DNA of 64,000 bases, taken from NCBI GenBank assembly GCA_030431255.1, contig JAUIJL010000011.1:1-64000 (forward strand). Direction: 5' to 3'. This stretch comes from Thermoanaerobaculia bacterium (lineage in GTDB: Bacteria; Acidobacteriota; Thermoanaerobaculia; Multivoradales; J023). Each line of letters begins with the position of its first letter. Positions within the stretch are counted from its first letter, which is position 1. The position numbers and the translations under genes are program-made. The notes beneath the pieces were generated by a model, which saw nothing but the letters and a program-made list of their open reading frames with translations, did no database searches and was not told the origin of the DNA. This document shows, in pieces, positions 1 through 64,000 of this stretch.

Positions 1-2
1 AG

Positions 3-3000
3 GTGAACGATCCTTCCCACTCTGAGTTCTTTCCCTCTGCCCACCTTTGCCCCGGGCTCGGTTACAAGAGCCCAACAACAGCTCGGAATTCAAGATTCCG
101 GTGCGGTGCCTTTGGTTATACCCGGTATGACGAGCTGGGTCGGCTGCGGCTGGTCAAGCCGAGCACGGCATCGGGCGCGGCGTGGACCAAGATCTGGCAC
201 GGCACCGCCGTCAGCAGCGCCCAGCCGGCCCGTGCCGAGGTCCGCGAGCTGCCCAACGGCTCGGTGAGCAACGCCGACGCCTTGACGGAGAAACACTACC
301 GTTGGGACGGTCTGGGGCGTTTGGACCAAGAACGCATCCGCTTGCCTGCGGGCTCGGGGGCCGAGGCGGCGGATCGCTACCACTTCTACGACGCCGAGGG
401 TCGCCGGTCCGGCACCACCACTTGGGGCGGTAGCCAAACCACCTCGTTTCGGGAATTCGATCCCTTCGGGCGACCCCGGCTGATCTACCCACCGGACGCC
501 GGCCCGAGCGAGCCCGGCCACGGCGTGACCCTGAGCTACGAAGGATTCCGCAAGACGATTCGCTCGTTGAAGGTAGGCACCTCCGTCGATGCCCAGGGTG
601 AGGTGGCGGAGACCTCGGTGCGCCGCACCGACGAATTTGACGCCTTCGGGCGCCTCGTGGCGATCACCGAGCCCTCGGGCACCGGTGGTGCCGACGTACG
701 GACGACCTACGCCTACGACTTGGCGGACCGCTTGATCGGCGCGCAGATGCCGGTGGCCGGCGGGCCGCAGACGCGCTCTTGGGATTACGATCAGCGCGGA
801 AATTTGCTGTCGGAATGCCATCCCGAAAAGGCTGGGGGCTGTACGAGCTACTCGATGTACAACCCCTTGGGCCGGCCCGGCCGGGTGGTCGACGGCCCGT
901 TCGTCCGCGACTATGTCTACGACCGAGCCGGTGGGCGCGTGACGGCGATCCGCGACGGTGGCGGTCGTCTGCTCAAGCGGCTCACCTACGGCAGATCGTC
1001 GACGGCCTCGAATCGCGCCAACGGTCGGCTGGTCCGCGCGGTCAACTTTCAGTATCCGGACCTTGGGGCTGGTTCAAGAGAGCAGCGATTCGCGGAGGAT
1101 TTCGAATACGGCGGGCTCGGTGGTGCCCGGGATTTTCGAAAGGTCACTTGGATCCGTCAATGCGAGCCGGGCGAAACCTCGGCGGACTGCCTCGACGACG
1201 GCTTTTGCGATGAGGAGTCGTTCGAGCATCGCGAAACCTTCGATCCCACCGGCAAGCTCGTCGATCTGATTTACCCCACCTGCACCTCCGCCGACAACGG
1301 CTGCGGTCCGCCCCATCCGCGCACGGTGAGCCAGGTCTACGATTCGGGCTCGGGCTTTTTGACGGCGATTCCGGGCTGGGCGCCGGAGGTCGGCTATCAC
1401 CGCAACATGACCTTGCGACGCCTGGAGCACGCCAACGGGGTGGTCGATCGGGTGGGGCTCGATCCGGACCTCATGACCCGTCCGGCCTCGATGTCGGCGG
1501 AGTCTGCCGCCGGTCAAACCCTGTGGCAAAGCGGGGCCTTCCGATTCGACGGCGCGGGCAATGTGTTGGAGCTGTCTGTCGATGATTCCGCGGAAGGTGG
1601 CTTCACGGATCGTTTCGTTTACGACGGCGTGTCCCGCTTGCGATCATCCAAGCAGTGGATCCGCCGGTCGACGGTCCCGTCGATTTTCGCCGACGGTTTC
1701 GAATCCGGCGGCACCGAGGCCTGGATTCCGGACCAAGAACCCCACGCGTCCGACGTCTACACCGAGCAGGGCTTCACCTTCGACGCGCCCGGCAATCTGC
1801 TGTCGATCACCACCGACGGCCAAACCCAAGCGATCGGTGTGTCGAGCACCACCAATCGCCTGACGGGCAACGCCCAATACGACGGCGCCGGCAACCTGAC
1901 CCAGCTCACCGACGAAGACGGCGTCACCCAGCTCGTCTACGACGCCTTCAACCGCTTGATCCGTCGCAGCCGTGGCGGACATGTCGTCCATTTCTTCTAC
2001 ACTGCCGACGACGAGCGGATCCTGCGTTTCGGCTCCGGCGGATTCCAATGGTCCCTGCGCGACCTGCGGGGTCGCATTTTGCGGGAATTCCGTCCCGAGT
2101 CGAACCGTCTCCAACCCGTGCGCGACCACATCTACCGCGGCCGCCTGCCCCTGGCGACCGTGGCGGTCGACGCGTCGGACATCCTCTCCCGCGCCCACCA
2201 TCTGAGCCTGGACCACCTGGGCAGCCCTCGCCTGCTCACCGACGGCGCCGGGCGGGTGGTCGCCGAGCACACCTACCGACCCTTCGGCGGCGAGGCCACC
2301 CGCGCCGATCAAAACGACCTACCGCTCAAATACACCGGTCACGAGCGAGATTTCTACGCCCCGGGCAAGTCCGACGACCTCGACTACATGCACGCCCGCT
2401 TCTGCGATCCGAGGCTGGGCCGCTTCCTATCCCCGGATCCGGCCCCCGGCGATCCCCAGCTACCCCAAAGCTGGAATCGCTACGCCTACGTGCGCAACAA
2501 CCCGCTCAAATACGTCGATCCCGACGGGCGTGAAACCTCGGCCCACATCCAGCTGGATCGGGACGTCGAGGACCTGCAGAGCGGTAGAATCGACGTCGAG
2601 CAATATTGGGAACGCATCCGAGCCCGCGGTAACGGCGCCCTCTTCGGCGTGTCGATGGTCTACTCGGTCGAGCAGGTGGTGCTCGGCGCGGTGTTGAAAG
2701 GGGGTCGGCTGGGGAAAGTCGGTGCCTTCTTCAAGCGGCTCTTTGGGCGGGGGAAGGTCTCAGGCGGAAAGAAACCCGGCGGGGCACTCTCTCGTCAATC
2801 GCAAAGCGAGCTAGCCAAATCAAAAAAGTCATTCGAAAAGTTGATTACGGAGCATCGCCAGAAACTTTCAGACTTTAAGTCTGATCCCTACGCCTTCGAC
2901 AACAAAGGAGCTCTGAGGGGTGCTCCTGAAGAGCTTCGGTCGAAGATCATTTCAGGACGAATAAGGGTCCTGGAGAAGCAAATCGCGAAGCAAGAAGGTG

Positions 3001-3038
3001 AGCTGCGAAAGATCTTGCAGCTTTTGGAAGGAGGTTGA
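3..3038 (+). CDS. Rhs-repeat polymorphic toxin, 5' end probably outside the window
   Basis: The protein is built from YD/Rhs repeats (Y-D-x-x-G-x-L and related motifs from about residue 40 onward). It has the classic Rhs-associated core near residues 795-845, ending in NNPLKYVDPDGRE. After the core come a linker (RARGNGALFGVSMVYS), a glycine/lysine-rich hinge and a charged helical C-terminal tip of about 75 residues. In the known family the core forms a shell around a C-terminal toxin that is released into rival cells. The tip DNA (about 2770-3040) is visibly more AT-rich than the core, as expected for an exchanged toxin module. The tip has a DNKG...APEELRSKIISGRI pattern that I recall from other polymorphic toxins, but I cannot name its activity. 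A segment IFADGFESG lies mid-protein. The first 38 residues do not look like Rhs, and the reading frame touches the window edge, so the true start is unknown. Confidence 0.88.
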   Translation: MNDPSHSEFFPSAHLCPGLGYKSPTTARNSRFRCGAFGYTRYDELGRLRLVKPSTASGAAWTKIWHGTAVSSAQPARAEVRELPNGSVSNADALTEKHYRWDGLGRLDQERIRLPAGSGAEAADRYHFYDAEGRRSGTTTWGGSQTTSFREFDPFGRPRLIYPPDAGPSEPGHGVTLSYEGFRKTIRSLKVGTSVDAQGEVAETSVRRTDEFDAFGRLVAITEPSGTGGADVRTTYAYDLADRLIGAQMPVAGGPQTRSWDYDQRGNLLSECHPEKAGGCTSYSMYNPLGRPGRVVDGPFVRDYVYDRAGGRVTAIRDGGGRLLKRLTYGRSSTASNRANGRLVRAVNFQYPDLGAGSREQRFAEDFEYGGLGGARDFRKVTWIRQCEPGETSADCLDDGFCDEESFEHRETFDPTGKLVDLIYPTCTSADNGCGPPHPRTVSQVYDSGSGFLTAIPGWAPEVGYHRNMTLRRLEHANGVVDRVGLDPDLMTRPASMSAESAAGQTLWQSGAFRFDGAGNVLELSVDDSAEGGFTDRFVYDGVSRLRSSKQWIRRSTVPSIFADGFESGGTEAWIPDQEPHASDVYTEQGFTFDAPGNLLSITTDGQTQAIGVSSTTNRLTGNAQYDGAGNLTQLTDEDGVTQLVYDAFNRLIRRSRGGHVVHFFYTADDERILRFGSGGFQWSLRDLRGRILREFRPESNRLQPVRDHIYRGRLPLATVAVDASDILSRAHHLSLDHLGSPRLLTDGAGRVVAEHTYRPFGGEATRADQNDLPLKYTGHERDFYAPGKSDDLDYMHARFCDPRLGRFLSPDPAPGDPQLPQSWNRYAYVRNNPLKYVDPDGRETSAHIQLDRDVEDLQSGRIDVEQYWERIRARGNGALFGVSMVYSVEQVVLGAVLKGGRLGKVGAFFKRLFGRGKVSGGKKPGGALSRQSQSELAKSKKSFEKLITEHRQKLSDFKSDPYAFDNKGALRGAPEELRSKIISGRIRVLEKQIAKQEGELRKILQLLEGG
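2621..2690 (+). repeat. Rhs pre-toxin segment, copy A of a 70-bp duplication
   Basis: This 70-bp stretch encodes the linker between the Rhs core and the toxin tip. It recurs at 3444-3513 with two mismatches. It marks the junction where toxin tips are exchanged. Confidence 0.9.
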
Positions 3039-3039
3039 A

Positions 3040-3351
3040 TTGAGCCTCACATTGTCTGAGCTCGAAAAGTGTTTTGAGATCCTCGTCAAGATGATGAAAG
3101 ACCGAGGTCTGAGCGAAGTGGCCTCAAAAAACAAGGATCTTTATTGGTCGGTTCTTTCTGAAGATTGGTTGAGCTTCCAAGCTGAACCGGTCCCGGCGGT
3201 TGGTTCCCTGGACGATGACCTTTCCGGACTGAAGAATCTCCTGATTCGAGATACAGCTCCAAGCGTCGTCGACGTTGAAAGAATGTCGGCAATACTGAAG
3301 CTGATCGCGCACGATCTTTCTTGCGAAGGTAGAGAGGGCACGACGCTTTAG
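3040..3351 (+). CDS. putative immunity protein for the Rhs toxin
   Basis: This is a small acidic protein of about 103 residues, directly downstream of the toxin tip. The gene starts one base after the Rhs stop codon. A TTG start at 3040 is chosen because GGAAGGAGG (3026-3034) lies five bases upstream, whereas the in-frame upstream extension would run inside the Rhs gene. The base composition is as AT-rich as the toxin tip, which suggests the two moved together. Position, size and composition are those of a cognate immunity gene. I do not recognise the family, so the function is inferred from context. Confidence 0.72.
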   Translation: MSLTLSELEKCFEILVKMMKDRGLSEVASKNKDLYWSVLSEDWLSFQAEPVPAVGSLDDDLSGLKNLLIRDTAPSVVDVERMSAILKLIAHDLSCEGREGTTL

Positions 3352-3380
3352 GTTTAGATGGTCGGCAGATCGAGAATTCA

Positions 3381-3572
3381 ATGACGACTGCATTTGACTT
3401 CCTTTTCGAAATCGGCGGTCCCTGGATTTACGCAGGGATGGCGAGCCCGCGGTAACGGCGCCCTCTTCGGCGTGTCCATGGTCTACTCGATCGAGCAGGT
3501 GGTGCTCGGCGCGCGCCTATCAATTTCGCAGAGTCGAGACGCACGGAGACAGGATTGCCGATTGGTTCAAGG
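3381..3572 (+). pseudogene. orphan Rhs C-terminal remnant
   Basis: Positions 3444-3513 repeat the Rhs linker of 2621-2690 at 68 of 70 bases. In one frame this reads RARGNGALFGVSMVYSIEQV with no Rhs core before it and no recognisable toxin after it. An ATG at 3381 opens a 24-codon frame that runs into the repeat and stops at 3455, and a different frame carries the Rhs-like peptide. The arrangement is what remains when a new toxin/immunity cassette is inserted and the old tip is displaced downstream. The sequence after 3513 is short and degenerate. Confidence 0.75.
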
Positions 3573-4190
3573 CTACTGCTCGGTGACCGCCAAGAGATCT
3601 AAATCGAATCTTCGTGCCAATCGGCCGATGGTGGCCATGTCCATGGCGCCGACAATGTTGACGAAAACCGCTTGATTTTCGTCGGTGATGTACATGGCCG
3701 CCAAGCCGACGGGTTTCTTATTCCCATAGCGCAAGAACGCGTAGCCGTGGTCTCGCTGCACTTGCACGGTGATCGCGGATTTCCAACCCTGATCTCTGAG
3801 GCTGTCGGCGATGTTGTCCAAGACCTCTGTGGCCTTGGAGCGTCGCTTTTCGGGCAGGTTGTAGACCCGCACCTCGATGCCCTTGAGCTGACCCAGGGTG
3901 TCGGATAGGTCGGGCTCGGCCTCGCTGCTGGCGGCGGCGACCAAGGCCAGCAACGGGCCTTTGACGCTGATGTGCATCTCGAGGTCCTGTGCCTCGAAGA
4001 GGTTGAGCCCCGCGAAATCGAAGAATCCCGGTTCTTTCTCGAGGGCGTCCTGCTCGGTGGCCGACGAAGCCGTGCGGCTGGATTTCGGTTTCGAATCCTG
4101 GGCAGCCGAGCCATGGCTCCACAGGGGGGCCGGCCCCAGGACGATCCACAGGATCCAGACCACGGCGAGAAAAACGGGATGTCTCTTCAC
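3573..4190 (-). CDS. DUF4252-like exported protein
   Basis: The 205-residue product begins with a signal peptide or N-terminal anchor (MKRHPVFLAVVWILWIVLG, followed by SHGSAAQ). The remainder resembles the DUF4252 family: a short alpha/beta domain with an LKGIEVRVYNL-type strand and a later VFVNIVGAMDMATIGRLA segment. Members are often found next to ECF sigma factor genes. Here the start codon overlaps the stop of the anti-sigma gene (ATGA at 4187-4190), so it is the third gene of a sigma/anti-sigma operon. Its molecular role is unknown; an envelope-stress output or sensor is a guess from context. Confidence 0.75.
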   Translation of the reverse strand: MKRHPVFLAVVWILWIVLGPAPLWSHGSAAQDSKPKSSRTASSATEQDALEKEPGFFDFAGLNLFEAQDLEMHISVKGPLLALVAAASSEAEPDLSDTLGQLKGIEVRVYNLPEKRRSKATEVLDNIADSLRDQGWKSAITVQVQRDHGYAFLRYGNKKPVGLAAMYITDENQAVFVNIVGAMDMATIGRLARRFDLDLLAVTEQ

Positions 4191-4915
4191 GAATTGGGCC
4201 CCTTAGCCCGGGCTGCGGATTCGCCGGTGATCTGCACCACCGACTTGCCGGCGGTACGACCCAGCTTGCCCAAATAGGCCAAGGCGAGCTTGACCTCCTG
4301 CTCGGCACGGGCCACTTCTTGGGCGGATGGGGCCTGATCTGGGCTTTCCGAAGGGGAGGAAGCGGTTTCGTGCGCGGCGCTCGTGGCCAGGTGATCCGAC
4401 CGGGAAAGAGCGGAGGGCGGTGAGATCGGGTGCACGTCGACCAGGGCGCTATGGGAGATCCAGGCCGTGGCGATCAAGGCTAATCCGGCGGCCAAGCGAG
4501 CGGGGTGTCGTCCGAGAGCGACAAAGGCGGCACGCCAACCGGCAGTCCATCCATCGGACGATCCGCCGAAAGGCCCGTTGCCGAGTCGTGTCGGGTGGTG
4601 TGGCTTGTTCTTCGGTGGACCGGCACCCGGAGCTCGAGGGGCTTCAAGTTTGCCCAAGACCTGGTCGCTTACCCGCCGGCTGACGCTTTCGGGACAGCTC
4701 TGCTTGGGCATGGACCGTAGCCCGGCCTGGATGCGACGGGCCAAAGCCAGCTCCGCGGCCAGCCCGGGAGCGGTGGCTAGGCTCCGCTCCACGAATCGAC
4801 GATCTTCTCCGCTGAGCTCGTCGTCGACATACGCTTCGAGCAAGTCGAAAGGGTCTCGGCTCGAAGGCCCGGTGGGAGGAGGCGATGGCTTGGATTTCGG
4901 CTGTGAATCACGCAT
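4187..4915 (-). CDS. anti-sigma factor, membrane-anchored
   Basis: This 242-residue protein has an N-terminal cytoplasmic segment with the anti-sigma signature DLLEAYVDDELSGEDRRFVE, a single hydrophobic segment at about residues 138-157 (ARLAAGLALIATAWISHSAL), and a Ser/Pro-rich outer part with a charged helix. The zinc-binding HxxxCxxC motif of ZAS proteins is absent, so it would be a zinc-free type. It overlaps the upstream ECF sigma gene by 8 bp and the downstream DUF4252 gene by 4 bp, which indicates translational coupling. The expected role is to hold the sigma factor at the membrane until a signal releases it. The signal is unknown. Confidence 0.82.
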   Translation of the reverse strand: MRDSQPKSKPSPPPTGPSSRDPFDLLEAYVDDELSGEDRRFVERSLATAPGLAAELALARRIQAGLRSMPKQSCPESVSRRVSDQVLGKLEAPRAPGAGPPKNKPHHPTRLGNGPFGGSSDGWTAGWRAAFVALGRHPARLAAGLALIATAWISHSALVDVHPISPPSALSRSDHLATSAAHETASSPSESPDQAPSAQEVARAEQEVKLALAYLGKLGRTAGKSVVQITGESAARAKGPNS

Positions 4916-5591
4916 GGGCTGTCCTTTGGCTACGGTGCTCGATCAAGGGCGGCTCGGCGTTGGAATGGGTGGAAGGGTTGGTGGGTCGGGTGGTCTTGCT
5001 GGACCACGCCGGGCTTTGCTCAATGGGCATGACGTTGGATTCGGTGGCTTCTTGGACGGCGGCTGCTTCTGGACCGACGGCTTCCCGGCTCAGGTGCTGC
5101 CGCAACATTTTACGTCCTCGGTGCAGGTAAATTTTCACACTGCTCAAAGGTCTGCCGGTGATATCCGCGATTTCTTGGTATTTGAGCTCCTCGATTTCCC
5201 TCAACACCACGACTTCGCGATAACCCTCGGGCAATCGGCTCAGGGCTTCCTTCAAGCGTCGTTGAAAATCGTCGGCCTCAATCTCCGCTTGGGGGTCGGG
5301 ACCGTCACCGGCCACGGTTTCCGCCAAGGTCTCCTCATGGCCCTCCTCAAAACGCTTGCGTCGGCTGGTGTGGCGACGCAGGGTGTCGTAGCAGGCGTTT
5401 TTCGTCACCTTGAGCAGCCAAGCCAAAATCGTCGGCTCTTCGAGCTTGTGACGATGATGCCACAAGCGAATCAACACCTCTTGGGTCACGTCCTCGGCAT
5501 CTTCCGAGTGTCGCAAGGTGTAGTAGGCGAAGTTGTAGACGCGGTCGCGATACGCACGCACCCAGCTCTGGAAGGAGTCCCCGTTCATCAT
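4908..5591 (-). CDS. ECF-family RNA polymerase sigma factor
   Basis: The 227-residue protein has region 2 (YNFAYYTLRHSEDAEDVTQE, then WLLKVTKNACYDTLRR) and region 4 (LSRLPEGYREVVVLREIEEL followed by an EIADITGRPLSSVKIYLHRG helix-turn-helix). It ends in a low-complexity tail of about 45 residues. It is the first gene of a three-gene operon with an anti-sigma factor and a DUF4252 protein. Two consecutive ATG codons (5591 and 5588) open the gene. A GTAAC-N17-CGTT element immediately upstream suggests that it directs its own transcription. Confidence 0.93.
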   Translation of the reverse strand: MMNGDSFQSWVRAYRDRVYNFAYYTLRHSEDAEDVTQEVLIRLWHHRHKLEEPTILAWLLKVTKNACYDTLRRHTSRRKRFEEGHEETLAETVAGDGPDPQAEIEADDFQRRLKEALSRLPEGYREVVVLREIEELKYQEIADITGRPLSSVKIYLHRGRKMLRQHLSREAVGPEAAAVQEATESNVMPIEQSPAWSSKTTRPTNPSTHSNAEPPLIEHRSQRTAHA

Positions 5592-5597
5592 ATGAAC

Positions 5598-5623
5598 AAC
5601 GTTCGGGCTCCGACAAAAGTTAC
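5598..5623 (-). promoter_or_regulatory. candidate ECF-type promoter of the sigma operon
   Basis: Read on the minus strand, GTAAC (5619-5623) is separated by 17 bp from CGTT (5598-5601). This matches the general ECF pattern GGAAC-N16/17-CGTT apart from one base. The -10 end lies only about 7 bp before the ATG at 5591, so the transcript would start at or next to the start codon. Confidence 0.5.
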
Positions 5624-5710
5624 AGCGAATTAAAGCGGATCATTGCGGCAAGACCGGTGAGAGCTGTCCTCGATCCGGCCGGTCCGGAGAGGCGCTTCAG
5701 AAGAGACGCT

Positions 5711-6286
5711 TCAGAAGAGGCTCTGCTGGCGGCCTTCGATGGAGGGGGCGGACGGGGCGTCGTCCGCGGCGGGCTCGGAGCCCAAGGGTGCGGGTGGTCG
5801 ACCGATGAGCTCCATTTTCAGCAACCACTCCTTACGTTCCAGGCCGCCGCTGAATCCTCCGAGGCCGTTGGAAGCCACAATGCGGTGGCAAGGCACGATG
5901 AGGGGAATGGGGTTGGCGCCGCAAGCGACCCCGACGGCCCTGCTGGCGCCGACGTCGCCCAAGCGCCGCGCCATGTCGCCGTAGGTCATGGTGGCGCCGA
6001 GGGGGATTTTCACCATTTCACGCCAGACGGAGCGTTGGAAGGCCGTGCCGATCAACCGATAGGGCACGGTGAAAGCTCGGAGCTCACCCCGCAAAAAGGA
6101 CTCGATCTCTTGCCGGGCCAACCGGCAGATATCGTCAGCGGTCGAAGAGCCTGTGGAATCCGGCAGTTCGGCGGCACCGAGCTTGACCTCGATCAGCTTG
6201 TCCGACGACGCGGAGACCCGCAGGCGGCCGATGGGCGACATGAAGGTCAACGAGCTTCGGGGCGTGGAGGAGGATTCGATTTCCAT
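5711..6286 (-). CDS. ogt: methylated-DNA--protein-cysteine methyltransferase
   Basis: The 191-residue protein carries the acceptor-cysteine motif VPCHRIV (Cys133), the preceding helix-turn-helix region (IPLGATMTYGDMARRLG, SRAVGVACGANPIPLI) and the GGFSGG loop. These are diagnostic for the Ogt/AdaB family, which removes O6-alkyl groups from guanine by suicide transfer to cysteine. The start at 6286 (MEIESSS) is preferred over an upstream in-frame one because it has a GGAG element and because the N-terminal domain (FMSPIGRLRV) begins soon after. It diverges from the ECF sigma gene at 6342, with only 55 bp between start codons. Confidence 0.92.
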   Translation of the reverse strand: MEIESSSTPRSSLTFMSPIGRLRVSASSDKLIEVKLGAAELPDSTGSSTADDICRLARQEIESFLRGELRAFTVPYRLIGTAFQRSVWREMVKIPLGATMTYGDMARRLGDVGASRAVGVACGANPIPLIVPCHRIVASNGLGGFSGGLERKEWLLKMELIGRPPAPLGSEPAADDAPSAPSIEGRQQSLF

Positions 6287-6341
6287 GATGCTCCGGAATG
6301 GCCGACTGGAACGGGGGCGACGCCTTGATGACGCCTCTATA

Positions 6342-6944
6342 ATGTCGCAAATGGGCGAAGACAAGGAGATCACCGACCTTCTGGCTTTGGGGCTCGATCA
6401 TCCTCAAGCCATCGGACGATTGGTGCCGAGGGTTTACGGCGAGCTCCGACGCATGGCATCCAGGCACCTCGCCAAAGAACGCCGAGATCATACCTGGCAG
6501 ACCACGGAGCTCGTCCACGAGGTGTTCTTGAAGCTGGTGGGACGGTCGGATCTCAGGCTGGAAGATCGATTGCACTTCTTCAGCCTGGCGGCGATCCTGA
6601 TGCGGCGGGTGTTGGTGGACTATGCCCGCCGGGCGAAGGCCGATAAGCGCATCGACCGGAGCCGCATCGTGGTCATCGAGGAGCTCGAAGGGCAAGAGCC
6701 GGCCTCCCGCGTCGCGGCCGGTCGCGGCCCGGACCTCGACATTCTGGCCCTCGACCGTGCGTTGACCCGGCTCTCGGAGCTCGATCAGGAACGTGCCAAA
6801 GTGGTGGAGCTGCGCTATTTCGGGGGCTTAACCTTGCCGGAAACCGCCGAGGCCCTCGGGGTGTCGGAAGCCACGGTGAGCCGGCGTTGGCGCGCCGCCA
6901 GGCTCTGGCTGAGACGTGAAATCCGTCGGCAAGGGGCGGGCTGA
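6342..6944 (+). CDS. ECF-like sigma factor (Sigma70_ECF / TIGR02999 type)
   Basis: About 200 residues with the hallmark of this subgroup: LRRMASRHLAKERRDHTWQT followed by TELVHEVFLKL and a region 4 of the form LSELDQERAKVVELRYFGGL with a LPETAEALGVSEATVSRRW helix-turn-helix. The family is abundant in Acidobacteria and Planctomycetes and is commonly controlled through nearby Ser/Thr kinases rather than a classical anti-sigma factor. The start may be ATG 6342 or ATG 6351. An in-frame extension further upstream would run into the methyltransferase gene on the other strand and is not supported. The downstream neighbour lies on the opposite strand. Confidence 0.9.
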   Translation: MSQMGEDKEITDLLALGLDHPQAIGRLVPRVYGELRRMASRHLAKERRDHTWQTTELVHEVFLKLVGRSDLRLEDRLHFFSLAAILMRRVLVDYARRAKADKRIDRSRIVVIEELEGQEPASRVAAGRGPDLDILALDRALTRLSELDQERAKVVELRYFGGLTLPETAEALGVSEATVSRRWRAARLWLRREIRRQGAG

Positions 6945-6954
6945 GAGGCCCGGG

Positions 6955-7755
6955 TCAAGGCTCGTCGTGGTCGTCGCTCTCGTCGGGCTCGCTGTCGAGG
7001 ATGAAGGACGCGCCGTCGGCGCCGAAATGCTCGGTGAGCATCTCGCGATAACGCCCCGACCCTCGCAGCTCCTCTAGGTGTTGATTGAGCTTTTGGGTCC
7101 AGGGTGAATCTCGGGGCAAGGGGAACGCGAAGAAGGCTCGCTCCGACAAGGGGAATCGAACCCGCAGGGTGGGGTAGTCGCTGAGGAACGGAAGGACGAT
7201 CGCCGAATCGCAGACCGCGGCGTCGGCGGAGCCGTCGATCAGCGCGTCAAAGAGGGAGCGGTCGGTTTCCACGGTTTTGACCTGGACTCCCTCCATGCGG
7301 CTGACGATGTCTTCATGGATGGTGCCTTCGACCACGGCCACCCGTAACCCGGCCATTTCCGCGGGGGAAGAGGTCAGGCGGGATTTGGGCTCGACCATGA
7401 TCACCCGAACGGGGAAGTAAGGGTCCGAAAAGCTGACCCGCATGGCACGGGCGTCGGTGACCATCACACCGGCGGCACCGAGGTCGCAGCGCCCTTTTTG
7501 CACGAAAGGAATCAAATCCTGGAAGCTGTCGAGCCAGACCATCTCGAGGTCTCGATGCTGAGACTCGGCAAAGCTGGACAGCAGGTCGTATTCGAGCCCC
7601 GTGGCACCGTCCGGCGTCGGGGTGAGGAAGCCGTGGTTGGGCCGCGCGCAAACCTTGAGCGTCGCGCCCTCGGAGGGTGGGTTTGGAGGAGACCCGCCGG
7701 CCTGGTCGGCCGCCAGCGGGGAAAACATCAATGCAGTCAGGAAGAGGAAGCTCAT
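6955..7755 (-). CDS. periplasmic solute-binding protein, family 3
   Basis: This 266-residue protein has a signal peptide (MSFLFLTALMFSPLAADQAGG) and a bilobed family 3 fold: LKVCARPNHGFLTPTPDG...GLEYDLLSSFA, then CDLGAAGVMVTDARAMRVSFSDPY and a second lobe with LRVAVVEGTIHEDI and ADAAVCDSAIV. Family 3 proteins bind amino acids or other small polar ligands. No permease or ATPase gene is nearby, so it may be an orphan receptor or act with a transporter elsewhere. The ligand cannot be inferred. The C-terminus is very acidic. Confidence 0.85.
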   Translation of the reverse strand: MSFLFLTALMFSPLAADQAGGSPPNPPSEGATLKVCARPNHGFLTPTPDGATGLEYDLLSSFAESQHRDLEMVWLDSFQDLIPFVQKGRCDLGAAGVMVTDARAMRVSFSDPYFPVRVIMVEPKSRLTSSPAEMAGLRVAVVEGTIHEDIVSRMEGVQVKTVETDRSLFDALIDGSADAAVCDSAIVLPFLSDYPTLRVRFPLSERAFFAFPLPRDSPWTQKLNQHLEELRGSGRYREMLTEHFGADGASFILDSEPDESDDHDEP

Positions 7756-7862
7756 GGTACTAATTTACCTTCATCGATAAGCCGAAATCGGCAGAGCAGC
7801 CAAAAAGCCGCAGCCCTTCGAGCTCGTCGAAAAGTTTGATCAATGGTCCAAAAGACTGTTGA

Positions 7863-8381
7863 TTACTTCTTACCGAGAGCGCGCCACCACCATGGGGTGT
7901 GATAGCCCAGAAACTCACGCATGATGAGAGAAATCACAAAGATCCAAACGCATCCGAAAACCGCCGCAGCCACCGCCCAAGGCGCCGCGCTGCGCTGCAA
8001 AGACAGCTGTGGATTGTCGGCTTCGCCCATCCAAGCTTCGACGAATCGGACGTCGGCATCGGTGCGGCTTCGGCTCCCGGCCAAGATCCGATCGTCGCCG
8101 TGGTCGGTTTTCAACGTCAGCCAAAAATCGCTGCGGCCCAAGCCCGGAGTTTCGGCGAAAGCCCCTCGCACCTGCTCGTAGCGGCGGTGCTGCAGGGTGA
8201 CCAAACCGAGGAATCGTTGCTCGGTGGCCTCACAGGAAATGCGAATCTCTCCGCCGTCGGAACGTTTTTCACAATCTAAATGCATGGAGCCGGCCAGGTA
8301 GACGGAAAATGCGAGCATCAGAAGGCCGATGCCTTCCAACGATAAGACCAAGAAGGTCACTCGTTTTCTCGTCTTTCCCAC
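7863..8381 (-). CDS. hypothetical two-helix membrane protein
   Basis: A 172-residue protein with a membrane helix near residues 8-30 (VTFLVLSLEGIGLLMLAFSV) and another near 133-155 (WAVAAAVFGCVWIFVISLIM). The extracytoplasmic domain between them has two cysteines (C36, C50). Both ends would lie in the cytoplasm. I do not recognise a family. It stands alone between the solute-binding protein and the divergent acyltransferase. Confidence 0.6.
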   Translation of the reverse strand: MGKTRKRVTFLVLSLEGIGLLMLAFSVYLAGSMHLDCEKRSDGGEIRISCEATEQRFLGLVTLQHRRYEQVRGAFAETPGLGRSDFWLTLKTDHGDDRILAGSRSRTDADVRFVEAWMGEADNPQLSLQRSAAPWAVAAAVFGCVWIFVISLIMREFLGYHTPWWWRALGKK

Positions 8382-8503
8382 GCTCCATGCTCCTCCGTAT
8401 GCTCCTCTGTGGGTTTACCCTATCCCAAATTTCGTTGTCCTCGGGCTCCCGGATTCGGATTGATCCCCGCGTGTGGTTTTGATGAAATGCCGCCGAGGTC
8501 CAC

Positions 8504-9241
8504 ATGATTCGAAGCTTGGTCGTTTTTTCCATCCTCTTGTGCGTCAAGACACTGGCCCGCGTGTTCTATCGATTCGACCCGCTGTGGTTGAGATCGGTGA
8601 GCGACGATCAGTGGGACGAGATGAGGCTGATCGTCGTGCTCCATCACACGAGCCTGTTGGACGTGCTGTATTTCGGCTTGATCCCCAACCGTGTGCTGTG
8701 GCGACTGGCCACTCGCGGGGTTGCCCCGGCGGCCTCGGTGACCCTAGAGCGGCCGATCGTCGGATTGGCGTATCGCACGATGGTCAAGACCGTGGTGTCG
8801 GTGACTCGCAAGCGGGATCACACTTGGCAGCAGCTCATGGAGCAGATCGGCCCCGACGCGATGGTGATCATCGCCCCCGAGGGACGCCTGATGCGCGGAA
8901 ACGGTCTGGATAAGAAGGGCCGGCCGATGACCATTCGCGGCGGGGTGGTGGACATCCTCCGGGCGGTCGGTGACGGCAAGATGCTGATGATCTACAGCGG
9001 GGGTCTGCACCACATCCAAATTCCGGGGCAAAAAAGACTGCCCCGCATCTTCAAAACCGTGCACGCTCGCTTCGAGATGTTGGACGTCGAAGCCTACAAC
9101 CGAGATCTTCTGGAGCGCTTCGGTGAGCAGGGCTTTCGCCAGGCCGTCATCGACGATTTGGGCCGGCTGAAGGCCGAGCACTGCCCGCCGACCGGATTCC
9201 CCGAAGATCAATATTGGTCTCTCGAACCGGAAGCTTTTTGA
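8504..9241 (+). CDS. PlsC-like acyltransferase
   Basis: The 245-residue protein has an N-terminal hydrophobic segment, the catalytic H-x4-D motif (H48-TSLL-D53 in LHHTSLLDVLYFG) and the later IIAPEGRLMR block, which corresponds to the EGT/EGR phosphate-binding motif. These match 1-acylglycerol-3-phosphate acyltransferases and relatives that move acyl chains onto lysophospholipids at the inner membrane. The sequence is diverged from textbook PlsC, so the acceptor is uncertain. Confidence 0.75.
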   Translation: MIRSLVVFSILLCVKTLARVFYRFDPLWLRSVSDDQWDEMRLIVVLHHTSLLDVLYFGLIPNRVLWRLATRGVAPAASVTLERPIVGLAYRTMVKTVVSVTRKRDHTWQQLMEQIGPDAMVIIAPEGRLMRGNGLDKKGRPMTIRGGVVDILRAVGDGKMLMIYSGGLHHIQIPGQKRLPRIFKTVHARFEMLDVEAYNRDLLERFGEQGFRQAVIDDLGRLKAEHCPPTGFPEDQYWSLEPEAF

Positions 9242-9244
9242 GGA

Positions 9245-11914
9245 TCAGCCGGCCGGCTCGGTATTGACGATCGGCGCGCGGGGCGCGTCGTGGGCTCGTA
9301 CCAATTCCTTGAATGTTGGGGTGTCCCACAGTGGTGCCCATTTCGGGTCGAGCTGCATCAGCGGCACGGAGATTTCGGCGGGAAAATCCAACAGCTGATC
9401 GAGGATCTCGATCGCCTCGTCGTGCTCCTGGAGCTGAGTGAGGGTGGCGGCTAAGTTTTCGAGCATCTTGGCGCCGACCAAGGCGTCCTTGGAGACCGGC
9501 ACCAGCTCCGTGGCCTTGCGGGCATGGTAGAGGGCCTTCTCCCGCTCGCCGGAATCGGCGTAACACAATCCCAGAGCGGCGTGGAGCCGGACGTCTTGGG
9601 GATTGGCCGTGAGACTGCTCTTGAGCGGTCGCTGGGCCAGCTCGAGGAAGGTTTGGCTCACCCGCTTGCTACCCTCCAATCGCATGGCCTTTCCGCGCAA
9701 GAAGATCTTGGGCCAATAACCCGTGTCGTCGCCGAAGATGGTGGAGGTGGTTTGGTCGAGAATCTCCCGAGCTTTCTTGGGGTTGCCGGCCAGGATCTCA
9801 AAGTCGTGCCAGGCGACGATGGAGCTGGTGCTGCGTTGGTCGGGCATGGCCTCCAAGGTGGCCCGGGCGCTCTCCAGGTCGCCGTGCCACAGTAAGTAGT
9901 TCCTGGCTCGGCGTCGGTAGACCGCGGATTCATCGGGCGCCAGGCTCAGGGCCTGGGCGAAGTAGCGGTCCGCCTCTCGGTAGCGACGCATGGTCTGGTA
10001 GGTGATCGCCACCTCGGTGGCCAGCCAAGCACTTTCCGGATCGTTCTCCAGGGCTCGCAGCAAATACTCGGAGGCCTCCTGGAATCGTCCCTGCCGACGC
10101 ATGACGTAGGCGATGCCGCCCAGCACTTGGCTGTCGTTGGGCAACCCTTCCTCCGCCCGTTCGAAGGCGGCTAGGGCCGAGTCGAAGTCGCGATGACCCC
10201 AATAGTAGAAGTAGCCCAAAGCCCGATGACCTTGGGGCAGATCCGGATTGAGGGCCAAGGCGCGATCCGCCGCCCGTCGGGCTTCCGCCAGGCGATCCTC
10301 GGTGCGGTCCAACCGCAGCTGATACACAAAGGAGTGAATTTCCGAGAGCTCGGCCCAGGCGAGGGCAAATTCCGGATCCAACCGCACCGCCTCGCCGAAG
10401 CGCTCGACCGCCTGCTCCCAGTGGCGGGCGGACGGATCTCGGCGGCCCGCCAAATCCATGCCTTGGAGATAGGCGCGAAACGCTTCGAGGCTCTGGGTCG
10501 GGCGCTCGTTCATGGCCCGACGCTCGGGCTCGAGCAACACGATGTCCATCTGGCGAATCACCTCCACGGCGATTTGCGATTGCACCGCGAAGAGATCGTC
10601 GATCACCCGCTCGTAGGTTTCAGACCACAGATGGGCGCCGTCGGACACCCGAATCAGCCTGGGGGTGACCCGTACTCGACGACTGCCGTTGTCTTCGGTG
10701 GGGTCCCAACGAACGGTTCCCGTCAACAGGTAGTCGGTGTCCGGCTCCTCGCCCACGGTGCGCCGGGAGATCACGCGCAGGGATTTGACCGAGGAGAGGT
10801 GGCTGGTGATCTCGTCGGTCACCCCGGCGGCGAAATATTGCTCTTCGTCAGGGCCCAAATTCTCGAATTGGGTGATGGCAATCGTTTTTGGAGCCTCGGC
10901 CGGCGTCTCGCCGACCAAGGATGAGACGGGATTCTGATCCCCTTGGAAGAGCCGTGGGATGCCCAGACCGGCCAGCAGCAGGAGACCGGCGCCGGCGGCG
11001 AGCCAGGCGATCCGGGATCGCGGTTTGCGAAATAAGGGTCGGGAGCGGGTCGGTAGCTCACCGGTGACGATTTCTCGCTGCAGCTCCGCCAGCTCGTTGC
11101 GCAGGTCCAAGGTGCTCTGGAATCGCCGTTTGAGATCTTTTTCCAGGCAGTGGCGAAGAATGCGCCCGAGGTGACGGGGCAGCTGAAAGTTGAGGCTGCT
11201 GACCGTCGGTGGATCGTCGCGCAAAATGGCGGAAGCGAGGTCGCCCCAGCTGGATCCTTGAAATGGACGCTCGCCGGTGACCATCTCGTAGAGGACGATG
11301 CCGAAGGAAAAGATGTCGGTGCGGTGATCGATCCGCCCGCCCTGGAGCTGCTCCGGAGACATATACGGCAGCGTGCCCAGCATCTGCCCTTCGCGGGTCA
11401 GGGTTTGGTCGTCCACCGGCTCTTCGGTGAACGGCTCCCCGCGTTTGGCCAAGCCGAAGTCGAGGACCTTAATCCAGCCCTCTTGGTTGACCATGATGTT
11501 GCCGGGTTTGACGTCTCGATGGATCACTCCCTTCTGGTGCGCGGCGTCGAGCGCGTCGGCGATTTGAAGGGCGTAGTGAAAGAACGTTTCGAGGGGCAGG
11601 CCGTCGTCGGGAATGCTGCGGGAGAGCGGAGCGCCTTCGATCCATTCCATGGTCAGGAAGACGATGCCGTCGTCTTCTTCCACGGAGAAAATGGTGACGA
11701 TATTGGGATGGCTCAACGAGGCGAGGGTTTGAGCCTCACGGCGCAGGCGTCGCAGCTGCTCGGGGTCCGACGCCAGGTGATCGGGTAGGGTCTTGAGCGC
11801 CACACGGCGCTGCAAGCGCGGGTCTTCTGCCTCGAAGACAGCGCCCATCCCGCCGGCAGCTAGCTGCCGGATCAGACGATAAGGTCCGATGTGGGATCGT
11901 TCGGGATCGCTCAT
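9245..11914 (-). CDS. Ser/Thr protein kinase with TolB-like and TPR regions
   Basis: 889 residues, starting at ATG 11914 with GAGGAG just upstream; an in-frame extension to about 13075 is antisense to the next gene and is rejected. The kinase domain spans about residues 10-285, with glycine loop AAGGMGAVFEA, Lys41, HRD at 132-134 and DFG at 152-154, so it should be active. A single membrane helix follows at about 302-321. Next is a TolB/CadC-like domain (IAITQFENLGPDEEQYFAAG ... DYLLTGTV ... GAHLWSETYE), then about ten TPR units to the end. This layout is common in Acidobacteria. The kinase faces the cytoplasm and the TPR region probably lies outside. The partner is unknown. Confidence 0.92.
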   Translation of the reverse strand: MSDPERSHIGPYRLIRQLAAGGMGAVFEAEDPRLQRRVALKTLPDHLASDPEQLRRLRREAQTLASLSHPNIVTIFSVEEDDGIVFLTMEWIEGAPLSRSIPDDGLPLETFFHYALQIADALDAAHQKGVIHRDVKPGNIMVNQEGWIKVLDFGLAKRGEPFTEEPVDDQTLTREGQMLGTLPYMSPEQLQGGRIDHRTDIFSFGIVLYEMVTGERPFQGSSWGDLASAILRDDPPTVSSLNFQLPRHLGRILRHCLEKDLKRRFQSTLDLRNELAELQREIVTGELPTRSRPLFRKPRSRIAWLAAGAGLLLLAGLGIPRLFQGDQNPVSSLVGETPAEAPKTIAITQFENLGPDEEQYFAAGVTDEITSHLSSVKSLRVISRRTVGEEPDTDYLLTGTVRWDPTEDNGSRRVRVTPRLIRVSDGAHLWSETYERVIDDLFAVQSQIAVEVIRQMDIVLLEPERRAMNERPTQSLEAFRAYLQGMDLAGRRDPSARHWEQAVERFGEAVRLDPEFALAWAELSEIHSFVYQLRLDRTEDRLAEARRAADRALALNPDLPQGHRALGYFYYWGHRDFDSALAAFERAEEGLPNDSQVLGGIAYVMRRQGRFQEASEYLLRALENDPESAWLATEVAITYQTMRRYREADRYFAQALSLAPDESAVYRRRARNYLLWHGDLESARATLEAMPDQRSTSSIVAWHDFEILAGNPKKAREILDQTTSTIFGDDTGYWPKIFLRGKAMRLEGSKRVSQTFLELAQRPLKSSLTANPQDVRLHAALGLCYADSGEREKALYHARKATELVPVSKDALVGAKMLENLAATLTQLQEHDEAIEILDQLLDFPAEISVPLMQLDPKWAPLWDTPTFKELVRAHDAPRAPIVNTEPAG

Positions 11915-12007
11915 TCGCTCCTCACGAGCCGATGATACCCCAGCAGAGGGTAATAGATTCCACCGCGAGCCCCCCTTCTCCGTTAGAATGCAGCCAAGGA
12001 ATGCTTG

Positions 12008-12937
12008 ATGGTTGAATCCACCGGTCTCAACGACTTTCTCGGGCTCTTCGAAGCCAAGACGCCGCTGGCGCTTCTCGTGGTCAAAGCACCGGCGGGATTC
12101 GTCACCGGGGCACTTGCGGACACCTATGAAGTCCGTCAAATGATTGAGGACGGGCCCATTCGCCGGGCTGAGGGAAAGCCCAGCTGCGGACGCTGGACCT
12201 CGATCGTCCAACTGAAAGACGACCCCTGGACCTGTGTGGTCTGGTCCGCGGGCCACGTGCCCCCGGAAGCGCAGGCGGGGCTCGGACTTTTCGCCCAGGA
12301 CTTGACCACCACCCTCGGAACCGACGCGTTGACCCTCTTGGTGTCCGTGCCGCATATTCGCAGCGCGGATGCCGTCTTGGACGACTCGTCCACGGGCTTT
12401 TGCCTCTATCGAGAGGGCGAGGTGGTGGAGCGCGCGGTGGTGTCCGCCGACGGGCGAATCCTGAGCTTCGAGTCCGAGGAACGGCAGGATTTGGAGAACG
12501 CGGACAGCGATCTCGAAATCTTGGAACGAGAGCTGGCGGATTTGGGCATTCGCCTGCCTCCTGGAGCACCGGATGCTTCGGGCGACGAAGCTTGGCTGTC
12601 GGTGGCCGACTTGGATTCGGACGAGATCGGTCGAGTGGATTTGGTGGAAGGGAATCTCAGGCTGCCGACGGAAGAAGAAACCCTCGATATGGTGCTCGAA
12701 GACGGGCCGTCCGGTCGCGAGCTGGTGCCGGCCGAAGCCGCTCCGGTCGAAGCTGCCGCGCCACTGCCGGATTCCGACCCTCAGGCGGGCCCGCAAGCCG
12801 AGACCGAAGACACGGAATCCGAAAGCGACCCCAACGACGATACCCGCGTGGTGATCCCCAAGTCGGCGGCTCGGCCCGAGCCCCAGGCCGGCCTTCTGAC
12901 GCGTTTGGGCGGCTGGGTCGGCAGACTCTTCCGCTGA
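12008..12937 (+). CDS. hypothetical acidic protein
   Basis: A 309-residue protein. Residues 1-180 look like a compact alpha/beta domain (FLGLFEAKTPLALLVVKAPA; DDPWTCVVWSAGHVPPEA; LLVSVPHIRSADAVLDDSST). The rest is a long Glu/Asp/Pro-rich linker ending in a short amphipathic helix (LLTRLGGWVGRLFR). The start is ATG 12008 with AAGGA upstream. It is divergent from the TolB/TPR kinase, sharing a short intergenic region. No family was recognised. Confidence 0.65.
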   Translation: MVESTGLNDFLGLFEAKTPLALLVVKAPAGFVTGALADTYEVRQMIEDGPIRRAEGKPSCGRWTSIVQLKDDPWTCVVWSAGHVPPEAQAGLGLFAQDLTTTLGTDALTLLVSVPHIRSADAVLDDSSTGFCLYREGEVVERAVVSADGRILSFESEERQDLENADSDLEILERELADLGIRLPPGAPDASGDEAWLSVADLDSDEIGRVDLVEGNLRLPTEEETLDMVLEDGPSGRELVPAEAAPVEAAAPLPDSDPQAGPQAETEDTESESDPNDDTRVVIPKSAARPEPQAGLLTRLGGWVGRLFR

Positions 12938-13003
12938 GGTGGAGGCGGTGAGCCGCACTCCTTGAGAATGTCGGGGCGTTGAGCCGCCCCTGCTTGAAAT
13001 TCC

Positions 13004-15571
13004 ATGAAACGAAGACCCTTCCCACTCTCCCTCTGCTTGGGACTGCTGCTCGGGCTGTGCCCCGCCTTGGCCCAAGACTCGTCAGATTCGTCCTCGTCAC
13101 CACCCCCGAAGCTCAAACCCTTCCTGCTGGGGGGCATTCAAACCCACGAGCTGGACCATCAACGGTGGATGGCGGCGTTGCACCAAGCGGGCATGAACGC
13201 CGTGCAGGTCACGGCCTACGCCTACCAAGGACCCTGGAATACCTCCAAGCTCTGGTACAACGAGCAAGAGCCGGCGGTGTTGAACGAAATCCGCACCGCG
13301 CGGCAAAACGGACTGCAGGTGGTCTTGGTGCTGCGGGTGGCCTTGGATCACAACGAGCCCGCCAATCGCTTCCTATGGCATGGGCTGACTTATCCGGAAT
13401 CCCGAGAGGCGACCCGTGAGTGGTTCCGGACCTACACGGACTTCGTGCTCAAGTGGGGGCGCATCGCCGAGCGGGAGGGGGTGGAGGTGCTGGGTATCGC
13501 CAGTGAGATGAATTCCCTGGCCGCGACCCTGCCGGTGGACGAAATCCCTCCTCTGGCCCAGTACTACCTCGATGACGGGGCCCAGCAACGGTTGCGAGAC
13601 CTGGTGGCAAGGTCGGAGCACCAATTTACCGACGAAGCGCGGCTGGGCATGGGAGCCGGCGATTTCAAGGTGTTGGACGACTTCTTGGTGGAGCGGAATC
13701 GGGCGGAGCGGTTGTGGGCCAGGGCCTACACCTTTGACGGCGCGGAGGATCGACCGGCGGCGATCAACCGGCGACGGGAGCTGCTCGAAGCCCTGTGGCG
13801 GGGTTTGGTGAAGGAGGTTCGAAAGATCTATTCGGGCCGCCTGACTTTGGCCGCCAACTTCGACAACTACCATGAGGTCGCCTTCTGGGATGCCCTCGAC
13901 TTCATCGGCATCAACGCCTACTTTCCCCTGCGGGCGACCCTGGAAACACCCCTGAGCAAAGAGGGATTGGTCTCGTCTTGGCGAGATATCTTTCGCGATA
14001 TCGACGCGTTTCGTGAGACCCACCAGCTCAGCCGGCCGGTCATTTTCACCGAGCTCGGCTATACCCGATATCAGGGGGTCACCATCGCTCCCTGGAGCTC
14101 CCAGGGTTTTATTCCCCTGTGGGATCCCGCCGGCGAGACGGAGAACGATCGAGCATTCTTCTGGGCGTCCCAGCCCATCGAGCCCGAGGAGCGCGCCTTG
14201 GCCGTGGAGGCCCTACATGAGGTCTGGCTCGACGGCGCCGGCTCGCTCGCCGGGGTTCTCTACTGGAAGCTGTCGTCCCGCCTGGATCTCCAACGCTACG
14301 AGCCGTTCATGCTCTACCTGGGGCAAGACGCCGAGGATCCCCTCTACGGAGCTTTCACCCGCTTCGCGCAAGGCGACATTCGCCCGCTGAGCCCTCTTCT
14401 GAGGACCTCGAGCTCGGAAATCGACCCGTATCTTCGGGCAGCGGACGCCGTCATTCGCGACGACCTCGGAGCGTTGAAAATCCTGGGCCAGGAGGCCTTG
14501 GCCACCCCGCCGCAGGGTCGACCGCCGCTGCTGCACCTGGCGGCTCGTTTGGGCCGATCCTCGGCGGTCCGGCAGCTGCTTGCCATCGGCTCTCGGCTCG
14601 ATCTGGCCGACGCGGCCGGCTTTCTGCCGATCCATTGGAGCTGTTATGCACCCGATCCGGAGGGGGTGAGCTCGTTGGTGCCGTCCGGGGAAGGACCTTG
14701 GCTGGACGAGCGTGGTGAGACGCCGTTGATGAAATGCGCTCGTCTCGACAACCACGCGGTGGCGAGGCGGCTGATCGAGCTGGGGGACGCTGTTCGAGCC
14801 CGCAACTTGGAAGGGCGTAGCGCCTTGCACCTGGCCGTGGATCAAGCCACGAAGACCACGGTCGATCTCTTGTTGGGGCACGGTAGCGACGTCGACGCCC
14901 GTGACGAGCGGGGCAACACGCCACTGCACGTGGCCGCCCGTCGGGGGGATGCGGAAATCGTCCGAGTGCTGGCTGAGCGCTCGAAGCGGCTCGCCAACCA
15001 AGAAGGCATTCGTCCAGTCCACGAAGCCGCCTTCCACGGCAAAGCGGACGTGTTCCAGCTGCTCTTCGAGCCGTCCAAGGCCACGGACTTAAACGCCGAG
15101 CAGCAGAGCTTGTTGCATTTCGCCGCCTTCGGTGGCGATCTGGACATCTTGCGGACCCTGCTACCGTTTTTTTCGTCGGTGGATCTGCCGGACGAGAACG
15201 GTTGGACGCCGCTTTTCTACGCGGTTCAAGACGGCCAAGTCGAGGCGGTGGGGCTGCTGCTCGAGCACGGGGCGTCCAGCCGATATCGCGCCGACGATCG
15301 CAGCACGCCGTTGCACCACGCCGGCAGCAGTGGGGTGTCCGGGGTCTTGCGCGAGATGCTCGAGCAGGAGGTCGACGTCGATCTGGTCGACGGTGACGGC
15401 AATACGGCCCTGCATCACGCCGCGGGCTGGGGAAGGTTGGACAACATCCGCATGCTGCTCGCAGCAGGCGCCGCCACCAACCTCCGCAACCGCAAGGGAG
15501 AAACACCCCTCGAGGTGGCCGTCGCCGCCGGCAGACATCGCGCGGCTGAGCTGTTGAGCGCTCCGGGTTAG
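13004..15571 (+). CDS. secreted GH113-like (beta/alpha)8 glycosidase fused to ankyrin repeats
   Basis: 855 residues. A signal peptide (LSLCLGLLLGLCPALAQ) precedes a TIM-barrel domain at about residues 35-450. Strand motifs resemble GH113/GH5-type enzymes: LGIASEMNSL with Glu168 as candidate acid/base and IFTELGYTRY with Glu350 as candidate nucleophile, plus DALDFIGINAYFPL. From about residue 475 to the end lie roughly ten ankyrin repeats (for example GRSALHLAVDQA, GNTPLHVAARRGD, GWTPLFYAVQDG). The gene overlaps nothing and lies 8 bp before the PPK2-like pair. Family GH113 contains beta-mannanases, but the substrate here is unproven. An ankyrin domain on a secreted glycosidase is unusual. Confidence 0.8.
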   Translation: MKRRPFPLSLCLGLLLGLCPALAQDSSDSSSSPPPKLKPFLLGGIQTHELDHQRWMAALHQAGMNAVQVTAYAYQGPWNTSKLWYNEQEPAVLNEIRTARQNGLQVVLVLRVALDHNEPANRFLWHGLTYPESREATREWFRTYTDFVLKWGRIAEREGVEVLGIASEMNSLAATLPVDEIPPLAQYYLDDGAQQRLRDLVARSEHQFTDEARLGMGAGDFKVLDDFLVERNRAERLWARAYTFDGAEDRPAAINRRRELLEALWRGLVKEVRKIYSGRLTLAANFDNYHEVAFWDALDFIGINAYFPLRATLETPLSKEGLVSSWRDIFRDIDAFRETHQLSRPVIFTELGYTRYQGVTIAPWSSQGFIPLWDPAGETENDRAFFWASQPIEPEERALAVEALHEVWLDGAGSLAGVLYWKLSSRLDLQRYEPFMLYLGQDAEDPLYGAFTRFAQGDIRPLSPLLRTSSSEIDPYLRAADAVIRDDLGALKILGQEALATPPQGRPPLLHLAARLGRSSAVRQLLAIGSRLDLADAAGFLPIHWSCYAPDPEGVSSLVPSGEGPWLDERGETPLMKCARLDNHAVARRLIELGDAVRARNLEGRSALHLAVDQATKTTVDLLLGHGSDVDARDERGNTPLHVAARRGDAEIVRVLAERSKRLANQEGIRPVHEAAFHGKADVFQLLFEPSKATDLNAEQQSLLHFAAFGGDLDILRTLLPFFSSVDLPDENGWTPLFYAVQDGQVEAVGLLLEHGASSRYRADDRSTPLHHAGSSGVSGVLREMLEQEVDVDLVDGDGNTALHHAAGWGRLDNIRMLLAAGAATNLRNRKGETPLEVAVAAGRHRAAELLSAPG

Positions 15572-15579
15572 AATTCGGC

Positions 15580-16389
15580 ATGCTCGAGCAGATCGATCTC
15601 AGTCGAAAATCGTCCAAAGCGGATTACAAAAAACGCTTGCCGGTTCTACAGAGCCGGCTCCACCAACTACAGCGAGCGTGTTGGCAGCACGGGGTGTCCA
15701 GCCTACTCGTTCTCGACGGCTGGACCGCTTCGGGCAAAGACAGCTCGATCCAAAAGCTCACCGAGCGCTTGGAGCCCCGAGGATTCCAGCTGCACACGAT
15801 CGTCGCCCCCAGAACCCTGGAACGGCAGATGCCCTGGTTGTGGCGCTTCTGGAATAAGGTGCCGGACTACGGCCAAATGGCGATCTTTCGCCGCAGCTGG
15901 AATCGGCGGGTGCTCGTCGAGCGGGTGGAAGGCGAGGTGAGCGAGGCCCAATGGCGACGCGCTTACCAGGACATCGCGTCGTTCGAGCGCACCTTAGCCG
16001 AGGACCGCTACGAGATTGTGAAATTTTTCCTGCATATCGACCGCCGGGAGCAGGCCACACGACTGGAAAAGTGGCGTGATGACCACAGCGCCGCCTGGCG
16101 GGTGAAGTCCGAGCCGATCGACGCCTTGCATTACGACGCTTACCTGGAAGCCGCCGAGCAGATGCTCGAGCGCACGGAAGCGGAATGGGCTCCGTGGTTT
16201 ATCGTCGAAGCCACGGACAAGCGATGGGCGAGGTTGAAGATTTTCGAAATCGCCATCCGTCGGCTCGAAGAGGGGCTTGAAAAACGGGGATATGAAGTGC
16301 CGGCTCCCTATGAGCCCCATCACCCTCTAGATGACGAGCCTCCGCCGGAAGGCTCCCGGCCGGGCGGCTTCTCCGGGGAGACCGCCTGA
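15580..16389 (+). CDS. PPK2-family protein with altered nucleotide-binding motifs
   Basis: 269 residues of PPK2 fold: LLVLDGWTASGKDSSIQKL (residues 42-60), LEPRGFQ, the lid-like RRSWNRRVLVERVEG and a C-terminal WFIVEATDKRWARLKIFEI. PPK2 enzymes move phosphate between polyphosphate and nucleotides. In the Walker A motif the usual GxDxxGKG reads GWTASGKD, and the usual DRSWY block reads RRSWNRR. The acidic residue in each motif is therefore missing. The gene ends by sharing one base with the intact PPK2 gene downstream. The pair looks like a two-domain (class II) PPK2 split in two, in which the N-terminal half is regulatory. Confidence 0.82.
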   Translation: MLEQIDLSRKSSKADYKKRLPVLQSRLHQLQRACWQHGVSSLLVLDGWTASGKDSSIQKLTERLEPRGFQLHTIVAPRTLERQMPWLWRFWNKVPDYGQMAIFRRSWNRRVLVERVEGEVSEAQWRRAYQDIASFERTLAEDRYEIVKFFLHIDRREQATRLEKWRDDHSAAWRVKSEPIDALHYDAYLEAAEQMLERTEAEWAPWFIVEATDKRWARLKIFEIAIRRLEEGLEKRGYEVPAPYEPHHPLDDEPPPEGSRPGGFSGETA

Positions 16390-17111
16390 TGCTCCACACC
16401 CTCGACCTCAGCCTGGAGCTGGACCGGGCCACATACAAGAAGGAATTGCTCGATGATCAGCTTCGGCTGCGGGAGCTGGCGCTGCAGTGCTACCGAGAGC
16501 GGCAATCCGTGGTGTTGGTCTTCGAAGGTTGGGACGCCGCCGGCAAGGGCGGCAGCATCCGTCGGCTGACCGCCAAGCTCGACCCGCGGGGTTATCACGT
16601 CTACGCCATCGCCGCTCCCGTGCAGGGCAAGCACCGTCACTACCTATGGCGCTTTTGGCGACGCCTGCTTCCCGCGGACGAGCGGCAGCTCCAGATCTTC
16701 GATCGCAGCTGGTACGGCCGGGTGCTGGTGGAGCGGGTCGAGGGATTCGCCTCGGAGCCGGAGTGGAAACGGGCCTATCGGGAGATCAACGACTTCGAGC
16801 GGCAGCTGGCGGATTCCGGGGTCGTGATCGTCAAATACTTCTTCCACATCGACAAAGACGAGCAGCTGCGTCGATTCGAGGCCCGCAAGACCACGCCCCA
16901 CAAACGTTGGAAGCTCACCGACGAAGACTTCCGCAATCGGGATAAGTGGGACGCCTACGAGGTCGCAATCGAGGAAATGCTGGTTCGCACCAGCACCCAC
17001 ACGGCTCCTTGGACCCTGGTCGAGGCCAACGACAAACGCCATGCACGGGTGAAATGCTTGCGGCATCTGGTGGAGGTGCTCGAGGAGCGCCTTGCAGACG
17101 TCCCGAGTTGA
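16389..17111 (+). CDS. ppk2: polyphosphate kinase 2 family, intact motifs
   Basis: 240 residues with a canonical Walker A (VFEGWDAAGKGGSIRRL, residues 45-60), LDPRGY, WRFWRRLLPADE, the Walker B-like DRSWYGRVLVERVEG (105-119) and the C-terminal TLVEANDKRHARVKCLRHL. All PPK2 catalytic residues I can place are present. The TGATG overlap with the preceding PPK2-like gene indicates coupled translation. Reaction direction and nucleotide preference (ADP, GDP or AMP) cannot be set from sequence alone, although adjacency to the degenerate partner suggests the class II architecture described for AMP-phosphorylating enzymes. Confidence 0.9.
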   Translation: MLHTLDLSLELDRATYKKELLDDQLRLRELALQCYRERQSVVLVFEGWDAAGKGGSIRRLTAKLDPRGYHVYAIAAPVQGKHRHYLWRFWRRLLPADERQLQIFDRSWYGRVLVERVEGFASEPEWKRAYREINDFERQLADSGVVIVKYFFHIDKDEQLRRFEARKTTPHKRWKLTDEDFRNRDKWDAYEVAIEEMLVRTSTHTAPWTLVEANDKRHARVKCLRHLVEVLEERLADVPS

Positions 17112-17203
17112 GTTAGCTAGGGGATTCGAGAATCCCAGACTGCCGTCGACGAATGAAGCCTCGACCCGGAATCGAAGGGTCCAGGTCGAGGCTCTCCGGT
17201 TGC

Positions 17204-18886
17204 TCAGCCCCAAGCCGTCGTGTCACCGGATTCGAAGCCGTCGACGAAAATCGGCGGCTCCGTGTCGGCGTCGCAGGCGTCGCCGATTCCGTCCGAGTCG
17301 GAGTCGGATTGATCGGGATTGGCATCATCCGGGCAGTTGTCGCAGGCATCGCCGATGCTGTCGGAATCGCCGTCTTCCTGATCGTCATTGGCGTTGTTGG
17401 GGCAGTTGTCGCATACGTCTCCGATGGCATCCCCATCGGCGTCCGCTTGGTCGGCGTTCGGGTCGTCGATGCAGTTGTCGCAGAACAGGCCGACCCCGTC
17501 GGCGTCCGCCCCGTCGAGCCGGCTACAATCCAGCTCCACCGCGCCGATGTCGCAGCGAGAGCCACCGTCGAGATCGCCGTCCATGGGTCGGGTGAAGGCC
17601 CGCTGATCTTCCATCAGCTCGGCTTCCGGGGTACTGCCGTCGAAGTCCGTATTGGCCACGCAGCCGTCGGGATCTCCGGCGTCCACTAAGGGCGAGTCGG
17701 AGAAGAAGGGAATGGATTGCGTCTCACCACCCCAGGCGCCTTGGATCACCAGATCCGGTGGGGTGCCGGTGATGTTGGTGCCGATATTCGTCAGCTCGTT
17801 GATGGTGCAGCCGAAAAAGCGATAGATCAGGTTATAACCCAGGGACTCGATGCCCAGGCCGGCGCATTCCCAGCCTGAGGGCACACAGATGGGGCCGCCG
17901 GGGCACGGTAGCTCGTTGTCGGCGATGATCGAGTTGGTGGCCTGCACCGCGCCGAGGTCGCCCGCAAAGATGCCACCGCCGGAGCCGAAGCCGGAATCGG
18001 GAACGCTGGCGTCGTTGCGGACGATGGTGGCGTTGCGCAGGCTGAGCAAGCCTTGGCCGAACCAAATGCCGCCGCCGCTTCTCCAGGCCGTATTTTCGGA
18101 AATCGTGCTGTTGATCAGGGTCAGCTGGGCTCCTCGGGAGTAGATACCGCCGCCCAAGCCGGTGCCGGTGAAATTCACCTCATTGTCGGTCACCAGTGAA
18201 CGGATGAGATAGACCGTGCCGCTCTGGAGGCGCATGCCGCCGCCGTCGGAATTCTCGGTGACCCGCATGCCTCGGATCTCCGAATCGATCAATCGCAGCT
18301 CACCGCCTTCGACTGTGACGCCCGGCGAGCCTCCTCCGTCAAAGGTGCAACGCTCACAAATCGCCAGACCGCCGACCACGCTGAGCCCGGGGGAGCTGCC
18401 GTTGTCGCCGGTTTCAAACTCGCAATCGGTCAGCGTGGTGTCGCCCAAATCCGCCTGGACACCCGCCCCCTCGAAAGGCTGGAATTTCAAGTTTTCAAAG
18501 GTCAAAGACGCCGCCCCACAATTGGCGATCATGGCGGCGGCGGTGGCAAAGGACGTGATCACAGTGGGCTCGGCGCCGGTGCCGCGAATGGTCATCGATT
18601 GAGAGGCACAGATGGTGGTGTCGAAAAACAGTCTTGGATTCGCACCTCCCGGCTCTGGGGGAACCTCGATCAGATGAGGACCTGGAAGGGTGGACGCCTG
18701 CTCAATGGCGGCCCGTAGGGTGCAACCGAAGCCGTCGGCGAGGCATATCCCGTTGCCCACCTCGGAGTCGTGGCCGTCATCCCAATTGTCGACCACGAAA
18801 GTGTCGGCAATGGCTGGAGAGCTGGGGCAGAGAATGAAAAGGAAGATCGAGGTGACGGCAAGAAGAATCGGCGAATATCGGCGCAT
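17204..18886 (-). CDS. secreted CSLREA beta-helix protein with thrombospondin type 3 repeats
   Basis: 560 residues from ATG 18886 (AGGAGCT upstream); an in-frame N-terminal extension lacks such a site. A signal peptide ([20 protein letters not shown]) is followed by the CSLREA motif ([13 protein letters not shown]), then a right-handed parallel beta-helix rich in Gly/Asn turns. Residues of about 470-540 contain four calcium-binding type 3 repeats of the D-x-D-x-D-G-x-G-D-x-C-D-N-C-P kind. The last residues are [14 protein letters not shown], a tail shared with two other secreted proteins in this window. It is likely a surface or extracellular protein; the ligand is unknown. Confidence 0.85.
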
Positions 18887-19000
18887 GAAGAGCTCCTGGT
18901 AGTGGGGTTCGAGTCCCGTAGGAGCAAAGGCGATGCCGGCGGTGCGGCCGGGAGAAAGCTCCGATACTTGGCGGGGTTTTGTGAGGGGGACCCCCTTCAG

Positions 19001-19038
19001 TCCCAGATTTGGAGCTCCGCGGAGCCCCAAATGTGGGA
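19001..19038. repeat. imperfect 38-bp palindrome between convergent/tandem genes
   Basis: The core GCTCCGCGGAGC (19014-19025) is a perfect palindrome. It is flanked by ATTTGG/CCAAAT and TCCCA/TGGGA, with one mismatch between each block. It lies between the kinase stop (19056) and the start of the beta-helix gene (18886). It may be a REP-like element or a transcript-end hairpin; there is no T-run. Confidence 0.6.
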
Positions 19039-19055
19039 TTCTTCACCGACCGACG

Positions 19056-22000
19056 TCAATTCGGATCGCCCTCCGGGGATGGATCCGCGGCGGCAGCCAA
19101 CGCCTCGATCCGAGCTTTGACCTCGGCCGCTTCCGTGGACGACGGTTCCGCCTCGAGCGCCTTGGTGATCGCATCCATCCCGTCTTGTAGATCTGAGCCG
19201 GCGACGCTTCCGGTCGTCCGGTAGCGGCATTCCGCTCGGCGTTGATGGAATTGAGCCCACAGGAGATGCCGTAGGCTCTGCCAACCGCCCTGGGTCGAAA
19301 GCCCGCGCAACGAGCGTGCCGCGGCGGCGAATGTTGCGCTGGAAGAGTGGCCTGAGGCACAGAGGGCCGCAGCTTCGAGGATCTGCAATCGGCCGAGATG
19401 CACGTCGGCGTCGAAGGGAAAACGGTCGGAGAGGGGCAGCATCCAATCGCGGGCTCGTCGCAGCTCGGTGATCAGGTCTTGAAGCCCGGCGTCTGAGGGC
19501 TCGGAGGGCTTTGCTGCGGATTGTCCGGGCAGCAGCTGCCCGGACAGTCGATCCCGGGCGTAAACCGCGACTAGGCCCGCGAAATTCATCCGGCCGGAGA
19601 CATGCTCGGGATTGAGCTCGAAAAGCCGCTGGAACGTTCCTTGGGCTCGATCATAGGTCGAGGAGGGGTCCACGCCCCGGGCGACTTCCCACTCCACACG
19701 CGTCCACTCCGCCATGCCCAGGTTGCTGAGGGCCGACACATAGTCCGGGCTGATCCGCAGGGCACGCTCGCAAGCATCTCGTCCCGCGTTCAGGGCATTC
19801 TCCACTGACGACGGCTCGACGGCATCGAGGTGGCGAAGCCCGTAGTAGGCGGATTCGGTCCAGGTCAAGCAGATGGAATTCCAAACCCGAGCCTCGGCGG
19901 AGGGAATGCCGTTGAGGCCCTGATGCAAAGCTTCTACGGCGCGGCCGTAGGAAGCTCGGGGATCCTTACCCACAGCATCGAGGGCTTGGCCGTGGCGAGT
20001 CCAAGCGATGCCGAGGCTCTGGCGTCCGAAGGCCGAGCTCGGGGACATCTCGATCGCACGGGATAACGCCAGGGCCGCCTGCTCGTATTTCTCGGGCGTT
20101 GGACGTCCCACCTCCCCCAAGGCCTGGGCGTGCGCCAAAAGAGCGTTGCCCAAGTTTTGAAGCTCTAAGTATCCCGCCTCGGGATGGTCGAGCAGGGCCC
20201 GGGCGTCGGCGGCTAGCCGTTCGGCGGGCTGCAGGAGCTCTTCCGCATGGCCTCGTCGGCTCAATTGCGCCAACAGCCGACGCCAACGGACCTCGATGGC
20301 AAGGCTTCGATTTCGCAGACCGTCGGGTTGCACCTCGACGGCGTGGGCGCAGGCGGTCTCCGCGTCGTCGAAATGCCTTTGCCATGCCTCGGTCGATCTG
20401 CCGATCTCCAAGTCGGCTCGGGCGGCGGTCATTCGGTTTTCACATAAGCGACGATAAAGCTGTGGCGCGCTCGGGGCCCGCAGCAGAGCCTGCTCCAGGA
20501 GCTCTTCCTCCGACTGCAACGCGTGATCGGTGGCGTCGGCGTCCTCACTCATAAAGGTCGACGTCGCCTGCTCGCGGTAGGTGTCGGCGAGGATCAGGGC
20601 GGCTTCGAATCGCCACGGCTCGAGCTCCATAAGCCGGCCCGCCCATTCGAGAGTGTGGTCGTGCTGCCCTGAAATCAAGGCGTCGAGCGCCCGGATCATG
20701 AGCTGATCTCCCCGCCCCAAACCCTCTGGACCGAGCTCCGCTCCAGCCAGGGTCGCGAGGTTTGGCAGGCGATCCCGTAGATCTTGCCGAATGCGTGCTT
20801 TCAGCCGACGTCTCTCCTCGGGATCCCGCTGCAGCTCAACTTCCCGAAGCCGTTCTCGGGCATCACCCAACAAGGCCAGAGCTAGGTCCAAGTGCCAGGA
20901 GGGATCGTCGAAGCCGGCGTCTCGGGATCGTCTTAGGGCCTCCGCCGCGCGATCGGAACGACCCAGGGCGAGCTCGGCTCGACCCAAGGCGTACAGGCCG
21001 GCCGCCGCTGCCTGGCCGTCGGCGCGCGCGACCTCTGCCGCCAGTCGATCCAACTCCTTGAGCAGGAGGTCACGGGTAGGCTGAATGGAATGACGGGGTA
21101 AGAGCTGCGCGTAGCGGGCCCGGGCTTCGATTTCCGTGGCCCGTCGAGCGAAGATCTCGGCATCGCGAGTTTGCCGTTGAGCGATCAACTGACCGGTCAC
21201 TCCCCAAATCGAGGAGCCCAGGGCCAACAGCAGCAAAAGCAGACCGGCCAGGAATAGCCTCGGGCTGCGCTCCGCCCTCCGCACCCAACGTCCGAGGATG
21301 CCGACACCCCGGGCTGCGGTCGCCGATCCATCCAGATATCGCTGTAAGTCCCTTCCTAGGGCGCCCGCGTCGGGATAGCGACGTTTAGGATCTTTCTCCA
21401 TGGCTTTTTGGACGATGTGGGCGAGCTCAGCCGGTGTCTCACGGTGCACCGCATGGGCGAGGGGTGGCTCGTGCTCCAGAACTTGGAAGATTGCACCGAC
21501 TCCGGTGGCGTCGAATGCCATCCGTCCAGTCAGGATTTGGTAGAGCACTGCTCCGAGGGAAAAAATGTCGCTTCGGGCGTCCACCTCGGCGCCCCGCGCC
21601 TGCTCCGGCGAGAGGTAGCCGGGGGTACCGAGCACGTGGCCGGTCTCGGTCAGACGGGTCTCAGCCGCTATTCGAACGATGCCGAAGTCGAGCACAAAGG
21701 CCCGTAGCGACCCGTCGGCCTGTTCCTCCACCAGCAGATTGCTCGGTTTGAGATCGCGATGCACGAGGCCGGCTCGGTGGGCGGCCTCCACGGCCCCGAC
21801 GACCTGTTTCATCAGCTCGATACGACGTCGGATCGGTAGCCGCCTGCACACGGCGTCCAAGGGCTCGCCGTCGACGTATCGCATGGCGATGAAGCCACGA
21901 CCGCCGGGGGTCCTGCCGACTTCGAAAATCTCACAGATGGAAGGATGATCGAGGCCGGCTTGAACCCGTGCCTCCCGTTCCCGGCGAGCCGCACGCCCCT

Positions 22001-22115
22001 CGTCGTCTTCGGCGAAGATCTTGAGGGCTACGAACCGATCTTGGTCCGGGTCCCGGGCTTTGAAGACTTCGGAATCGGCCCCGCGGCCGATTGGAATGCC
22101 GGTTTCGTAGCGCAT
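19056..22115 (-). CDS. Ser/Thr protein kinase with long helical-repeat region
   Basis: 1019 residues starting at ATG 22115. The kinase domain has GRGADSEVFKA, Lys32, HRD at 119-121 and DFG at 143-145, followed by GTPGYLSPEQARG; all are consistent with activity. A membrane helix lies at about residues 286-307 (RLFLAGLLLLLLALGSSIWG). The remaining 700 residues are Ala/Arg/Leu-rich TPR-like helices. The gene begins 17 bp after the FHA/AAA+ activator gene, so the two form an operon. FHA domains bind phosphothreonine, so the kinase may phosphorylate, or be recognised by, its neighbour. Confidence 0.9.
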   Translation of the reverse strand: MRYETGIPIGRGADSEVFKARDPDQDRFVALKIFAEDDEGRAARREREARVQAGLDHPSICEIFEVGRTPGGRGFIAMRYVDGEPLDAVCRRLPIRRRIELMKQVVGAVEAAHRAGLVHRDLKPSNLLVEEQADGSLRAFVLDFGIVRIAAETRLTETGHVLGTPGYLSPEQARGAEVDARSDIFSLGAVLYQILTGRMAFDATGVGAIFQVLEHEPPLAHAVHRETPAELAHIVQKAMEKDPKRRYPDAGALGRDLQRYLDGSATAARGVGILGRWVRRAERSPRLFLAGLLLLLLALGSSIWGVTGQLIAQRQTRDAEIFARRATEIEARARYAQLLPRHSIQPTRDLLLKELDRLAAEVARADGQAAAAGLYALGRAELALGRSDRAAEALRRSRDAGFDDPSWHLDLALALLGDARERLREVELQRDPEERRRLKARIRQDLRDRLPNLATLAGAELGPEGLGRGDQLMIRALDALISGQHDHTLEWAGRLMELEPWRFEAALILADTYREQATSTFMSEDADATDHALQSEEELLEQALLRAPSAPQLYRRLCENRMTAARADLEIGRSTEAWQRHFDDAETACAHAVEVQPDGLRNRSLAIEVRWRRLLAQLSRRGHAEELLQPAERLAADARALLDHPEAGYLELQNLGNALLAHAQALGEVGRPTPEKYEQAALALSRAIEMSPSSAFGRQSLGIAWTRHGQALDAVGKDPRASYGRAVEALHQGLNGIPSAEARVWNSICLTWTESAYYGLRHLDAVEPSSVENALNAGRDACERALRISPDYVSALSNLGMAEWTRVEWEVARGVDPSSTYDRAQGTFQRLFELNPEHVSGRMNFAGLVAVYARDRLSGQLLPGQSAAKPSEPSDAGLQDLITELRRARDWMLPLSDRFPFDADVHLGRLQILEAAALCASGHSSSATFAAAARSLRGLSTQGGWQSLRHLLWAQFHQRRAECRYRTTGSVAGSDLQDGMDAITKALEAEPSSTEAAEVKARIEALAAAADPSPEGDPN

Positions 22116-22132
22116 GGCTTGTTCCTGAGAAA

Positions 22133-23908
22133 TCAGATGTCGATCGCCAGCTCGCCGAGGCGTCGGTAGAGCGTGGTTCGGCCGATGCCGAGCTCGCCGG
22201 CAGCAGCGCGGACGTTGCCGTCGTGGGACTCCAGCACGTCCGTCAGGATGCGACGTTCCACTTGCTCGAGCCGTGCTTTTAGGGTGCCGGTGTTGGGTAC
22301 CGGCTCTAAGGGCGTCGCCGTGGGGCCGCGCGATCCGGCGATCTCTGCCTGCAAATGTCGAGTCTGCAACAGCTGACCGTCCTCTACGAAGAGGGCGGCG
22401 CGGGTCATCTCTCGCTCCAGTTGGCGGATATTGCCGGGCCACGAGTAGGCTGCCAGGGCGTCGAGGGCCGCCCGGGAGATGCCCTGGGGGCGCCGATGGG
22501 CCTCAGTGGCTGCGCGGGACAGAAAATGAGCGGCCAAGCTCGGTAAATCTGCCGGGCGTCGACGCAGGGGTGGCAACGTCAGGCGACAGTCGGCGATGCG
22601 ATGGAAGAGGTCGAGGCGGAAGGCACCGTCGGCGATCCGCCGGTTGATGTCTTGGTTGGTGGCGGCGATGATCCGAGCTTGGGCCGGCCGAGCGGTTCTA
22701 GCGCCCAGACGATACACCTGTCCCTCCTGCAAGACCCGCAGGATCTTGGCTTGGGTGGGCCGCGACATGTCGCCGATTTCGTCCAAGAACAACGTGCCGC
22801 CGTCCGCCTGCTCGAATTTTCCGGCCCGCGCATCGACACCGGTGGCAACCCCTTTTTCGATACCGAAAAGCTCGGCTTCCAGAAGATCCTCGGGCAAGGC
22901 CGCGCAGTTGATGGCAATCCAGGGGTGCTCCCGCCGCGGAGAGGCGTCGTGGATGTACTTGGCGAGCACTTCCTTGCCGGTTCCGGTCTCGCCTTGAATC
23001 AGCACACTGACGTCGCCTCGGGCGATGCGCGCGGCTTCGTCGAAGAGCCCGAGCATGTCCGGATCCAAGGTCGCGGGCTGAGGCAAAGGGGGTGCGGTCG
23101 CGTTCTCCGGGCTGGAGGGGAGGTCGGCTTCGCTGTGGCCGAGCGCCAGCGCTGCCAACCGGCCCACCAGCTCGAACATGGGCTCAACTCCCTGGGTGTG
23201 CAGCTCTGGAGAGAAGCGTGCCCTAACCACCAGGGATCCGGATTGGATTTCAGACCACTCAGTGGCCGAGTCCGCCCCGGGAGGCTCTGGGTTGGCGTCC
23301 TCTAGAGATGCTTCGAAGAGCAAAGCGGTCTCGGGCCCGTCTAGCCGAAGGATTTCCAGCTGCCGACAAGGGAACGATAGGAACAGGGCTCGACCCGCGG
23401 TATGAGCCACTTGGCCGGCGGCGGATGCTCGTCGCTCGGCCGCGACCTTAAAGTAGCCCTCAAGGCTGGTCACGACCTCGGGCAGTGCGTGGGTCACGAA
23501 TTCCCGCACGGAGCCCACGGAAAGGGTCTCCTGAGGAGCTCCCGCGACCGCTTGTTCGAGGTGTCCGGGCCCGGCGATGTCCAAACGGACGGCCGTCTCG
23601 GTTTCCTCGGGCGCGACCCGTTCCAACACGCAGGCCAAAGAGCCGAATTGCAACGGAGTGTCGGCGTCGACGGGTTCGGCGCCGTGGAGCCGAAGCCCGG
23701 CGATGTAGGTGCCGTTGGACGAGCCGAGGTCCTCAACGCTGACCCTGTCGCCTTGGGTGACCAGCTTTGCGTGTCGACGGGAAACGGTCGGGTGGTCGAG
23801 CAACAGATCGGCCTCGGCGCTGCTGCCCACCACCAGCCCTCCCTCATGGAGGGGATGGGCGATTCTGCGGCCTTCACGGCGCTCCACTAGTGTCCACCGG
23901 TGGCTCAA
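22133..23908 (-). CDS. FHA-domain AAA+ transcription activator with degenerate GAFTGA loop
   Basis: 591 residues. An N-terminal FHA domain (about 5-98) keeps GxxxxS, S43RRH and DLGSSNGTYI. A GAF-like region follows. The AAA+ domain has Walker A GETGTGK (306-312) and Walker B GTLFLDEIGD (371-380). The C-terminus is a Fis-type helix-turn-helix (NVRAAAGELGIGRTTLYRRL). Where sigma54 activators have GAFTGA, this protein has GVATGV (353-358), so contact with sigma54 may be altered or lost. It is co-transcribed with the kinase downstream and diverges from the secreted metalloprotease gene. Confidence 0.9.
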   Translation of the reverse strand: MSHRWTLVERREGRRIAHPLHEGGLVVGSSAEADLLLDHPTVSRRHAKLVTQGDRVSVEDLGSSNGTYIAGLRLHGAEPVDADTPLQFGSLACVLERVAPEETETAVRLDIAGPGHLEQAVAGAPQETLSVGSVREFVTHALPEVVTSLEGYFKVAAERRASAAGQVAHTAGRALFLSFPCRQLEILRLDGPETALLFEASLEDANPEPPGADSATEWSEIQSGSLVVRARFSPELHTQGVEPMFELVGRLAALALGHSEADLPSSPENATAPPLPQPATLDPDMLGLFDEAARIARGDVSVLIQGETGTGKEVLAKYIHDASPRREHPWIAINCAALPEDLLEAELFGIEKGVATGVDARAGKFEQADGGTLFLDEIGDMSRPTQAKILRVLQEGQVYRLGARTARPAQARIIAATNQDINRRIADGAFRLDLFHRIADCRLTLPPLRRRPADLPSLAAHFLSRAATEAHRRPQGISRAALDALAAYSWPGNIRQLEREMTRAALFVEDGQLLQTRHLQAEIAGSRGPTATPLEPVPNTGTLKARLEQVERRILTDVLESHDGNVRAAAGELGIGRTTLYRRLGELAIDI

Positions 23909-24317
23909 ATCAGCCCCTTGATCATCGGAACGGTTGTGGGCACGGTGAGGGGCTCAAAGCAGAGGGGTGTCGGAATCAGCATCGATTCGCGGATAGTCAT
24001 GCGCGAATGGTATCGCGTCGAGAGAGGTCGCAGAGAGGTCTGCCAGGTGGTGTCGAGGTCGGGATCGAAGGGCGCAGAATTTTTTGCCCTTGGCGCGCTC
24101 ACTTGCTAAAATGAGGGTCTAATTCCGGCATCCTGTCGGCAGAATCCCCTCATTCTTATCGCAATTTGGAAGGGCTTTGGTGAATAGCTGGGCCACGGGG
24201 TTGATAGTGGTACGCCCCTATAGCTGTGCTCGGCTGATACGTTCTCAACATTTCGCGATGGGCTCTCGTCCCCACAGATTGGCTGCAGTTAGCGACAGCG
24301 GCCACAAGGAGAAACGA
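23909..24317. other. divergent intergenic region, FHA activator / M36 protease
   Basis: This 409-bp non-coding stretch holds promoters in both directions. An AT-rich block near 24080-24090 precedes TGGCGCGCTCACTTGCT (24091-24107). That element resembles a sigma54 -24/-12 site but has 11 rather than 10 bp between GG and GC. No other convincing element was seen. Confidence 0.4.
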
Positions 24318-26699
24318 ATGACATTTAGAAAAGTGTTGGTGGCCTCGCTAGGAGTGTGCTTGGCATTGCTTCCGCTGGCTTCAGCATCCATGGCCGCGGA
24401 AGGCAAACGTTCCGCGCGCTTCCTGACTGGCCCCCAAGACGGCGAGGCCATCGACTTGGCCCTCAGCTACCTCCACGCCAACTACAAATCGCTCCATCTG
24501 ACCCCCGCGGATCTGAGCGAGCTGAAGGTGACCGACCAATACGTCACTGCCCACAACGGCACCACCCACATTTTCTTCGGCCAACGCCAAAACGGTATTC
24601 CGGTGTTCAACGGTCTCATCGGTGTGCACGTCGCGTCCGACGGCAGCATCATCCATCTGACCAACGGTTTCGTCTCGGATCTGGCTTCCAAGATCACCAC
24701 CACCTCGGCCCAATTGGGCGCCGAGGAGGCGATCTTAAAGGCTGCTGATCACCTCGGCATGAGCGCTGTGGCGCGGGCTCCCCGCCTGTTGGAAGCCGAT
24801 GGCAGCCGTGACTCCGCCGCCCTCTACGACGGCGCCGGCATCTCCCGTCGCGACATCCGGGTGCATCAAACCTACATCCCCAAAGACGGCGCCGTTCGCC
24901 TGGCTTGGCAGATCGAGATCGATCAAATCGGCTCGTCCGACTGGTCGGACCTGATGGTCGACGCGGAGAACGGTGCGCTGCTGGGCGAGCACAACCGCAC
25001 GCAACATGTCGACGGTGAGGACAATGTCGGCACCGTGCCCCAGGACATCTACTTTGTCTTCCCGCTTCCCGGTGAGCATCCCGAGGATGTCGGCCAAGTG
25101 GACGTGGTCGGGCCCGCGGATGCGACGGCTTCCCCCCACGGTTGGCACGATACCGACGGCATCGCCGGCGGCGAGTTCACCAATACCCGTGGCCGCAACG
25201 TCGACGCCTATGACGACATCGACGCCGACAACTCGCCGGACAACACCTACGTCAGCGGTGGCGCCATGAGCCCCTTGGACTTCGACTACCCGTTTGATCC
25301 GGGTCAGGGCCCCACCGGTGGCACCAACCGCGAGGCGGCGATCGTCAATTTGTTCTATTGGAACAACATCATGCACGATCTCACCTACCACTACGGCTTT
25401 GATCCGGCCTCCGGAAATTTCGAGAGCGCGGATCCGGTGAACGCCGAGGCCCAAGACGGCTCCGGCACCAACAACGCCAACTTCTCGACCCCCGCCGAAG
25501 GCAACCGCCCGCGCATGCAGATGTTCGTCTGGACCGCGCCGCCGAAATTTGTGATCAACAGCCCGGTGAGCATCGCCGGAACCTATGACGCCGGTGGCGC
25601 CAACTTCGGCGCGGCCCTGGCTGGTCAAACCGGTAATCTGGCCCTGGTCAACGATGGTGACGACGAGGGCGGCACCGGCTCGACCACCGATGCCTGCCAA
25701 GCCTTGCCCGCCGGCTCCATGACCGGATTGATCGCTTTGATCGACCGCGGCTCCTGTGAGTTCGGTCTCAAAGTGCTCAACGCCGAGAATGCCGGTGCCA
25801 TCGCCGCGGTGGTGGTCAACAATCAGGGTGACGGCGTGCTCAACATGGGTCCGGGCGTCAACGGTGGCTCCGTCACCATCGCCGGCATGTTCATCGGTCA
25901 GAGCACGGGTGATCTGGTCAAGGCCGAGCTCTTCGGTAGGAACGGAGGGACTGTCAACGTGACCCTCGCTGCCGCGATCGATCCCGATCGCGATAGCGAC
26001 TTCGACGCCGGCGTGATTTCCCACGAATACGGTCACGGCATCAGCATCCGTCTGACCGGCGGTCCCAACAACGTCTTCTGTCTGCAAGGCGACGAGCAGG
26101 CCGGTGAGGGTTGGAGTGACTTCTGGGCCCTGGTGCTCTTTGCCGACGAAACCGATACCCGTGCGACGACCCGTGGTGTGGGCAACTACCTGATCTTCGA
26201 GGATGAGAACGGAAGCGGTATCCGCAACTTCCCGTACTCCACAGACCTGTTGGTCAATCCCCAAACCTACGCCGATATCAACGGCACCAATGTGCCCCAC
26301 GGTGTGGGTGAAATCTGGGCCGGAATGTTGTGGGAGCTGTATTGGAACCTGGTGGACAAACACGGTTTCGACACCGATCTCTACAACGGCACCGGTGGCA
26401 ACAACCTGACCATCCAGCTGATGATCGACGGTCTGAAGCTGCAGGGTTGTGCTCCGACCTTCGTGGCCGCTCGCGACGCCATCTTGACCGCAGACGCCAA
26501 CGACAACGGCGGCGCCAACGCCTGTGAGATCTGGCGCGCGTTCGCCAAGCGTGGTGTGGGCACCGGCGCTTCCGCCGGCACCACCGCGGTGGGTGACGAA
26601 ACCGAGGACTTCACGGTCCCGGCTGAGTGTGTGGTCGACCTCTTCGCCGACGGTTTCGAGTCCGGTGATACCACCATGTGGGACAGCACCACTCCGTAA
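24318..26699 (+). CDS. secreted M36 (fungalysin-type) metalloprotease with PA insert
   Basis: 793 residues from ATG 24318, with AAGGAG six bases upstream. A signal peptide (VLVASLGVCLALLPLASASMA) and an FTP/PepSY-like propeptide precede the catalytic part. The zinc site is H569-EYG-H573 with Glu597 in GEGWSDFWAL, as in family M36. A protease-associated (PA) domain is inserted before it (GLIALIDRGSCEFGLKVLNA). The C-terminus ends [19 protein letters not shown], the tail shared with two other secreted proteins here. It should be a secreted, self-processed endopeptidase for nutrient scavenging or predation. The protein ends shortly after the catalytic domain, without other accessory domains. Confidence 0.93.
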   Translation: MTFRKVLVASLGVCLALLPLASASMAAEGKRSARFLTGPQDGEAIDLALSYLHANYKSLHLTPADLSELKVTDQYVTAHNGTTHIFFGQRQNGIPVFNGLIGVHVASDGSIIHLTNGFVSDLASKITTTSAQLGAEEAILKAADHLGMSAVARAPRLLEADGSRDSAALYDGAGISRRDIRVHQTYIPKDGAVRLAWQIEIDQIGSSDWSDLMVDAENGALLGEHNRTQHVDGEDNVGTVPQDIYFVFPLPGEHPEDVGQVDVVGPADATASPHGWHDTDGIAGGEFTNTRGRNVDAYDDIDADNSPDNTYVSGGAMSPLDFDYPFDPGQGPTGGTNREAAIVNLFYWNNIMHDLTYHYGFDPASGNFESADPVNAEAQDGSGTNNANFSTPAEGNRPRMQMFVWTAPPKFVINSPVSIAGTYDAGGANFGAALAGQTGNLALVNDGDDEGGTGSTTDACQALPAGSMTGLIALIDRGSCEFGLKVLNAENAGAIAAVVVNNQGDGVLNMGPGVNGGSVTIAGMFIGQSTGDLVKAELFGRNGGTVNVTLAAAIDPDRDSDFDAGVISHEYGHGISIRLTGGPNNVFCLQGDEQAGEGWSDFWALVLFADETDTRATTRGVGNYLIFEDENGSGIRNFPYSTDLLVNPQTYADINGTNVPHGVGEIWAGMLWELYWNLVDKHGFDTDLYNGTGGNNLTIQLMIDGLKLQGCAPTFVAARDAILTADANDNGGANACEIWRAFAKRGVGTGASAGTTAVGDETEDFTVPAECVVDLFADGFESGDTTMWDSTTP

Positions 26700-26726
26700 G
26701 CTCGGTGACGTAAGCTCGGTGAGAAG

Positions 26727-26753
26727 GAGCCGATCCGTCCATAGGATCGGCTC
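26727..26753 (+). terminator. hairpin downstream of M36 protease gene
   Basis: A 10-bp stem GAGCCGATCC/GGATCGGCTC with a 7-base loop and no clear T-run; it may assist the stronger terminator just downstream. Confidence 0.5.
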
Positions 26754-26772
26754 GTCTCTACCCACGAAAAAA

Positions 26773-26797
26773 GGCTCGGGTCTCCCGAGCCTTTTTT
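26773..26797 (+). terminator. rho-independent terminator
   Basis: Stem GGCTCGGG/CCCGAGCC, loop TCT, followed by six T residues. An A-run precedes the stem, so it could work in both directions. It closes the protease transcript. Confidence 0.9.
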
Positions 26798-26932
26798 CGT
26801 ATCCGTTCCACAGGCGTTGCCGTCGACACCCGGACGAGAGTGTCTTGATATGCTCCCATAGAAGAGATTGCATATCCGCAGACCCTTGCACATCCGTAGG
26901 CAACATGGTCTGTTCCCACGCTGGAGACCCCC

Positions 26933-27322
26933 TTGACCCAATTCGACACCATCGACGACGACAGCTTGCGGGTGTTGGTGCACACCTTCTACGACGACGT
27001 TCGGAAGGACCCTCTGCTCGGACCGATCTTTGAGATTCGGATCGGTGCTTCTTGGCAGCGCCATATGGACCGCATGGTGGACTTTTGGTCGTCGGTGTTG
27101 CTGGGAACCGGTCGGTTCCGCGGCAACCCGATGCTCAAGCACGCCTTGATTCCAGATATCTCGGAAGCCCACTTCGACCGCTGGATGGAGCTTTTCAAGC
27201 TCACCGTGCATCGTCTGTACATGCCGGAGCAGGCGGCTCTCATCTTGATGAGAGCGGGCAATATGCGTCGAGGTTTGGAGCGATACGCGGTAGCTAGGCC
27301 CGTGCTGCAAGTGGTGGGATGA
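26933..27322 (+). CDS. truncated haemoglobin, group III-like
   Basis: 129 residues of 2-on-2 globin type: LVHTFYDDVRKDPLLGPIFE, WQRHMDRMVDFWSSVLLGTGRF, GNPMLKHALIPDISEAHFDRW. The pattern around the CD corner and the F helix is that of group III truncated haemoglobins. The start is TTG 26933, with GGAG five bases upstream; there is no ATG that would keep the A helix. These proteins bind O2, NO or sulfide with a haem; the exact role here is open. The gene stands between a terminator and the di-haem peroxidase fusion gene. Confidence 0.85.
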   Translation: MTQFDTIDDDSLRVLVHTFYDDVRKDPLLGPIFEIRIGASWQRHMDRMVDFWSSVLLGTGRFRGNPMLKHALIPDISEAHFDRWMELFKLTVHRLYMPEQAALILMRAGNMRRGLERYAVARPVLQVVG

Positions 27323-27417
27323 GCTGGCATTCCTCCCAAGCGATTAAGAATCTGTTGCGCTGCTCACGGCCTTGAGAAAGAGGCCGTCATGAGAAGGCCG
27401 TGACGAAGGAGATGGTG

Positions 27418-29721
27418 ATGGCAAAGTGGGTTCGCCGGAGCTTGATGGTGGTTGCTCTTTTGGCCGCGGCGTTCGCGGTTTTCGTCTTTCTACCCCTTGA
27501 AGCCCTGGAGGCTCCCAGCACCCCGCCCGAAAAGGTCGCCGAGCTAGAAGCCCGAGCTGAAGATCATTTTTCATTGATCGAGCAAGGCCGCAACCTCGAC
27601 CTCCCGTTCCCCGCCATGCCCAAACGCGCGGAGAATCCGTCCACCGACGCCAAGGTCGAGCTGGGCAGGTTGCTCTACTTCGATCCCCTCCTCTCGGGTG
27701 ACGACTCGGTCTCTTGCGCCCACTGCCATCATCCGGATCTCGGCCTTTCCGACAACCGTGGGCGTTCCATGGGCAAAGGGGGCGAAGGCTTGGGTCCGGA
27801 GCGCCGGGGCGGGGCGCTTTTGCGCCGTGGCTCGCCCACGGTGTGGAACTCGGCGTTCAACCACCTGCAATTCTGGGACGGCCGGGCGACGGACCTCGAA
27901 GATCAAGCGGCCAAGCCGATCGTCGACCCCAACGAAATGGCCGAGCAGCCGGATCGCTTGGTGCAGCAGCTCAAGGGCATCGATTCCTATGTTCAGCTAT
28001 TCAACGAAGCCTTCGACGGCACCGGTGACGAAAGCATCACTTTTGAGAACGTCACCTTCGCCATCGCCGCCTTTGAGCGCACCCTGGTGTCGTTCGATTC
28101 CCGTTTCGACCGATACGCCAGGGGTGATCGGGGTGCGCTCAGCGAGTCCGAACGTCGCGGCCTCAACGTCTTCCGCTCCCTCAAGACCCGCTGTTTCGAG
28201 TGTCACAACATGCCCACCTTCGCCAATCGTGATTTCAAGGTGATCGGGGTTCCCGATCCGGAGGATCTCGAGGCGCCGGATCTCGGGCGAGCGGAGATCG
28301 CCGGTGGGTCGGCCTACGATCACGCCTTCAAGGTGCCGACCCTGCGCAACATCGCCTTGACGGCGCCCTACATGCACAACGGCGCCTTCGAAACCCTGGC
28401 GGAAGTGATCGACTTCTATGAAAAAGGTGGCGGTGTCGGGCAGGGGATGGATCTACCCAATCTGGACGACAAGATTCGGGTTTTCACCTTGCTGCCCCAG
28501 GAACGTAAAGATCTGATCGCCTTCCTGCACGCCCTCACCGACGAGAGCCGCAAGCCGACGATTCCGGACAGCGTGCCTTCGGGCCTGCCCGTGGTGGCGT
28601 CGCTGCCGAACCAAAGCCCGGAGATGGCTGCGTTCACCCCCGAAACGCCCTCGCCTCGGCAAGTGGAGATCGAGCGCGAAGACACGAAGCTCTTCGTCCG
28701 GGAAGGACAGCGGATCCAAGACGCCATCGACCTGGCAAAACCCGGGGATACGGTGGTGATCGATCCGGGTGTTTACCACGAGACCCTGACCCTCGACATG
28801 TCCTATCTGGTGCTCGAAGGCCGTGAGGTCGATGGCCGGCGACCGGTGTTGGACGGTCGTGGCATCCTTTCCGACGGCTTGATCGGCTCGGGCTCCAATA
28901 TCGTGATTCAAGGCCTGGACGTGCGGAATTACACCGCCAACGGTCTGATGATCAACCTCGGCAAAGACATCACCTTCCGCGATCTAAAGCTCGACAACAC
29001 CGGCCTCTACGGGGTGTATCCGGTGGAGGTCGCCGGGGTCGTGGTGGAGAAGTGCGAGGTGGTCGGCACCCGCGACGCCGGCATCTACGTGGGCCAATCC
29101 AAGGACATTGTGGTGCGGGGAAATCGAGCCTACGGCAATGTGACCGGCATTGAGATCGAGAATTCCGTCAATGCCTTGGTGGAAGACAACGACGTTTTCG
29201 ACAACACGGGCGGTATTTTGGTCTTTGGATTGCCCAACAATCCGTCCAAGGTGTCCCGAGATTGCCGGGTGCTCGGCAATAGGGTCTACGAAAACAACCG
29301 CGCCAACTTCGGTGACCCCACGGCGATCGTCAGCAAGGTTCCGGCCGGCACCGGCATCTTGGTGCTCGCCGGAGATGAGGTCGAAATAGCCCACAACGAG
29401 ATCCGCGACAACCACTCCTTCGGCATTGGTGTCGCGAGCTTGAACACCCTGCTCGGGGCGGCGGAATTCGATATCGACCCCTATTCCGATCGGGTTTGGG
29501 TCCACAGCAACCAATACCGAGGCAACGGCACCGCTCCAGACGCCTTTGTGGTCGACGCGGGATTTTCCGGCAAAGACTTGCTCTGGGATCTGACCGGCTC
29601 CGGAAACCGCTGGGACGATCCAGAGGCCAGTCGGCTGCCGTATGCATTGCCTGGATCCGGTTGGTCCACCATCCAACGGAAAGCCAATAGTCGGTTGTGG
29701 CGTTTGTTGGCATCGCTGTGA
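27418..29721 (+). CDS. di-haem cytochrome c peroxidase-like domain fused to a parallel beta-helix
   Basis: 767 residues from ATG 27418 (GAAGGAG seven bases before). An N-terminal signal/anchor ([20 protein letters not shown]) leads to a MauG/CcpA-like domain with two haem sites, CAHCH (100-104) and CFECH (259-263), and the conserved [19 protein letters not shown] block. From about residue 425 the protein becomes a right-handed beta-helix of NosD/pectate-lyase style ([20 protein letters not shown], then many N-x-V/I-x-G turns). The two domains are in one uninterrupted frame. In other bacteria I recall parallel beta-helix proteins encoded next to cytochrome genes, so this may be the fused form. 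Location should be periplasmic or outer surface. Confidence 0.87.
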
Positions 29722-29768
29722 CCCGGCAAACTCGAATTTGAGCAACACCCGACTCTGCGAGGTACACA

Positions 29769-30620
29769 TTGAGATTCTTTATGTTTGATCGAAGCGCTCG
29801 GGACCGGCGAAGTCAGACCCCTCGGAACATCGGACGGCTCTTGCCGATCGCCCTTATGACGACCCTGGTGCTCGGCGGTATCGGTGTCAGTGCCGCGTGG
29901 GCTCAGCCCGTGCGGGTGGACGGTAGCGGCGATGTCTCTACGGGCGACGGTCCGACGGCACCGTGCGAAGACGGCATCGTTCGGGACGACGGATCGGCCG
30001 AAACCGCCTGGGGGTGGGTGCCGACGGTGGTCGATGGGCGTTACGTTCAAGAATTCGCCTTGGACGAGATGCCCAGCAACAACATGGACCGCTTCTGCGT
30101 GTGTTGGCGCCGCACCAACACCGACACCGAGATCGATTTCGAGGTGCACTTCTACCGCCACGAGCGCTTCATCGACGAGGACGACGGCACGGTGGTGTGG
30201 GTGCCCGAGCTGGAGCCCTATGCGGTGGTGCCCGCCCACGGCTCGAATATCACCGACGAGGTGGCCGGCACCTGGGTGGAGGTGGATTTGGGAGGCGTCG
30301 AGCCGCCCATCGGACCCTATTTTTCCGTGGGGGTCAAATGGGATCCGTCCCAAGAAAATTCATTCTTCGTTTGTGGCGACACCACGGTCGAGACCCCTCG
30401 CTCCAACGTCTGGTTCATCGACGATCGAGCGTCCGGTTGGACCTCCGTGCTCAACACCATCGACCCGATCTTCAACGTCCACCGGGCGTTCATGATGCGC
30501 CTGGTCCCAGGCCCTCAGCTGCCGGCGGCCATCGAGGTCCCGGGGCCGGACGTCAAAGGCCTGTTGATCCTCGCCCTCGCCATCGGCCTGGTCGCCGCCT
30601 GGGTGGTCCGTCGGCTGTAG
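29769..30620 (+). CDS. exported protein with IPTL/PEP-CTERM-like C-terminal anchor
   Basis: About 283 residues, starting at TTG 29769 (GAGG upstream) or ATG 29781. An N-terminal signal peptide (LLPIALMTTLVLGGIGVSAAWAQ) is followed by a mature beta-rich domain with paired cysteines (CEDG, FCVCW, FFVCGDTT). The C-terminus has a short Pro/Gly motif (EVPGPDVKG), a hydrophobic helix (LLILALAIGLVAAWV) and a basic end (VRRL). That order matches exosortase/rhombosortase-type sorting signals. No sortase-like gene is in the window. The mature domain was not recognised. Confidence 0.68.
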   Translation: MRFFMFDRSARDRRSQTPRNIGRLLPIALMTTLVLGGIGVSAAWAQPVRVDGSGDVSTGDGPTAPCEDGIVRDDGSAETAWGWVPTVVDGRYVQEFALDEMPSNNMDRFCVCWRRTNTDTEIDFEVHFYRHERFIDEDDGTVVWVPELEPYAVVPAHGSNITDEVAGTWVEVDLGGVEPPIGPYFSVGVKWDPSQENSFFVCGDTTVETPRSNVWFIDDRASGWTSVLNTIDPIFNVHRAFMMRLVPGPQLPAAIEVPGPDVKGLLILALAIGLVAAWVVRRL

Positions 30621-30667
30621 GCCTTTCGCCCGTAGTCGTCCGGGCCGACGGCCTGGCGAGATCGTGC

Positions 30668-31555
30668 CTACCGCACCCGGAGCACAATGCGACCGTCGGT
30701 GGCTTTGAGGGTGACTTGGTCACGCTCGATGCTTTCCACCAAAAGGCCCGCGACCAGCTGGCCCACCTCGACCTGTTTGCCGTTGATCTGGGCGAATGGC
30801 GAGGAGGGATTCCAGACGATGAAGTCGAGCACGACCTTGCCGTCTCCCAGGTCGGCTTCGAGCACAAAGACGTTGGTATTGCCCACCTGGCCGATGGTCT
30901 CCGGCGGCTCGATGAGCTTGGGAAGATCCCGGCCCTCTGGATCCGTCGGCTCGGAGCTCATCGCCACGGGCTCCGATGACGCCACCAGGGTCTGAGGCTG
31001 CACGGTTTCGGGCTGCACAGCCTCAGATTCCACAGGCTCGGTCTGCACAGACTCAGATTCCACAGGCTCGGTCTGCACAGACTCAGCGGTTGGGCGCGCA
31101 GCCGCCGGCTCGGCCCGCGCCGGGGCCGCTGTGGGCACGGGCGTCGGCCTTGGAGCCTCGCCTGGTGGTGTCGGCTCGGTGGCTGGAGCGTTCTCGGGGG
31201 TCGAGGCCTCGGTCGGGGTCGGCTCGGGGGCCCGCTGGGGAGCCGAGCTTGGTTGCTTTGGGACCTCCTGGGCGGGCTCGGCTACCACGGACGTGAGTTT
31301 GGGCTCGCTCTCGCTCCCTGAATCGGCGGCTCGGTTCGTCAGCCACCAAACCCCTAGACCGCCACCTCCGGCCGCGAGAACGCCGAGCAACACCCCGACC
31401 GCTAGGCCGACACCCATCTTCGATCCGGTGGGCAGATGGGCCCGGGGCTCCCGATAAACGGCTTTGCCTTTGGCTCCGCCACCCGCTCGCTCCTCAGCCT
31501 CCTGCTCGGCTGCTTCCTGTCTCGCCTTGCGCAACGCTTCGTTGATCAAGCTCAT
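30668..31555 (-). CDS. GspB-like general secretion protein
   Basis: 295 residues, with start at ATG 31555. The N-terminus MSLINEALRKARQEA is typical of GspB/ExeB-like proteins. A membrane helix follows (VGLAVGVLLGVLAAGGGGLG). The central part is a long Pro/Glu/Thr/Ala-rich spacer with tandem repeats. The C-terminal 75 residues match the T2SSB domain (PFAQINGKQVEVGQLVAG ... VESIERDQVTLKATDGRIVL). Its start overlaps the stop of the ATPase gene upstream. In Aeromonas-type systems ExeA and ExeB help insert the secretin through peptidoglycan. Confidence 0.85.
   Translation of the reverse strand: MSLINEALRKARQEAAEQEAEERAGGGAKGKAVYREPRAHLPTGSKMGVGLAVGVLLGVLAAGGGGLGVWWLTNRAADSGSESEPKLTSVVAEPAQEVPKQPSSAPQRAPEPTPTEASTPENAPATEPTPPGEAPRPTPVPTAAPARAEPAAARPTAESVQTEPVESESVQTEPVESEAVQPETVQPQTLVASSEPVAMSSEPTDPEGRDLPKLIEPPETIGQVGNTNVFVLEADLGDGKVVLDFIVWNPSSPFAQINGKQVEVGQLVAGLLVESIERDQVTLKATDGRIVLRVR
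31022..31081 (-). repeat. 30-bp tandem repeat, two exact copies
   Basis: Two identical 30-bp units (31022-31051, 31052-31081) plus a partial third encode the repeated decapeptide ESVQTEPVES in the GspB-like spacer. The DNA identity suggests recent slippage. Confidence 0.9.
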
Positions 31556-32361
31556 CCGTGGCCCTCCAGATCCCGAATGGCCCGTCGAGCTTGCCGCCAT
31601 CCCAGTCGATCACGCCCCTCCACATAACCGCAAAGCAACGTCTTGTCGGCGACGGCATTGACCAACCGGGGCACGCCGCGGGAGTAGCGGTGGATCGCCC
31701 AAACCGCCCAAGGGCTGAAGGTCGGCCGCCCGTTGGCGCCGGCGATCTGCAGCCGGTGCTGTAGGTAGAAATCGGTTTCGTGACGGTTGAGGGGTGTGAG
31801 GTGATAACGCACCGTGATCCTCTGGCGCAGCTGGCGCAGCTCGTGGCGATCGAGCTTTTCTCGCAGCTCGGGCTGACCCATCAGCACGATTTGGAGGAGC
31901 TTGCGCTGGTCGGTTTCGAGATTGGAGAGCAGCCGGACCTGCTCCAACAGCTTGTCCGAAAGATCTTGGGCCTCGTCGATGATCAGCACCACATCGCGAC
32001 CTTCGGAGAGCTCCGAGAGCAGAAATTGGTTCAACCGCTCCATCAAGCGCAGACGGTCGTTGCCCTTATACGACAACCCGAGCTCCTTGAGGATGGCCCG
32101 CAAGAGCTGGATCTCGGTCATCGTGGGATTGAGAATTAAAGCGGTGGAGAAATCGGCGCCCAGCTCCTCCAAAAGCGCCCGACAAAGGGTCGTCTTGCCG
32201 GCTCCGACCTCGCCCGTGAGCTGGATGAAGCCCTTGCGTTGCGAGATGCCGTAGAACAGATGGTCATAGGCCTCGCGGTGACGCTTGCTGTAGAAGAGAA
32301 ACTTGGGGTCCGGCGTGATGGAGAAGGGTGATTCTCTCAGCTCGTAGAAGCCTTCGTACAT
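31552..32361 (-). CDS. GspA/ExeA-like AAA+ ATPase
   Basis: 269 residues beginning MYEGFYELRESPFSITPDPKF, the signature of ExeA/GspA-type ATPases. Walker A is GEVGAGKT (50-57) and Walker B is VVLIIDEAQDL (124-134). The usual C-terminal peptidoglycan-binding domain and membrane helix of full-length ExeA are absent, so it is the short form that is common outside the gammaproteobacteria. A 4-bp overlap couples it to the GspB-like gene. The rest of the type II secretion or pilus machinery is not in this window. Confidence 0.88.
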   Translation of the reverse strand: MYEGFYELRESPFSITPDPKFLFYSKRHREAYDHLFYGISQRKGFIQLTGEVGAGKTTLCRALLEELGADFSTALILNPTMTEIQLLRAILKELGLSYKGNDRLRLMERLNQFLLSELSEGRDVVLIIDEAQDLSDKLLEQVRLLSNLETDQRKLLQIVLMGQPELREKLDRHELRQLRQRITVRYHLTPLNRHETDFYLQHRLQIAGANGRPTFSPWAVWAIHRYSRGVPRLVNAVADKTLLCGYVEGRDRLGWRQARRAIRDLEGHG

Positions 32362-32451
32362 AACACCGGAACACTATCCCAGAGAGCTGCCACTCCGAAA
32401 CGACCCGCGTCCGGAGGGGTGTGGCTTCGTGCTGGGCCCTGCTCTGACGAT

Positions 32452-35400
32452 TCAGGCCATGGATCTTCCGGCCAGCAGACTCTTGGCGATCATGTAGTCG
32501 GCGGTGCCGTGGCCTTGCTCGAATTGCTCCACCACCGAGGTGAGAAGCCGGCGACTGGTGAGCTCGGCGGTGGTGTCTTCATGGAGCTGGAACAGGCTGC
32601 AGGCAGCCCGCAGCTTCCAAGCCAGGGCTCCTTGGCGATCCGCGACTTCTAAGGAGCGCTGTAGAAGCTCGTCGGCCCGTGCTCGGATCTCCGGGTAAGA
32701 ACCCTCGATTTCGACCAAGAGGTTGGCTTGGAGCCGCAGCAGCTCGGCCTCGTACCAGCGGTCGTCGGTTTCTTCGGCCAGCTTGACCCCTTGCTCCAAC
32801 GACTCCATGGCCTTCTCCAAGCGACCCGCGTGGCGTCTGGCATGGGAGAGCATCAGCAGATCGACATTCTGAAGCTGCACCAAACCCAACTGTTGGGCGG
32901 CGACCATCTTCTTCTCCAACACGTCCAGCAGGCTGGCGGCAGCGGCGGGATTGGGCTCGAAGATCACCGAGCGGAGCTGGGGTGCCAGGCTGATGGCATA
33001 GCCGTGCTCCTCGCTGAGGGCGGCGGCCTTCAGATGAAGCTCCTTGGCCCGGGCCGCGTCGCCGCACAATAGGAAGAGGGTGGAGGCGACACTGGAGGCA
33101 TTGAGCTGGCTGAAGGCATGGCCGATCTCGTTGGCGAGCCGGCAGCCTTCCAAGGCCCAGCGTCGAGCGTCGTCGCTGCGGCCCATGTACCATTGATTCA
33201 ACCCACCGAAGACCCTGCCGAAGACCCGACCTTCCACCAAGGGGAAGCTCTGGAAGACCTCGCGCATATTGACCTGGTCGCTCAGCTCTAGGCCGTCTTC
33301 GAAGCAATCTTGCGCCGCCTTGAGGGCACCCTTGCGAAGGTAGGAAGCTCCCAAGGTGACATTGGCCAACAGGCGGGCATAGGGCCCCGCGTCTTCTTGG
33401 CTGAGCACCTGTGCCCGGGCTCGCTCGGCGATTTCGATCGAGGTGGGAATCTCGGCACGCATCCAATGGTAGACCCAGCGTCCGCAACGGACATAGAAGA
33501 GCCGGGGATCTCCGGTGGCTTGGCATTGATCTTCCGCCAACCGAAAAGCTTCACCGCTCTCGGGCTCGCTGTAGCCGCGGGTGGCGAATAGCGCCACGCC
33601 CAGATTTTTGGCCAGACCGATCCTCGTGCTGGTGAGCAGCGGCGAGTCGTCCACCGACTCCAAGAGCTGCTCCGCCCGGCGGATCTGCTCCACGGCCGTG
33701 CCGTAGGCGCCACGGGTCATGGCGATCTCCGCTGCCCGATCGTATTGGGAGACGGCCTTCGCCGGCTGCTCGCCGAGCTCGTAGTGCATGGCCAGGGCAT
33801 GGGCGGGGTGGGCGCCCCGTTTCGGTTGCCACTTTTCGATCGACGAAGCCACCACTCGATGACAGCGCACCGCGTCCTCGGAGCTCAGCCGCTGGCGCAG
33901 CACCCGGCGGTAGATGTTGTGCAAAAAGGCATAGCGCTTGGCCTTGCGTCCGTTGCTCAGGATCGTGCTCGGCAAGTTTCGAACGAAGGCGCGTCGACGG
34001 GCGAGCTGGTCCAGCACCCGCTCGCAATCCGGAATCGGAACCTTGGCCGCGGCCGCGACCACCGGCAGCAGGAAGCGCTCACCGGCAATGCTCGCCACCT
34101 CGAGCAGCCGTTGCTCCTCCTCGCCGGCCCGTTGGAGCAGGCTTTCCAAGATTCGGAAGAGATCCATCGAGAGGAGGTCGTCACCCGGGTCGTCCGGAGT
34201 CTCGTCCTCCAGAATTTGCAGCGAGGTCTCGCGATCCCGCAGCAACACTTCCGCCAAGTGGGCGGAGAAGAGCGGATTGCCGCCGGCGTGTCGATGCACC
34301 AGCTCGGTGATATCCGGGGTGATCTGCCATTCCGAATGCTTCGAGATCAGCATTTGGGTGATCTCGGCCGGCTCGAGGAGCCTCAGAGGTATCTCACGGG
34401 CGAGATCCCGCAGGGTGAGGTCTTCGAGAATCCGTTGCAGACTTTCCGAGGCGGATGCCAGCTCGCTGGTGCGCAGGGTGCAAATCACCAACAACCGAGC
34501 GGATTCGATCCGTCGCGCCAAAGCGGAAAGCAGCTCGAGCGTCGGCGCGTCGGACCAATGGAGATCCTCCAACACCAACACCATGGGCCGACGCCGGCAC
34601 AGGGCGTCGAGGGCTTCGAGCAGCTCCAGCAACCGCCGGGCCGGACCGGCACCGAGGGTGCGGCGGACGATGTCGTCGCGCTCTTCTTCTTCGATGATCC
34701 ACGGCATCTGCATCAACCAGCTGGGTGCCCACTGCAGCAGCACCCGTTTGACCGCGCGGCCGTGGGGGCCGCGACACAGACGCCCGAGGGCTTCGAGCAC
34801 GGGCAGGAAGGCCTCGCCGGAGCCGTGAAATTCGAGGCATCTTCCCTCGGCCAGGGATAGATCGAAGCCGGAGCTTTGCAGACCCTGGGTGAATTTTCTC
34901 ACCAGCGTGGATTTGCCGATGCCGGGCTCACCGCTGATGAAAAACATCTGGCGGTTGCCCTCGAGAGCGCGGGACCAAGCCGCGCTCAGAATGTCGAGCT
35001 CGTTACCCCGTCCGGGCAGTGGCATCTGCGGAGCCGGCAGCTTTCCTTCCTTGAGCGTGAGGTCCTGAAGATCGCTGCTGACCAAACCGGTTTCAGAATC
35101 GGTGATCGAAGGGCTGCTCTGCATCAGCGGCCCGGAATCCTCGTCCGAGAAAAGCCGCAGCAATCGTTTGAGGCTTTTCGCCACCTCCGGGGCCTGTTGG
35201 GGGCGTAGGGCGGGATCCTTCTCCAACAGGTGGTCCAGGGTTTTCGACAGCTCCATGGGCAAATCGGTGCGCAGCCGATGGACCGGGGTCGGGTAGTGGG
35301 AGCAAATCTGTTGCAGGGTTTCGGCCACACCCTTGCCCCGGAACGGAGAATTTCCGGTGCACAGCTCATAGAGCAGAACGCCGAGGGAGAAGAGATCCGA

Positions 35401-36045
35401 GCGGCCGTCCAGCTTTTGACCCTTGGCTTGCTCCGGAGACATGGCGCGCAGGGTGCCCAGCACCTGGCCGACCTCGGCTTCGTCCTCGACCACGCTGTCG
35501 CCGTCGGGTAGGCGGAAACGTTTGGCCAACCCGAAGTCGAGAAGCTTCACCCGGCTCTCGGTGGTGATCATGACGTTTTCGGCTTTGAGATCTCGATGCA
35601 CGATGCCCTGTTGATGGGCGACGCTCAGGGCTTCGGCGATTTGGCAGCCGATCTCGAGAATCTCGGAGACGGTGAAGGCTTTTTCCCGCTGCAAGGCGCG
35701 CAAGGGGGCGCCCTCCACCAGCTCCATGACGATGAAGTCGCCTTCGTCCAGCTCCAAGAAATCGTAGATTTGCACGATCGCGGGATGGTTGAGCCGCGCC
35801 GCCAAACGGGCTTCTTGACGGAATCTTTGCCGGTGAGCCTCGTCCTCGATGGCGTCCTCATGGATCGCCTTGATCGCCACATCCCGTTCGAGGGTCTGGT
35901 GATGGGCGCGATAGACCTCGCCCATGCCCCCTCGGCCCAGACGCTCACCGAGTTGGTAAGAGCCCAGCTTGGGGGGCAGTCTTTCAGGTGGAGGGGCTTT
36001 TCTCTGTATGTCCACAATCGTCGGCGTAGGAGCGTAAACAGTCAC
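32452..36045 (-). CDS. PknK-like Ser/Thr kinase fused to AAA ATPase and TPR region
   Basis: 1197 residues. The kinase domain (about 30-300) has GRGGMGEVYRAH, Lys59, HRD at 150-152 and DFG at 170-172. A P-loop ATPase domain begins near residue 342 (PLPGRGNEL) with Walker A GEPGIGKST (372-380) and a later LVLEDLHWSD Walker B, as in MalT/PknK-type STAND ATPases. The last 450 residues are TPR-like helices. No membrane helix is seen, so it should be cytosolic. A GTG start at 36045 is used because no better start precedes the kinase fold. It follows the sigma54 activator gene by 75 bp and probably senses the signal for that activator. Confidence 0.9.
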   Translation of the reverse strand: MTVYAPTPTIVDIQRKAPPPERLPPKLGSYQLGERLGRGGMGEVYRAHHQTLERDVAIKAIHEDAIEDEAHRQRFRQEARLAARLNHPAIVQIYDFLELDEGDFIVMELVEGAPLRALQREKAFTVSEILEIGCQIAEALSVAHQQGIVHRDLKAENVMITTESRVKLLDFGLAKRFRLPDGDSVVEDEAEVGQVLGTLRAMSPEQAKGQKLDGRSDLFSLGVLLYELCTGNSPFRGKGVAETLQQICSHYPTPVHRLRTDLPMELSKTLDHLLEKDPALRPQQAPEVAKSLKRLLRLFSDEDSGPLMQSSPSITDSETGLVSSDLQDLTLKEGKLPAPQMPLPGRGNELDILSAAWSRALEGNRQMFFISGEPGIGKSTLVRKFTQGLQSSGFDLSLAEGRCLEFHGSGEAFLPVLEALGRLCRGPHGRAVKRVLLQWAPSWLMQMPWIIEEEERDDIVRRTLGAGPARRLLELLEALDALCRRRPMVLVLEDLHWSDAPTLELLSALARRIESARLLVICTLRTSELASASESLQRILEDLTLRDLAREIPLRLLEPAEITQMLISKHSEWQITPDITELVHRHAGGNPLFSAHLAEVLLRDRETSLQILEDETPDDPGDDLLSMDLFRILESLLQRAGEEEQRLLEVASIAGERFLLPVVAAAAKVPIPDCERVLDQLARRRAFVRNLPSTILSNGRKAKRYAFLHNIYRRVLRQRLSSEDAVRCHRVVASSIEKWQPKRGAHPAHALAMHYELGEQPAKAVSQYDRAAEIAMTRGAYGTAVEQIRRAEQLLESVDDSPLLTSTRIGLAKNLGVALFATRGYSEPESGEAFRLAEDQCQATGDPRLFYVRCGRWVYHWMRAEIPTSIEIAERARAQVLSQEDAGPYARLLANVTLGASYLRKGALKAAQDCFEDGLELSDQVNMREVFQSFPLVEGRVFGRVFGGLNQWYMGRSDDARRWALEGCRLANEIGHAFSQLNASSVASTLFLLCGDAARAKELHLKAAALSEEHGYAISLAPQLRSVIFEPNPAAAASLLDVLEKKMVAAQQLGLVQLQNVDLLMLSHARRHAGRLEKAMESLEQGVKLAEETDDRWYEAELLRLQANLLVEIEGSYPEIRARADELLQRSLEVADRQGALAWKLRAACSLFQLHEDTTAELTSRRLLTSVVEQFEQGHGTADYMIAKSLLAGRSMA

Positions 36046-36120
36046 AACTCACATCACTTCCAGTTTCGGTCGTGATCCTTGGACTCTCCGGGAGCTCGAA
36101 TCCCGAGAACCAGCTTCTCA

Positions 36121-37800
36121 TCACATCAGACCGAGCTGTCGCAAGCGTTGGTTCAATCCCTTGACCGACACCCGCAAAGCACCGGCCATCGATTCGCGAT
36201 CACCGCCGTGGAGGTCGAGCGCCGCGACGAGCTCGTCGCGAGTCAGCTGGCTCGGCTTCCGAATGCGGGTCGACTTGTCGACCAGACGGTAGAGCGCGGT
36301 TCGAGAGATTCCCAAGGCGTGAGCCGTTGGCTGAAAGAGCCATTGATTGGCGGCGAGGGCCTCTAAGAGCTCGTCTTCGTTGATCTCGGACGCCGGCCGA
36401 AACTTGGCCTTAGTCGAAGCCTTGACCGGCATTGAGCCGAGAGCACCGCCGGTGGACCGGCGGCGGTTTTGCCGAGGCAGATCGAACGACGAAACCGGCT
36501 CTTCCGCTAAAGGCTGATCACTTTGATCAGCCAGTCCCCGATCGCTGTCCAACAGTTGTTGGGCCCGCCGAAGAACCTCTTTAGGTCGCGCATCACGAGC
36601 AGTAATAAGCAATTGTCGTACCACATTGCGGAGCTCGCGGACATTTCCCGGCCATGGATGCACGGCCAAGAGGGAAACGATCGACGCCCTGAGCCAGGGA
36701 CGGACCGAGGAAATAGGCACGTCCGGGGCCACCGGCTCCCCCATATCCTCCAGACCTTGGCGGATGAAGTGAAAAAGCAGCAGGCCGATGTCGTCCAGGC
36801 GGGCGCGCAAGGGCGGCAAGAAAATGCCGAAGCCGCTCAAACGGTGGAGCAGCGGGGCCCTGAACCGACCGTCGGCAATGTGGCGCTCCAAGTCCGCGTC
36901 GGTGGCGGCGACCAGCCTGACATCCACCACTTTGGGCGTGGCGTGGCCCACCCCTTGGATCTCGCCTGTTTCCAGGGCCCGCAGCAGCAGAGGTTGGATT
37001 TCCAGGGGGGTCTCACCGATCTCGTCGAGAAATAAAGTGCCCTTGTGGGCACGTCCAAAATGACCTTCCCGGGCCGATACCGCCCCGGTGAAAGCGCCCT
37101 TGGCAGAGCCGAAAAGCTCGCTGGCGGCGAGGCTGGCGGGCACCGCCGCGAGGTTGACCGACACCATCGGGCCGTTCCGGCGCAAGCCGCTGTGGTGCAG
37201 CGCCCGGGCCACCACCTCTTTGCCGGTGCCCGTTTCGCCCCGCAGCAGCACGGGAACGTCCAACGACGCCACCCGATCGATATCCCGCCGCAATTGGATC
37301 ATGGCCTCGCTTTGGCCGACCAATCCGAAGGATTCGTCGGATCGCTCGGGCACCGGATCCCGCAAATGCAGCAGCAGGACGATCGAGTTGGCGAGCTGGA
37401 TCACCACGCCTTTATCTAGCTCGTCCATGGTTAGGAGGCGGCGGTCGGAGACCGGTACATTGCCGAGGCTGACCGGGGTTGAGGTCTTTTCGCAGTCCAG
37501 CTCGATGCCGTAGCTCTTCAGCTTGAGGGACAGCGGTGTGCGGCTGAGGTGTGGGTCCGCCAGGGGCTGCCGAGAGCGACCGGGGCCGCCGAAATGTGGC
37601 TCCAGGCGTGAGATCTTGACTTCCTCGCCGGATACCAACGCCGTGAGGACCGCCACCTCGCCCACGCGGCGGTGGTCGTCGTGAAAGAGGATCGTCAACC
37701 ACGGAACGGATAGTTGAGTCCAGGAGCTGGAGAGGATGCGTTGGGGGCGGGTGTCGGCGGCTAGGTCGCCCCAGCGATCATCGATTTTTGACTGCCTCAC
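36121..37800 (-). CDS. sigma54-dependent activator with intact GAFTGA
   Basis: 559 residues, GTG start at 37800. Residues 30-150 look like a diverged FHA domain (ISRLEPHFGG ... SLGNVPVSDRRLL). The AAA+ domain has Walker A GETGTGK (188-194), GAFTGA (235-240) and LFLDE (256-260). The C-terminus carries a Fis-like helix-turn-helix (AHALGISRTALYRLV) followed by a second helix-turn-helix-like unit (SMAGALRVSVKGLNQRLRQL). It is encoded upstream of the PknK-like kinase and diverges from an operon with a sigma54-type promoter, which is its most likely target. Confidence 0.93.
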   Translation of the reverse strand: MRQSKIDDRWGDLAADTRPQRILSSSWTQLSVPWLTILFHDDHRRVGEVAVLTALVSGEEVKISRLEPHFGGPGRSRQPLADPHLSRTPLSLKLKSYGIELDCEKTSTPVSLGNVPVSDRRLLTMDELDKGVVIQLANSIVLLLHLRDPVPERSDESFGLVGQSEAMIQLRRDIDRVASLDVPVLLRGETGTGKEVVARALHHSGLRRNGPMVSVNLAAVPASLAASELFGSAKGAFTGAVSAREGHFGRAHKGTLFLDEIGETPLEIQPLLLRALETGEIQGVGHATPKVVDVRLVAATDADLERHIADGRFRAPLLHRLSGFGIFLPPLRARLDDIGLLLFHFIRQGLEDMGEPVAPDVPISSVRPWLRASIVSLLAVHPWPGNVRELRNVVRQLLITARDARPKEVLRRAQQLLDSDRGLADQSDQPLAEEPVSSFDLPRQNRRRSTGGALGSMPVKASTKAKFRPASEINEDELLEALAANQWLFQPTAHALGISRTALYRLVDKSTRIRKPSQLTRDELVAALDLHGGDRESMAGALRVSVKGLNQRLRQLGLM

Positions 37801-37866
37801 GATGACGGCATTCTACTCGATGTGTCGGAGCGAAAACTGGAGCGCAGCCCGTGATTCGGCAAAAGC

Positions 37867-37886
37867 GGACATGTCCGGACATGTCC
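37867..37886. promoter_or_regulatory. two tandem 10-bp palindromes, candidate activator binding site
   Basis: GGACATGTCC occurs twice back to back (37867-37876, 37877-37886). It is 67 bp upstream of the activator's own start codon and about 190 bp upstream of the sigma54-type promoter on the other strand. That is the usual place for an enhancer-binding site. Confidence 0.6.
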
Positions 37887-38075
37887 GGCGACCGTCCGCG
37901 GACACTTGGGGAGCTCGAGAAATCCGTTGGGGATTGCTCGGAGGTGGGGTCAGTCGTGTGGGGTGCCCGGTTTCGGGATCCAACGCAGGCGCTCGCTGTT
38001 TGAGCACGTTGTTGGTTACGTATGACTTTCGCGCACTATTCGTTTCAAAGTCCTATTCCTTTTTGTCGTCTTTTC

Positions 38076-38091
38076 TGGCATCGTAATTGCT
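38076..38091 (+). promoter_or_regulatory. sigma54-type (-24/-12) promoter
   Basis: TGGCAT-N5-TTGCT has GG and GC separated by exactly 10 bp and differs from the consensus TGGCAC-N5-TTGCA at two positions. It points toward the GMC-hydrolase gene, whose start is 268 bp downstream. The rest of 37801-38358 is non-coding apart from the palindromes noted. Confidence 0.7.
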
Positions 38092-38358
38092 AAATCTGTC
38101 TGCCACGCACCGTACCTGTTGGAGGGATCCCGGAAGGGAGCCCGTCGGTCACCGTGTCGTATTGTGTCGAATCGGCGTTAGCGCGCTGTTTGCGGCGCGG
38201 CGGCGACTGTGCGCAGAAGCCGGCCACGGGCTTCCTTCCAACACTCCGTTTCCAGCCACCAGCCATACGGCGGTGTGGGGTTGATTTGTGTGTGCTCGCC
38301 TCGACCTCGAATGCAGCGGAACCCATGTGCTCCGCTCGTGCCCCCAAGGAGACGGTCC

Positions 38359-41300
38359 ATGAATGCGCGTCTGTCCTCACCCATTGAATCCATGAAAGAA
38401 CACTATGGTGCCGTGGTCATCGGTTCCGGATATGGGGGCGGTATCGCCGCTTCCCGTCTCGCAAGAGCCGGTCAGGCCGTGTGTTTGCTGGAGCGCGGAC
38501 GGGAGATTCGCCCCGGGGAATATCCGGATACCGAGGTCGAGGGCGCCGAGGAGATGCAGATGCACCTGCCCGACGGCCACGTGGGCAAAGCCACCGGCAT
38601 GTTCGACTTCCACGTTCAGGAAGACATCAACGTGCTCGTGGGTTGTGGCTTGGGCGGCACGTCGCTGATCAATGCCAACGTCGCCCTCAAGGCGGTGGAA
38701 GGGGTGTGGGACGACGAGCGCTGGCCGACCGTGCTGCGCGGAGGGCACACGGATTTGGAGGAATACTATCGGCGCGCCACCACCATGCTCGGCTCCAACC
38801 CCTATCCCGACGACTTTCCTACCCTGCCCAAGCTGGAGGCTCACCGGAAGTCCGCGGAAGGTTTGGGCATGGAAGATGTGTTTTATAAGCCGCCGATCAA
38901 TGTGACGTTTGAGGATCGGACGAACTCCGCGGGTGTGGTGCAAAAAAAGTGCATCAATTGCGGTGATTGTGTCGCCGGTTGCAACCATTGGGCAAAGAAT
39001 ACGACCCTCATGAACTATTTGCCGGATGCTTGGAATCACGGTGCCGAGATCTTCACCGAATGCTCGGTGAAGTATCTGGAACGCCGGGACGACAAGTGGG
39101 TCATCCATTTTGAGGTCGTCGGCCAGGGTCGGCAGAAATTCGACGCCCCCGAGCTCTTCGTCACCGCGGACATCGTGGTGGTTTCCGCGGGCACCCTCGG
39201 CTCGACCGAAATCATGTTGCGGTCCAAGGAGAAGGGGCTGGCGATTTCCGATCGAGTCGGCAAGCACTTCTCCGGCAACGGCGATGTCCTCGGTTTTGCC
39301 TACAACACCGACACCCACATCAACGGCATCGGCTTCGGCACCCACACGGACGGCTCCGTGGATCCCGTGGGCCCGTGTATCACCAGCATCATCGACCACC
39401 GCAACACCCCGAAGTGGCAAGACGGCTTTGTGATCGAGGAAGGCTCGATTCCGGGCATGGTCGGGCCGGCGGTGCCGCCGGTCTTTGCGGTCGCCGCCGG
39501 CGCGGTGGGCAAAGATACGGACCACGGCTTCTTCGATTGGTTGCAGGAAAAAGGCCGAGCCGCCGAGAGCCTCATTCGCGGTCCGTACCACGGGGCGATC
39601 AACAACACCCAGACCTATTTGGTGATGTCCCACGACGGCAGCGAAGGTGACATCGAGCTCCAGGACAACGATCGCATCAAGCTCTCTTGGCCGGGGGTGG
39701 GCAAGGAGCCCATCTTCCAGACCGTCAACGACACCTTGGAAGACGCCACCAAACCCCTGGGCGGGGTCTATCTCAAGAATCCGATTTGGAGCGACGCCTT
39801 CGACAAGAGCTTGATCTCCGTCCATCCTTTGGGTGGCTGCGTCATGGCGGACGACGCGTCCGAGGGCGTGACCAATCACAAAGGACAGGTCTACTCCGGT
39901 GCCGCGGGAACCGACGTGCACGACGGCCTGTACGTCACCGACGGCTCGATCGTGCCCTTGAGCCTGGGAGTCAACCCGCTGTTGACCATTTCTGCTCTCT
40001 CGGAACGGGTGCTCGATTTGATGGCCAAGGATCGGGGATGGAGCCTCGATGTGGAGACGCCGTCCGAGCCCCGCGAGACGGCGCCCGTAGAAAAGGAAGG
40101 CGTGCTCGGTATTCAATTCACCGAGACCATGAAGGGTTATTTCTCGACCGAGGAGAAAGAGGACTTCCAGGCCGGCTACGACCAAGGCAAAGACTCGGGC
40201 TCGGCCATGGAATTCACGCTCACCATTCAAGGTGACGATCTCGACGAGCTGATCAACACCAAGGAGCACGAGGCGGAAATGTTCGGCACCGTCAAGTGCC
40301 GGGCGTTGTCCGAAGACGCCATGACCGTCACCGGCGGCAGCTTCAACCTATTCGTCGATAATCCGAATCAGGTCGAAACCAAAAATATGGTGTATCGCAT
40401 GGTGATGCACTCCGAGGAGGGCAAGGATTACTACTTCCACGGATACAAGATCGTGCACACCGCCTCGATCCTGGCGGCTTGGCCCCAGACCACGACCCTC
40501 TACGTGACCGTCTACGACGGCGAAAACGATCAAGGGCCGGTGGTCGGCAAGGGCATCCTGCATATCGAGCCTTTGGATTTCGCCAAGCAGATGACCACGA
40601 TGAAGGTCATCGGCGCCCATAGTGCCAAGGAGAGCATCGAAGGCTTAGCCCGTTTCGGCACCTACTTTGCCGGGGTGCTCTTCGAAGCCTACGGCGGCAT
40701 CTTGGTGCCCGAGAAATACTTCGATCCCGACGCCGAGCCGCGCAAAAAGCGTCCGTTGCGGGTGGGCGCGCCGGAAGTTCATCACTTCGAAACCAGCGAT
40801 GGGGTCACCCTGCGGCTGACCCGCTACAGAGGCGGCGACAAGGGGCCCGTGCTCATGGTGCACGGCGCCGGGGTGTCGAGCTTGATCTTCTCCACGGACC
40901 TGATCGACACCAACCTTCTGGAATACCTTTACGCCCACGGCTACGACGTGTGGCTCTTCGACTTCCGCATCTCGATCGCCCTGCCGGCTTCCGAGGACCA
41001 ATCCAACGGCGACCAAATCGCGAGCATCGACCATCCCGAGGCGGTGGACTACGTCCGCAACGCCACCGGCGTGGAGTCGATCCAAGCGGTGGTCCACTGC
41101 TACGGCTCCAACACCTTCTTTATGGCGTTGCTGGCGGGCATGGAAGGGGTGCACAGTGTGGTGTGCTCCCAGGTGGCGACCAACTTGCTGTGCCCGATCG
41201 ACGTCAAGCTCAAGTCGGGCCTGCATTTGCCGTCGGTCTTGGATCTCTTCGGCGTCGATTCCTTGACCGCGTATGTGGATAAAAACTCCAATTGGAAATC

Positions 41301-41790
41301 CAAGCTCTTCGACGAGCTCTTAGAGCTCTACCCGATGCGCAAAGGGCAGCACAACGAGAGCCCGGTCAGCCATCGCATCACCTTCATGTACGGCCAGCTC
41401 TACTCCTTGGAGCAGCTGGACCAGCGGACCTTCGACAACCTGCATGAGCTCTTCGGGGTGAGCAACATCACCACCTTCGAGCATCTGGCGCTGATGGTGC
41501 GGGAGAAGCAGGTCATGGACCACGAGGGCAACGATGTCTACATGCCCCATCTCGATCGCCTCGCCATGCCCATGTGCTTCATTTCGGGTGAGGACAACAA
41601 GACCTACCTGCCCAAGAGCACCAAGGCGACCTTGGACGCCGTGATCGCGGCCAACGGTGAGGATCTTTACACGCGGCACGTGATTCCGGACTACGGTCAT
41701 ATCGACTGCATTTTCGGCAAGAACGCGGTCGACGACGTCTATCCGCACATCTTGGCCCATCTCGAAAAAACCCTGAAACCGTCCACCTGA
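38359..41790 (+). CDS. GMC-family (cholesterol-oxidase-like) oxidoreductase fused to alpha/beta-hydrolase
   Basis: 1143 residues from ATG 38359 (AAGGAG upstream). The N-terminal FAD domain has GSGYGGG (22-28) and a GMC signature (INVLVGCGLGGTSLINANVA). A four-cysteine motif CINCGDCVAGC (198-208) is followed by the HPLGGCVMADD active-site block (His489). The closest relatives by pattern are ChoD-type cholesterol oxidases, which share the cysteine motif. A middle domain (about 590-790) is not recognised. The C-terminal part is an alpha/beta-hydrolase (VLMVHGAGVSSLIF) whose nucleophile elbow reads VHCYGSN, placing Cys914 where Ser is usual, with His1114 in DYGHID. No signal peptide is seen. It is the first gene of a three-gene operon. 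Confidence 0.88.
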   Translation: MNARLSSPIESMKEHYGAVVIGSGYGGGIAASRLARAGQAVCLLERGREIRPGEYPDTEVEGAEEMQMHLPDGHVGKATGMFDFHVQEDINVLVGCGLGGTSLINANVALKAVEGVWDDERWPTVLRGGHTDLEEYYRRATTMLGSNPYPDDFPTLPKLEAHRKSAEGLGMEDVFYKPPINVTFEDRTNSAGVVQKKCINCGDCVAGCNHWAKNTTLMNYLPDAWNHGAEIFTECSVKYLERRDDKWVIHFEVVGQGRQKFDAPELFVTADIVVVSAGTLGSTEIMLRSKEKGLAISDRVGKHFSGNGDVLGFAYNTDTHINGIGFGTHTDGSVDPVGPCITSIIDHRNTPKWQDGFVIEEGSIPGMVGPAVPPVFAVAAGAVGKDTDHGFFDWLQEKGRAAESLIRGPYHGAINNTQTYLVMSHDGSEGDIELQDNDRIKLSWPGVGKEPIFQTVNDTLEDATKPLGGVYLKNPIWSDAFDKSLISVHPLGGCVMADDASEGVTNHKGQVYSGAAGTDVHDGLYVTDGSIVPLSLGVNPLLTISALSERVLDLMAKDRGWSLDVETPSEPRETAPVEKEGVLGIQFTETMKGYFSTEEKEDFQAGYDQGKDSGSAMEFTLTIQGDDLDELINTKEHEAEMFGTVKCRALSEDAMTVTGGSFNLFVDNPNQVETKNMVYRMVMHSEEGKDYYFHGYKIVHTASILAAWPQTTTLYVTVYDGENDQGPVVGKGILHIEPLDFAKQMTTMKVIGAHSAKESIEGLARFGTYFAGVLFEAYGGILVPEKYFDPDAEPRKKRPLRVGAPEVHHFETSDGVTLRLTRYRGGDKGPVLMVHGAGVSSLIFSTDLIDTNLLEYLYAHGYDVWLFDFRISIALPASEDQSNGDQIASIDHPEAVDYVRNATGVESIQAVVHCYGSNTFFMALLAGMEGVHSVVCSQVATNLLCPIDVKLKSGLHLPSVLDLFGVDSLTAYVDKNSNWKSKLFDELLELYPMRKGQHNESPVSHRITFMYGQLYSLEQLDQRTFDNLHELFGVSNITTFEHLALMVREKQVMDHEGNDVYMPHLDRLAMPMCFISGEDNKTYLPKSTKATLDAVIAANGEDLYTRHVIPDYGHIDCIFGKNAVDDVYPHILAHLEKTLKPST

Positions 41791-41800
41791 GGAGAACGCT

Positions 41801-44146
41801 ATGAATGCTTGGCTCACATGGTTCAGCCGTTTGACGTGGATTGGTGCGGCGGCAAATCTCGGTTTTATTCTGCCCGCGATCTTCGCCCCCGATGTGCTCG
41901 AGGCCCTGCTCGGCCCGGGCTCCACGGAATTCGCCATCTATTGGGTGCCGTGGGCGGGCTTCCTGCTCTTATCCGCCACGCTGCTTTATCTGCCGGCGGC
42001 GAAAGACCCCCTCGGCCTGCACGTCTACGCATGGCTTTCGGTGATCGGTCGCGGCATGGCGGCCACCTATTGGTTGTGGTCCAACTCCCGGTGGGACCTG
42101 CCGGGCATGATCCAGACCTTCTGGATCCTCGACGGCTCGTTCTGTGTCATCTTCCTGGTGCTTTTGCAGATGGGCATGCCGGCGGAGCTGAAGATCTCGC
42201 CGGCGAATTTGGCGCGAGCGGTGGCGAGCTGGGGCAAGGCCATGACCGCCCTATTCTCGCCGCCTGAGGGTGAATCCAACGGCTCCTTGCGAGCCTTCGG
42301 CATCATCACTTGGTTGGCGGTAGTGGCCAATCTCGGCTTTGCCCTGCCGGCTTTGCTCAACCCCGAGGCGACCCAGGCGATGTACCAAGGGGTGACCGCC
42401 AAATGGGCCTATCTGTGGCTCGGTAATTGCGGCTTCCTTTTGATCCAGCTGGGCTTCTACTTCATGCCGGCGGGGGCCTATCCGAAACGCTATCGGATCT
42501 TCGCTTGGTCGTCGGTGGTGTTCTGGCTCGCCAGCTCTGTCTTCTGGTTCTGGCTGAATCAGACATGGAGCCCCGATTCGCTGCTGAGCAAATTCTGGAT
42601 CTTCGACGGCGCCCTCGGCATCATCCTGTTGGTGCTTTTGCACCGTGGCATGCCGCCCGAATATCAGATCAGCGCCGCCGGGCTCAAAGAGCTCATCGTC
42701 GGGGGTATTCAGCGCTGTCTCAAAGCCCTGATGACCCCGGCCCATCTGGCGCTGTTGGCTTTGGTCTTGGTCGCCGGTGTGGTGATCGCTAAGAACGTGC
42801 ATGGCCATCTATTGGACATCAAACCGGATCCGATCTTCGACGACCCAGCGGAGCAATTCAAATACGGCGCCATCGGCTTGGCGGTCGAGGCACGGGTGCC
42901 CCTCTATTTGTGGGAGGTATTGCCGGATCTTTGTGGCGACACCTTGCCCGATCCGGACAAGGGGATGGCGTCACTGGGTTTGATCTACGAGGACGGCAAG
43001 GATCTCCCGATCGGCTTCGCCTTGCGGGATCTGGGATATCCCACGGTCGAGCCCAATTGCTCTCTCTGCCATACCGCCAACTACCGGACGGAGGAAGGCG
43101 CGCCCCAGCAAATCGCCCTCGGTGGATCGGCCCACATGCTCGATCTCCAGGCGTTCCAATGGTTCCTCTACGATTGCGCGGATTCGCCTCAATTCACCGC
43201 CAAAAACGTAGTGGCGAAGATCAACGAGAAGCGAAATTTGGGAGCCATTGAGAGCTTCCTCTATCGCTGGGTGATCATCCCCACCGCCAAGACGGGTCTC
43301 GATACCCAGCGCAAGGCCTATTCGTGGCAGAAGTCTCGTCCCGACCAAGGCCGCGGCCGAACCGACACCTTCAACCCCACCAAGATCACCGTGCTCAACC
43401 TGCCCGACGATGGCACCATCGGCACGGTGGATTTGCCGGCGATTTGGAATCAGCGTGCCCGCGAAGGCATGTGGCTCCATTGGGACGGCAACAACGACGC
43501 GATCAAGGAACGCAATTACGCCGCGGCCATGGCCGTGGGTGCGACCCCCGACTCGGTGCTGCCCGATCACTTCAAAATCGTCACCGACTTCGTGCTCGAT
43601 CTTCCACCCGCTTCGTATCCGTACGACATCGATCAGGAGAAAGCGGCCCGAGGTGGCATCATCTACAACGCCCAATGCGCGGATTGTCACGCGTTCGGTA
43701 GCCAGAAAATCGGCACCGTCACCGACATCGCCGAGATCGGCACCGATTCCCATCGTCTCAACTCGTTCACCAAAGAGCTGGTGGAGGCCCTGCACTCGGT
43801 GCACGAGGGTCTGTTCCAATTCGACGCCTACCGCAAAACCGAGGGTTACGCCAACGTGCCGATCGACGGCATCTGGGTGCGCGCCCCCTACCTGCACAAC
43901 GGCTCCGCGCCCACCCTGTGGGATCTGCTGCAAAAACCCGAGGATCGACCCAAATCTTTCTACCGGGGATACGAGGTCTTCGATCCCGTGCATGTGGGAT
44001 TCGTGCACCAGGGCCCCGAGGTGGAGAAGGTGGGTTGGTTGCAGGATTCGTCAGTCGCCGGTAACGGCAACGGTGGCCACCTCTACGGCACCGACTTGAC
44101 CGACGAAGAGAAGTGGGACTTGATCGAATTTCTTAAGACCCTCTAG
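41801..44146 (+). CDS. membrane-anchored di-haem cytochrome (RoxA/MauG-like)
   Basis: 781 residues; AGGAG overlaps the stop of the previous gene and lies 6 bp before ATG 41801. The first 340 residues form about eight membrane helices in two similar halves, each starting with a W-x-A-x-x-A/V-N-L-G-F pattern. A soluble domain follows with haem motifs CSLCH (420-424) and CADCH (626-630) and the blocks IWNQRAREGMWLHWDGNN and GIWVRAPYLHNGSAPTLWDL. These resemble di-haem proteins related to MauG, cytochrome c peroxidases and rubber oxygenases. It could take electrons from, or oxidise the product of, the GMC enzyme. The fusion of an eight-helix anchor to this domain is unusual. Confidence 0.83.
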   Translation: MNAWLTWFSRLTWIGAAANLGFILPAIFAPDVLEALLGPGSTEFAIYWVPWAGFLLLSATLLYLPAAKDPLGLHVYAWLSVIGRGMAATYWLWSNSRWDLPGMIQTFWILDGSFCVIFLVLLQMGMPAELKISPANLARAVASWGKAMTALFSPPEGESNGSLRAFGIITWLAVVANLGFALPALLNPEATQAMYQGVTAKWAYLWLGNCGFLLIQLGFYFMPAGAYPKRYRIFAWSSVVFWLASSVFWFWLNQTWSPDSLLSKFWIFDGALGIILLVLLHRGMPPEYQISAAGLKELIVGGIQRCLKALMTPAHLALLALVLVAGVVIAKNVHGHLLDIKPDPIFDDPAEQFKYGAIGLAVEARVPLYLWEVLPDLCGDTLPDPDKGMASLGLIYEDGKDLPIGFALRDLGYPTVEPNCSLCHTANYRTEEGAPQQIALGGSAHMLDLQAFQWFLYDCADSPQFTAKNVVAKINEKRNLGAIESFLYRWVIIPTAKTGLDTQRKAYSWQKSRPDQGRGRTDTFNPTKITVLNLPDDGTIGTVDLPAIWNQRAREGMWLHWDGNNDAIKERNYAAAMAVGATPDSVLPDHFKIVTDFVLDLPPASYPYDIDQEKAARGGIIYNAQCADCHAFGSQKIGTVTDIAEIGTDSHRLNSFTKELVEALHSVHEGLFQFDAYRKTEGYANVPIDGIWVRAPYLHNGSAPTLWDLLQKPEDRPKSFYRGYEVFDPVHVGFVHQGPEVEKVGWLQDSSVAGNGNGGHLYGTDLTDEEKWDLIEFLKTL

Positions 44147-44159
44147 GGAGAGGTGGATT

Positions 44160-45605
44160 GTGAGTCGAATCAATACCTTTAGGCACCCTCTCCATTCGCT
44201 TTTTCAGAGCATGGTGGAGGAGGTGGCCAACAAAATAGAGGATCGGGTGGGCAAGATGACCGCCAACCAACCCGACGCCCCTCGATTGGACGAGAACCAT
44301 CCGGCCACGGCCGTGGCTCACGCGATTTCCCGGCATAAAAGCAAGGGAAAGGAGGTGCCGGATCAACCGCCCGCGGAGCTTTCCGCCAAGCACGGTGGGG
44401 TGGTCGATACCTTGTGGACGTGCGCCAAGCTTGCCGGGGAATATATGGAAGCGAAATTCCTCGGCAACGACAAAAAGGCCGCCGAGAAGAAGGACGAGCT
44501 CAAATTCAACACCTGTGATCCGGAGTGGCTGGAAGCGGTGATGCAATATGAAGAGTACTTCGGCCTGTCCGGGGATCGGCGAGACATTCCTTATGTCCGT
44601 TGGCAAAACCTGGACGACTTCGTGATGGAGACCCTGCCGGCCGACGCCAAGGTCGCCCTGCTGGGCGATTGGGGCACCGGCACGGACGAGGCCATCGCTT
44701 TGCTCAAGGCGGTTAAGAAGCACGAGCCCGACGTGATCATCCACTTGGGAGACGTCTACTATTCCGGCACTGAGAACGAGACCCACAAATTCTTTCTCGA
44801 CATCTTGAACGATGTGCTGGAGCGGGACAAAAATCCCATTCCCGTCTACAACATGACCGGCAATCACGACATGTACAGCGGCGGTGCGGGTTTCTACAAG
44901 CTTCTGCCGCAGACCAATCCACCGCCGTTGTTCAACGAAGAGCAGGCGCAAAAAGCCAGCTACTTCTGTTTGCGCAGCGTTGACGGAGCCTGGCAATTCC
45001 TGGCCATGGACACGGGCTTGCACGACCATGATCCGTTCACGGTCTCTACCGACATCACCTACTTGGAGGACTCGGAGGTGGAGTGGCACGTGGACAAGAT
45101 CCGTCGGCACAGCCAAGCCGGGGGTCGAACCATCCTGCTCAGCCACCATCAGCTCTTTTCCGCCTTCGATGCCATCGGCAAAGGGGTGGAAAAACCGGCC
45201 GGGCAAGAAGCCGCCAACCCGAAATTGCTCGAGAGCTTCCGTCAATTTCAAGAGGCGGCGGAGGGTCCGGGAGATATCGCGGCGTGGTTCTGGGGTCACG
45301 AGCACAACCTGGACATCTACGAGCCCTACCTGGGCTTAGCGAAAGGGCGGTGCATGGGTCACGCGGCGGTTCCCCATTTCAAGGAAGACAATCCGTATCA
45401 GGTCTTAGACGGCATCCCGGATCCGCCCCAATTGGTGGACGACCCGGCGCTTCCGGGGGAGAAGCTCAAGCTCGGCACGGTCGATGAGATTTATGCCCAC
45501 GGTTTCGCCATCATCAAGCTCGATGATCGAGACCAGACCGCCACCGTCGGCTACTTCCAAGAGACCAATGCCTATGCCTCGCCCATGTACGAGGAGAAGC
45601 TCTGA
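44160..45605 (+). CDS. metallophosphoesterase
   Basis: 481 residues with a GTG start preceded by GGAGAGG. The calcineurin-like motifs are clear: VALLGDWGTGTDEA, IHLGDVYYSGTENE, YNMTGNHDMYSGG, ILLSHHQLFSAF and WFWGHEHNLDIYE. There is no obvious signal peptide, and residues 1-150 form an extra helical domain. It is the third gene of the operon, 13 bp after the di-haem gene, and is followed by a strong terminator. The substrate is unknown; a phosphorylated intermediate of the same pathway is possible. Confidence 0.87.
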   Translation: MSRINTFRHPLHSLFQSMVEEVANKIEDRVGKMTANQPDAPRLDENHPATAVAHAISRHKSKGKEVPDQPPAELSAKHGGVVDTLWTCAKLAGEYMEAKFLGNDKKAAEKKDELKFNTCDPEWLEAVMQYEEYFGLSGDRRDIPYVRWQNLDDFVMETLPADAKVALLGDWGTGTDEAIALLKAVKKHEPDVIIHLGDVYYSGTENETHKFFLDILNDVLERDKNPIPVYNMTGNHDMYSGGAGFYKLLPQTNPPPLFNEEQAQKASYFCLRSVDGAWQFLAMDTGLHDHDPFTVSTDITYLEDSEVEWHVDKIRRHSQAGGRTILLSHHQLFSAFDAIGKGVEKPAGQEAANPKLLESFRQFQEAAEGPGDIAAWFWGHEHNLDIYEPYLGLAKGRCMGHAAVPHFKEDNPYQVLDGIPDPPQLVDDPALPGEKLKLGTVDEIYAHGFAIIKLDDRDQTATVGYFQETNAYASPMYEEKL

Positions 45606-45651
45606 TCTGAATTCAAGCCTTGATCGTCATCGACCGATGCTTTGCATACCC

Positions 45652-45683
45652 GCCGGCGAGACCTGCTCGCCGGCACTTTTTTT
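45652..45683 (+). terminator. rho-independent terminator of the GMC operon
   Basis: A 9-bp perfect stem GCCGGCGAG/CTCGCCGGC with loop ACCTG, then AC and seven T residues. It lies 47 bp after the metallophosphoesterase stop. Confidence 0.93.
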
Positions 45684-45890
45684 GGAGGGCGGGATTGGCA
45701 GGGGAGGTGTTGAGTAGGCAGGTTCGCAACCCCGCGGCAAATGTTCTAAGATCGGCCTATTCCGATGGATCTCTTGATCTTGTTGTTCGTCCCCCGACGC
45801 TCTTCTCCACTCAACCTTCTGCCGGGTGCCGGCCGTCGTCTGCTGGGCAGCTTGCCCGCGGGCAGCCGGTTGTGATCGCCGGTAGTGACC

Positions 45891-47705
45891 ATGGGGACTT
45901 CAGTCTTGCAGCAATCTCTCTCCTCTACAGCTAAAGCTTCCACGGGACGGCGCGTCGGCTTGGCCGTGCTGGCGGGTCTGCTCGCCCTCTTCGGTGTTTG
46001 GGTGAGCCTCGCGGGACCGTTTACGACCAACGGCACCCAACCGGGTCTGGCCTTCTCGCTGTTGCCCCCCAGCAACTGCCAGGGGTGCCACGGTGATTAT
46101 GATTTCGCCGAGAATGTGGAGCCCTATCCCACTTGGTCGGGCTCGATGATGGCGAATTCCACTCGCGATCCATTGTTTTGGGCCGCCCTCGACGTGGCCA
46201 ATAACGATGTGGCCGGAATCGGCGACTGGTGCTTGCGTTGCCACGCGCCCAAGGCTTGGTTTTCCGGACGTTCCGAGCCGCCCGGCGGCACCGAGGACGG
46301 TTGCTCACTGGTCGGAAATTTGGACGCCCGCGACAACGATTTCACCGGTGTGAATTGCCATCAATGTCATCGCATGATGGTCAACGACAACCCGCCCAAA
46401 GGGCAGGAGTCGGTGTATTTCGAGAACGGCAATATGTGGCTCGACGACGCGGTGTGTGCCAGCGGCGGCGGCTCCGAGCCTTGTCGCCGAGGCCCCTACA
46501 ACTACACGGCAAATATGGAGAACCCGCCACCCCATCCCTGGGCTTTCTCCGATTACCACGTCAGCTCCGATGTTTGCGGTAATTGCCACAACGTCACCAG
46601 CCCAGTCCACAATCTGGTGGACGAGAGCGGTCAAGATACGGGCGTTCCTTTCCCCATCGAACGCACCTTCAAGGAGTGGCAGCAAAGCGACTTCGGACCC
46701 GGTGGAGCGTCTGAGCAGTCTTGTTTGGATTGCCACATGCAGCAAACCGAGGCCTCACCGGTATTCGCATGTCTCCAGCAGTCGAATGATCGCTCGGGCA
46801 ATTTGGCCATCCACCAATTCGCCGGCGCCAACACTTGGATCCCCCAAGTGCTCAAGGGTGAGTATCCGAATCTGAGCCGGGAAGACGCCTTTGACGCCAC
46901 CACGGCTTGGGCTCTCGACATGCTGCAAAACCGCTCGGCAACAGTGGAGGTCACGACCCTGACGGAGGCGGAATCCGGCGGCACCATGGAGGTGGAGGTC
47001 AAAGTCACCAACCTGACCGGCCACAAGCTGCCCACCGGTTATCCCGAAGGGCGGCGCATGTGGTTGAACGTCCGTGCGGTCGACGGAGCCGACAACCTGC
47101 TGTGGGAAAGCGGTGCCTATGATGCCGCGACCGGCGTGCTCACCGAGGACGCGCAGATCAAGATCTACCGCTCGGAGCCGGGCATCTACAACGAGAACGG
47201 CACCGGTGAGTGCGACATTCTCGACGGCGACGGGGATCATATCTTCCACTTCGTGCGCAACAACTGCTACGCCATCGACAACCGAATTCCGCCCCTGGGC
47301 TTCACCGGTGGGTCCGACCTCGAAACCGAGCCCAAGAATTACACCTATCCGGAGACCTCACCGGGCTCGGGAATTCTGGTGAATTACGACATCACCCCGT
47401 ACAGCATCCCGATTCCTTTGGATGCGGTTACCCCGGTGACCGTCACCGCTACCCTCAACTTCCAAATCGCCAGCAATCACTACGTGGAATTCTTGTTGGA
47501 TCAAAGCAATGAGAATTCTTTCCCTAATGATTGCTTGCCTCGGACTACGGGCATGCCGACCATGACCCGAGCGGAAATCCTCTACGATATGTGGGAGCGA
47601 TACGGTCGCGCGGCGCCCGTGGATATGGATGCGGGCAACGTGCAAGCCCAGACGACCGTGCTCTTTGCCGATGGCTTCGAGTCCGGTGATACGTCGTCTT
47701 GGTGA
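45891..47705 (+). CDS. secreted pentahaem cytochrome c with C-terminal FESGDT tag
   Basis: 604 residues from ATG 45891 (a GTG at 45885 is an alternative). An N-terminal anchor or signal (VGLAVLAGLLALFGVWVSLAG) precedes five CxxCH sites: CQGCH (63-67), CLRCH (114-118), CHQCH (156-160), CGNCH (229-233) and CLDCH (278-282). A beta-rich domain follows, including a NLTGHKLPTGYPEGRRMW block. The protein ends [14 protein letters not shown], the tail shared with the M36 protease and CSLREA protein. The gene lies downstream of the terminator of the GMC operon and therefore needs its own promoter. A role as a periplasmic or surface electron carrier is inferred. Confidence 0.87.
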   Translation: MGTSVLQQSLSSTAKASTGRRVGLAVLAGLLALFGVWVSLAGPFTTNGTQPGLAFSLLPPSNCQGCHGDYDFAENVEPYPTWSGSMMANSTRDPLFWAALDVANNDVAGIGDWCLRCHAPKAWFSGRSEPPGGTEDGCSLVGNLDARDNDFTGVNCHQCHRMMVNDNPPKGQESVYFENGNMWLDDAVCASGGGSEPCRRGPYNYTANMENPPPHPWAFSDYHVSSDVCGNCHNVTSPVHNLVDESGQDTGVPFPIERTFKEWQQSDFGPGGASEQSCLDCHMQQTEASPVFACLQQSNDRSGNLAIHQFAGANTWIPQVLKGEYPNLSREDAFDATTAWALDMLQNRSATVEVTTLTEAESGGTMEVEVKVTNLTGHKLPTGYPEGRRMWLNVRAVDGADNLLWESGAYDAATGVLTEDAQIKIYRSEPGIYNENGTGECDILDGDGDHIFHFVRNNCYAIDNRIPPLGFTGGSDLETEPKNYTYPETSPGSGILVNYDITPYSIPIPLDAVTPVTVTATLNFQIASNHYVEFLLDQSNENSFPNDCLPRTTGMPTMTRAEILYDMWERYGRAAPVDMDAGNVQAQTTVLFADGFESGDTSSW

Positions 47706-47724
47706 CGGGTTCCCAGCGCTGATA

Positions 47725-48417
47725 TCAGGCCTCGGATCTTCGGATCCGGGGCTTTGTTCTTTCAAGCTCAGAATCGGCGGGGCGTATCCGGTAGACGCAA
47801 CGATCGCCTTCTTTCAGCAGATGACGGCTGCGTTCTACGCTTACACCGTCTCCGAGGGTGCGGCGGAAGACGTCCAGCTCCTTGGCACATAGACCGGCAC
47901 AGGACTTTGCCGCCTCGCACACCGGGCAGTGGTGCTCCACCAACAAGAGGCCGCCGTCCTCAGCTTCTAGAGCTTCCGCCATATAACCCTCGCGGGTACG
48001 TTGCTCGGCCAGCTCCTCGACCCGTGCTTTCAAGCTCGGCAAGCCGTCGAGCAGCTGTCGGTACTCGCGGGTTTGTTGGTCGGCCCGAATCTCCAGGACT
48101 TTGTCCAACCCTTCATCGCCGAAGGCTCGTCGGGTCGCCTCGATCAGGTGGACCGTCAGATCGCCGTGTCGATCCGGGAAAAGGGCCATGCTCTTCTCGG
48201 TCAAGGTCCATTCCATCGAAGGTCGGCCCCGGCCCTTTGCCGGGCGTTTTTGATCTCGCACCCAGGCATCTTCAGCCAAGGATTGGAGATGTTGCCGCAT
48301 GGCGACCTCGGAGTGGCCGAATGCTTTGGCCAGCTCCGTCGGCGTCGCAGGACCGGATCGCTTCAAGTGCTCGAGCAGGCGTTTCTTGGCGGGGGTCAGT
48401 GAAAAGTCGCTGGCCAT
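47725..48417 (-). CDS. winged-helix regulator with four-cysteine motif (SufR-like)
   Basis: 230 residues from ATG 48417. The N-terminal helix-turn-helix is TPTELAKAFGHSEVAMRQHL. A central helical part leads to a C-terminal motif HHCPVCEAAKSCAGLC (Cys164, 167, 173, 177), as in SufR-type and related regulators that bind an iron-sulfur cluster or metal. It diverges from the MFS transporter gene. A 12-bp inverted repeat brackets the transporter promoter and is its probable operator. Confidence 0.82.
   Translation of the reverse strand: MASDFSLTPAKKRLLEHLKRSGPATPTELAKAFGHSEVAMRQHLQSLAEDAWVRDQKRPAKGRGRPSMEWTLTEKSMALFPDRHGDLTVHLIEATRRAFGDEGLDKVLEIRADQQTREYRQLLDGLPSLKARVEELAEQRTREGYMAEALEAEDGGLLLVEHHCPVCEAAKSCAGLCAKELDVFRRTLGDGVSVERSRHLLKEGDRCVYRIRPADSELERTKPRIRRSEA
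47729..47758 (+). terminator. terminator that overlaps the end of the convergent regulator gene
   Basis: A 10-bp stem GCCTCGGATC/GATCCGGGGC (one G-U pair) with a TTCG tetraloop and a T-rich tail. On the other strand the same bases encode the last residues (RIRRSEA) of the regulator that ends at 47725. Confidence 0.75.
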
Positions 48418-48443
48418 GCTCGTATTGTAGCCTTCCTCGTATT

Positions 48444-48513
48444 TATTTTCAAAAGGGTTTGCTTGACTTATTCTGGGCCCTTTCATATAAATAAGCATGA
48501 GCTTTTGAAAATA
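48444..48513. promoter_or_regulatory. 12-bp inverted repeat, candidate operator
   Basis: TATTTTCAAAAG (48444-48455) and its exact reverse complement (48502-48513) are 46 bp apart. A partial third copy (TTGAAAAG) lies near 48535. Each arm is also close to self-symmetric. They flank the promoter of the MFS gene. Confidence 0.7.
48463..48491 (+). promoter_or_regulatory. sigma70-type promoter of the MFS gene
   Basis: TTGACT (48463-48468), 17-bp spacer, TATAAA (48486-48491). Transcription would start near 48498, next to the second operator arm, so a bound repressor would block it. Confidence 0.75.
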
Positions 48514-48675
48514 GGCTCGAGCCTGTTGAAAAGGCCGGGTGGATGAGAATCCGCCGAAATTGCTGAAACGATGGCGGGTTTCTGGACGTACGACGTACTT
48601 AGGCATGTCGAAACTGCTCGTCCCAGACCCTTCGACGACTGTGAGAGCATGGCTCGGCATCCTGAGGAGATCATC

Positions 48676-49920
48676 ATGAGTCGTATTTGGAGCACCTACC
48701 GAGAAGCCTTCAACGGTCTGCCACCTTCCGTGTGGTGGTTGTCGCTGGTCCTATTCGTCAATCGGGCCGGCGCCATGGTGATCACCTTCCTCGCCCTCTA
48801 TCTGACCCAGGAGCTCGGTCATCCCCTGACCGCTGCCGGCTGGATGCTGAGCATCTACGGTGCCGGCCATTTGGCGGGTGCTTTCGTCGGGGGTTGGCTG
48901 TGTGATCGGCTCGGCGCGTTGCGCATTCAGTTCTGGGCGTTGGCCCTCTCCGGGGTGGGTTATCTGCTGCTGGAGCATGTTCAGTCTTTGCAGGTCATGT
49001 CGGTCCTGGTGTTCCTGACCGCCACCGCTGCAGAGTCGTTTCGCCCCGCCAACGGCGCGGCCCTGGCGGAGATGGCTCCCCCGGAGCTGAGGGCGCGGGC
49101 GGTGGCCTTGAACCGGCTGGCGATCAATTTGGGCTGGGCCATCGGACCCGCGATCGGTGGATTGCTGGCCGCCTACGACTACCGTTGGCTGTTCCGGGTT
49201 GATGGTTTGACCTGCATCGGGGCCGCGTTTCTGCTCGCCAGGTTGCGCCGAGGCGGGCGCTTGGAGACCCCGGGATTCGCCATCGAGGAGCGAGCCGCCG
49301 AAACCGTGGCGACCCACCCCATGCGGGATCGAGAGTTTTGGGTCTTCCTGGTGCTGACCGCCGCCATGGCCGCGTTGTTCTTCCAAGCCTGGGGGTCGTT
49401 CCCGGTTTACCTCAAAGAGATCTACGGCTTCAGCGAAGCCGAATACGGATTCTTGATGGCGATCAACGCCTTGATGATTTTGCTCTTCGAGGTCGTGCTG
49501 ACCCACCGTGCGGAGCGGTTCTCGCCGATCTCCGTGACCGGGCTCGGAGCGTTTTTGGTCGGCCTGGGTTTCGCCGTCCTGCCGTTCGGCGTGGGTTGGA
49601 CCATGGCGTCGTTGTCGATCGTGATCTGGACCCTGGGCGAGATGTTGTCGATTCCCGCCGCCGGTGGCTGGGTCGCCAATCGGGCCAGCGTGCGCCATCG
49701 CGGCAAATATATGGGGCTCCACACCAGCGCTTGGGGCATTGCTATGGTCTTTGCACCGGTGGCCGGCACTTGGATTTACACCGAATTCGGGCCCAACACG
49801 CTATGGCTGGGGCTCGGCGTGGTCGGTTTGGTGACCTGGCTCGGTTTCGAGCTGCTGCGCAAGCGGCTCGAGCGGCAAACGGACACGGTCGCCGCCGTCC
49901 AGCCGATTCCGGCGGCTTGA
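48676..49920 (+). CDS. MFS transporter
   Basis: 414 residues from ATG 48676 (GAGGAG six bases upstream). About twelve membrane helices are visible, with the MFS loop motif GGWLCDRLGALR between helices 2 and 3 and helix 5 LGWAIGPAIGGLLA. It resembles drug/proton antiporters of the 12-helix class. The only gene-context clue is control by the divergent cysteine-bearing regulator, suggesting export of a redox-active or metal-reactive compound. Confidence 0.87.
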   Translation: MSRIWSTYREAFNGLPPSVWWLSLVLFVNRAGAMVITFLALYLTQELGHPLTAAGWMLSIYGAGHLAGAFVGGWLCDRLGALRIQFWALALSGVGYLLLEHVQSLQVMSVLVFLTATAAESFRPANGAALAEMAPPELRARAVALNRLAINLGWAIGPAIGGLLAAYDYRWLFRVDGLTCIGAAFLLARLRRGGRLETPGFAIEERAAETVATHPMRDREFWVFLVLTAAMAALFFQAWGSFPVYLKEIYGFSEAEYGFLMAINALMILLFEVVLTHRAERFSPISVTGLGAFLVGLGFAVLPFGVGWTMASLSIVIWTLGEMLSIPAAGGWVANRASVRHRGKYMGLHTSAWGIAMVFAPVAGTWIYTEFGPNTLWLGLGVVGLVTWLGFELLRKRLERQTDTVAAVQPIPAA

Positions 49921-50101
49921 GAGACCTCCCGATCGGTAGAAGCTGCGATCCGAGGACGTTTAAGGCATAATTCGCCCACCGGGGTCCGCGGCTACCGCTG
50001 CGGGCCTCGGCTGTCGCTCGATGACCGCCAAGGCTTCGCGCCGCGCGCCGAAGCTTCTCACCGATACGAAAAACGCGGGATCCACCGCGAAGAGGCTCAT
50101 C

Positions 50102-50593
50102 ATGCAGGATGCCAATCCTAAAGTCGGAATTCTCATGGGCAGCGAGTCCGATTGGGACACCATGCGCCATTGTCCGCTCACCCTCGACCGCTTCGGCGTC
50201 GCCAACGAAGCGCGGGTGCTCTCCGCCCACCGGACCCCCGGTCCGGCCATGGAGTACACCACCTCGGCCGAGGAGCGGGGCATCAAAGTGTTGATCGCCG
50301 CTGCCGGAGGCGCTGCCCACTTGGCCGGTGTCGTGGCCGCCCACACCACCTTGCCGGTGCTCGGCGTGCCGATGAAGGGTTGGTCGCTCGACGGCCTCGA
50401 CGCCCTGCTGTCGACGGTTCAAATGCCCAAGGGCATTCCCGTGGGCACCCTGGCGATCGGCAAAGCCGGTGCCATCAACGCGGCGATCCTAGCGGTCCGG
50501 ATCCTGGCGCTGTCCGATCCGGAGCTGGCGCAAAAGCTGCGTGATTTCCACCAAGAAGAGCAGGAGAAGATCCTCCAGATCAAGCTCTCTTGA
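50102..50593 (+). CDS. purE: N5-carboxyaminoimidazole ribonucleotide mutase
   Basis: 163 residues with the PurE class I signatures: GSESDWDTM, VLSAHRTPGPAMEY, IAAAGGAAHLAGVVAAHT and PVLGVPMKG. It moves the carboxyl group of N5-CAIR to the ring carbon in purine synthesis. The start ATG 50102 gives the normal length. purK is not adjacent; the next gene is unrelated. Confidence 0.95.
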   Translation: MQDANPKVGILMGSESDWDTMRHCPLTLDRFGVANEARVLSAHRTPGPAMEYTTSAEERGIKVLIAAAGGAAHLAGVVAAHTTLPVLGVPMKGWSLDGLDALLSTVQMPKGIPVGTLAIGKAGAINAAILAVRILALSDPELAQKLRDFHQEEQEKILQIKLS

Positions 50594-50609
50594 TCCAGGG
50601 CTCCGCTCC

Positions 50610-51491
50610 GTGGATTTGATCCGTCGATGGCGTGTTCGACGCCACCACCCCCGCCGCCGTCTCGAGGTGCCCGGCCTACCGCCGTTCGAGATGGCGGTGC
50701 ATCGTCGATTCGACCGTTACATCTCCTATGCCATCCATGAGCTGGGCATTTGGGAGCCGTTTGAGACCACCGTGGTTCAACGGCTCCTTTCCCCTGGGCA
50801 GACTTTTGTCGACGTGGGGGCGAATATCGGCTGGTACACCCTGGTGGCCGCCCTGCGGGTGGGGGAATCCGGACGGGTTTTCTCGTTCGAGCCCGACGCC
50901 GACAATTTCGCCATTCTGCGCCACAACGTGCGGCGGAATTTTCGGGGTCGGGCGCGCAAAAGCGTGGTGATCGAGCGCGCGGCGGCGTCGGACCGCAACG
51001 GCACGGGAAGAATTTTCTTGTCGTCCGACAATATGGGCGATCATCGCATCTACCCGTCACCGGGAGTGACGGGCTCGGAGAAGATTCGAGAGCTGCGGCT
51101 CGACCGCTACTTCCGCCGATTCCCGGGCAAGCTCGACCTGATCAAGGTCGATACCCAAGGTGCCGAGCCCCGGGTTTACGAGGGTGCCCGGGAGCGATTG
51201 GTGAGGGATCGACCGATTTTGATCTCCGAGTTCTGGCCCTTCGGCATGGACGCCTCCGGACGTTCCGCGGACGAGGTGTTGGCGATCTTCCAGCAGCTCG
51301 ACGCCGAGTGTTTCTTGATCGAGGACGAGCAGCAGTGCCTGCGGCCGATCACCCTCGATCATCTGGCCCACCGGGCTCGGCACGACCTCCATCCCCAAAC
51401 CGAAACATTTGTCGACCTCGTGGTGATTCCCCGTGCGGACCCCCGGCGTGAGCTGATTGCCGAGTGGGTAGGTGAGCCCTGGAGCCCATAG
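50610..51491 (+). CDS. FkbM-family methyltransferase
   Basis: About 293 residues from GTG 50610 (ATG 50691 is possible and would still keep the fold). The SAM-binding motif FVDVGANIGWYTLVAAL is followed by VFSFEPDADNFAILRHNV and LDLIKVDTQGAEPRVYEGA, which are characteristic of FkbM methyltransferases acting on hydroxyls of sugars or polyketides. The gene starts 17 bp after purE and may share its transcript. The substrate is unknown. Confidence 0.87.
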   Translation: MDLIRRWRVRRHHPRRRLEVPGLPPFEMAVHRRFDRYISYAIHELGIWEPFETTVVQRLLSPGQTFVDVGANIGWYTLVAALRVGESGRVFSFEPDADNFAILRHNVRRNFRGRARKSVVIERAAASDRNGTGRIFLSSDNMGDHRIYPSPGVTGSEKIRELRLDRYFRRFPGKLDLIKVDTQGAEPRVYEGARERLVRDRPILISEFWPFGMDASGRSADEVLAIFQQLDAECFLIEDEQQCLRPITLDHLAHRARHDLHPQTETFVDLVVIPRADPRRELIAEWVGEPWSP

Positions 51492-51541
51492 TCGATCTTC
51501 TCTCAAATTAGTTGAGTCGGATTTCTGCCGGCTTACGCCTT

Positions 51542-51580
51542 ACGAGGTGGGAGCTCCACTGAAGGAGATCCCCACCTCGT
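51542..51580. other. long hairpin in intergenic region
   Basis: ACGAGGTGGG/CCCACCTCGT with an inner CTCC/GGAG pair, between the FkbM gene and the convergent pstB. There is no T-run; its function is unknown. Confidence 0.5.
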
Positions 51581-51623
51581 CTGGACGGATGTGTCCACGA
51601 CGATCACGAATCGGGTTCCGCAC

Positions 51624-51651
51624 GGGCATCCCAATGGATGCCCTCCTTTTT
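51624..51651 (+). terminator. probable terminator after the FkbM gene
   Basis: Stem GGGCATCC/GGATGCCC, loop CAAT, followed by TCCTTTTT. It lies in the gap before the convergent pstB. Confidence 0.7.
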
Positions 51652-51691
51652 GGCCGGAAGAGCTGTTGCCGGATGAGCGGCTCGCTTCGAT

Positions 51692-52552
51692 TCAGCCCCT
51701 TAAGCCGCGCACGTAGGCCTCGGTGTCGGGGTCCTGGGGGCGGTCGAAGATTTGAGCCACGGTTCCCGTTTCAATCACCCGGCCGGTTCCCTCCCGCACC
51801 CAGAAGACGGCCACGTCGTCGGCCAAACGCCGGGCTTGGGCCAGGTTGTGGGTCACGATGACGATGGTGTAGCGATCCCGAAGGGATTGGATCAAATCTT
51901 CCACCACCGCCGCGGCCAAGGGGTCGAGGGCGCTTGTGGGCTCGTCCATGAGCAGGATCTCGGGCTCGAGGACCAAGGCCCGCGCCAGGCACAGCCGTTG
52001 TTGCTGGCCGCCGGAAAGGGCGGTGGCGGTTTGCTCGAGCCGATCCGCTACCTCATCCCACAAACCCACGTCACGCAGGGATTTTTCAATCCTCCGGCGC
52101 AATAGCTCCGGGTCTTTGACGCCGTGCTCCCTCAAAGGCAGCTCCAAATTCCGGCGGATCGACAGGGGGAATGGATTCGGCCGTTGAAAAATCATGCCGA
52201 CCCGGCGGCGCAATCTCACGACGTCAAGCTCCGGAGAGCCGAGATCGAGATCGCCGAAGCCTTGTTCTTTGAAGACCTGCTCGCTCAGCAGCAGAGATCC
52301 GTCCACCGTGCAGCGGGGGATCATGTCCGTCAGCCGGTTGAGAGATTGGAGGAAGGTGGTCTTGCCACAACCACTGGGGCCGATCAGGGCGGTGATTCGG
52401 CGCCGGGCGATGTTTAGGTCGACGTCCTGCAGAACTGTTTTGCCCTCGTAGGCAATGCGAAGGTCCGTGGCGCGAAATGCCCAATCCGGTGTCGAGACAG
52501 AGTCTGGAGTCTGGGTCTCGGCGATGGCGGGAGGGGAGAGCTGGGTGGTCAT
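51692..52552 (-). CDS. pstB: phosphate ABC transporter ATP-binding protein
   Basis: 286 residues from ATG 52552. Walker A GPSGCGKTT (58-66), LSGGQQQRLCLARALV and LLMDEPTSALDP are all intact. The FQRPNPFPLSIRRNLELPL block is typical of PstB. The start overlaps pstA by 4 bp (ATGA). It powers high-affinity phosphate uptake with PstA and PstC. PhoU is not encoded here. Confidence 0.95.
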   Translation of the reverse strand: MTTQLSPPAIAETQTPDSVSTPDWAFRATDLRIAYEGKTVLQDVDLNIARRRITALIGPSGCGKTTFLQSLNRLTDMIPRCTVDGSLLLSEQVFKEQGFGDLDLGSPELDVVRLRRRVGMIFQRPNPFPLSIRRNLELPLREHGVKDPELLRRRIEKSLRDVGLWDEVADRLEQTATALSGGQQQRLCLARALVLEPEILLMDEPTSALDPLAAAVVEDLIQSLRDRYTIVIVTHNLAQARRLADDVAVFWVREGTGRVIETGTVAQIFDRPQDPDTEAYVRGLRG

Positions 52553-53403
52553 CGGACGGATCTCTCCGGCTGGATCCAACGGTGAATGCCCCAAGTCGCC
52601 AGCTGTTGAGAAGCGATCAGCAGCACCACCAGGACCAGCGCCGTGGCGTAAGCGGTGTCGTTGCCCGCGGGCACGTTCATGGACAGGTCGTAGATATGGA
52701 TGGAAAGGCTGCGGCCGGAGTCGTGGATCGACTCGGGGAAGCGATCCACATAACCGCTGGTGAAGATCAACGCGGCGGTTTCCGCCAAGGCACGGCCGAT
52801 GCCCAGCACCAGGCCCACCAGGAGAGCGGGCGCCGCCGCGGGCAGGACCAGGGTCCTCAGGGTGGTGACCCGCGAAAGGGCGAGGGCCGCCGCGCCCTGA
52901 CGGATTTCCTGCGCCACATTCGACAGCCCGGCCTCGGTGGTGCGGACCACAAGGGGCAGCACCATGCAGGCGAGGGTCAGGCCACCGGAAAGAATCGAAT
53001 ATCCGAGCCCGAGGACATGGCAAAAAAGGGCGTTGCCGAATAGGCCGAACACGATCGACGGCACTGCGGCCAGGGCGTCGAGGCTGTGGCGGACCCAGCG
53101 GCCGGTGCGTCGGCTGGCCAGCTCGGTCAAGAACAGCGCGGCCGCCAATCCCAAAGGCACGGCGGTGGCCAGGCAAATGGCCAGGATCCAAAGGGTGGAG
53201 ATGATCATTGGCGCCACCCCACCGGAACGTCCAGCGTCGGACGGCGGCTCGGTCAAGAAGCCCCAGGACAGCCGTCCGACACCCTGCAGCAGGAGATCCC
53301 CCAGGATCCAGGCGAGCAAGGCCAGCACGCTACCGGCGCCGAGCCACAGGACCGTCGCCGTCCAGAAATCGCGGGCCTGGGTGTGAGATCGGGGCTCAGC
53401 CAT
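52549..53403 (-). CDS. pstA: phosphate ABC transporter permease
   Basis: 284 residues with six membrane helices and the permease loop LGIGRALAETAALIF (EAA-type). The VGRLSWGFLTEPPSDAGRSG and GLGWG-like N-terminal features are those of PstA. It overlaps pstC by 8 bp and pstB by 4 bp. Confidence 0.94.
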   Translation of the reverse strand: MAEPRSHTQARDFWTATVLWLGAGSVLALLAWILGDLLLQGVGRLSWGFLTEPPSDAGRSGGVAPMIISTLWILAICLATAVPLGLAAALFLTELASRRTGRWVRHSLDALAAVPSIVFGLFGNALFCHVLGLGYSILSGGLTLACMVLPLVVRTTEAGLSNVAQEIRQGAAALALSRVTTLRTLVLPAAAPALLVGLVLGIGRALAETAALIFTSGYVDRFPESIHDSGRSLSIHIYDLSMNVPAGNDTAYATALVLVVLLIASQQLATWGIHRWIQPERSVR

Positions 53404-54274
53404 CGGTCGCCTCCGGGGACGACATCGTGCTCAGGGCCACCAGCAGGCCGACCATCAACATCAGGGCCAAACCGGATGCGAAGAGCACCGAGCGATGGTC
53501 CGCCGTGGCGTAACCCATCTCCAGGGCGATGTTGGCGGTCAGGGGCCGGATCGAGTCGAAAAGGCTGCCGGGCATCTGCACCACATTGCCGGCGACCATC
53601 AGCACGGCCATGGTTTCACCGAGGGCACGGGCCGTGGCGAGCACCAGCCCGGCGAATATTCCGTTCTTGGCGGCGGGAAGAGCGACGTGCAGCGCGGTGC
53701 CCGTGCGATCGAGCCCGAGGGCGGCGGCCCCGCGTAGTAGATCCTCATCCACGGAGCGCAACGCGGCCTCGGCGGTCAGGGCGACGGTGGGCAGAATCAT
53801 GAGCGCGAGCACTAGAGACGCCGCGAGCAGGCCCAAACCCGGGGCCTGGATCGCGGCGATCCTCGGCACCAGCACCGTCAGCCCCCAGAGCCCGTAGACC
53901 ACGGACGGAATGCCGGCCAGGATCTCGATCCAGCGTCGGAGCAGGCCGGCGATTCGCGCTGGGGCGAAGAAGCTCGAAAACATGGCGGTGGCGATGCCCA
54001 GGGGCGCGGCCAAACACATCGCCACCAAGCTGATCGCGAGGGTCGCGGCGACCATGGGCGTGATCTTGAAGAGCCCGTCCTGGGGATGCCAAGAGGCATC
54101 GGTGGCAAATCTCCACGGGGCGATGGACAGCAGGGCGGGCATGGACTCGCGGGCGATGAACAGCACGATCCACAGCACCAGCCCGCCGGCGATCGCCGCC
54201 GCGCCGACCAGCACCACCGTCAAGCATCGATCAGCGGCGGCTCGGAACGAAGCGCTGGGCTTCGATGAGGTCAT
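53396..54274 (-). CDS. pstC: phosphate ABC transporter permease
   Basis: 292 residues, six membrane helices and the loop ATARALGETMAVLMVAGN that marks PstC. The start at 54274 is firm: GGAGGAGG sits just upstream, although this places the start 44 bp inside the end of pstS. Tight coupling of all four genes follows from the overlaps. Confidence 0.94.
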   Translation of the reverse strand: MTSSKPSASFRAAADRCLTVVLVGAAAIAGGLVLWIVLFIARESMPALLSIAPWRFATDASWHPQDGLFKITPMVAATLAISLVAMCLAAPLGIATAMFSSFFAPARIAGLLRRWIEILAGIPSVVYGLWGLTVLVPRIAAIQAPGLGLLAASLVLALMILPTVALTAEAALRSVDEDLLRGAAALGLDRTGTALHVALPAAKNGIFAGLVLATARALGETMAVLMVAGNVVQMPGSLFDSIRPLTANIALEMGYATADHRSVLFASGLALMLMVGLLVALSTMSSPEATDG

Positions 54275-55082
54275 GCACCTCCTCCGATAAGCTGAATTCG
54301 ACCAGCTCCGCGGCCGGCCCGTCGACCGTGCCGTGGGCCACCAGATTCAACGGTCGGCTGATGGGGAACGATCCGTCGGCCACGGTTTCGATGTTCGCTT
54401 CCATGCCGTCGATCCGGAGCAACCGGATGGGAATACCCTGTTGGATATCCGATTCCGCCACGCCGATGGAGACATAACCGAGGGCGTTAGGGTTTCCCGC
54501 CACGGTCTTGACCCCTTGCTCGTTGTGACCGATCACCACATCGGCGCGGATTTCCGGGCTCGTGAGCTCGAAATATTGTTTGAAGACCTCGAGAGTGGCT
54601 CTGCCTTCCGCTTTATTGACCACCGTGATCTCGGCCTCACGGCCGCCGACCTCGGACCAATTGCTGATCTCACCGCGAAAGATCGACGCAATTTGCGACC
54701 GGCTCAGCTCTTCGACGGGGTTGTCGGCGTGAATGATCAGGCCTATTCCGTCCCGAGCAATGGTGAAGGCGGTCAGATCCTGCTCGTCGGGAGCCAGGTC
54801 CCGGGAGATCATGCCGAGGGTGGCGGCACCGCTACGGGCGTCGGCAATGCCCCGTGACGAGCCGCCGGTTTGTACTTCCACACGGACGTCGGGGTGGCGT
54901 TCCTCGAAGCGTCGAGCGATTTCCGAAGCCAGGGGAGCGACCGTGCTCGATCCGGTCAGGGTGATTCGGGTCTGGGCCGATGGCGAGTCGTCGCTGCTGC
55001 CGCAACCCACCAAGGTTGTGATCAAAAAAGCAGCCGCGGCGATCGACCGCGAGAGCGCGCTAGGGCTTTTAGGAAAACTCAT
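54231..55082 (-). CDS. pstS: phosphate-binding lipoprotein
   Basis: 283 residues from ATG 55082; a TTG at 55109 is an alternative, and neither has a clear ribosome site. A lipobox (TLVGC) precedes a binding domain with the phosphate-loop TGSSTVAPLA, GGSSRGIADA and FRGEISNWSEVGG. This is the periplasmic receptor of the Pst system. It is the second gene after an ArsR-type regulator on the same strand. Confidence 0.93.
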   Translation of the reverse strand: MSFPKSPSALSRSIAAAAFLITTLVGCGSSDDSPSAQTRITLTGSSTVAPLASEIARRFEERHPDVRVEVQTGGSSRGIADARSGAATLGMISRDLAPDEQDLTAFTIARDGIGLIIHADNPVEELSRSQIASIFRGEISNWSEVGGREAEITVVNKAEGRATLEVFKQYFELTSPEIRADVVIGHNEQGVKTVAGNPNALGYVSIGVAESDIQQGIPIRLLRIDGMEANIETVADGSFPISRPLNLVAHGTVDGPAAELVEFSLSEEVHDLIEAQRFVPSRR

Positions 55083-55111
55083 AGATTCAAAACGGGAATT
55101 GGTAAACAAGC

Positions 55112-55435
55112 TCAGGGATCAAAGGACAAACGGCAGCATCCGAGGTGGATCGAGTCGTCGGGACCCACTGTGACGTCGGGGGCCAAGCGGTAGCGCACCG
55201 ACTTACCGACCCGCTCGTCGAGCACGAGGCCGGCATCCCGAAGCACCTTGAGGTGGTGCGACAACAGACTCTGCTCAACGTCGAGCCGGCGTCGCAGATC
55301 TGAGACCTGCTGGGGCTCCTCCAACAGATGCCGCACCACCGCCAATCGGGTGGCATCCGCCAGCACCTTCAGCTGAGACACACAGACTTGGGTGCCGTCG
55401 GTCGACGCGGAGCTTTGGGTTGAAGAGTCATTCAT
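55112..55435 (-). CDS. ArsR-family regulator
   Basis: 107 residues with a winged helix (VLADATRLAVVRHLLEEPQQ; VEQSLLSHHLKVLRDAGLV). Cysteines are Cys18 near the N-terminus and Cys100-Cys101 in the C-terminal LGCCRLSF. Such cysteines can bind As(III), other metals or persulfides. It is 29 bp before pstS on the same strand, so it probably heads the pst operon. The sulfur-oxidation operon ends 182 bp upstream on the same strand, so control of that operon is a weaker alternative. Confidence 0.87.
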   Translation of the reverse strand: MNDSSTQSSASTDGTQVCVSQLKVLADATRLAVVRHLLEEPQQVSDLRRRLDVEQSLLSHHLKVLRDAGLVLDERVGKSVRYRLAPDVTVGPDDSIHLGCCRLSFDP

Positions 55436-55617
55436 ATGAATCGGCGCTCATGTGTGGAGCCTGACTGTATCTCAGATTCAAGATACTTGTGGAGTCAGTG
55501 GGCTCTCTGGGCTCAGTGGCTCTGCACGGGTATTACGTGACCCGAGGGCGGGTGGTTTTGGCAACGGGTGGGATTCTAACCAAATGCTCCCATCTCGATA
55601 TTCCCAACCCATTGCTT

Positions 55618-56400
55618 CTAACCTACCGGAGATCCGGGCAGGATCCCGTTGCGGTAGAAGATGAATAGGCTCATGGCTACCAAGAATATCGCGAAGACCC
55701 GGCGCAGCTGGGCCTGGGGTAGCCGACCCGCGAGCCGTCTGCCGACCCAGGCGCCCAGGGCGCCGAGCACGGCGAAGACGCCGATCAGCTGCCACTGCAC
55801 GGCGAGGCCCAAGCGTTGCAGGACGTCGAGGTATTCGAGGTAGCCGACCAAGGAGTTGAGGGCGATGATCGCCAGGCTGGTGCCCACGGCGGTGAGCATG
55901 GGCAGGCCGCCCAACAGCACCAGTGCGGGCACGATCAAGAATCCTCCGCCGACGCCGACCAAGCCGGTGATCAGGCCCACCAAGAGACCATCGATGGCGG
56001 TTTTCCAGACTTTGCGCTCCGGGCTCGGCCCGGTATTTGAGGTTTTGAGGCGCGGTGGACGGAACATCAGCACCGCGGCCGCCAACATGATGATCGCGAA
56101 AAGGGTCAGCTGGAGGCCGGCGGAGATGTGCCCGCCGACGACGGCGCCGAAATGGGCGCCGACCATGCCCGGAATGCCGAACCAGCCCACCAAACGCCAC
56201 TCCACAAGACCCTTGCGGGCATAGGGCAGCGCTCCGGAAGCGGCGATGAAGCCGACGATCGCCAGCGATTCGGCGATCGCGACCTTCTCCAGCTCTCCCA
56301 CCCAATAGATCAGCACCGGCACCGTCAGGATGGAGCCACCGGAGCCGAGCAGGCCCAAGGAAAGGCCGATCGCCAAGGCTCCGAGCCAAGCAAAACTCAT
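55618..56400 (-). CDS. TauE/SafE-family sulfite or sulfonate exporter
   Basis: 260 residues with about eight membrane helices in two halves (LGLLGSGGSILTVPVLIYW and GLVGVGGGFLIVPALVLL), the internal repeat of TauE/SafE permeases. It starts 18 bp after the persulfide dioxygenase gene, so it is the last gene of the sulfur operon. Sulfite made by that enzyme is a plausible cargo. Confidence 0.9.
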   Translation of the reverse strand: MSFAWLGALAIGLSLGLLGSGGSILTVPVLIYWVGELEKVAIAESLAIVGFIAASGALPYARKGLVEWRLVGWFGIPGMVGAHFGAVVGGHISAGLQLTLFAIIMLAAAVLMFRPPRLKTSNTGPSPERKVWKTAIDGLLVGLITGLVGVGGGFLIVPALVLLGGLPMLTAVGTSLAIIALNSLVGYLEYLDVLQRLGLAVQWQLIGVFAVLGALGAWVGRRLAGRLPQAQLRRVFAIFLVAMSLFIFYRNGILPGSPVG

Positions 56401-56418
56401 GCGGGATCTCCTCGGGGC

Positions 56419-57879
56419 TCAGGCGACTTCGACGTCGGAAACCGCGACGGAAGGCCGATGCTCGGACCACCAAGTCGGGAAGTCGTCTTGAACCACCCGG
56501 ACTTTGAAGCCGCGGTGCTCCAGGTATGCGCTCGCCACCGACGCCCGTATGCCGGTCATGCAATAGACCAGGAGCTCCTTGCCCCGCGGCAGCTCGTCGA
56601 GGCGGTCGGCGAGACGGGTGTGAGCGATGTTGTGGGCGCCGGGCATGGCCCCGGCTTCAACCTCCGCTCGACGTCGTACGTCGAGCGCGAGCACCCCTTC
56701 GTCCCGTGCTGAGGATCTCGCGGTTTCCAAATCCAAGGTGTCCAGCCGGACGAGCTCCTGCCCGGATGCGTCGAGATCCTCGGGCGTCGCCCAGCCGACC
56801 ACGCGGTCCAATCCGATCCGCACCAGCTCGCGCACGGCTTCTTCGAGCTCTTGCTTTTCCACCAAGAGAAATATCGACGTCTCCGGCTCCACGTAAGAAC
56901 CGACCACGGAAGGAAAAGATCGATCGAGGGGCGCGTAGACAGAGCCCTCCAGGTGACCCTCGAAGTAGGCTTTGCGATTGCGGCGTGTGTCCACCCAGAT
57001 GGAGTCCGGAGGGCTTGAGGATCGGTTGGGTCCGTGGGGTTGGATCTCTTCCGGTGCCAGGCGCTTCGGTGTGGGCAGATCGCCCAAGAGCGGTGGGCCC
57101 TGTCGATTCAACCGTTTCATGCGGGCAAAGTAGAGGGGCGGCTCCGGTTGTCCATCGAGGATTTGTTGCACGAAGGAATCCTGGCCTTCTCGAACCGCGT
57201 CCAACGAAGCGTTGTACCGGCGCTCGTAGCCGACGGTGGACATGGGCACCGCACCCAGGGCTTTGCCGCAGGCGCTGCCGGCGCCGTGGCCGGGCCAAAT
57301 TTGCAGGTGATCCGGCAGGTCGAGAAAGGACTTCGCGGATTCGAATAGACGTCGGGCCGCGGGCTCCATGGCTCCCGCCTCGCCGGCGGCGGATTCGAGC
57401 AGGTCCGGTCGACCCAGATCACCGACGAATACGAAGTCTCCGGAGGCCAGACCCATGGGCTCGTCCGCGCCGCCGCCGTGGTCGGTGACCAAATAGCTCA
57501 CGTGCTCCGGAGTATGCCCCGGGCTGTAGACCGCTTTGAGCTCAATGTTGCCGATGTGGATCGAGTCGCCGTCTTGTAGGCGATGGGACTGGATGTCGTC
57601 GGTGTCGAGCCATTGGCTTTGCCAATCGGGTCCTCCCAGACCGGAGACATAGACTTTGGCACCGGTCTGGTGGGCCAGCTCACGGGCGCCCGACAGGAAG
57701 TCGGCGTGGATGTGGGTCTCGGCCACGGCGGTGATCCTCACCCCTTCCTCTCGGGCGAGGCTGAGGTAGCGATCCACATCCCGTTGGGGGTCGATCAAGA
57801 TGGCCTCACCGGTGCGTTGGCAACCGATCAAATAGGCGTATTGGGCAAGTCTCGGGTCGAAAATCTGACGAAACAACAT
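56419..57879 (-). CDS. MBL-fold persulfide dioxygenase with two rhodanese domains
   Basis: 486 residues. The N-terminal metallo-beta-lactamase domain has THIHADFLSGA (His56, His58, Asp60) and SPGHTPEHVSY, as in ETHE1/PDO-type iron enzymes that oxidise glutathione persulfide to sulfite. Two rhodanese-like domains follow. The first has no catalytic cysteine (FLLVEKQ at the loop), and the second keeps it (LLVYCMTGIRAS). This is the common bacterial PDO-rhodanese fusion. It sits between YeeE-like importer genes and a TauE exporter. Confidence 0.9.
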   Translation of the reverse strand: MLFRQIFDPRLAQYAYLIGCQRTGEAILIDPQRDVDRYLSLAREEGVRITAVAETHIHADFLSGARELAHQTGAKVYVSGLGGPDWQSQWLDTDDIQSHRLQDGDSIHIGNIELKAVYSPGHTPEHVSYLVTDHGGGADEPMGLASGDFVFVGDLGRPDLLESAAGEAGAMEPAARRLFESAKSFLDLPDHLQIWPGHGAGSACGKALGAVPMSTVGYERRYNASLDAVREGQDSFVQQILDGQPEPPLYFARMKRLNRQGPPLLGDLPTPKRLAPEEIQPHGPNRSSSPPDSIWVDTRRNRKAYFEGHLEGSVYAPLDRSFPSVVGSYVEPETSIFLLVEKQELEEAVRELVRIGLDRVVGWATPEDLDASGQELVRLDTLDLETARSSARDEGVLALDVRRRAEVEAGAMPGAHNIAHTRLADRLDELPRGKELLVYCMTGIRASVASAYLEHRGFKVRVVQDDFPTWWSEHRPSVAVSDVEVA

Positions 57880-57910
57880 AGCAAATCTCCTAAAGGAAGG
57901 GGCGTGGGGC

Positions 57911-58369
57911 TTAGTGGGGTAGGTAGGGCCGCAGCCACGAGTAGCTGAAGGTTCCGGCTATGGCGGCGACCAGGACCACCACCATGACGCCGATGCCGTG
58001 TCCGAGCAGGGCGAAGATGGGTCCGGGGCAAGCTCCCACCAATCCCCATCCGAGACCGAAAATCAGGCCGCCCAGCCAGAGGCGAGGGCTCGAAGCCGCG
58101 GATCGGCTTGTGGGAGCCACCAGTGGATCCCCACTCAGGGCGCGGGGGTTGAGACGTCTTAGGAGGGCCACGGAAAGGGCGCCGACCGCTACCGCGGATC
58201 CGATCACCCCGTACATATGAAAGCTGTGAAAGCGAAACATCTCCTGAATGCGGAACCAGGAAATGATCTCGCCCTGGGTCGCGACCACTCCGAAGCACAT
58301 ACCCAACAGCAGGTATACGAAGTGGAAATCTTTCTTCGGCTCGCTCGGGAGCTCCATGGAATCGCTCAT
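57911..58369 (-). CDS. YeeE/YedE-family membrane protein, second half
   Basis: 152 residues, four membrane helices, with the conserved GLGWGLVGACPGPIF cysteine motif. It overlaps the upstream YeeE-like gene by one base (TGATG). In thiosulfate importers of the TsuA/YeeE type both halves are in one protein; here they are separate. It belongs to the sulfur operon. Confidence 0.87.
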   Translation of the reverse strand: MSDSMELPSEPKKDFHFVYLLLGMCFGVVATQGEIISWFRIQEMFRFHSFHMYGVIGSAVAVGALSVALLRRLNPRALSGDPLVAPTSRSAASSPRLWLGGLIFGLGWGLVGACPGPIFALLGHGIGVMVVVLVAAIAGTFSYSWLRPYLPH

Positions 58370-58941
58370 CAGAGGCTCCTCAGCAGCCAGGGCAGAAGGA
58401 AGTGCGTGGAGATGAGCCCGCCGGCAAAGAATCCGCAGACCGCGACCAGGGAGCCGAGCCGACCGAAGGATAAACCGGTGATCGCATGACCCGAGGTGCA
58501 GCCCCCGGCGTAGCGGGCGCCGAAACCCACCAAGAATCCGCCCACCACAAGCACCACGAAACCCGCGGGTTGAGACAGTAGGTTCCAGGCGAATATTTCG
58601 GACGGAACCCAGCCGGAAAATTGGCCCATGCCCAGGGCCGCCAGATCGGCTCGAGTCGCTTCCGACACCGCGGACGGACCGGATGGGCTGAGCCAAATCG
58701 ACGACAACAGAGCCCCGAGGGCAATGCCCAGGGCAAATGTCAGATTCCACAAACCGTGTCGCTTCCAATCGTATTGTAGGAATGCGATGCGGGTCGGTAT
58801 CACCGCGCAGAGGTGCCGTAGATTCGACGAAATGCCGAATTGACGGTTGCTGACCAGCCAAATGGCGGGAACCATGAGCCCGATCAGCGGACCGGCAATC
58901 CACCAGGGCCAGGGTTGAGTAAAGAGCTCCATATTCGACAT
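58369..58941 (-). CDS. YeeE/YedE-family membrane protein, first half
   Basis: 190 residues with about five membrane helices and the GARYAGGCTSGHAITGLS motif, whose cysteine is the sulfur-relay residue in YeeE. It is the first gene of the operon YeeE(1)-YeeE(2)-PDO-TauE. The probable task is moving thiosulfate or sulfane sulfur into the cell for detoxification. Confidence 0.88.
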   Translation of the reverse strand: MSNMELFTQPWPWWIAGPLIGLMVPAIWLVSNRQFGISSNLRHLCAVIPTRIAFLQYDWKRHGLWNLTFALGIALGALLSSIWLSPSGPSAVSEATRADLAALGMGQFSGWVPSEIFAWNLLSQPAGFVVLVVGGFLVGFGARYAGGCTSGHAITGLSFGRLGSLVAVCGFFAGGLISTHFLLPWLLRSL

Positions 58942-59387
58942 ATCTCCGGGTTGGCTCGAGCCGACTTCAGCGGGCCGATTTCAGCTGGGTTGCGAGCCGA
59001 TGTTATGGGTTGGTTCAGCTGGATCCAGAAGTGGGTTATCACCAGCCCGTGGATCGGAGGAGAGTAGCTCCGTCCTCCCATTTCTTGAGAGACACGGAAT
59101 GCCGAAAGGGTTTCGGCAGACTGAAAATTGGGCGGAAATTGGGTGGAAATCAAGTGCCAGGGTCGTGATCATCCGGACCCTAGGTCGTGATCATCCGTGC
59201 CGTAATCGGCCGTTGAGGCCCGGCTTTGGGGCGTTTCTTCCTTTGACAATTATAAAGGTGACACTGCCATTTCTTGGGGTGACTCTCGACATGGCTAAGA
59301 TGTGGATCGTTCCGGCCGGGATTTCATCGGCCGTCCGGAGCCGGCCAGTCGGCTGCTCAATGAAAAACCGATGACTGCGAAAAGACG
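58942..59387. other. divergent intergenic region, sulfur operon / desaturase
   Basis: 446 bp without a gene. It holds the tandem repeat at 59161-59197 and a TTGACA (59243-59248) without a good -10 partner at 16-18 bp. The stretch 59230-59280 looks like it could be a remnant of a REP or transposon end, but this is a weak impression. Confidence 0.4.
59161..59197. repeat. 15-bp direct repeat with 22-bp period
   Basis: GGTCGTGATCATCCG occurs at 59161-59175 and 59183-59197. The 22-bp period is close to two helical turns, so both copies face the same side of DNA. It is a candidate operator for the desaturase or sulfur operon. Confidence 0.6.
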
Positions 59388-60431
59388 ATGACTACGAATT
59401 CCCTTTCCCCCGAGCTCCCCCTCGCGACGAGCAAAACTCCGAGCCCGGCCGCGCCGTCCGTCCATGCCGAGACTGAGAAAGAGCGCTACTACTACCAGCA
59501 CATCGGTGATTTGAAACGTCGGCTTTCCGCCGAGATCCCGCGCACGGAGCTGCGGGATCTACACAAGGTCCATGCTTGGCGGCATTTCGTGGTGGCCGGT
59601 CGCCATGTGGCGTTTTTCGGTTTGTGTGCATGGGCCCTCTGGCAAGACACCTGGATTTGGCTGTGGCCGGTGGCTGCTGTGCTTCAGGGATTCAATCTTC
59701 TGGGTTTCTTGATCTTGGTTCACGAGCAAGTGCATAAGGCGATTTTCCAGAAGAGCCGGCCTCGCCTCGAGCGGATGTTGGGCATCCTCTATGCCTTGCC
59801 GACGGGCATCTCCGTTTCTCAATTCACCCGTTGGCATTTGGACCATCACAACGAGCTCGGGCATCACGAGCACGATCCCAAACGGGCCCACCTTTCGCCG
59901 AAGAAAAACTCTCGTTGGGTCAAGATGCTGTACATGACCCCGGCGCTCTTTGTGATTTACGCCCACGCATCGCGAAAAGAAGCCGCGACCTACCCGCTGG
60001 ACTTGCAGCGCAAGATCCGCTGGGAGCGCCTACTGAGCCTGGTAGCCCACCTGAGCGTGATGGCTGCGTTGCTCACTTTCGGTGGGGTCGGCGAGCTGTT
60101 GCGGGTGCATACCATCCCGGTGTTCTTCATGTTCCCGCCGATTTTCGTGCTCAATCGCCTAGGGCAGCATTACGACATCGACAACTCAGATCCGGCGAAA
60201 TGGTCGACCCGAGTCAACGGCAATCCGATTTGGCATTTTCTGTTCCTGTGGTCCAACTTCCACATTGAGCATCACTACTACCAGAGAATTCCCTTCTACA
60301 ACTTGAAGAAGCTGAATCGAAAGCTGACGGGTTTTTACGACAAAGCTCAGCTTCGGAATCACACCTATCTCAGCATGGTCTGGGGATGGTTGGTGCTCAA
60401 CAAGGAAGCTCACACCGACTGGCAGGGCTGA
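59388..60431 (+). CDS. membrane fatty-acid desaturase
   Basis: 347 residues with the three histidine boxes of the FA_desaturase family: HEQVH (112-116), HLDHH (150-154) plus HHEHD, and HIEHH near residue 294. Membrane segments flank them. These non-haem di-iron enzymes introduce double bonds, or hydroxylate, lipid or carotenoid chains; the position is not inferable. The first 35 residues are Pro/Ser-rich and poorly conserved. It is followed by a strong terminator. Confidence 0.87.
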   Translation: MTTNSLSPELPLATSKTPSPAAPSVHAETEKERYYYQHIGDLKRRLSAEIPRTELRDLHKVHAWRHFVVAGRHVAFFGLCAWALWQDTWIWLWPVAAVLQGFNLLGFLILVHEQVHKAIFQKSRPRLERMLGILYALPTGISVSQFTRWHLDHHNELGHHEHDPKRAHLSPKKNSRWVKMLYMTPALFVIYAHASRKEAATYPLDLQRKIRWERLLSLVAHLSVMAALLTFGGVGELLRVHTIPVFFMFPPIFVLNRLGQHYDIDNSDPAKWSTRVNGNPIWHFLFLWSNFHIEHHYYQRIPFYNLKKLNRKLTGFYDKAQLRNHTYLSMVWGWLVLNKEAHTDWQG

Positions 60432-60511
60432 CATTCCAGGACACTCCAGGAGTTGCCGGCCCGGACTTGATGGCTTAGGAATTGAGGTCCCTGGACATGG
60501 GACACGAAAAA

Positions 60512-60537
60512 GGACGCCCGCTGTGGGCGTCCTTTTT
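60512..60537 (+). terminator. rho-independent terminator after desaturase gene
   Basis: Stem GGACGCCC/GGGCGTCC, loop GCTGT, then five T residues; an A-run before the stem suggests action in both directions. Confidence 0.92.
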
Positions 60538-60611
60538 CGTTCTTTGTCGTTGGAGAGCTCCGCTATCGGGGCGTCACGAATTCTGCGCGATCCATGGGTG
60601 ATATGAGCTTG

Positions 60612-60679
60612 CGTAGGGGCGGGGCTTGCCCCCTTCCGCACTTACTCGAAGGCGGGCGGGGGCAAGCCCCGCCCCTACG
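60612..60679. repeat. 22-bp perfect inverted repeat (REP-like element)
   Basis: The arm at 60612-60633 is the exact reverse complement of 60658-60679, with 24 bp between. The arms are GC-rich and begin CGTAGGGGCGGGGCTTGC. Sequences of this kind are dispersed in many genomes as extragenic palindromes. It has no T-run and is not a simple terminator. Confidence 0.8.
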
Positions 60680-60721
60680 ATTTTGAGGCGGGCGTACCCG
60701 CTCACCGCGGATCTCGGGCCG

Positions 60722-61819
60722 TCAAAGGGTGTTCAAATAATCCAAGAATTGTTTGGCCTCACCCGCATTCGGGTGCTCCGGCTCCAGCTCCAGCATTTTG
60801 GCGAAGCTGGCTTTGGCGGAGGCGTTGTCTTCTTTGCCCATTTGCACGAGGCCCAGGTAATAGAAGGCGTTGGCGTTGTCGGGGTACGACTGGATCACCG
60901 TTTGGAATTTCTCCAGCGCGGTATCCAAATCGCCGTTGTTGTAAGCACCGATTCCCAGGTTGAGCAAGGCGTTGGGATCGATCTTTTCGCCTTCCGGCAA
61001 CTTGGCCATATACGGCTCGGCGTCCTGCTCCCGTCCCGCCGCCAGGAGAATGTCGACAATCAGTCTCAGAGTGGTGGGATCCTCGGGGCTGAGGGCCAAG
61101 GCGGACTCCAGGGTGGAGACGCTTTGATCGATGCTCTCATCCACGTAGTAGCTGCGGGCGACCGATTGCATGATTGCGACCTTCTCGGCGGGATCCTCTG
61201 AGCCGGCCAGCAGGGGCTCGAAGCGGGCTCGGGCTTCAGCGGTATTGCCTTCTTCCAAGTAGGTGCCGGCCACGGCTTTTTGCAGCGGACGCTTTTGGGC
61301 GTCGTCCTCGATCGCCGCGATCACTTCTTCGAATCGTGCTCGCGCCTCCGGGAATTTGCGTTCCTGCATGAGCTTGTTGCCTTCGTTGACCAAGCCCATC
61401 AAGCGATCCCCCTCGGCGTCGGGAAGCGAATCGGCGGTCCTCAGCTGGACCTCGATCGGCGCCGGCGGCGTGGGGGAGTATTCATTGAGCCGGGTTTGGG
61501 TTTCGGCCGACACGTAACCTTCGGCCTCCACGACCACCGTGTAAGGGGCGGACGAGAGCCCCATATAAGCCCAACGGCCCTTTTTGTTGGTGTTTACGGC
61601 TTCTGGACCGACGCCTTCCTGTCCTCGGTAAAAGATGCGGATAGTGGCACCTTTGATCGGATTGCCTTGCTCATCCGTGACCTTGCCTTGGATCCGTCCG
61701 CGACCCTTCCAATCTTGGGCCAGGGACGCGGGGGCGACCATGAGAATCGCGAGGGTGAGCAGGCCGAGAATCGAAATGATCCGGCCCGAGGTTGGGCGAA
61801 TGGGGATGCTGGCGGGCAT
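60722..61819 (-). CDS. exported TPR protein with carboxypeptidase-regulatory-like domain
   Basis: 365 residues from ATG 61819 (AGGAG upstream). A signal peptide (IISILGLLTLAILMVAPASLAQ) precedes a CarboxypepD_reg-like beta-sandwich (GRIQGKVTDEQGNPIKGATI) and then about six TPR units (for example NALLNLGIGAYNNGDLDTAL, ANAFYYLGLVQMGKEDNASA). It lies downstream of, and on the same strand as, the TonB-dependent receptor, with a terminator between them. It is probably a periplasmic protein; partner unknown. Confidence 0.84.
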   Translation of the reverse strand: MPASIPIRPTSGRIISILGLLTLAILMVAPASLAQDWKGRGRIQGKVTDEQGNPIKGATIRIFYRGQEGVGPEAVNTNKKGRWAYMGLSSAPYTVVVEAEGYVSAETQTRLNEYSPTPPAPIEVQLRTADSLPDAEGDRLMGLVNEGNKLMQERKFPEARARFEEVIAAIEDDAQKRPLQKAVAGTYLEEGNTAEARARFEPLLAGSEDPAEKVAIMQSVARSYYVDESIDQSVSTLESALALSPEDPTTLRLIVDILLAAGREQDAEPYMAKLPEGEKIDPNALLNLGIGAYNNGDLDTALEKFQTVIQSYPDNANAFYYLGLVQMGKEDNASAKASFAKMLELEPEHPNAGEAKQFLDYLNTL

Positions 61820-61954
61820 AAGCAGTCTCCTTTGAGCTCTCTTCACAAGCGAATCGGACTTCCCGAGCATAGCGGAACCCGCGCGGGGAGTTGAATACGA
61901 GCTCGAAACGATTCGGTCAAAAAGTAGGGGCGAAAAGCAGGGTCTAAAAGCGAG

Positions 61955-61990
61955 TAAGAAAAAAGCCGCCGGAGCAGGTCCGGCGGCTTT
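61955..61990 (-). terminator. rho-independent terminator after TonB-dependent receptor
   Basis: On the minus strand a 12-bp stem (AAAGCCGCCGGA with its complement), loop of five bases, and a TTTTTTCTTAC tail. It lies 40 bp after the receptor stop at 62030. Confidence 0.93.
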
Positions 61991-62029
61991 CTAGGCTCTT
62001 TTAGGGAGCCCGATCAGCTGAGCTGACGA

Positions 62030-64000
62030 TCACTTCCAAGCGAGGCGGATGCCGAGGCGCGCCACGCGTGGGCCGATGATCTGATCGACGAAGCCGGAAC
62101 GGCTCGACGACACGTCGAACTCACGCTGCACCACGTAGCCTTCGTTGAACAGGTTGAAGACGTCCACGGAGAGGGTGATACCGAGATCACCGACCTGGAA
62201 GTCTTTGTCCACACGAACGTCGGTGGTGATGATGTCGTCCACACGGTCACGACCCACGGTGGCCACCTGGATGTCCTTGGTGCCATCGGCGGTCGAGAAG
62301 TTGTCCCAGAACCACGGCAGCGGGTAACCCTCGCGGCCGTTGATGTTGCCGGAGACGTTGATGCCCCAGGGCAGCTGGTACAGACCACTGACGTTGAAGG
62401 ACCAGCGGCTGTTCAGGAACAGGTCGACGTTACCGGAGCCACCGGACTCTTCAGCGAAGATGGCGCCGTCGTTGTCGACGCTCCACTCGTGGAAGCTACC
62501 GTTGTCGTTGTGGCCGTCGGTCGGATCGTCGAAGCGGCGGAACTCATCGCCGATGCTCCAATCCCAATCGTAGTAGGTGAAGTGGGCGCGCAGCATCCAC
62601 TTATTCGACAGACGCTTGGTGGCGGAGATGGTGTAACCCAAGTACTCCGTGGAGCGGTCGGTGTTGGTCCAGAACACACCACCGGTGTCGGTGAGGTCGT
62701 CACGGACGGTGAAGACCGGCGTGCTGAAGGTGGTGCCGTCCGGCAGGCTGCCGGTGACGGTGTCGGTTTGGACGTAATCCGAAGCTTGGACCCGAACCAA
62801 GTTGCCGGCCGCGTCGCGGTACAGCGGGATCGAGTCGTAGTAGTCGTCGGCGTTACGCCAGGTGAGGGTGAAGCCACCCACGAACTCGGGCAAGAAAGCG
62901 TGCTCGACGCCCAAGATCAGCTCTTGGGTGACGACCGCTTCGATGTCCGGATCGATTTGGTTCGGCGAAGACGCAGCCGTGGGATTCGCGGGGTCGAAAC
63001 CGACCGGCGCGAGGAACTCGTTCGGCTCACTGCTCTGCAGGATGCCGTCGCCGTTCACATCGGTGCCGGAGAAGACTGCGAACGCGTCGCTCAGCGGGTT
63101 GACCTCGGTGACGAGGGCGGTACCGAGCTGATCGGCGAAGTGGCTGTAGCTGGCCCGGAGCAGGGTCTTGCGATCCTCACCCAGGGCGTAGGTCAAACCG
63201 AGGCGCGGAACGATGTCGCTGAACTCGAAGTCCGGCTTGTTGCCGCTGAAGTCCAGAGCCGGCAAGAGGTTGGGAGCGAAACCAGACGCCGGAGCGTTGG
63301 AGACGCTGTTCTCACCCTCTTGTTGGTCGTAGCGCAGACCGAGGTTCACCGTCAGGCGATCTGTGGTGAAGGTGTCTTGCACCCAGAACGAGGTGTACTC
63401 GGTCTTCACGGAAACGACGCTGTCGCGCCAAGCCAACGCGGTGACCTCGCTGCCCGGTCCGGCGGAGCCGTCGGTCACCAGACCGTTGCCCGGAGCACCC
63501 CAGAGGGAGGTCTCTTCGGCGGTACGGTAGCTGTAACCGAACTTCAGCTCGTGGGACAGGGAGCCGGTGGTGAAGAACGAGGAGCCGTCGAGCTTGTAGC
63601 GCTCGGTCGGACGCTCGTTGTCGAGGAAGTAGTAGCTGCCGTGGGCAACGCCGTCGGCGTCGAACCAGGCTTGCGTGTCGCGACCACCCTTCGGCTCGAG
63701 GGCGAAGCCACCGAGCATCTCCGACCAGGAAGCGGTCAGGAAGAAGCTGGAGTTGAAGACGTGGGTGTCCTCAACCTTGGTCAGCGGGGAAGGACCGCTT
63801 TGATCCCAGGTGGTTTCCGGCGGACGGCTCGGACCGGCGCCACGACCGTTCTTGATCTTGTCGCCTTCGTTCCAGGTGTAGACGAAGGAGTTGGCGTCGG
63901 TGATTTGCGCGTTGAGCTTATAGGCCTCGTTGCGCAGCAGGGTGTTGTCCACACCACCGCCGAAGACGCTCTGGTTGATGTCGTTCTCGTCGAACGAGCC
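62030..64000 (-). CDS. TonB-dependent outer-membrane receptor, 5' end beyond the window
   Basis: The frame is open to the right edge: the 48 bases beyond 63952 continue it (GSFDENDINQSVFGGGV). The 656 residues seen are beta-barrel strands rich in aromatic and Asp/Asn residues: FGYSYRTAEETSLWG, YTSFWVQDTFTTDRLTVNLGLRYD, DIVPRLGLTYAL, LLRASYSHF, LSVDVFNLFNEGYVV, and an end GIRLAWK. The DxFNLFNxxYxxxR pattern is the usual TonB-receptor C-terminal signature. The plug and any N-terminal carboxypeptidase-like domain lie outside. The cargo is unknown. The barrel resembles the Oar-like receptors common in Acidobacteria. Confidence 0.9.
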   Translation of the reverse strand, partial: GSFDENDINQSVFGGGVDNTLLRNEAYKLNAQITDANSFVYTWNEGDKIKNGRGAGPSRPPETTWDQSGPSPLTKVEDTHVFNSSFFLTASWSEMLGGFALEPKGGRDTQAWFDADGVAHGSYYFLDNERPTERYKLDGSSFFTTGSLSHELKFGYSYRTAEETSLWGAPGNGLVTDGSAGPGSEVTALAWRDSVVSVKTEYTSFWVQDTFTTDRLTVNLGLRYDQQEGENSVSNAPASGFAPNLLPALDFSGNKPDFEFSDIVPRLGLTYALGEDRKTLLRASYSHFADQLGTALVTEVNPLSDAFAVFSGTDVNGDGILQSSEPNEFLAPVGFDPANPTAASSPNQIDPDIEAVVTQELILGVEHAFLPEFVGGFTLTWRNADDYYDSIPLYRDAAGNLVRVQASDYVQTDTVTGSLPDGTTFSTPVFTVRDDLTDTGGVFWTNTDRSTEYLGYTISATKRLSNKWMLRAHFTYYDWDWSIGDEFRRFDDPTDGHNDNGSFHEWSVDNDGAIFAEESGGSGNVDLFLNSRWSFNVSGLYQLPWGINVSGNINGREGYPLPWFWDNFSTADGTKDIQVATVGRDRVDDIITTDVRVDKDFQVGDLGITLSVDVFNLFNEGYVVQREFDVSSSRSGFVDQIIGPRVARLGIRLAWK

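Follow-up and report, generated by a model that had tools for sequence, protein, structure and literature searches.

The locus raises the question of whether a protein kinase, a sigma54 activator, a sigma54-type promoter and a set of oxidation genes lying side by side constitute one undescribed system. The window (the whole stretch of DNA analysed) comprises 64,000 nucleotides. The preliminary description had placed such a system within positions 37801-47705 and listed (i) a PknK-like kinase-STAND ATPase, (ii) a sigma54 activator, (iii) tandem palindromes, (iv) a correctly spaced -24/-12 promoter, (v) an operon of a GMC oxidoreductase-hydrolase fusion, a membrane di-haem cytochrome and a metallophosphoesterase, and (vi) a pentahaem cytochrome following it. 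All of these parts were recovered (Table 1), the operon products by profile matches (GMC and alpha/beta hydrolase for the fusion), the palindrome as a perfect copy and the pentahaem protein by its five CxxCH motifs. The promoter, palindromes, operon and pentahaem gene do lie within that interval, but the kinase and activator genes precede it (32452-37800).

What stands of the proposed single system is a coherent operon with a dedicated, predicted divergent sigma54 promoter beside a kinase/activator pair. A single undescribed system spanning the entire block is not supported, because the cassette lacks such control at all other loci scanned and the control module, one of 19 copies, is used beside unrelated genes. 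The enzyme cassette is conserved, and the kinase/sigma54 control is local to this acidobacterium. With moderate confidence, we consider that a conserved three-gene oxidation cassette was recruited here by one of a set of kinase and FHA-activator switches whose family has expanded in this lineage.

Table 1. Features of the locus (positions in the window; domain boundaries in amino acids).
Feature	Position	Strand	Content
PknK-like Ser/Thr kinase	32452..36045	-	Pkinase 30-283; AAA_16/STAND ATPase 342-521; TPR-like C-terminus
Sigma54 activator (EBP)	36121..37800	-	predicted FHA ~31-149; AAA+ with GAFTGA 160-325; Fis-type HTH 476-505; further HTH-like tail
Tandem perfect palindrome	37866..37887	.	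CGGACATGTCCGGACATGTCCG, i.e., GGACATGTCC twice; probable enhancer
Third dyad	~37894-37903		GTCCGCGGAC; beside the tandem palindrome
-24/-12 promoter	38076..38091	+	TGGCATCGTAATTGCT (GG-N10-GC); matrix scan
Fusion gene	38359..41790	+	GMC oxidoreductase ~1-560; barrel ~575-785; alpha/beta-hydrolase fold ~805-1143
Membrane di-haem cytochrome	41801..44146	+	duplicated four-helix membrane domain; RoxA/CytoC_perox-like domain
Calcineurin-like metallophosphoesterase	44160..45605	+	profile match
Intrinsic terminator-like hairpin	45652..45674	+	9 pairs (8 GC) and T run; ends operon
Pentahaem c-type cytochrome	45885..47705	+	five CxxCH; N-terminal membrane anchor

The three-gene cassette and its products

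Genes of relatives were located by tblastn and codon-trained gene calling. In 66 of 80 named loci the GMC fusion, cytochrome and phosphoesterase genes were all present in this order, with over 4 kb of sequence beyond the fusion. Co-conservation, named in advance as the point on which the earlier claim could be overturned, is thus strong, and that objection fails. The cassette is spread over many unrelated bacteria: the loci carrying it belong mostly to Pseudomonas, and also to Chromobacterium, Pokkaliibacter, Ignavibacteria and Acidobacteriota, including Bryobacterales. The same order is kept in relatives G018 and G031; the phosphoesterase gene was not seen in relative G032, on a short contig. 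In the literature searched the cassette was found under no name. Numerous cultured Pseudomonas from soil or associated with plants carry it, as does Chromobacterium, and therefore its substrate, probably lipid-like, is open to simple deletions there.

The start of the fusion gene at ~38359 is backed by a ribosome-binding site (AAGGAGA) and by the starts of orthologues at this point, and the mechanical ORF start (38209) was judged wrong. Only that false upstream start gives the GMC protein a signal peptide or a Tat motif, and both were rejected; reading of the corrected sequence revealed no signal peptide. The GMC part is closest to GMC-type cholesterol oxidase (NF058674; PDB 3cnj, 4u2l), with which it shares the FAD-binding GMC fold and conserved HPLGG and NP motifs, but it differs by the fused barrel and hydrolase-fold domains, the lack of an apparent signal peptide and a score of 158.5 bits against a curated cut-off of 850. 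Its activity may be that of a GMC oxidase, though it is not filed as a cholesterol oxidase. The barrel is an undescribed third domain of ~210 aa between the GMC and hydrolase parts, absent from the earlier description, and structure searches assigned it to no known fold with confidence (Z of 8.8 at best; E of 0.08 in Foldseek).

The hydrolase part matches cholesteryl ester hydrolase/acid lipase, and the best solved structure is lysosomal acid lipase (PDB 6v7n), which has the same alpha/beta-hydrolase fold and a YGHxD-type His motif, but carries Ser where the nucleophile elbow has Cys here. This elbow reads HCYG and not GxSxG, as in a serine alpha/beta hydrolase, and HCxG with a Cys nucleophile was found in every locus scored, which makes the simple hydrolysis step proposed earlier doubtful.

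PHA synthases use a Cys nucleophile for acyl transfer, and the constant HCxG elbow, together with a barrel that could hold a hydrophobic ligand (a weak structure match), would suit a mainly biosynthetic fusion, whose Cys domain transfers acyl groups in a cassette that builds or modifies a secondary metabolite or a lipid instead of degrading a substrate. Pfam gave no PHA-synthase family match, which, like the acid lipase match, speaks against this explanation, and we hold it to be rather doubtful. In the favoured reading, that of a recruited oxidation cassette, the fusion would be a cytoplasmic FAD-dependent oxidase resembling cholesterol oxidase, joined to a ligand-sized barrel and a Cys-nucleophile alpha/beta-hydrolase fold. 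Its oxidation substrate would be a sterol-like compound or a hydrophobic alcohol, and it would also cleave or transfer an acyl group.

The di-haem cytochrome carries the haem motifs CSLCH and CADCH, and its profile matches include RoxA and the NCBIfam CytoC_perox subfamily (NF040606; 171.2 bits against a curated cut-off of 150, with two CxxCH). Membership of RoxA (NF050033) was rejected (65 bits against a cut-off of 1000), and the RoxB and RoxC cut-offs are likewise not reached. The two c-type haems, the RoxA-like domain and the CytoC_perox family are shared with the rubber oxygenase RoxA and with FadCcp (PA2077/PA2078), the fatty-acid di-haem cytochrome c peroxidases (PMC4496055); the four- or eight-helix membrane anchor and the gene order with a GMC fusion and phosphoesterase set the protein apart. 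Eight helices are present, as described earlier, but they represent a four-helix unit that has been duplicated, with halves 36% identical; in most relatives the unit is single. A transmembrane haem b in this domain was rejected, as it has no conserved His. The protein would be a periplasmic di-haem oxygenase or peroxidase like RoxA and CytoC_perox, anchored in the membrane and using peroxide or a lipid-like compound as substrate, and the third product, with no signal peptide apparent by reading of its sequence, would act as a phosphoesterase. Since the three operon proteins appear to occupy different compartments, as judged from sequence, no single linear pathway is established.

The kinase, the FHA activator and the divergent promoter

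The kinase has intact VAIK, HRDLK and DFG motifs, and its PknK-like character was borne out, with Pkinase (174 bits) and AAA_16 (87 bits) above cut-off and TPR_2 and TPR_8 just below. The activator gene lies on the same strand across a gap of 75 bp and encodes an AAA+ sigma54 interaction domain (PF00158, 194 bits), in which the GAFTGA motif is intact, as claimed, and Walker A and a Fis-type HTH are also present. Profile search of its N-terminus gave no Pfam FHA match; FHA domains are the top Foldseek matches of the AlphaFold2 model of this region (core pLDDT ~97), with VIA Z of 13.5 for 5a8i (the highest; rmsd 3.0, 110 aligned) and ~12 for GarA, OdhI and DgcB. This predicted fold supplies a physical basis for the link to the kinase. 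The PknK-like kinase would answer a ligand or partner via its STAND/TPR part and phosphorylate a threonine that perhaps lies in the activator's disordered N-terminal tail, where a threonine motif was noted post hoc (p 0.0065). The FHA domain could bind the phosphothreonine, as in GarA, OdhI or DgcB, and the activator would assemble on the palindromes and remodel sigma54 polymerase at the -24/-12 site.

The tandem palindrome has one match in the window (0.01 expected), and no further site with three or fewer mismatches to its 20-base core was found in the 10.2-Mb genome. Six half-sites occur upstream against 0.5 expected, and the palindromes are a probable enhancer. At the level of sequence the promoter has the attributes of a sigma54 promoter: GG-N10-GC, TGGCAY-N5-TTGCW, an upstream enhancer-like site and an rpoN gene (one in the genome). 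No better -24/-12 site appeared in 300 shuffles of the 450-bp upstream region, and across the genome the pattern has 40 matches, compared with 10 when it is reversed as a control. The start at ~38359 leaves a leader of ~260 nt between promoter and gene.

Neither the kinase-activator pair nor a -24/-12 site was found before the operon in relatives, at any of 19 loci scanned singly or 52 scanned in bulk, and both palindrome and promoter are missing upstream of the closest orthologues, so that the link between activator and operon has no phylogenetic footprint. Moreover, with at least 150 kinases and ~69 activators in the genome, a gene often has one or the other nearby. These observations would fit a kinase and activator that control other targets, with incidental adjacency and -24/-12 match, and an operon using another promoter. 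We consider this unlikely in view of the well-placed promoter without equal among the shuffles, the palindrome unique in the genome and a divergent layout repeated at six other paralogues.

Recruitment from a switch family is consistent with the 19 FHA-EBP paralogues found in this genome. A kinase lies within 4.5 kb of 12 of these, against 10 of 50 other EBPs (Fisher p 0.0012), and is lacking within 10 kb of five. Strong divergent -24/-12 sites (score of at least 15, 450 bp upstream) were detected at seven paralogues, including this locus, and no site of that score within the same distance points at the activator itself. One palindrome common to all paralogues was rejected, half-site enrichment being clear only here and at paralogue L223. 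Copies of the switch adjoin unrelated genes across the genome. The family lends itself to the study of how Ser/Thr kinase - FHA - sigma54 circuits that run in parallel stay specific.

FHA-domain sigma54 activators are known in Myxococcus xanthus (Jelsbak et al. 2005, PNAS 102:3010, via PMC12288465 and PMC6971385). The likeness covers the FHA, AAA+ (GAFTGA) and Fis HTH domains, the expected Ser/Thr kinase partners and the many paralogues in a large-genome bacterium, whereas the differences here are the acidobacterial host, an FHA domain too divergent for Pfam, an activator often beside a PknK-like kinase and an extra HTH-like C-terminal unit. We advance tentatively, as a possibility, that two novelties coincide. 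The cassette would be a widespread pathway, so far unrecognised, that modifies lipids or sterol-like compounds and centres on an oxidase-acyltransferase with a Cys nucleophile and a new barrel domain. The Acidobacteriota would possess a large family of switches in which kinase and FHA activator are paired and a separate palindrome connects each switch to a divergent sigma54 promoter.

The pentahaem cytochrome gene

The pentahaem gene is downstream of the operon, as described earlier, but a terminator-like hairpin precedes it, and the gene therefore probably forms a transcription unit of its own, with a loose association to the operon. The electron path claimed earlier, from the FAD enzyme to the di-haem and pentahaem cytochromes as a kinase-controlled, distinct undescribed system, would suit the c-type cytochromes adjoining GMC genes in several relatives and the multihaem genes on both sides of the operon in G018, but it is very improbable given the GMC protein and phosphoesterase without apparent signal peptides, the membrane half without a conserved His for haem b, the pentahaem gene behind a terminator and without counterpart in Pseudomonas-type cassettes, and the non-conserved control. 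A 6-haem relative of the pentahaem protein (24% identity) is encoded 3' of the operon in G018.

A three-gene cassette and its distribution

Neighbourhood comparison bore out the co-conservation of the three operon genes, encoding the GMC-hydrolase fusion, a di-haem membrane cytochrome and a metallophosphoesterase. They are consecutive, as in the window, in two related genomes (G018 and G031, the second belonging to the host's order), and the cytochrome and phosphoesterase genes follow the fusion gene in 66 of 80 named loci of other bacteria, each of the 66 having over 4 kb of sequence beyond it, these 66 being mostly from Pseudomonas and therefore representing far fewer independent observations. 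In related genome G032 the fusion gene precedes the cytochrome gene and the contig ends shortly beyond. Besides Pseudomonas, the carriers of all three genes include Chromobacterium, Pokkaliibacter, one Ignavibacteria bacterium and one Bryobacterales bacterium. The phosphoesterase gene lies upstream of the fusion gene instead in Terriglobia loci and Azospirillum, and the fusion occurs without these two partners in Sorangium, Chloroflexi, Gemmatimonadota, Leptospira, Bernardetia and others. Since the gene set recurs across varied bacteria, the cassette is a real functional unit, and its distribution does not track the control found in the window. Databases annotate the fusion as 'alpha/beta fold hydrolase' or 'GMC oxidoreductase', and the set is undescribed in the papers found by our literature search.

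Predicted reactions and the earlier proposed electron route

The GMC part, with conserved HPLGG and NP motifs, is nearest to cholesterol oxidases, although its score falls far short of their curated threshold. For the middle domain, which matches no Pfam family, the prediction is an eight-stranded barrel plus a helix, with no confident structural relative. The third domain is similar to acid lipase/cholesteryl ester hydrolase but carries an HCxG nucleophile elbow, which, being present in all scored loci, suggests a Cys nucleophile and possible acyl transfer. An intracellular step would comprise oxidation of a hydrophobic alcohol and cleavage or transfer of an acyl group, and a periplasmic step would involve a di-haem oxygenase/peroxidase.

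The operon cytochrome exceeds the CytoC_perox cut-off and is RoxA-like; its membrane portion consists of two copies of a four-helix unit (one copy in compared relatives outside the host's order), with no conserved His. Because c-type haems are fitted in the periplasm and no signal peptide was visible by eye on the GMC protein or phosphoesterase, a direct route for the electron passage from FAD enzyme to c-type cytochromes proposed earlier is not supported. The pentahaem gene was provisionally placed outside the operon because of a terminator-like hairpin, a call resting on the quality of this one hairpin, as such matches are no commoner in the whole region than in its shuffles. G018 has a six-haem relative of the pentahaem protein downstream of its operon. 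Clusters of RoxA-like di-haem cytochromes, with up to four of these per cluster, occur in relatives belonging to the host's order (L070, L074 and L075), that of L070 also holding GMC oxidoreductases. The fatty-acid di-haem enzymes PA2077/PA2078 have also been related to the RoxA group (PMC4496055).

Coordinates of features in the window and at compared loci (L-numbers)
Feature	Position	Remark
Palindrome CGGACATGTCCGGACATGTCCG	37866-37887	0.01 expected in window
Leader	38092-38358	~260 nt, unusually long; sigma54 promoter to fusion start codon
Terminator-like hairpin	45652-45674	between operon and pentahaem gene
Second Ser/Thr kinase	9245-13075 (-)	
Second sigma54 activator	22133-23908 (-)	
8-, 4- and 6-haem c-type cytochromes	L066:3009-4703, L066:6979-7695, L067:25-3348	flanking G018 operon
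Second GMC protein, 1131 aa	L138:6529-9924	Terriglobia; immediately before fusion gene; Pfam, GMC domains only
Kelch-repeat proteins, 2046 and 2174 aa	L227:10220-16360, L239:10279-16803	divergent to FHA activator paralogues
Small Pfam-less genes	L222:8560-9204, L223:8075-9064, L224:10197-11274, L225:8807-9412, L230:10084-10689, L233:8678-9472	between kinase and FHA activator, opposite orientation

The proposed kinase-FHA activator switch

The source genome, that of an acidobacterium, is large (10.2 Mb) and encodes at least 150 Ser/Thr kinases, about 69 sigma54 activators and a single RpoN. The N-terminus of the window's activator, without a domain by Pfam, is predicted to be an FHA domain (mean pLDDT 86.9, ~97 in the core), its best solved-structure matches being FHA domains, including GarA, OdhI, DgcB and EmbR. 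Arg65, Ser86 and Arg87 occupy the usual FHA Arg and Ser-Arg motif places and are invariant in 26 sequences. The genome has 19 FHA-type activators. A kinase lies within 4.5 kb of 12 of these, and of 10 of the 50 remaining activators (Fisher p 0.0012); the pair also occurs in related genomes. A strong divergent -24/-12 site lies upstream of 7 of the 19, and none has a site of equal strength directed at the activator itself. The FHA fold, kinase proximity, divergent sites and single rpoN support a recurring putative unit of kinase, FHA activator and divergent sigma54 promoter. The divergent genes vary: the oxidation operon here, Kelch-repeat giants or small Pfam-less proteins elsewhere, the last being possibly the usual target. 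The L227 Kelch-repeat gene is preceded by a near-perfect -24/-12 site, TGGCATGCGGCTTGCT.

FHA activators of sigma54 are already known in Myxococcus (Jelsbak et al., 2005, cited in PMC12288465), as are the enzyme families; the cassette, Cys elbow, barrel domain and size of the switch family are new.

Relation of the proposed switch to the operon

All parts of the system that the preliminary description placed at 37801-47705 are present, but the kinase and activator lie ahead of this block, at 32452-37800. Promoter TGGCATCGTAATTGCT is the sole exact TGGCAYN5TTGCW match within the window, and its score was reached in 0 of 300 shuffles of the 450 bp upstream of the activator. Across the genome there are 40 occurrences of this pattern and 10 of its reversed control, so most matches exceed chance. 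The fusion gene starts at ~38359, as judged from orthologues. For the 20-base core of CGGACATGTCCGGACATGTCCG, a genome-wide search allowing up to three mismatches gave no second site.

Upstream of the fusion gene, no -24/-12 site above chance was found in G018, G031 or 17 further relatives, and none of 52 loci in a bulk scan fell within the score range of the window promoter; no kinase-activator pair adjoins the relatives' cassettes at the loci compared. The combination of switch and cassette therefore appears to be a recruitment in this lineage. In the window itself, we consider it fairly likely that this switch regulates the operon.
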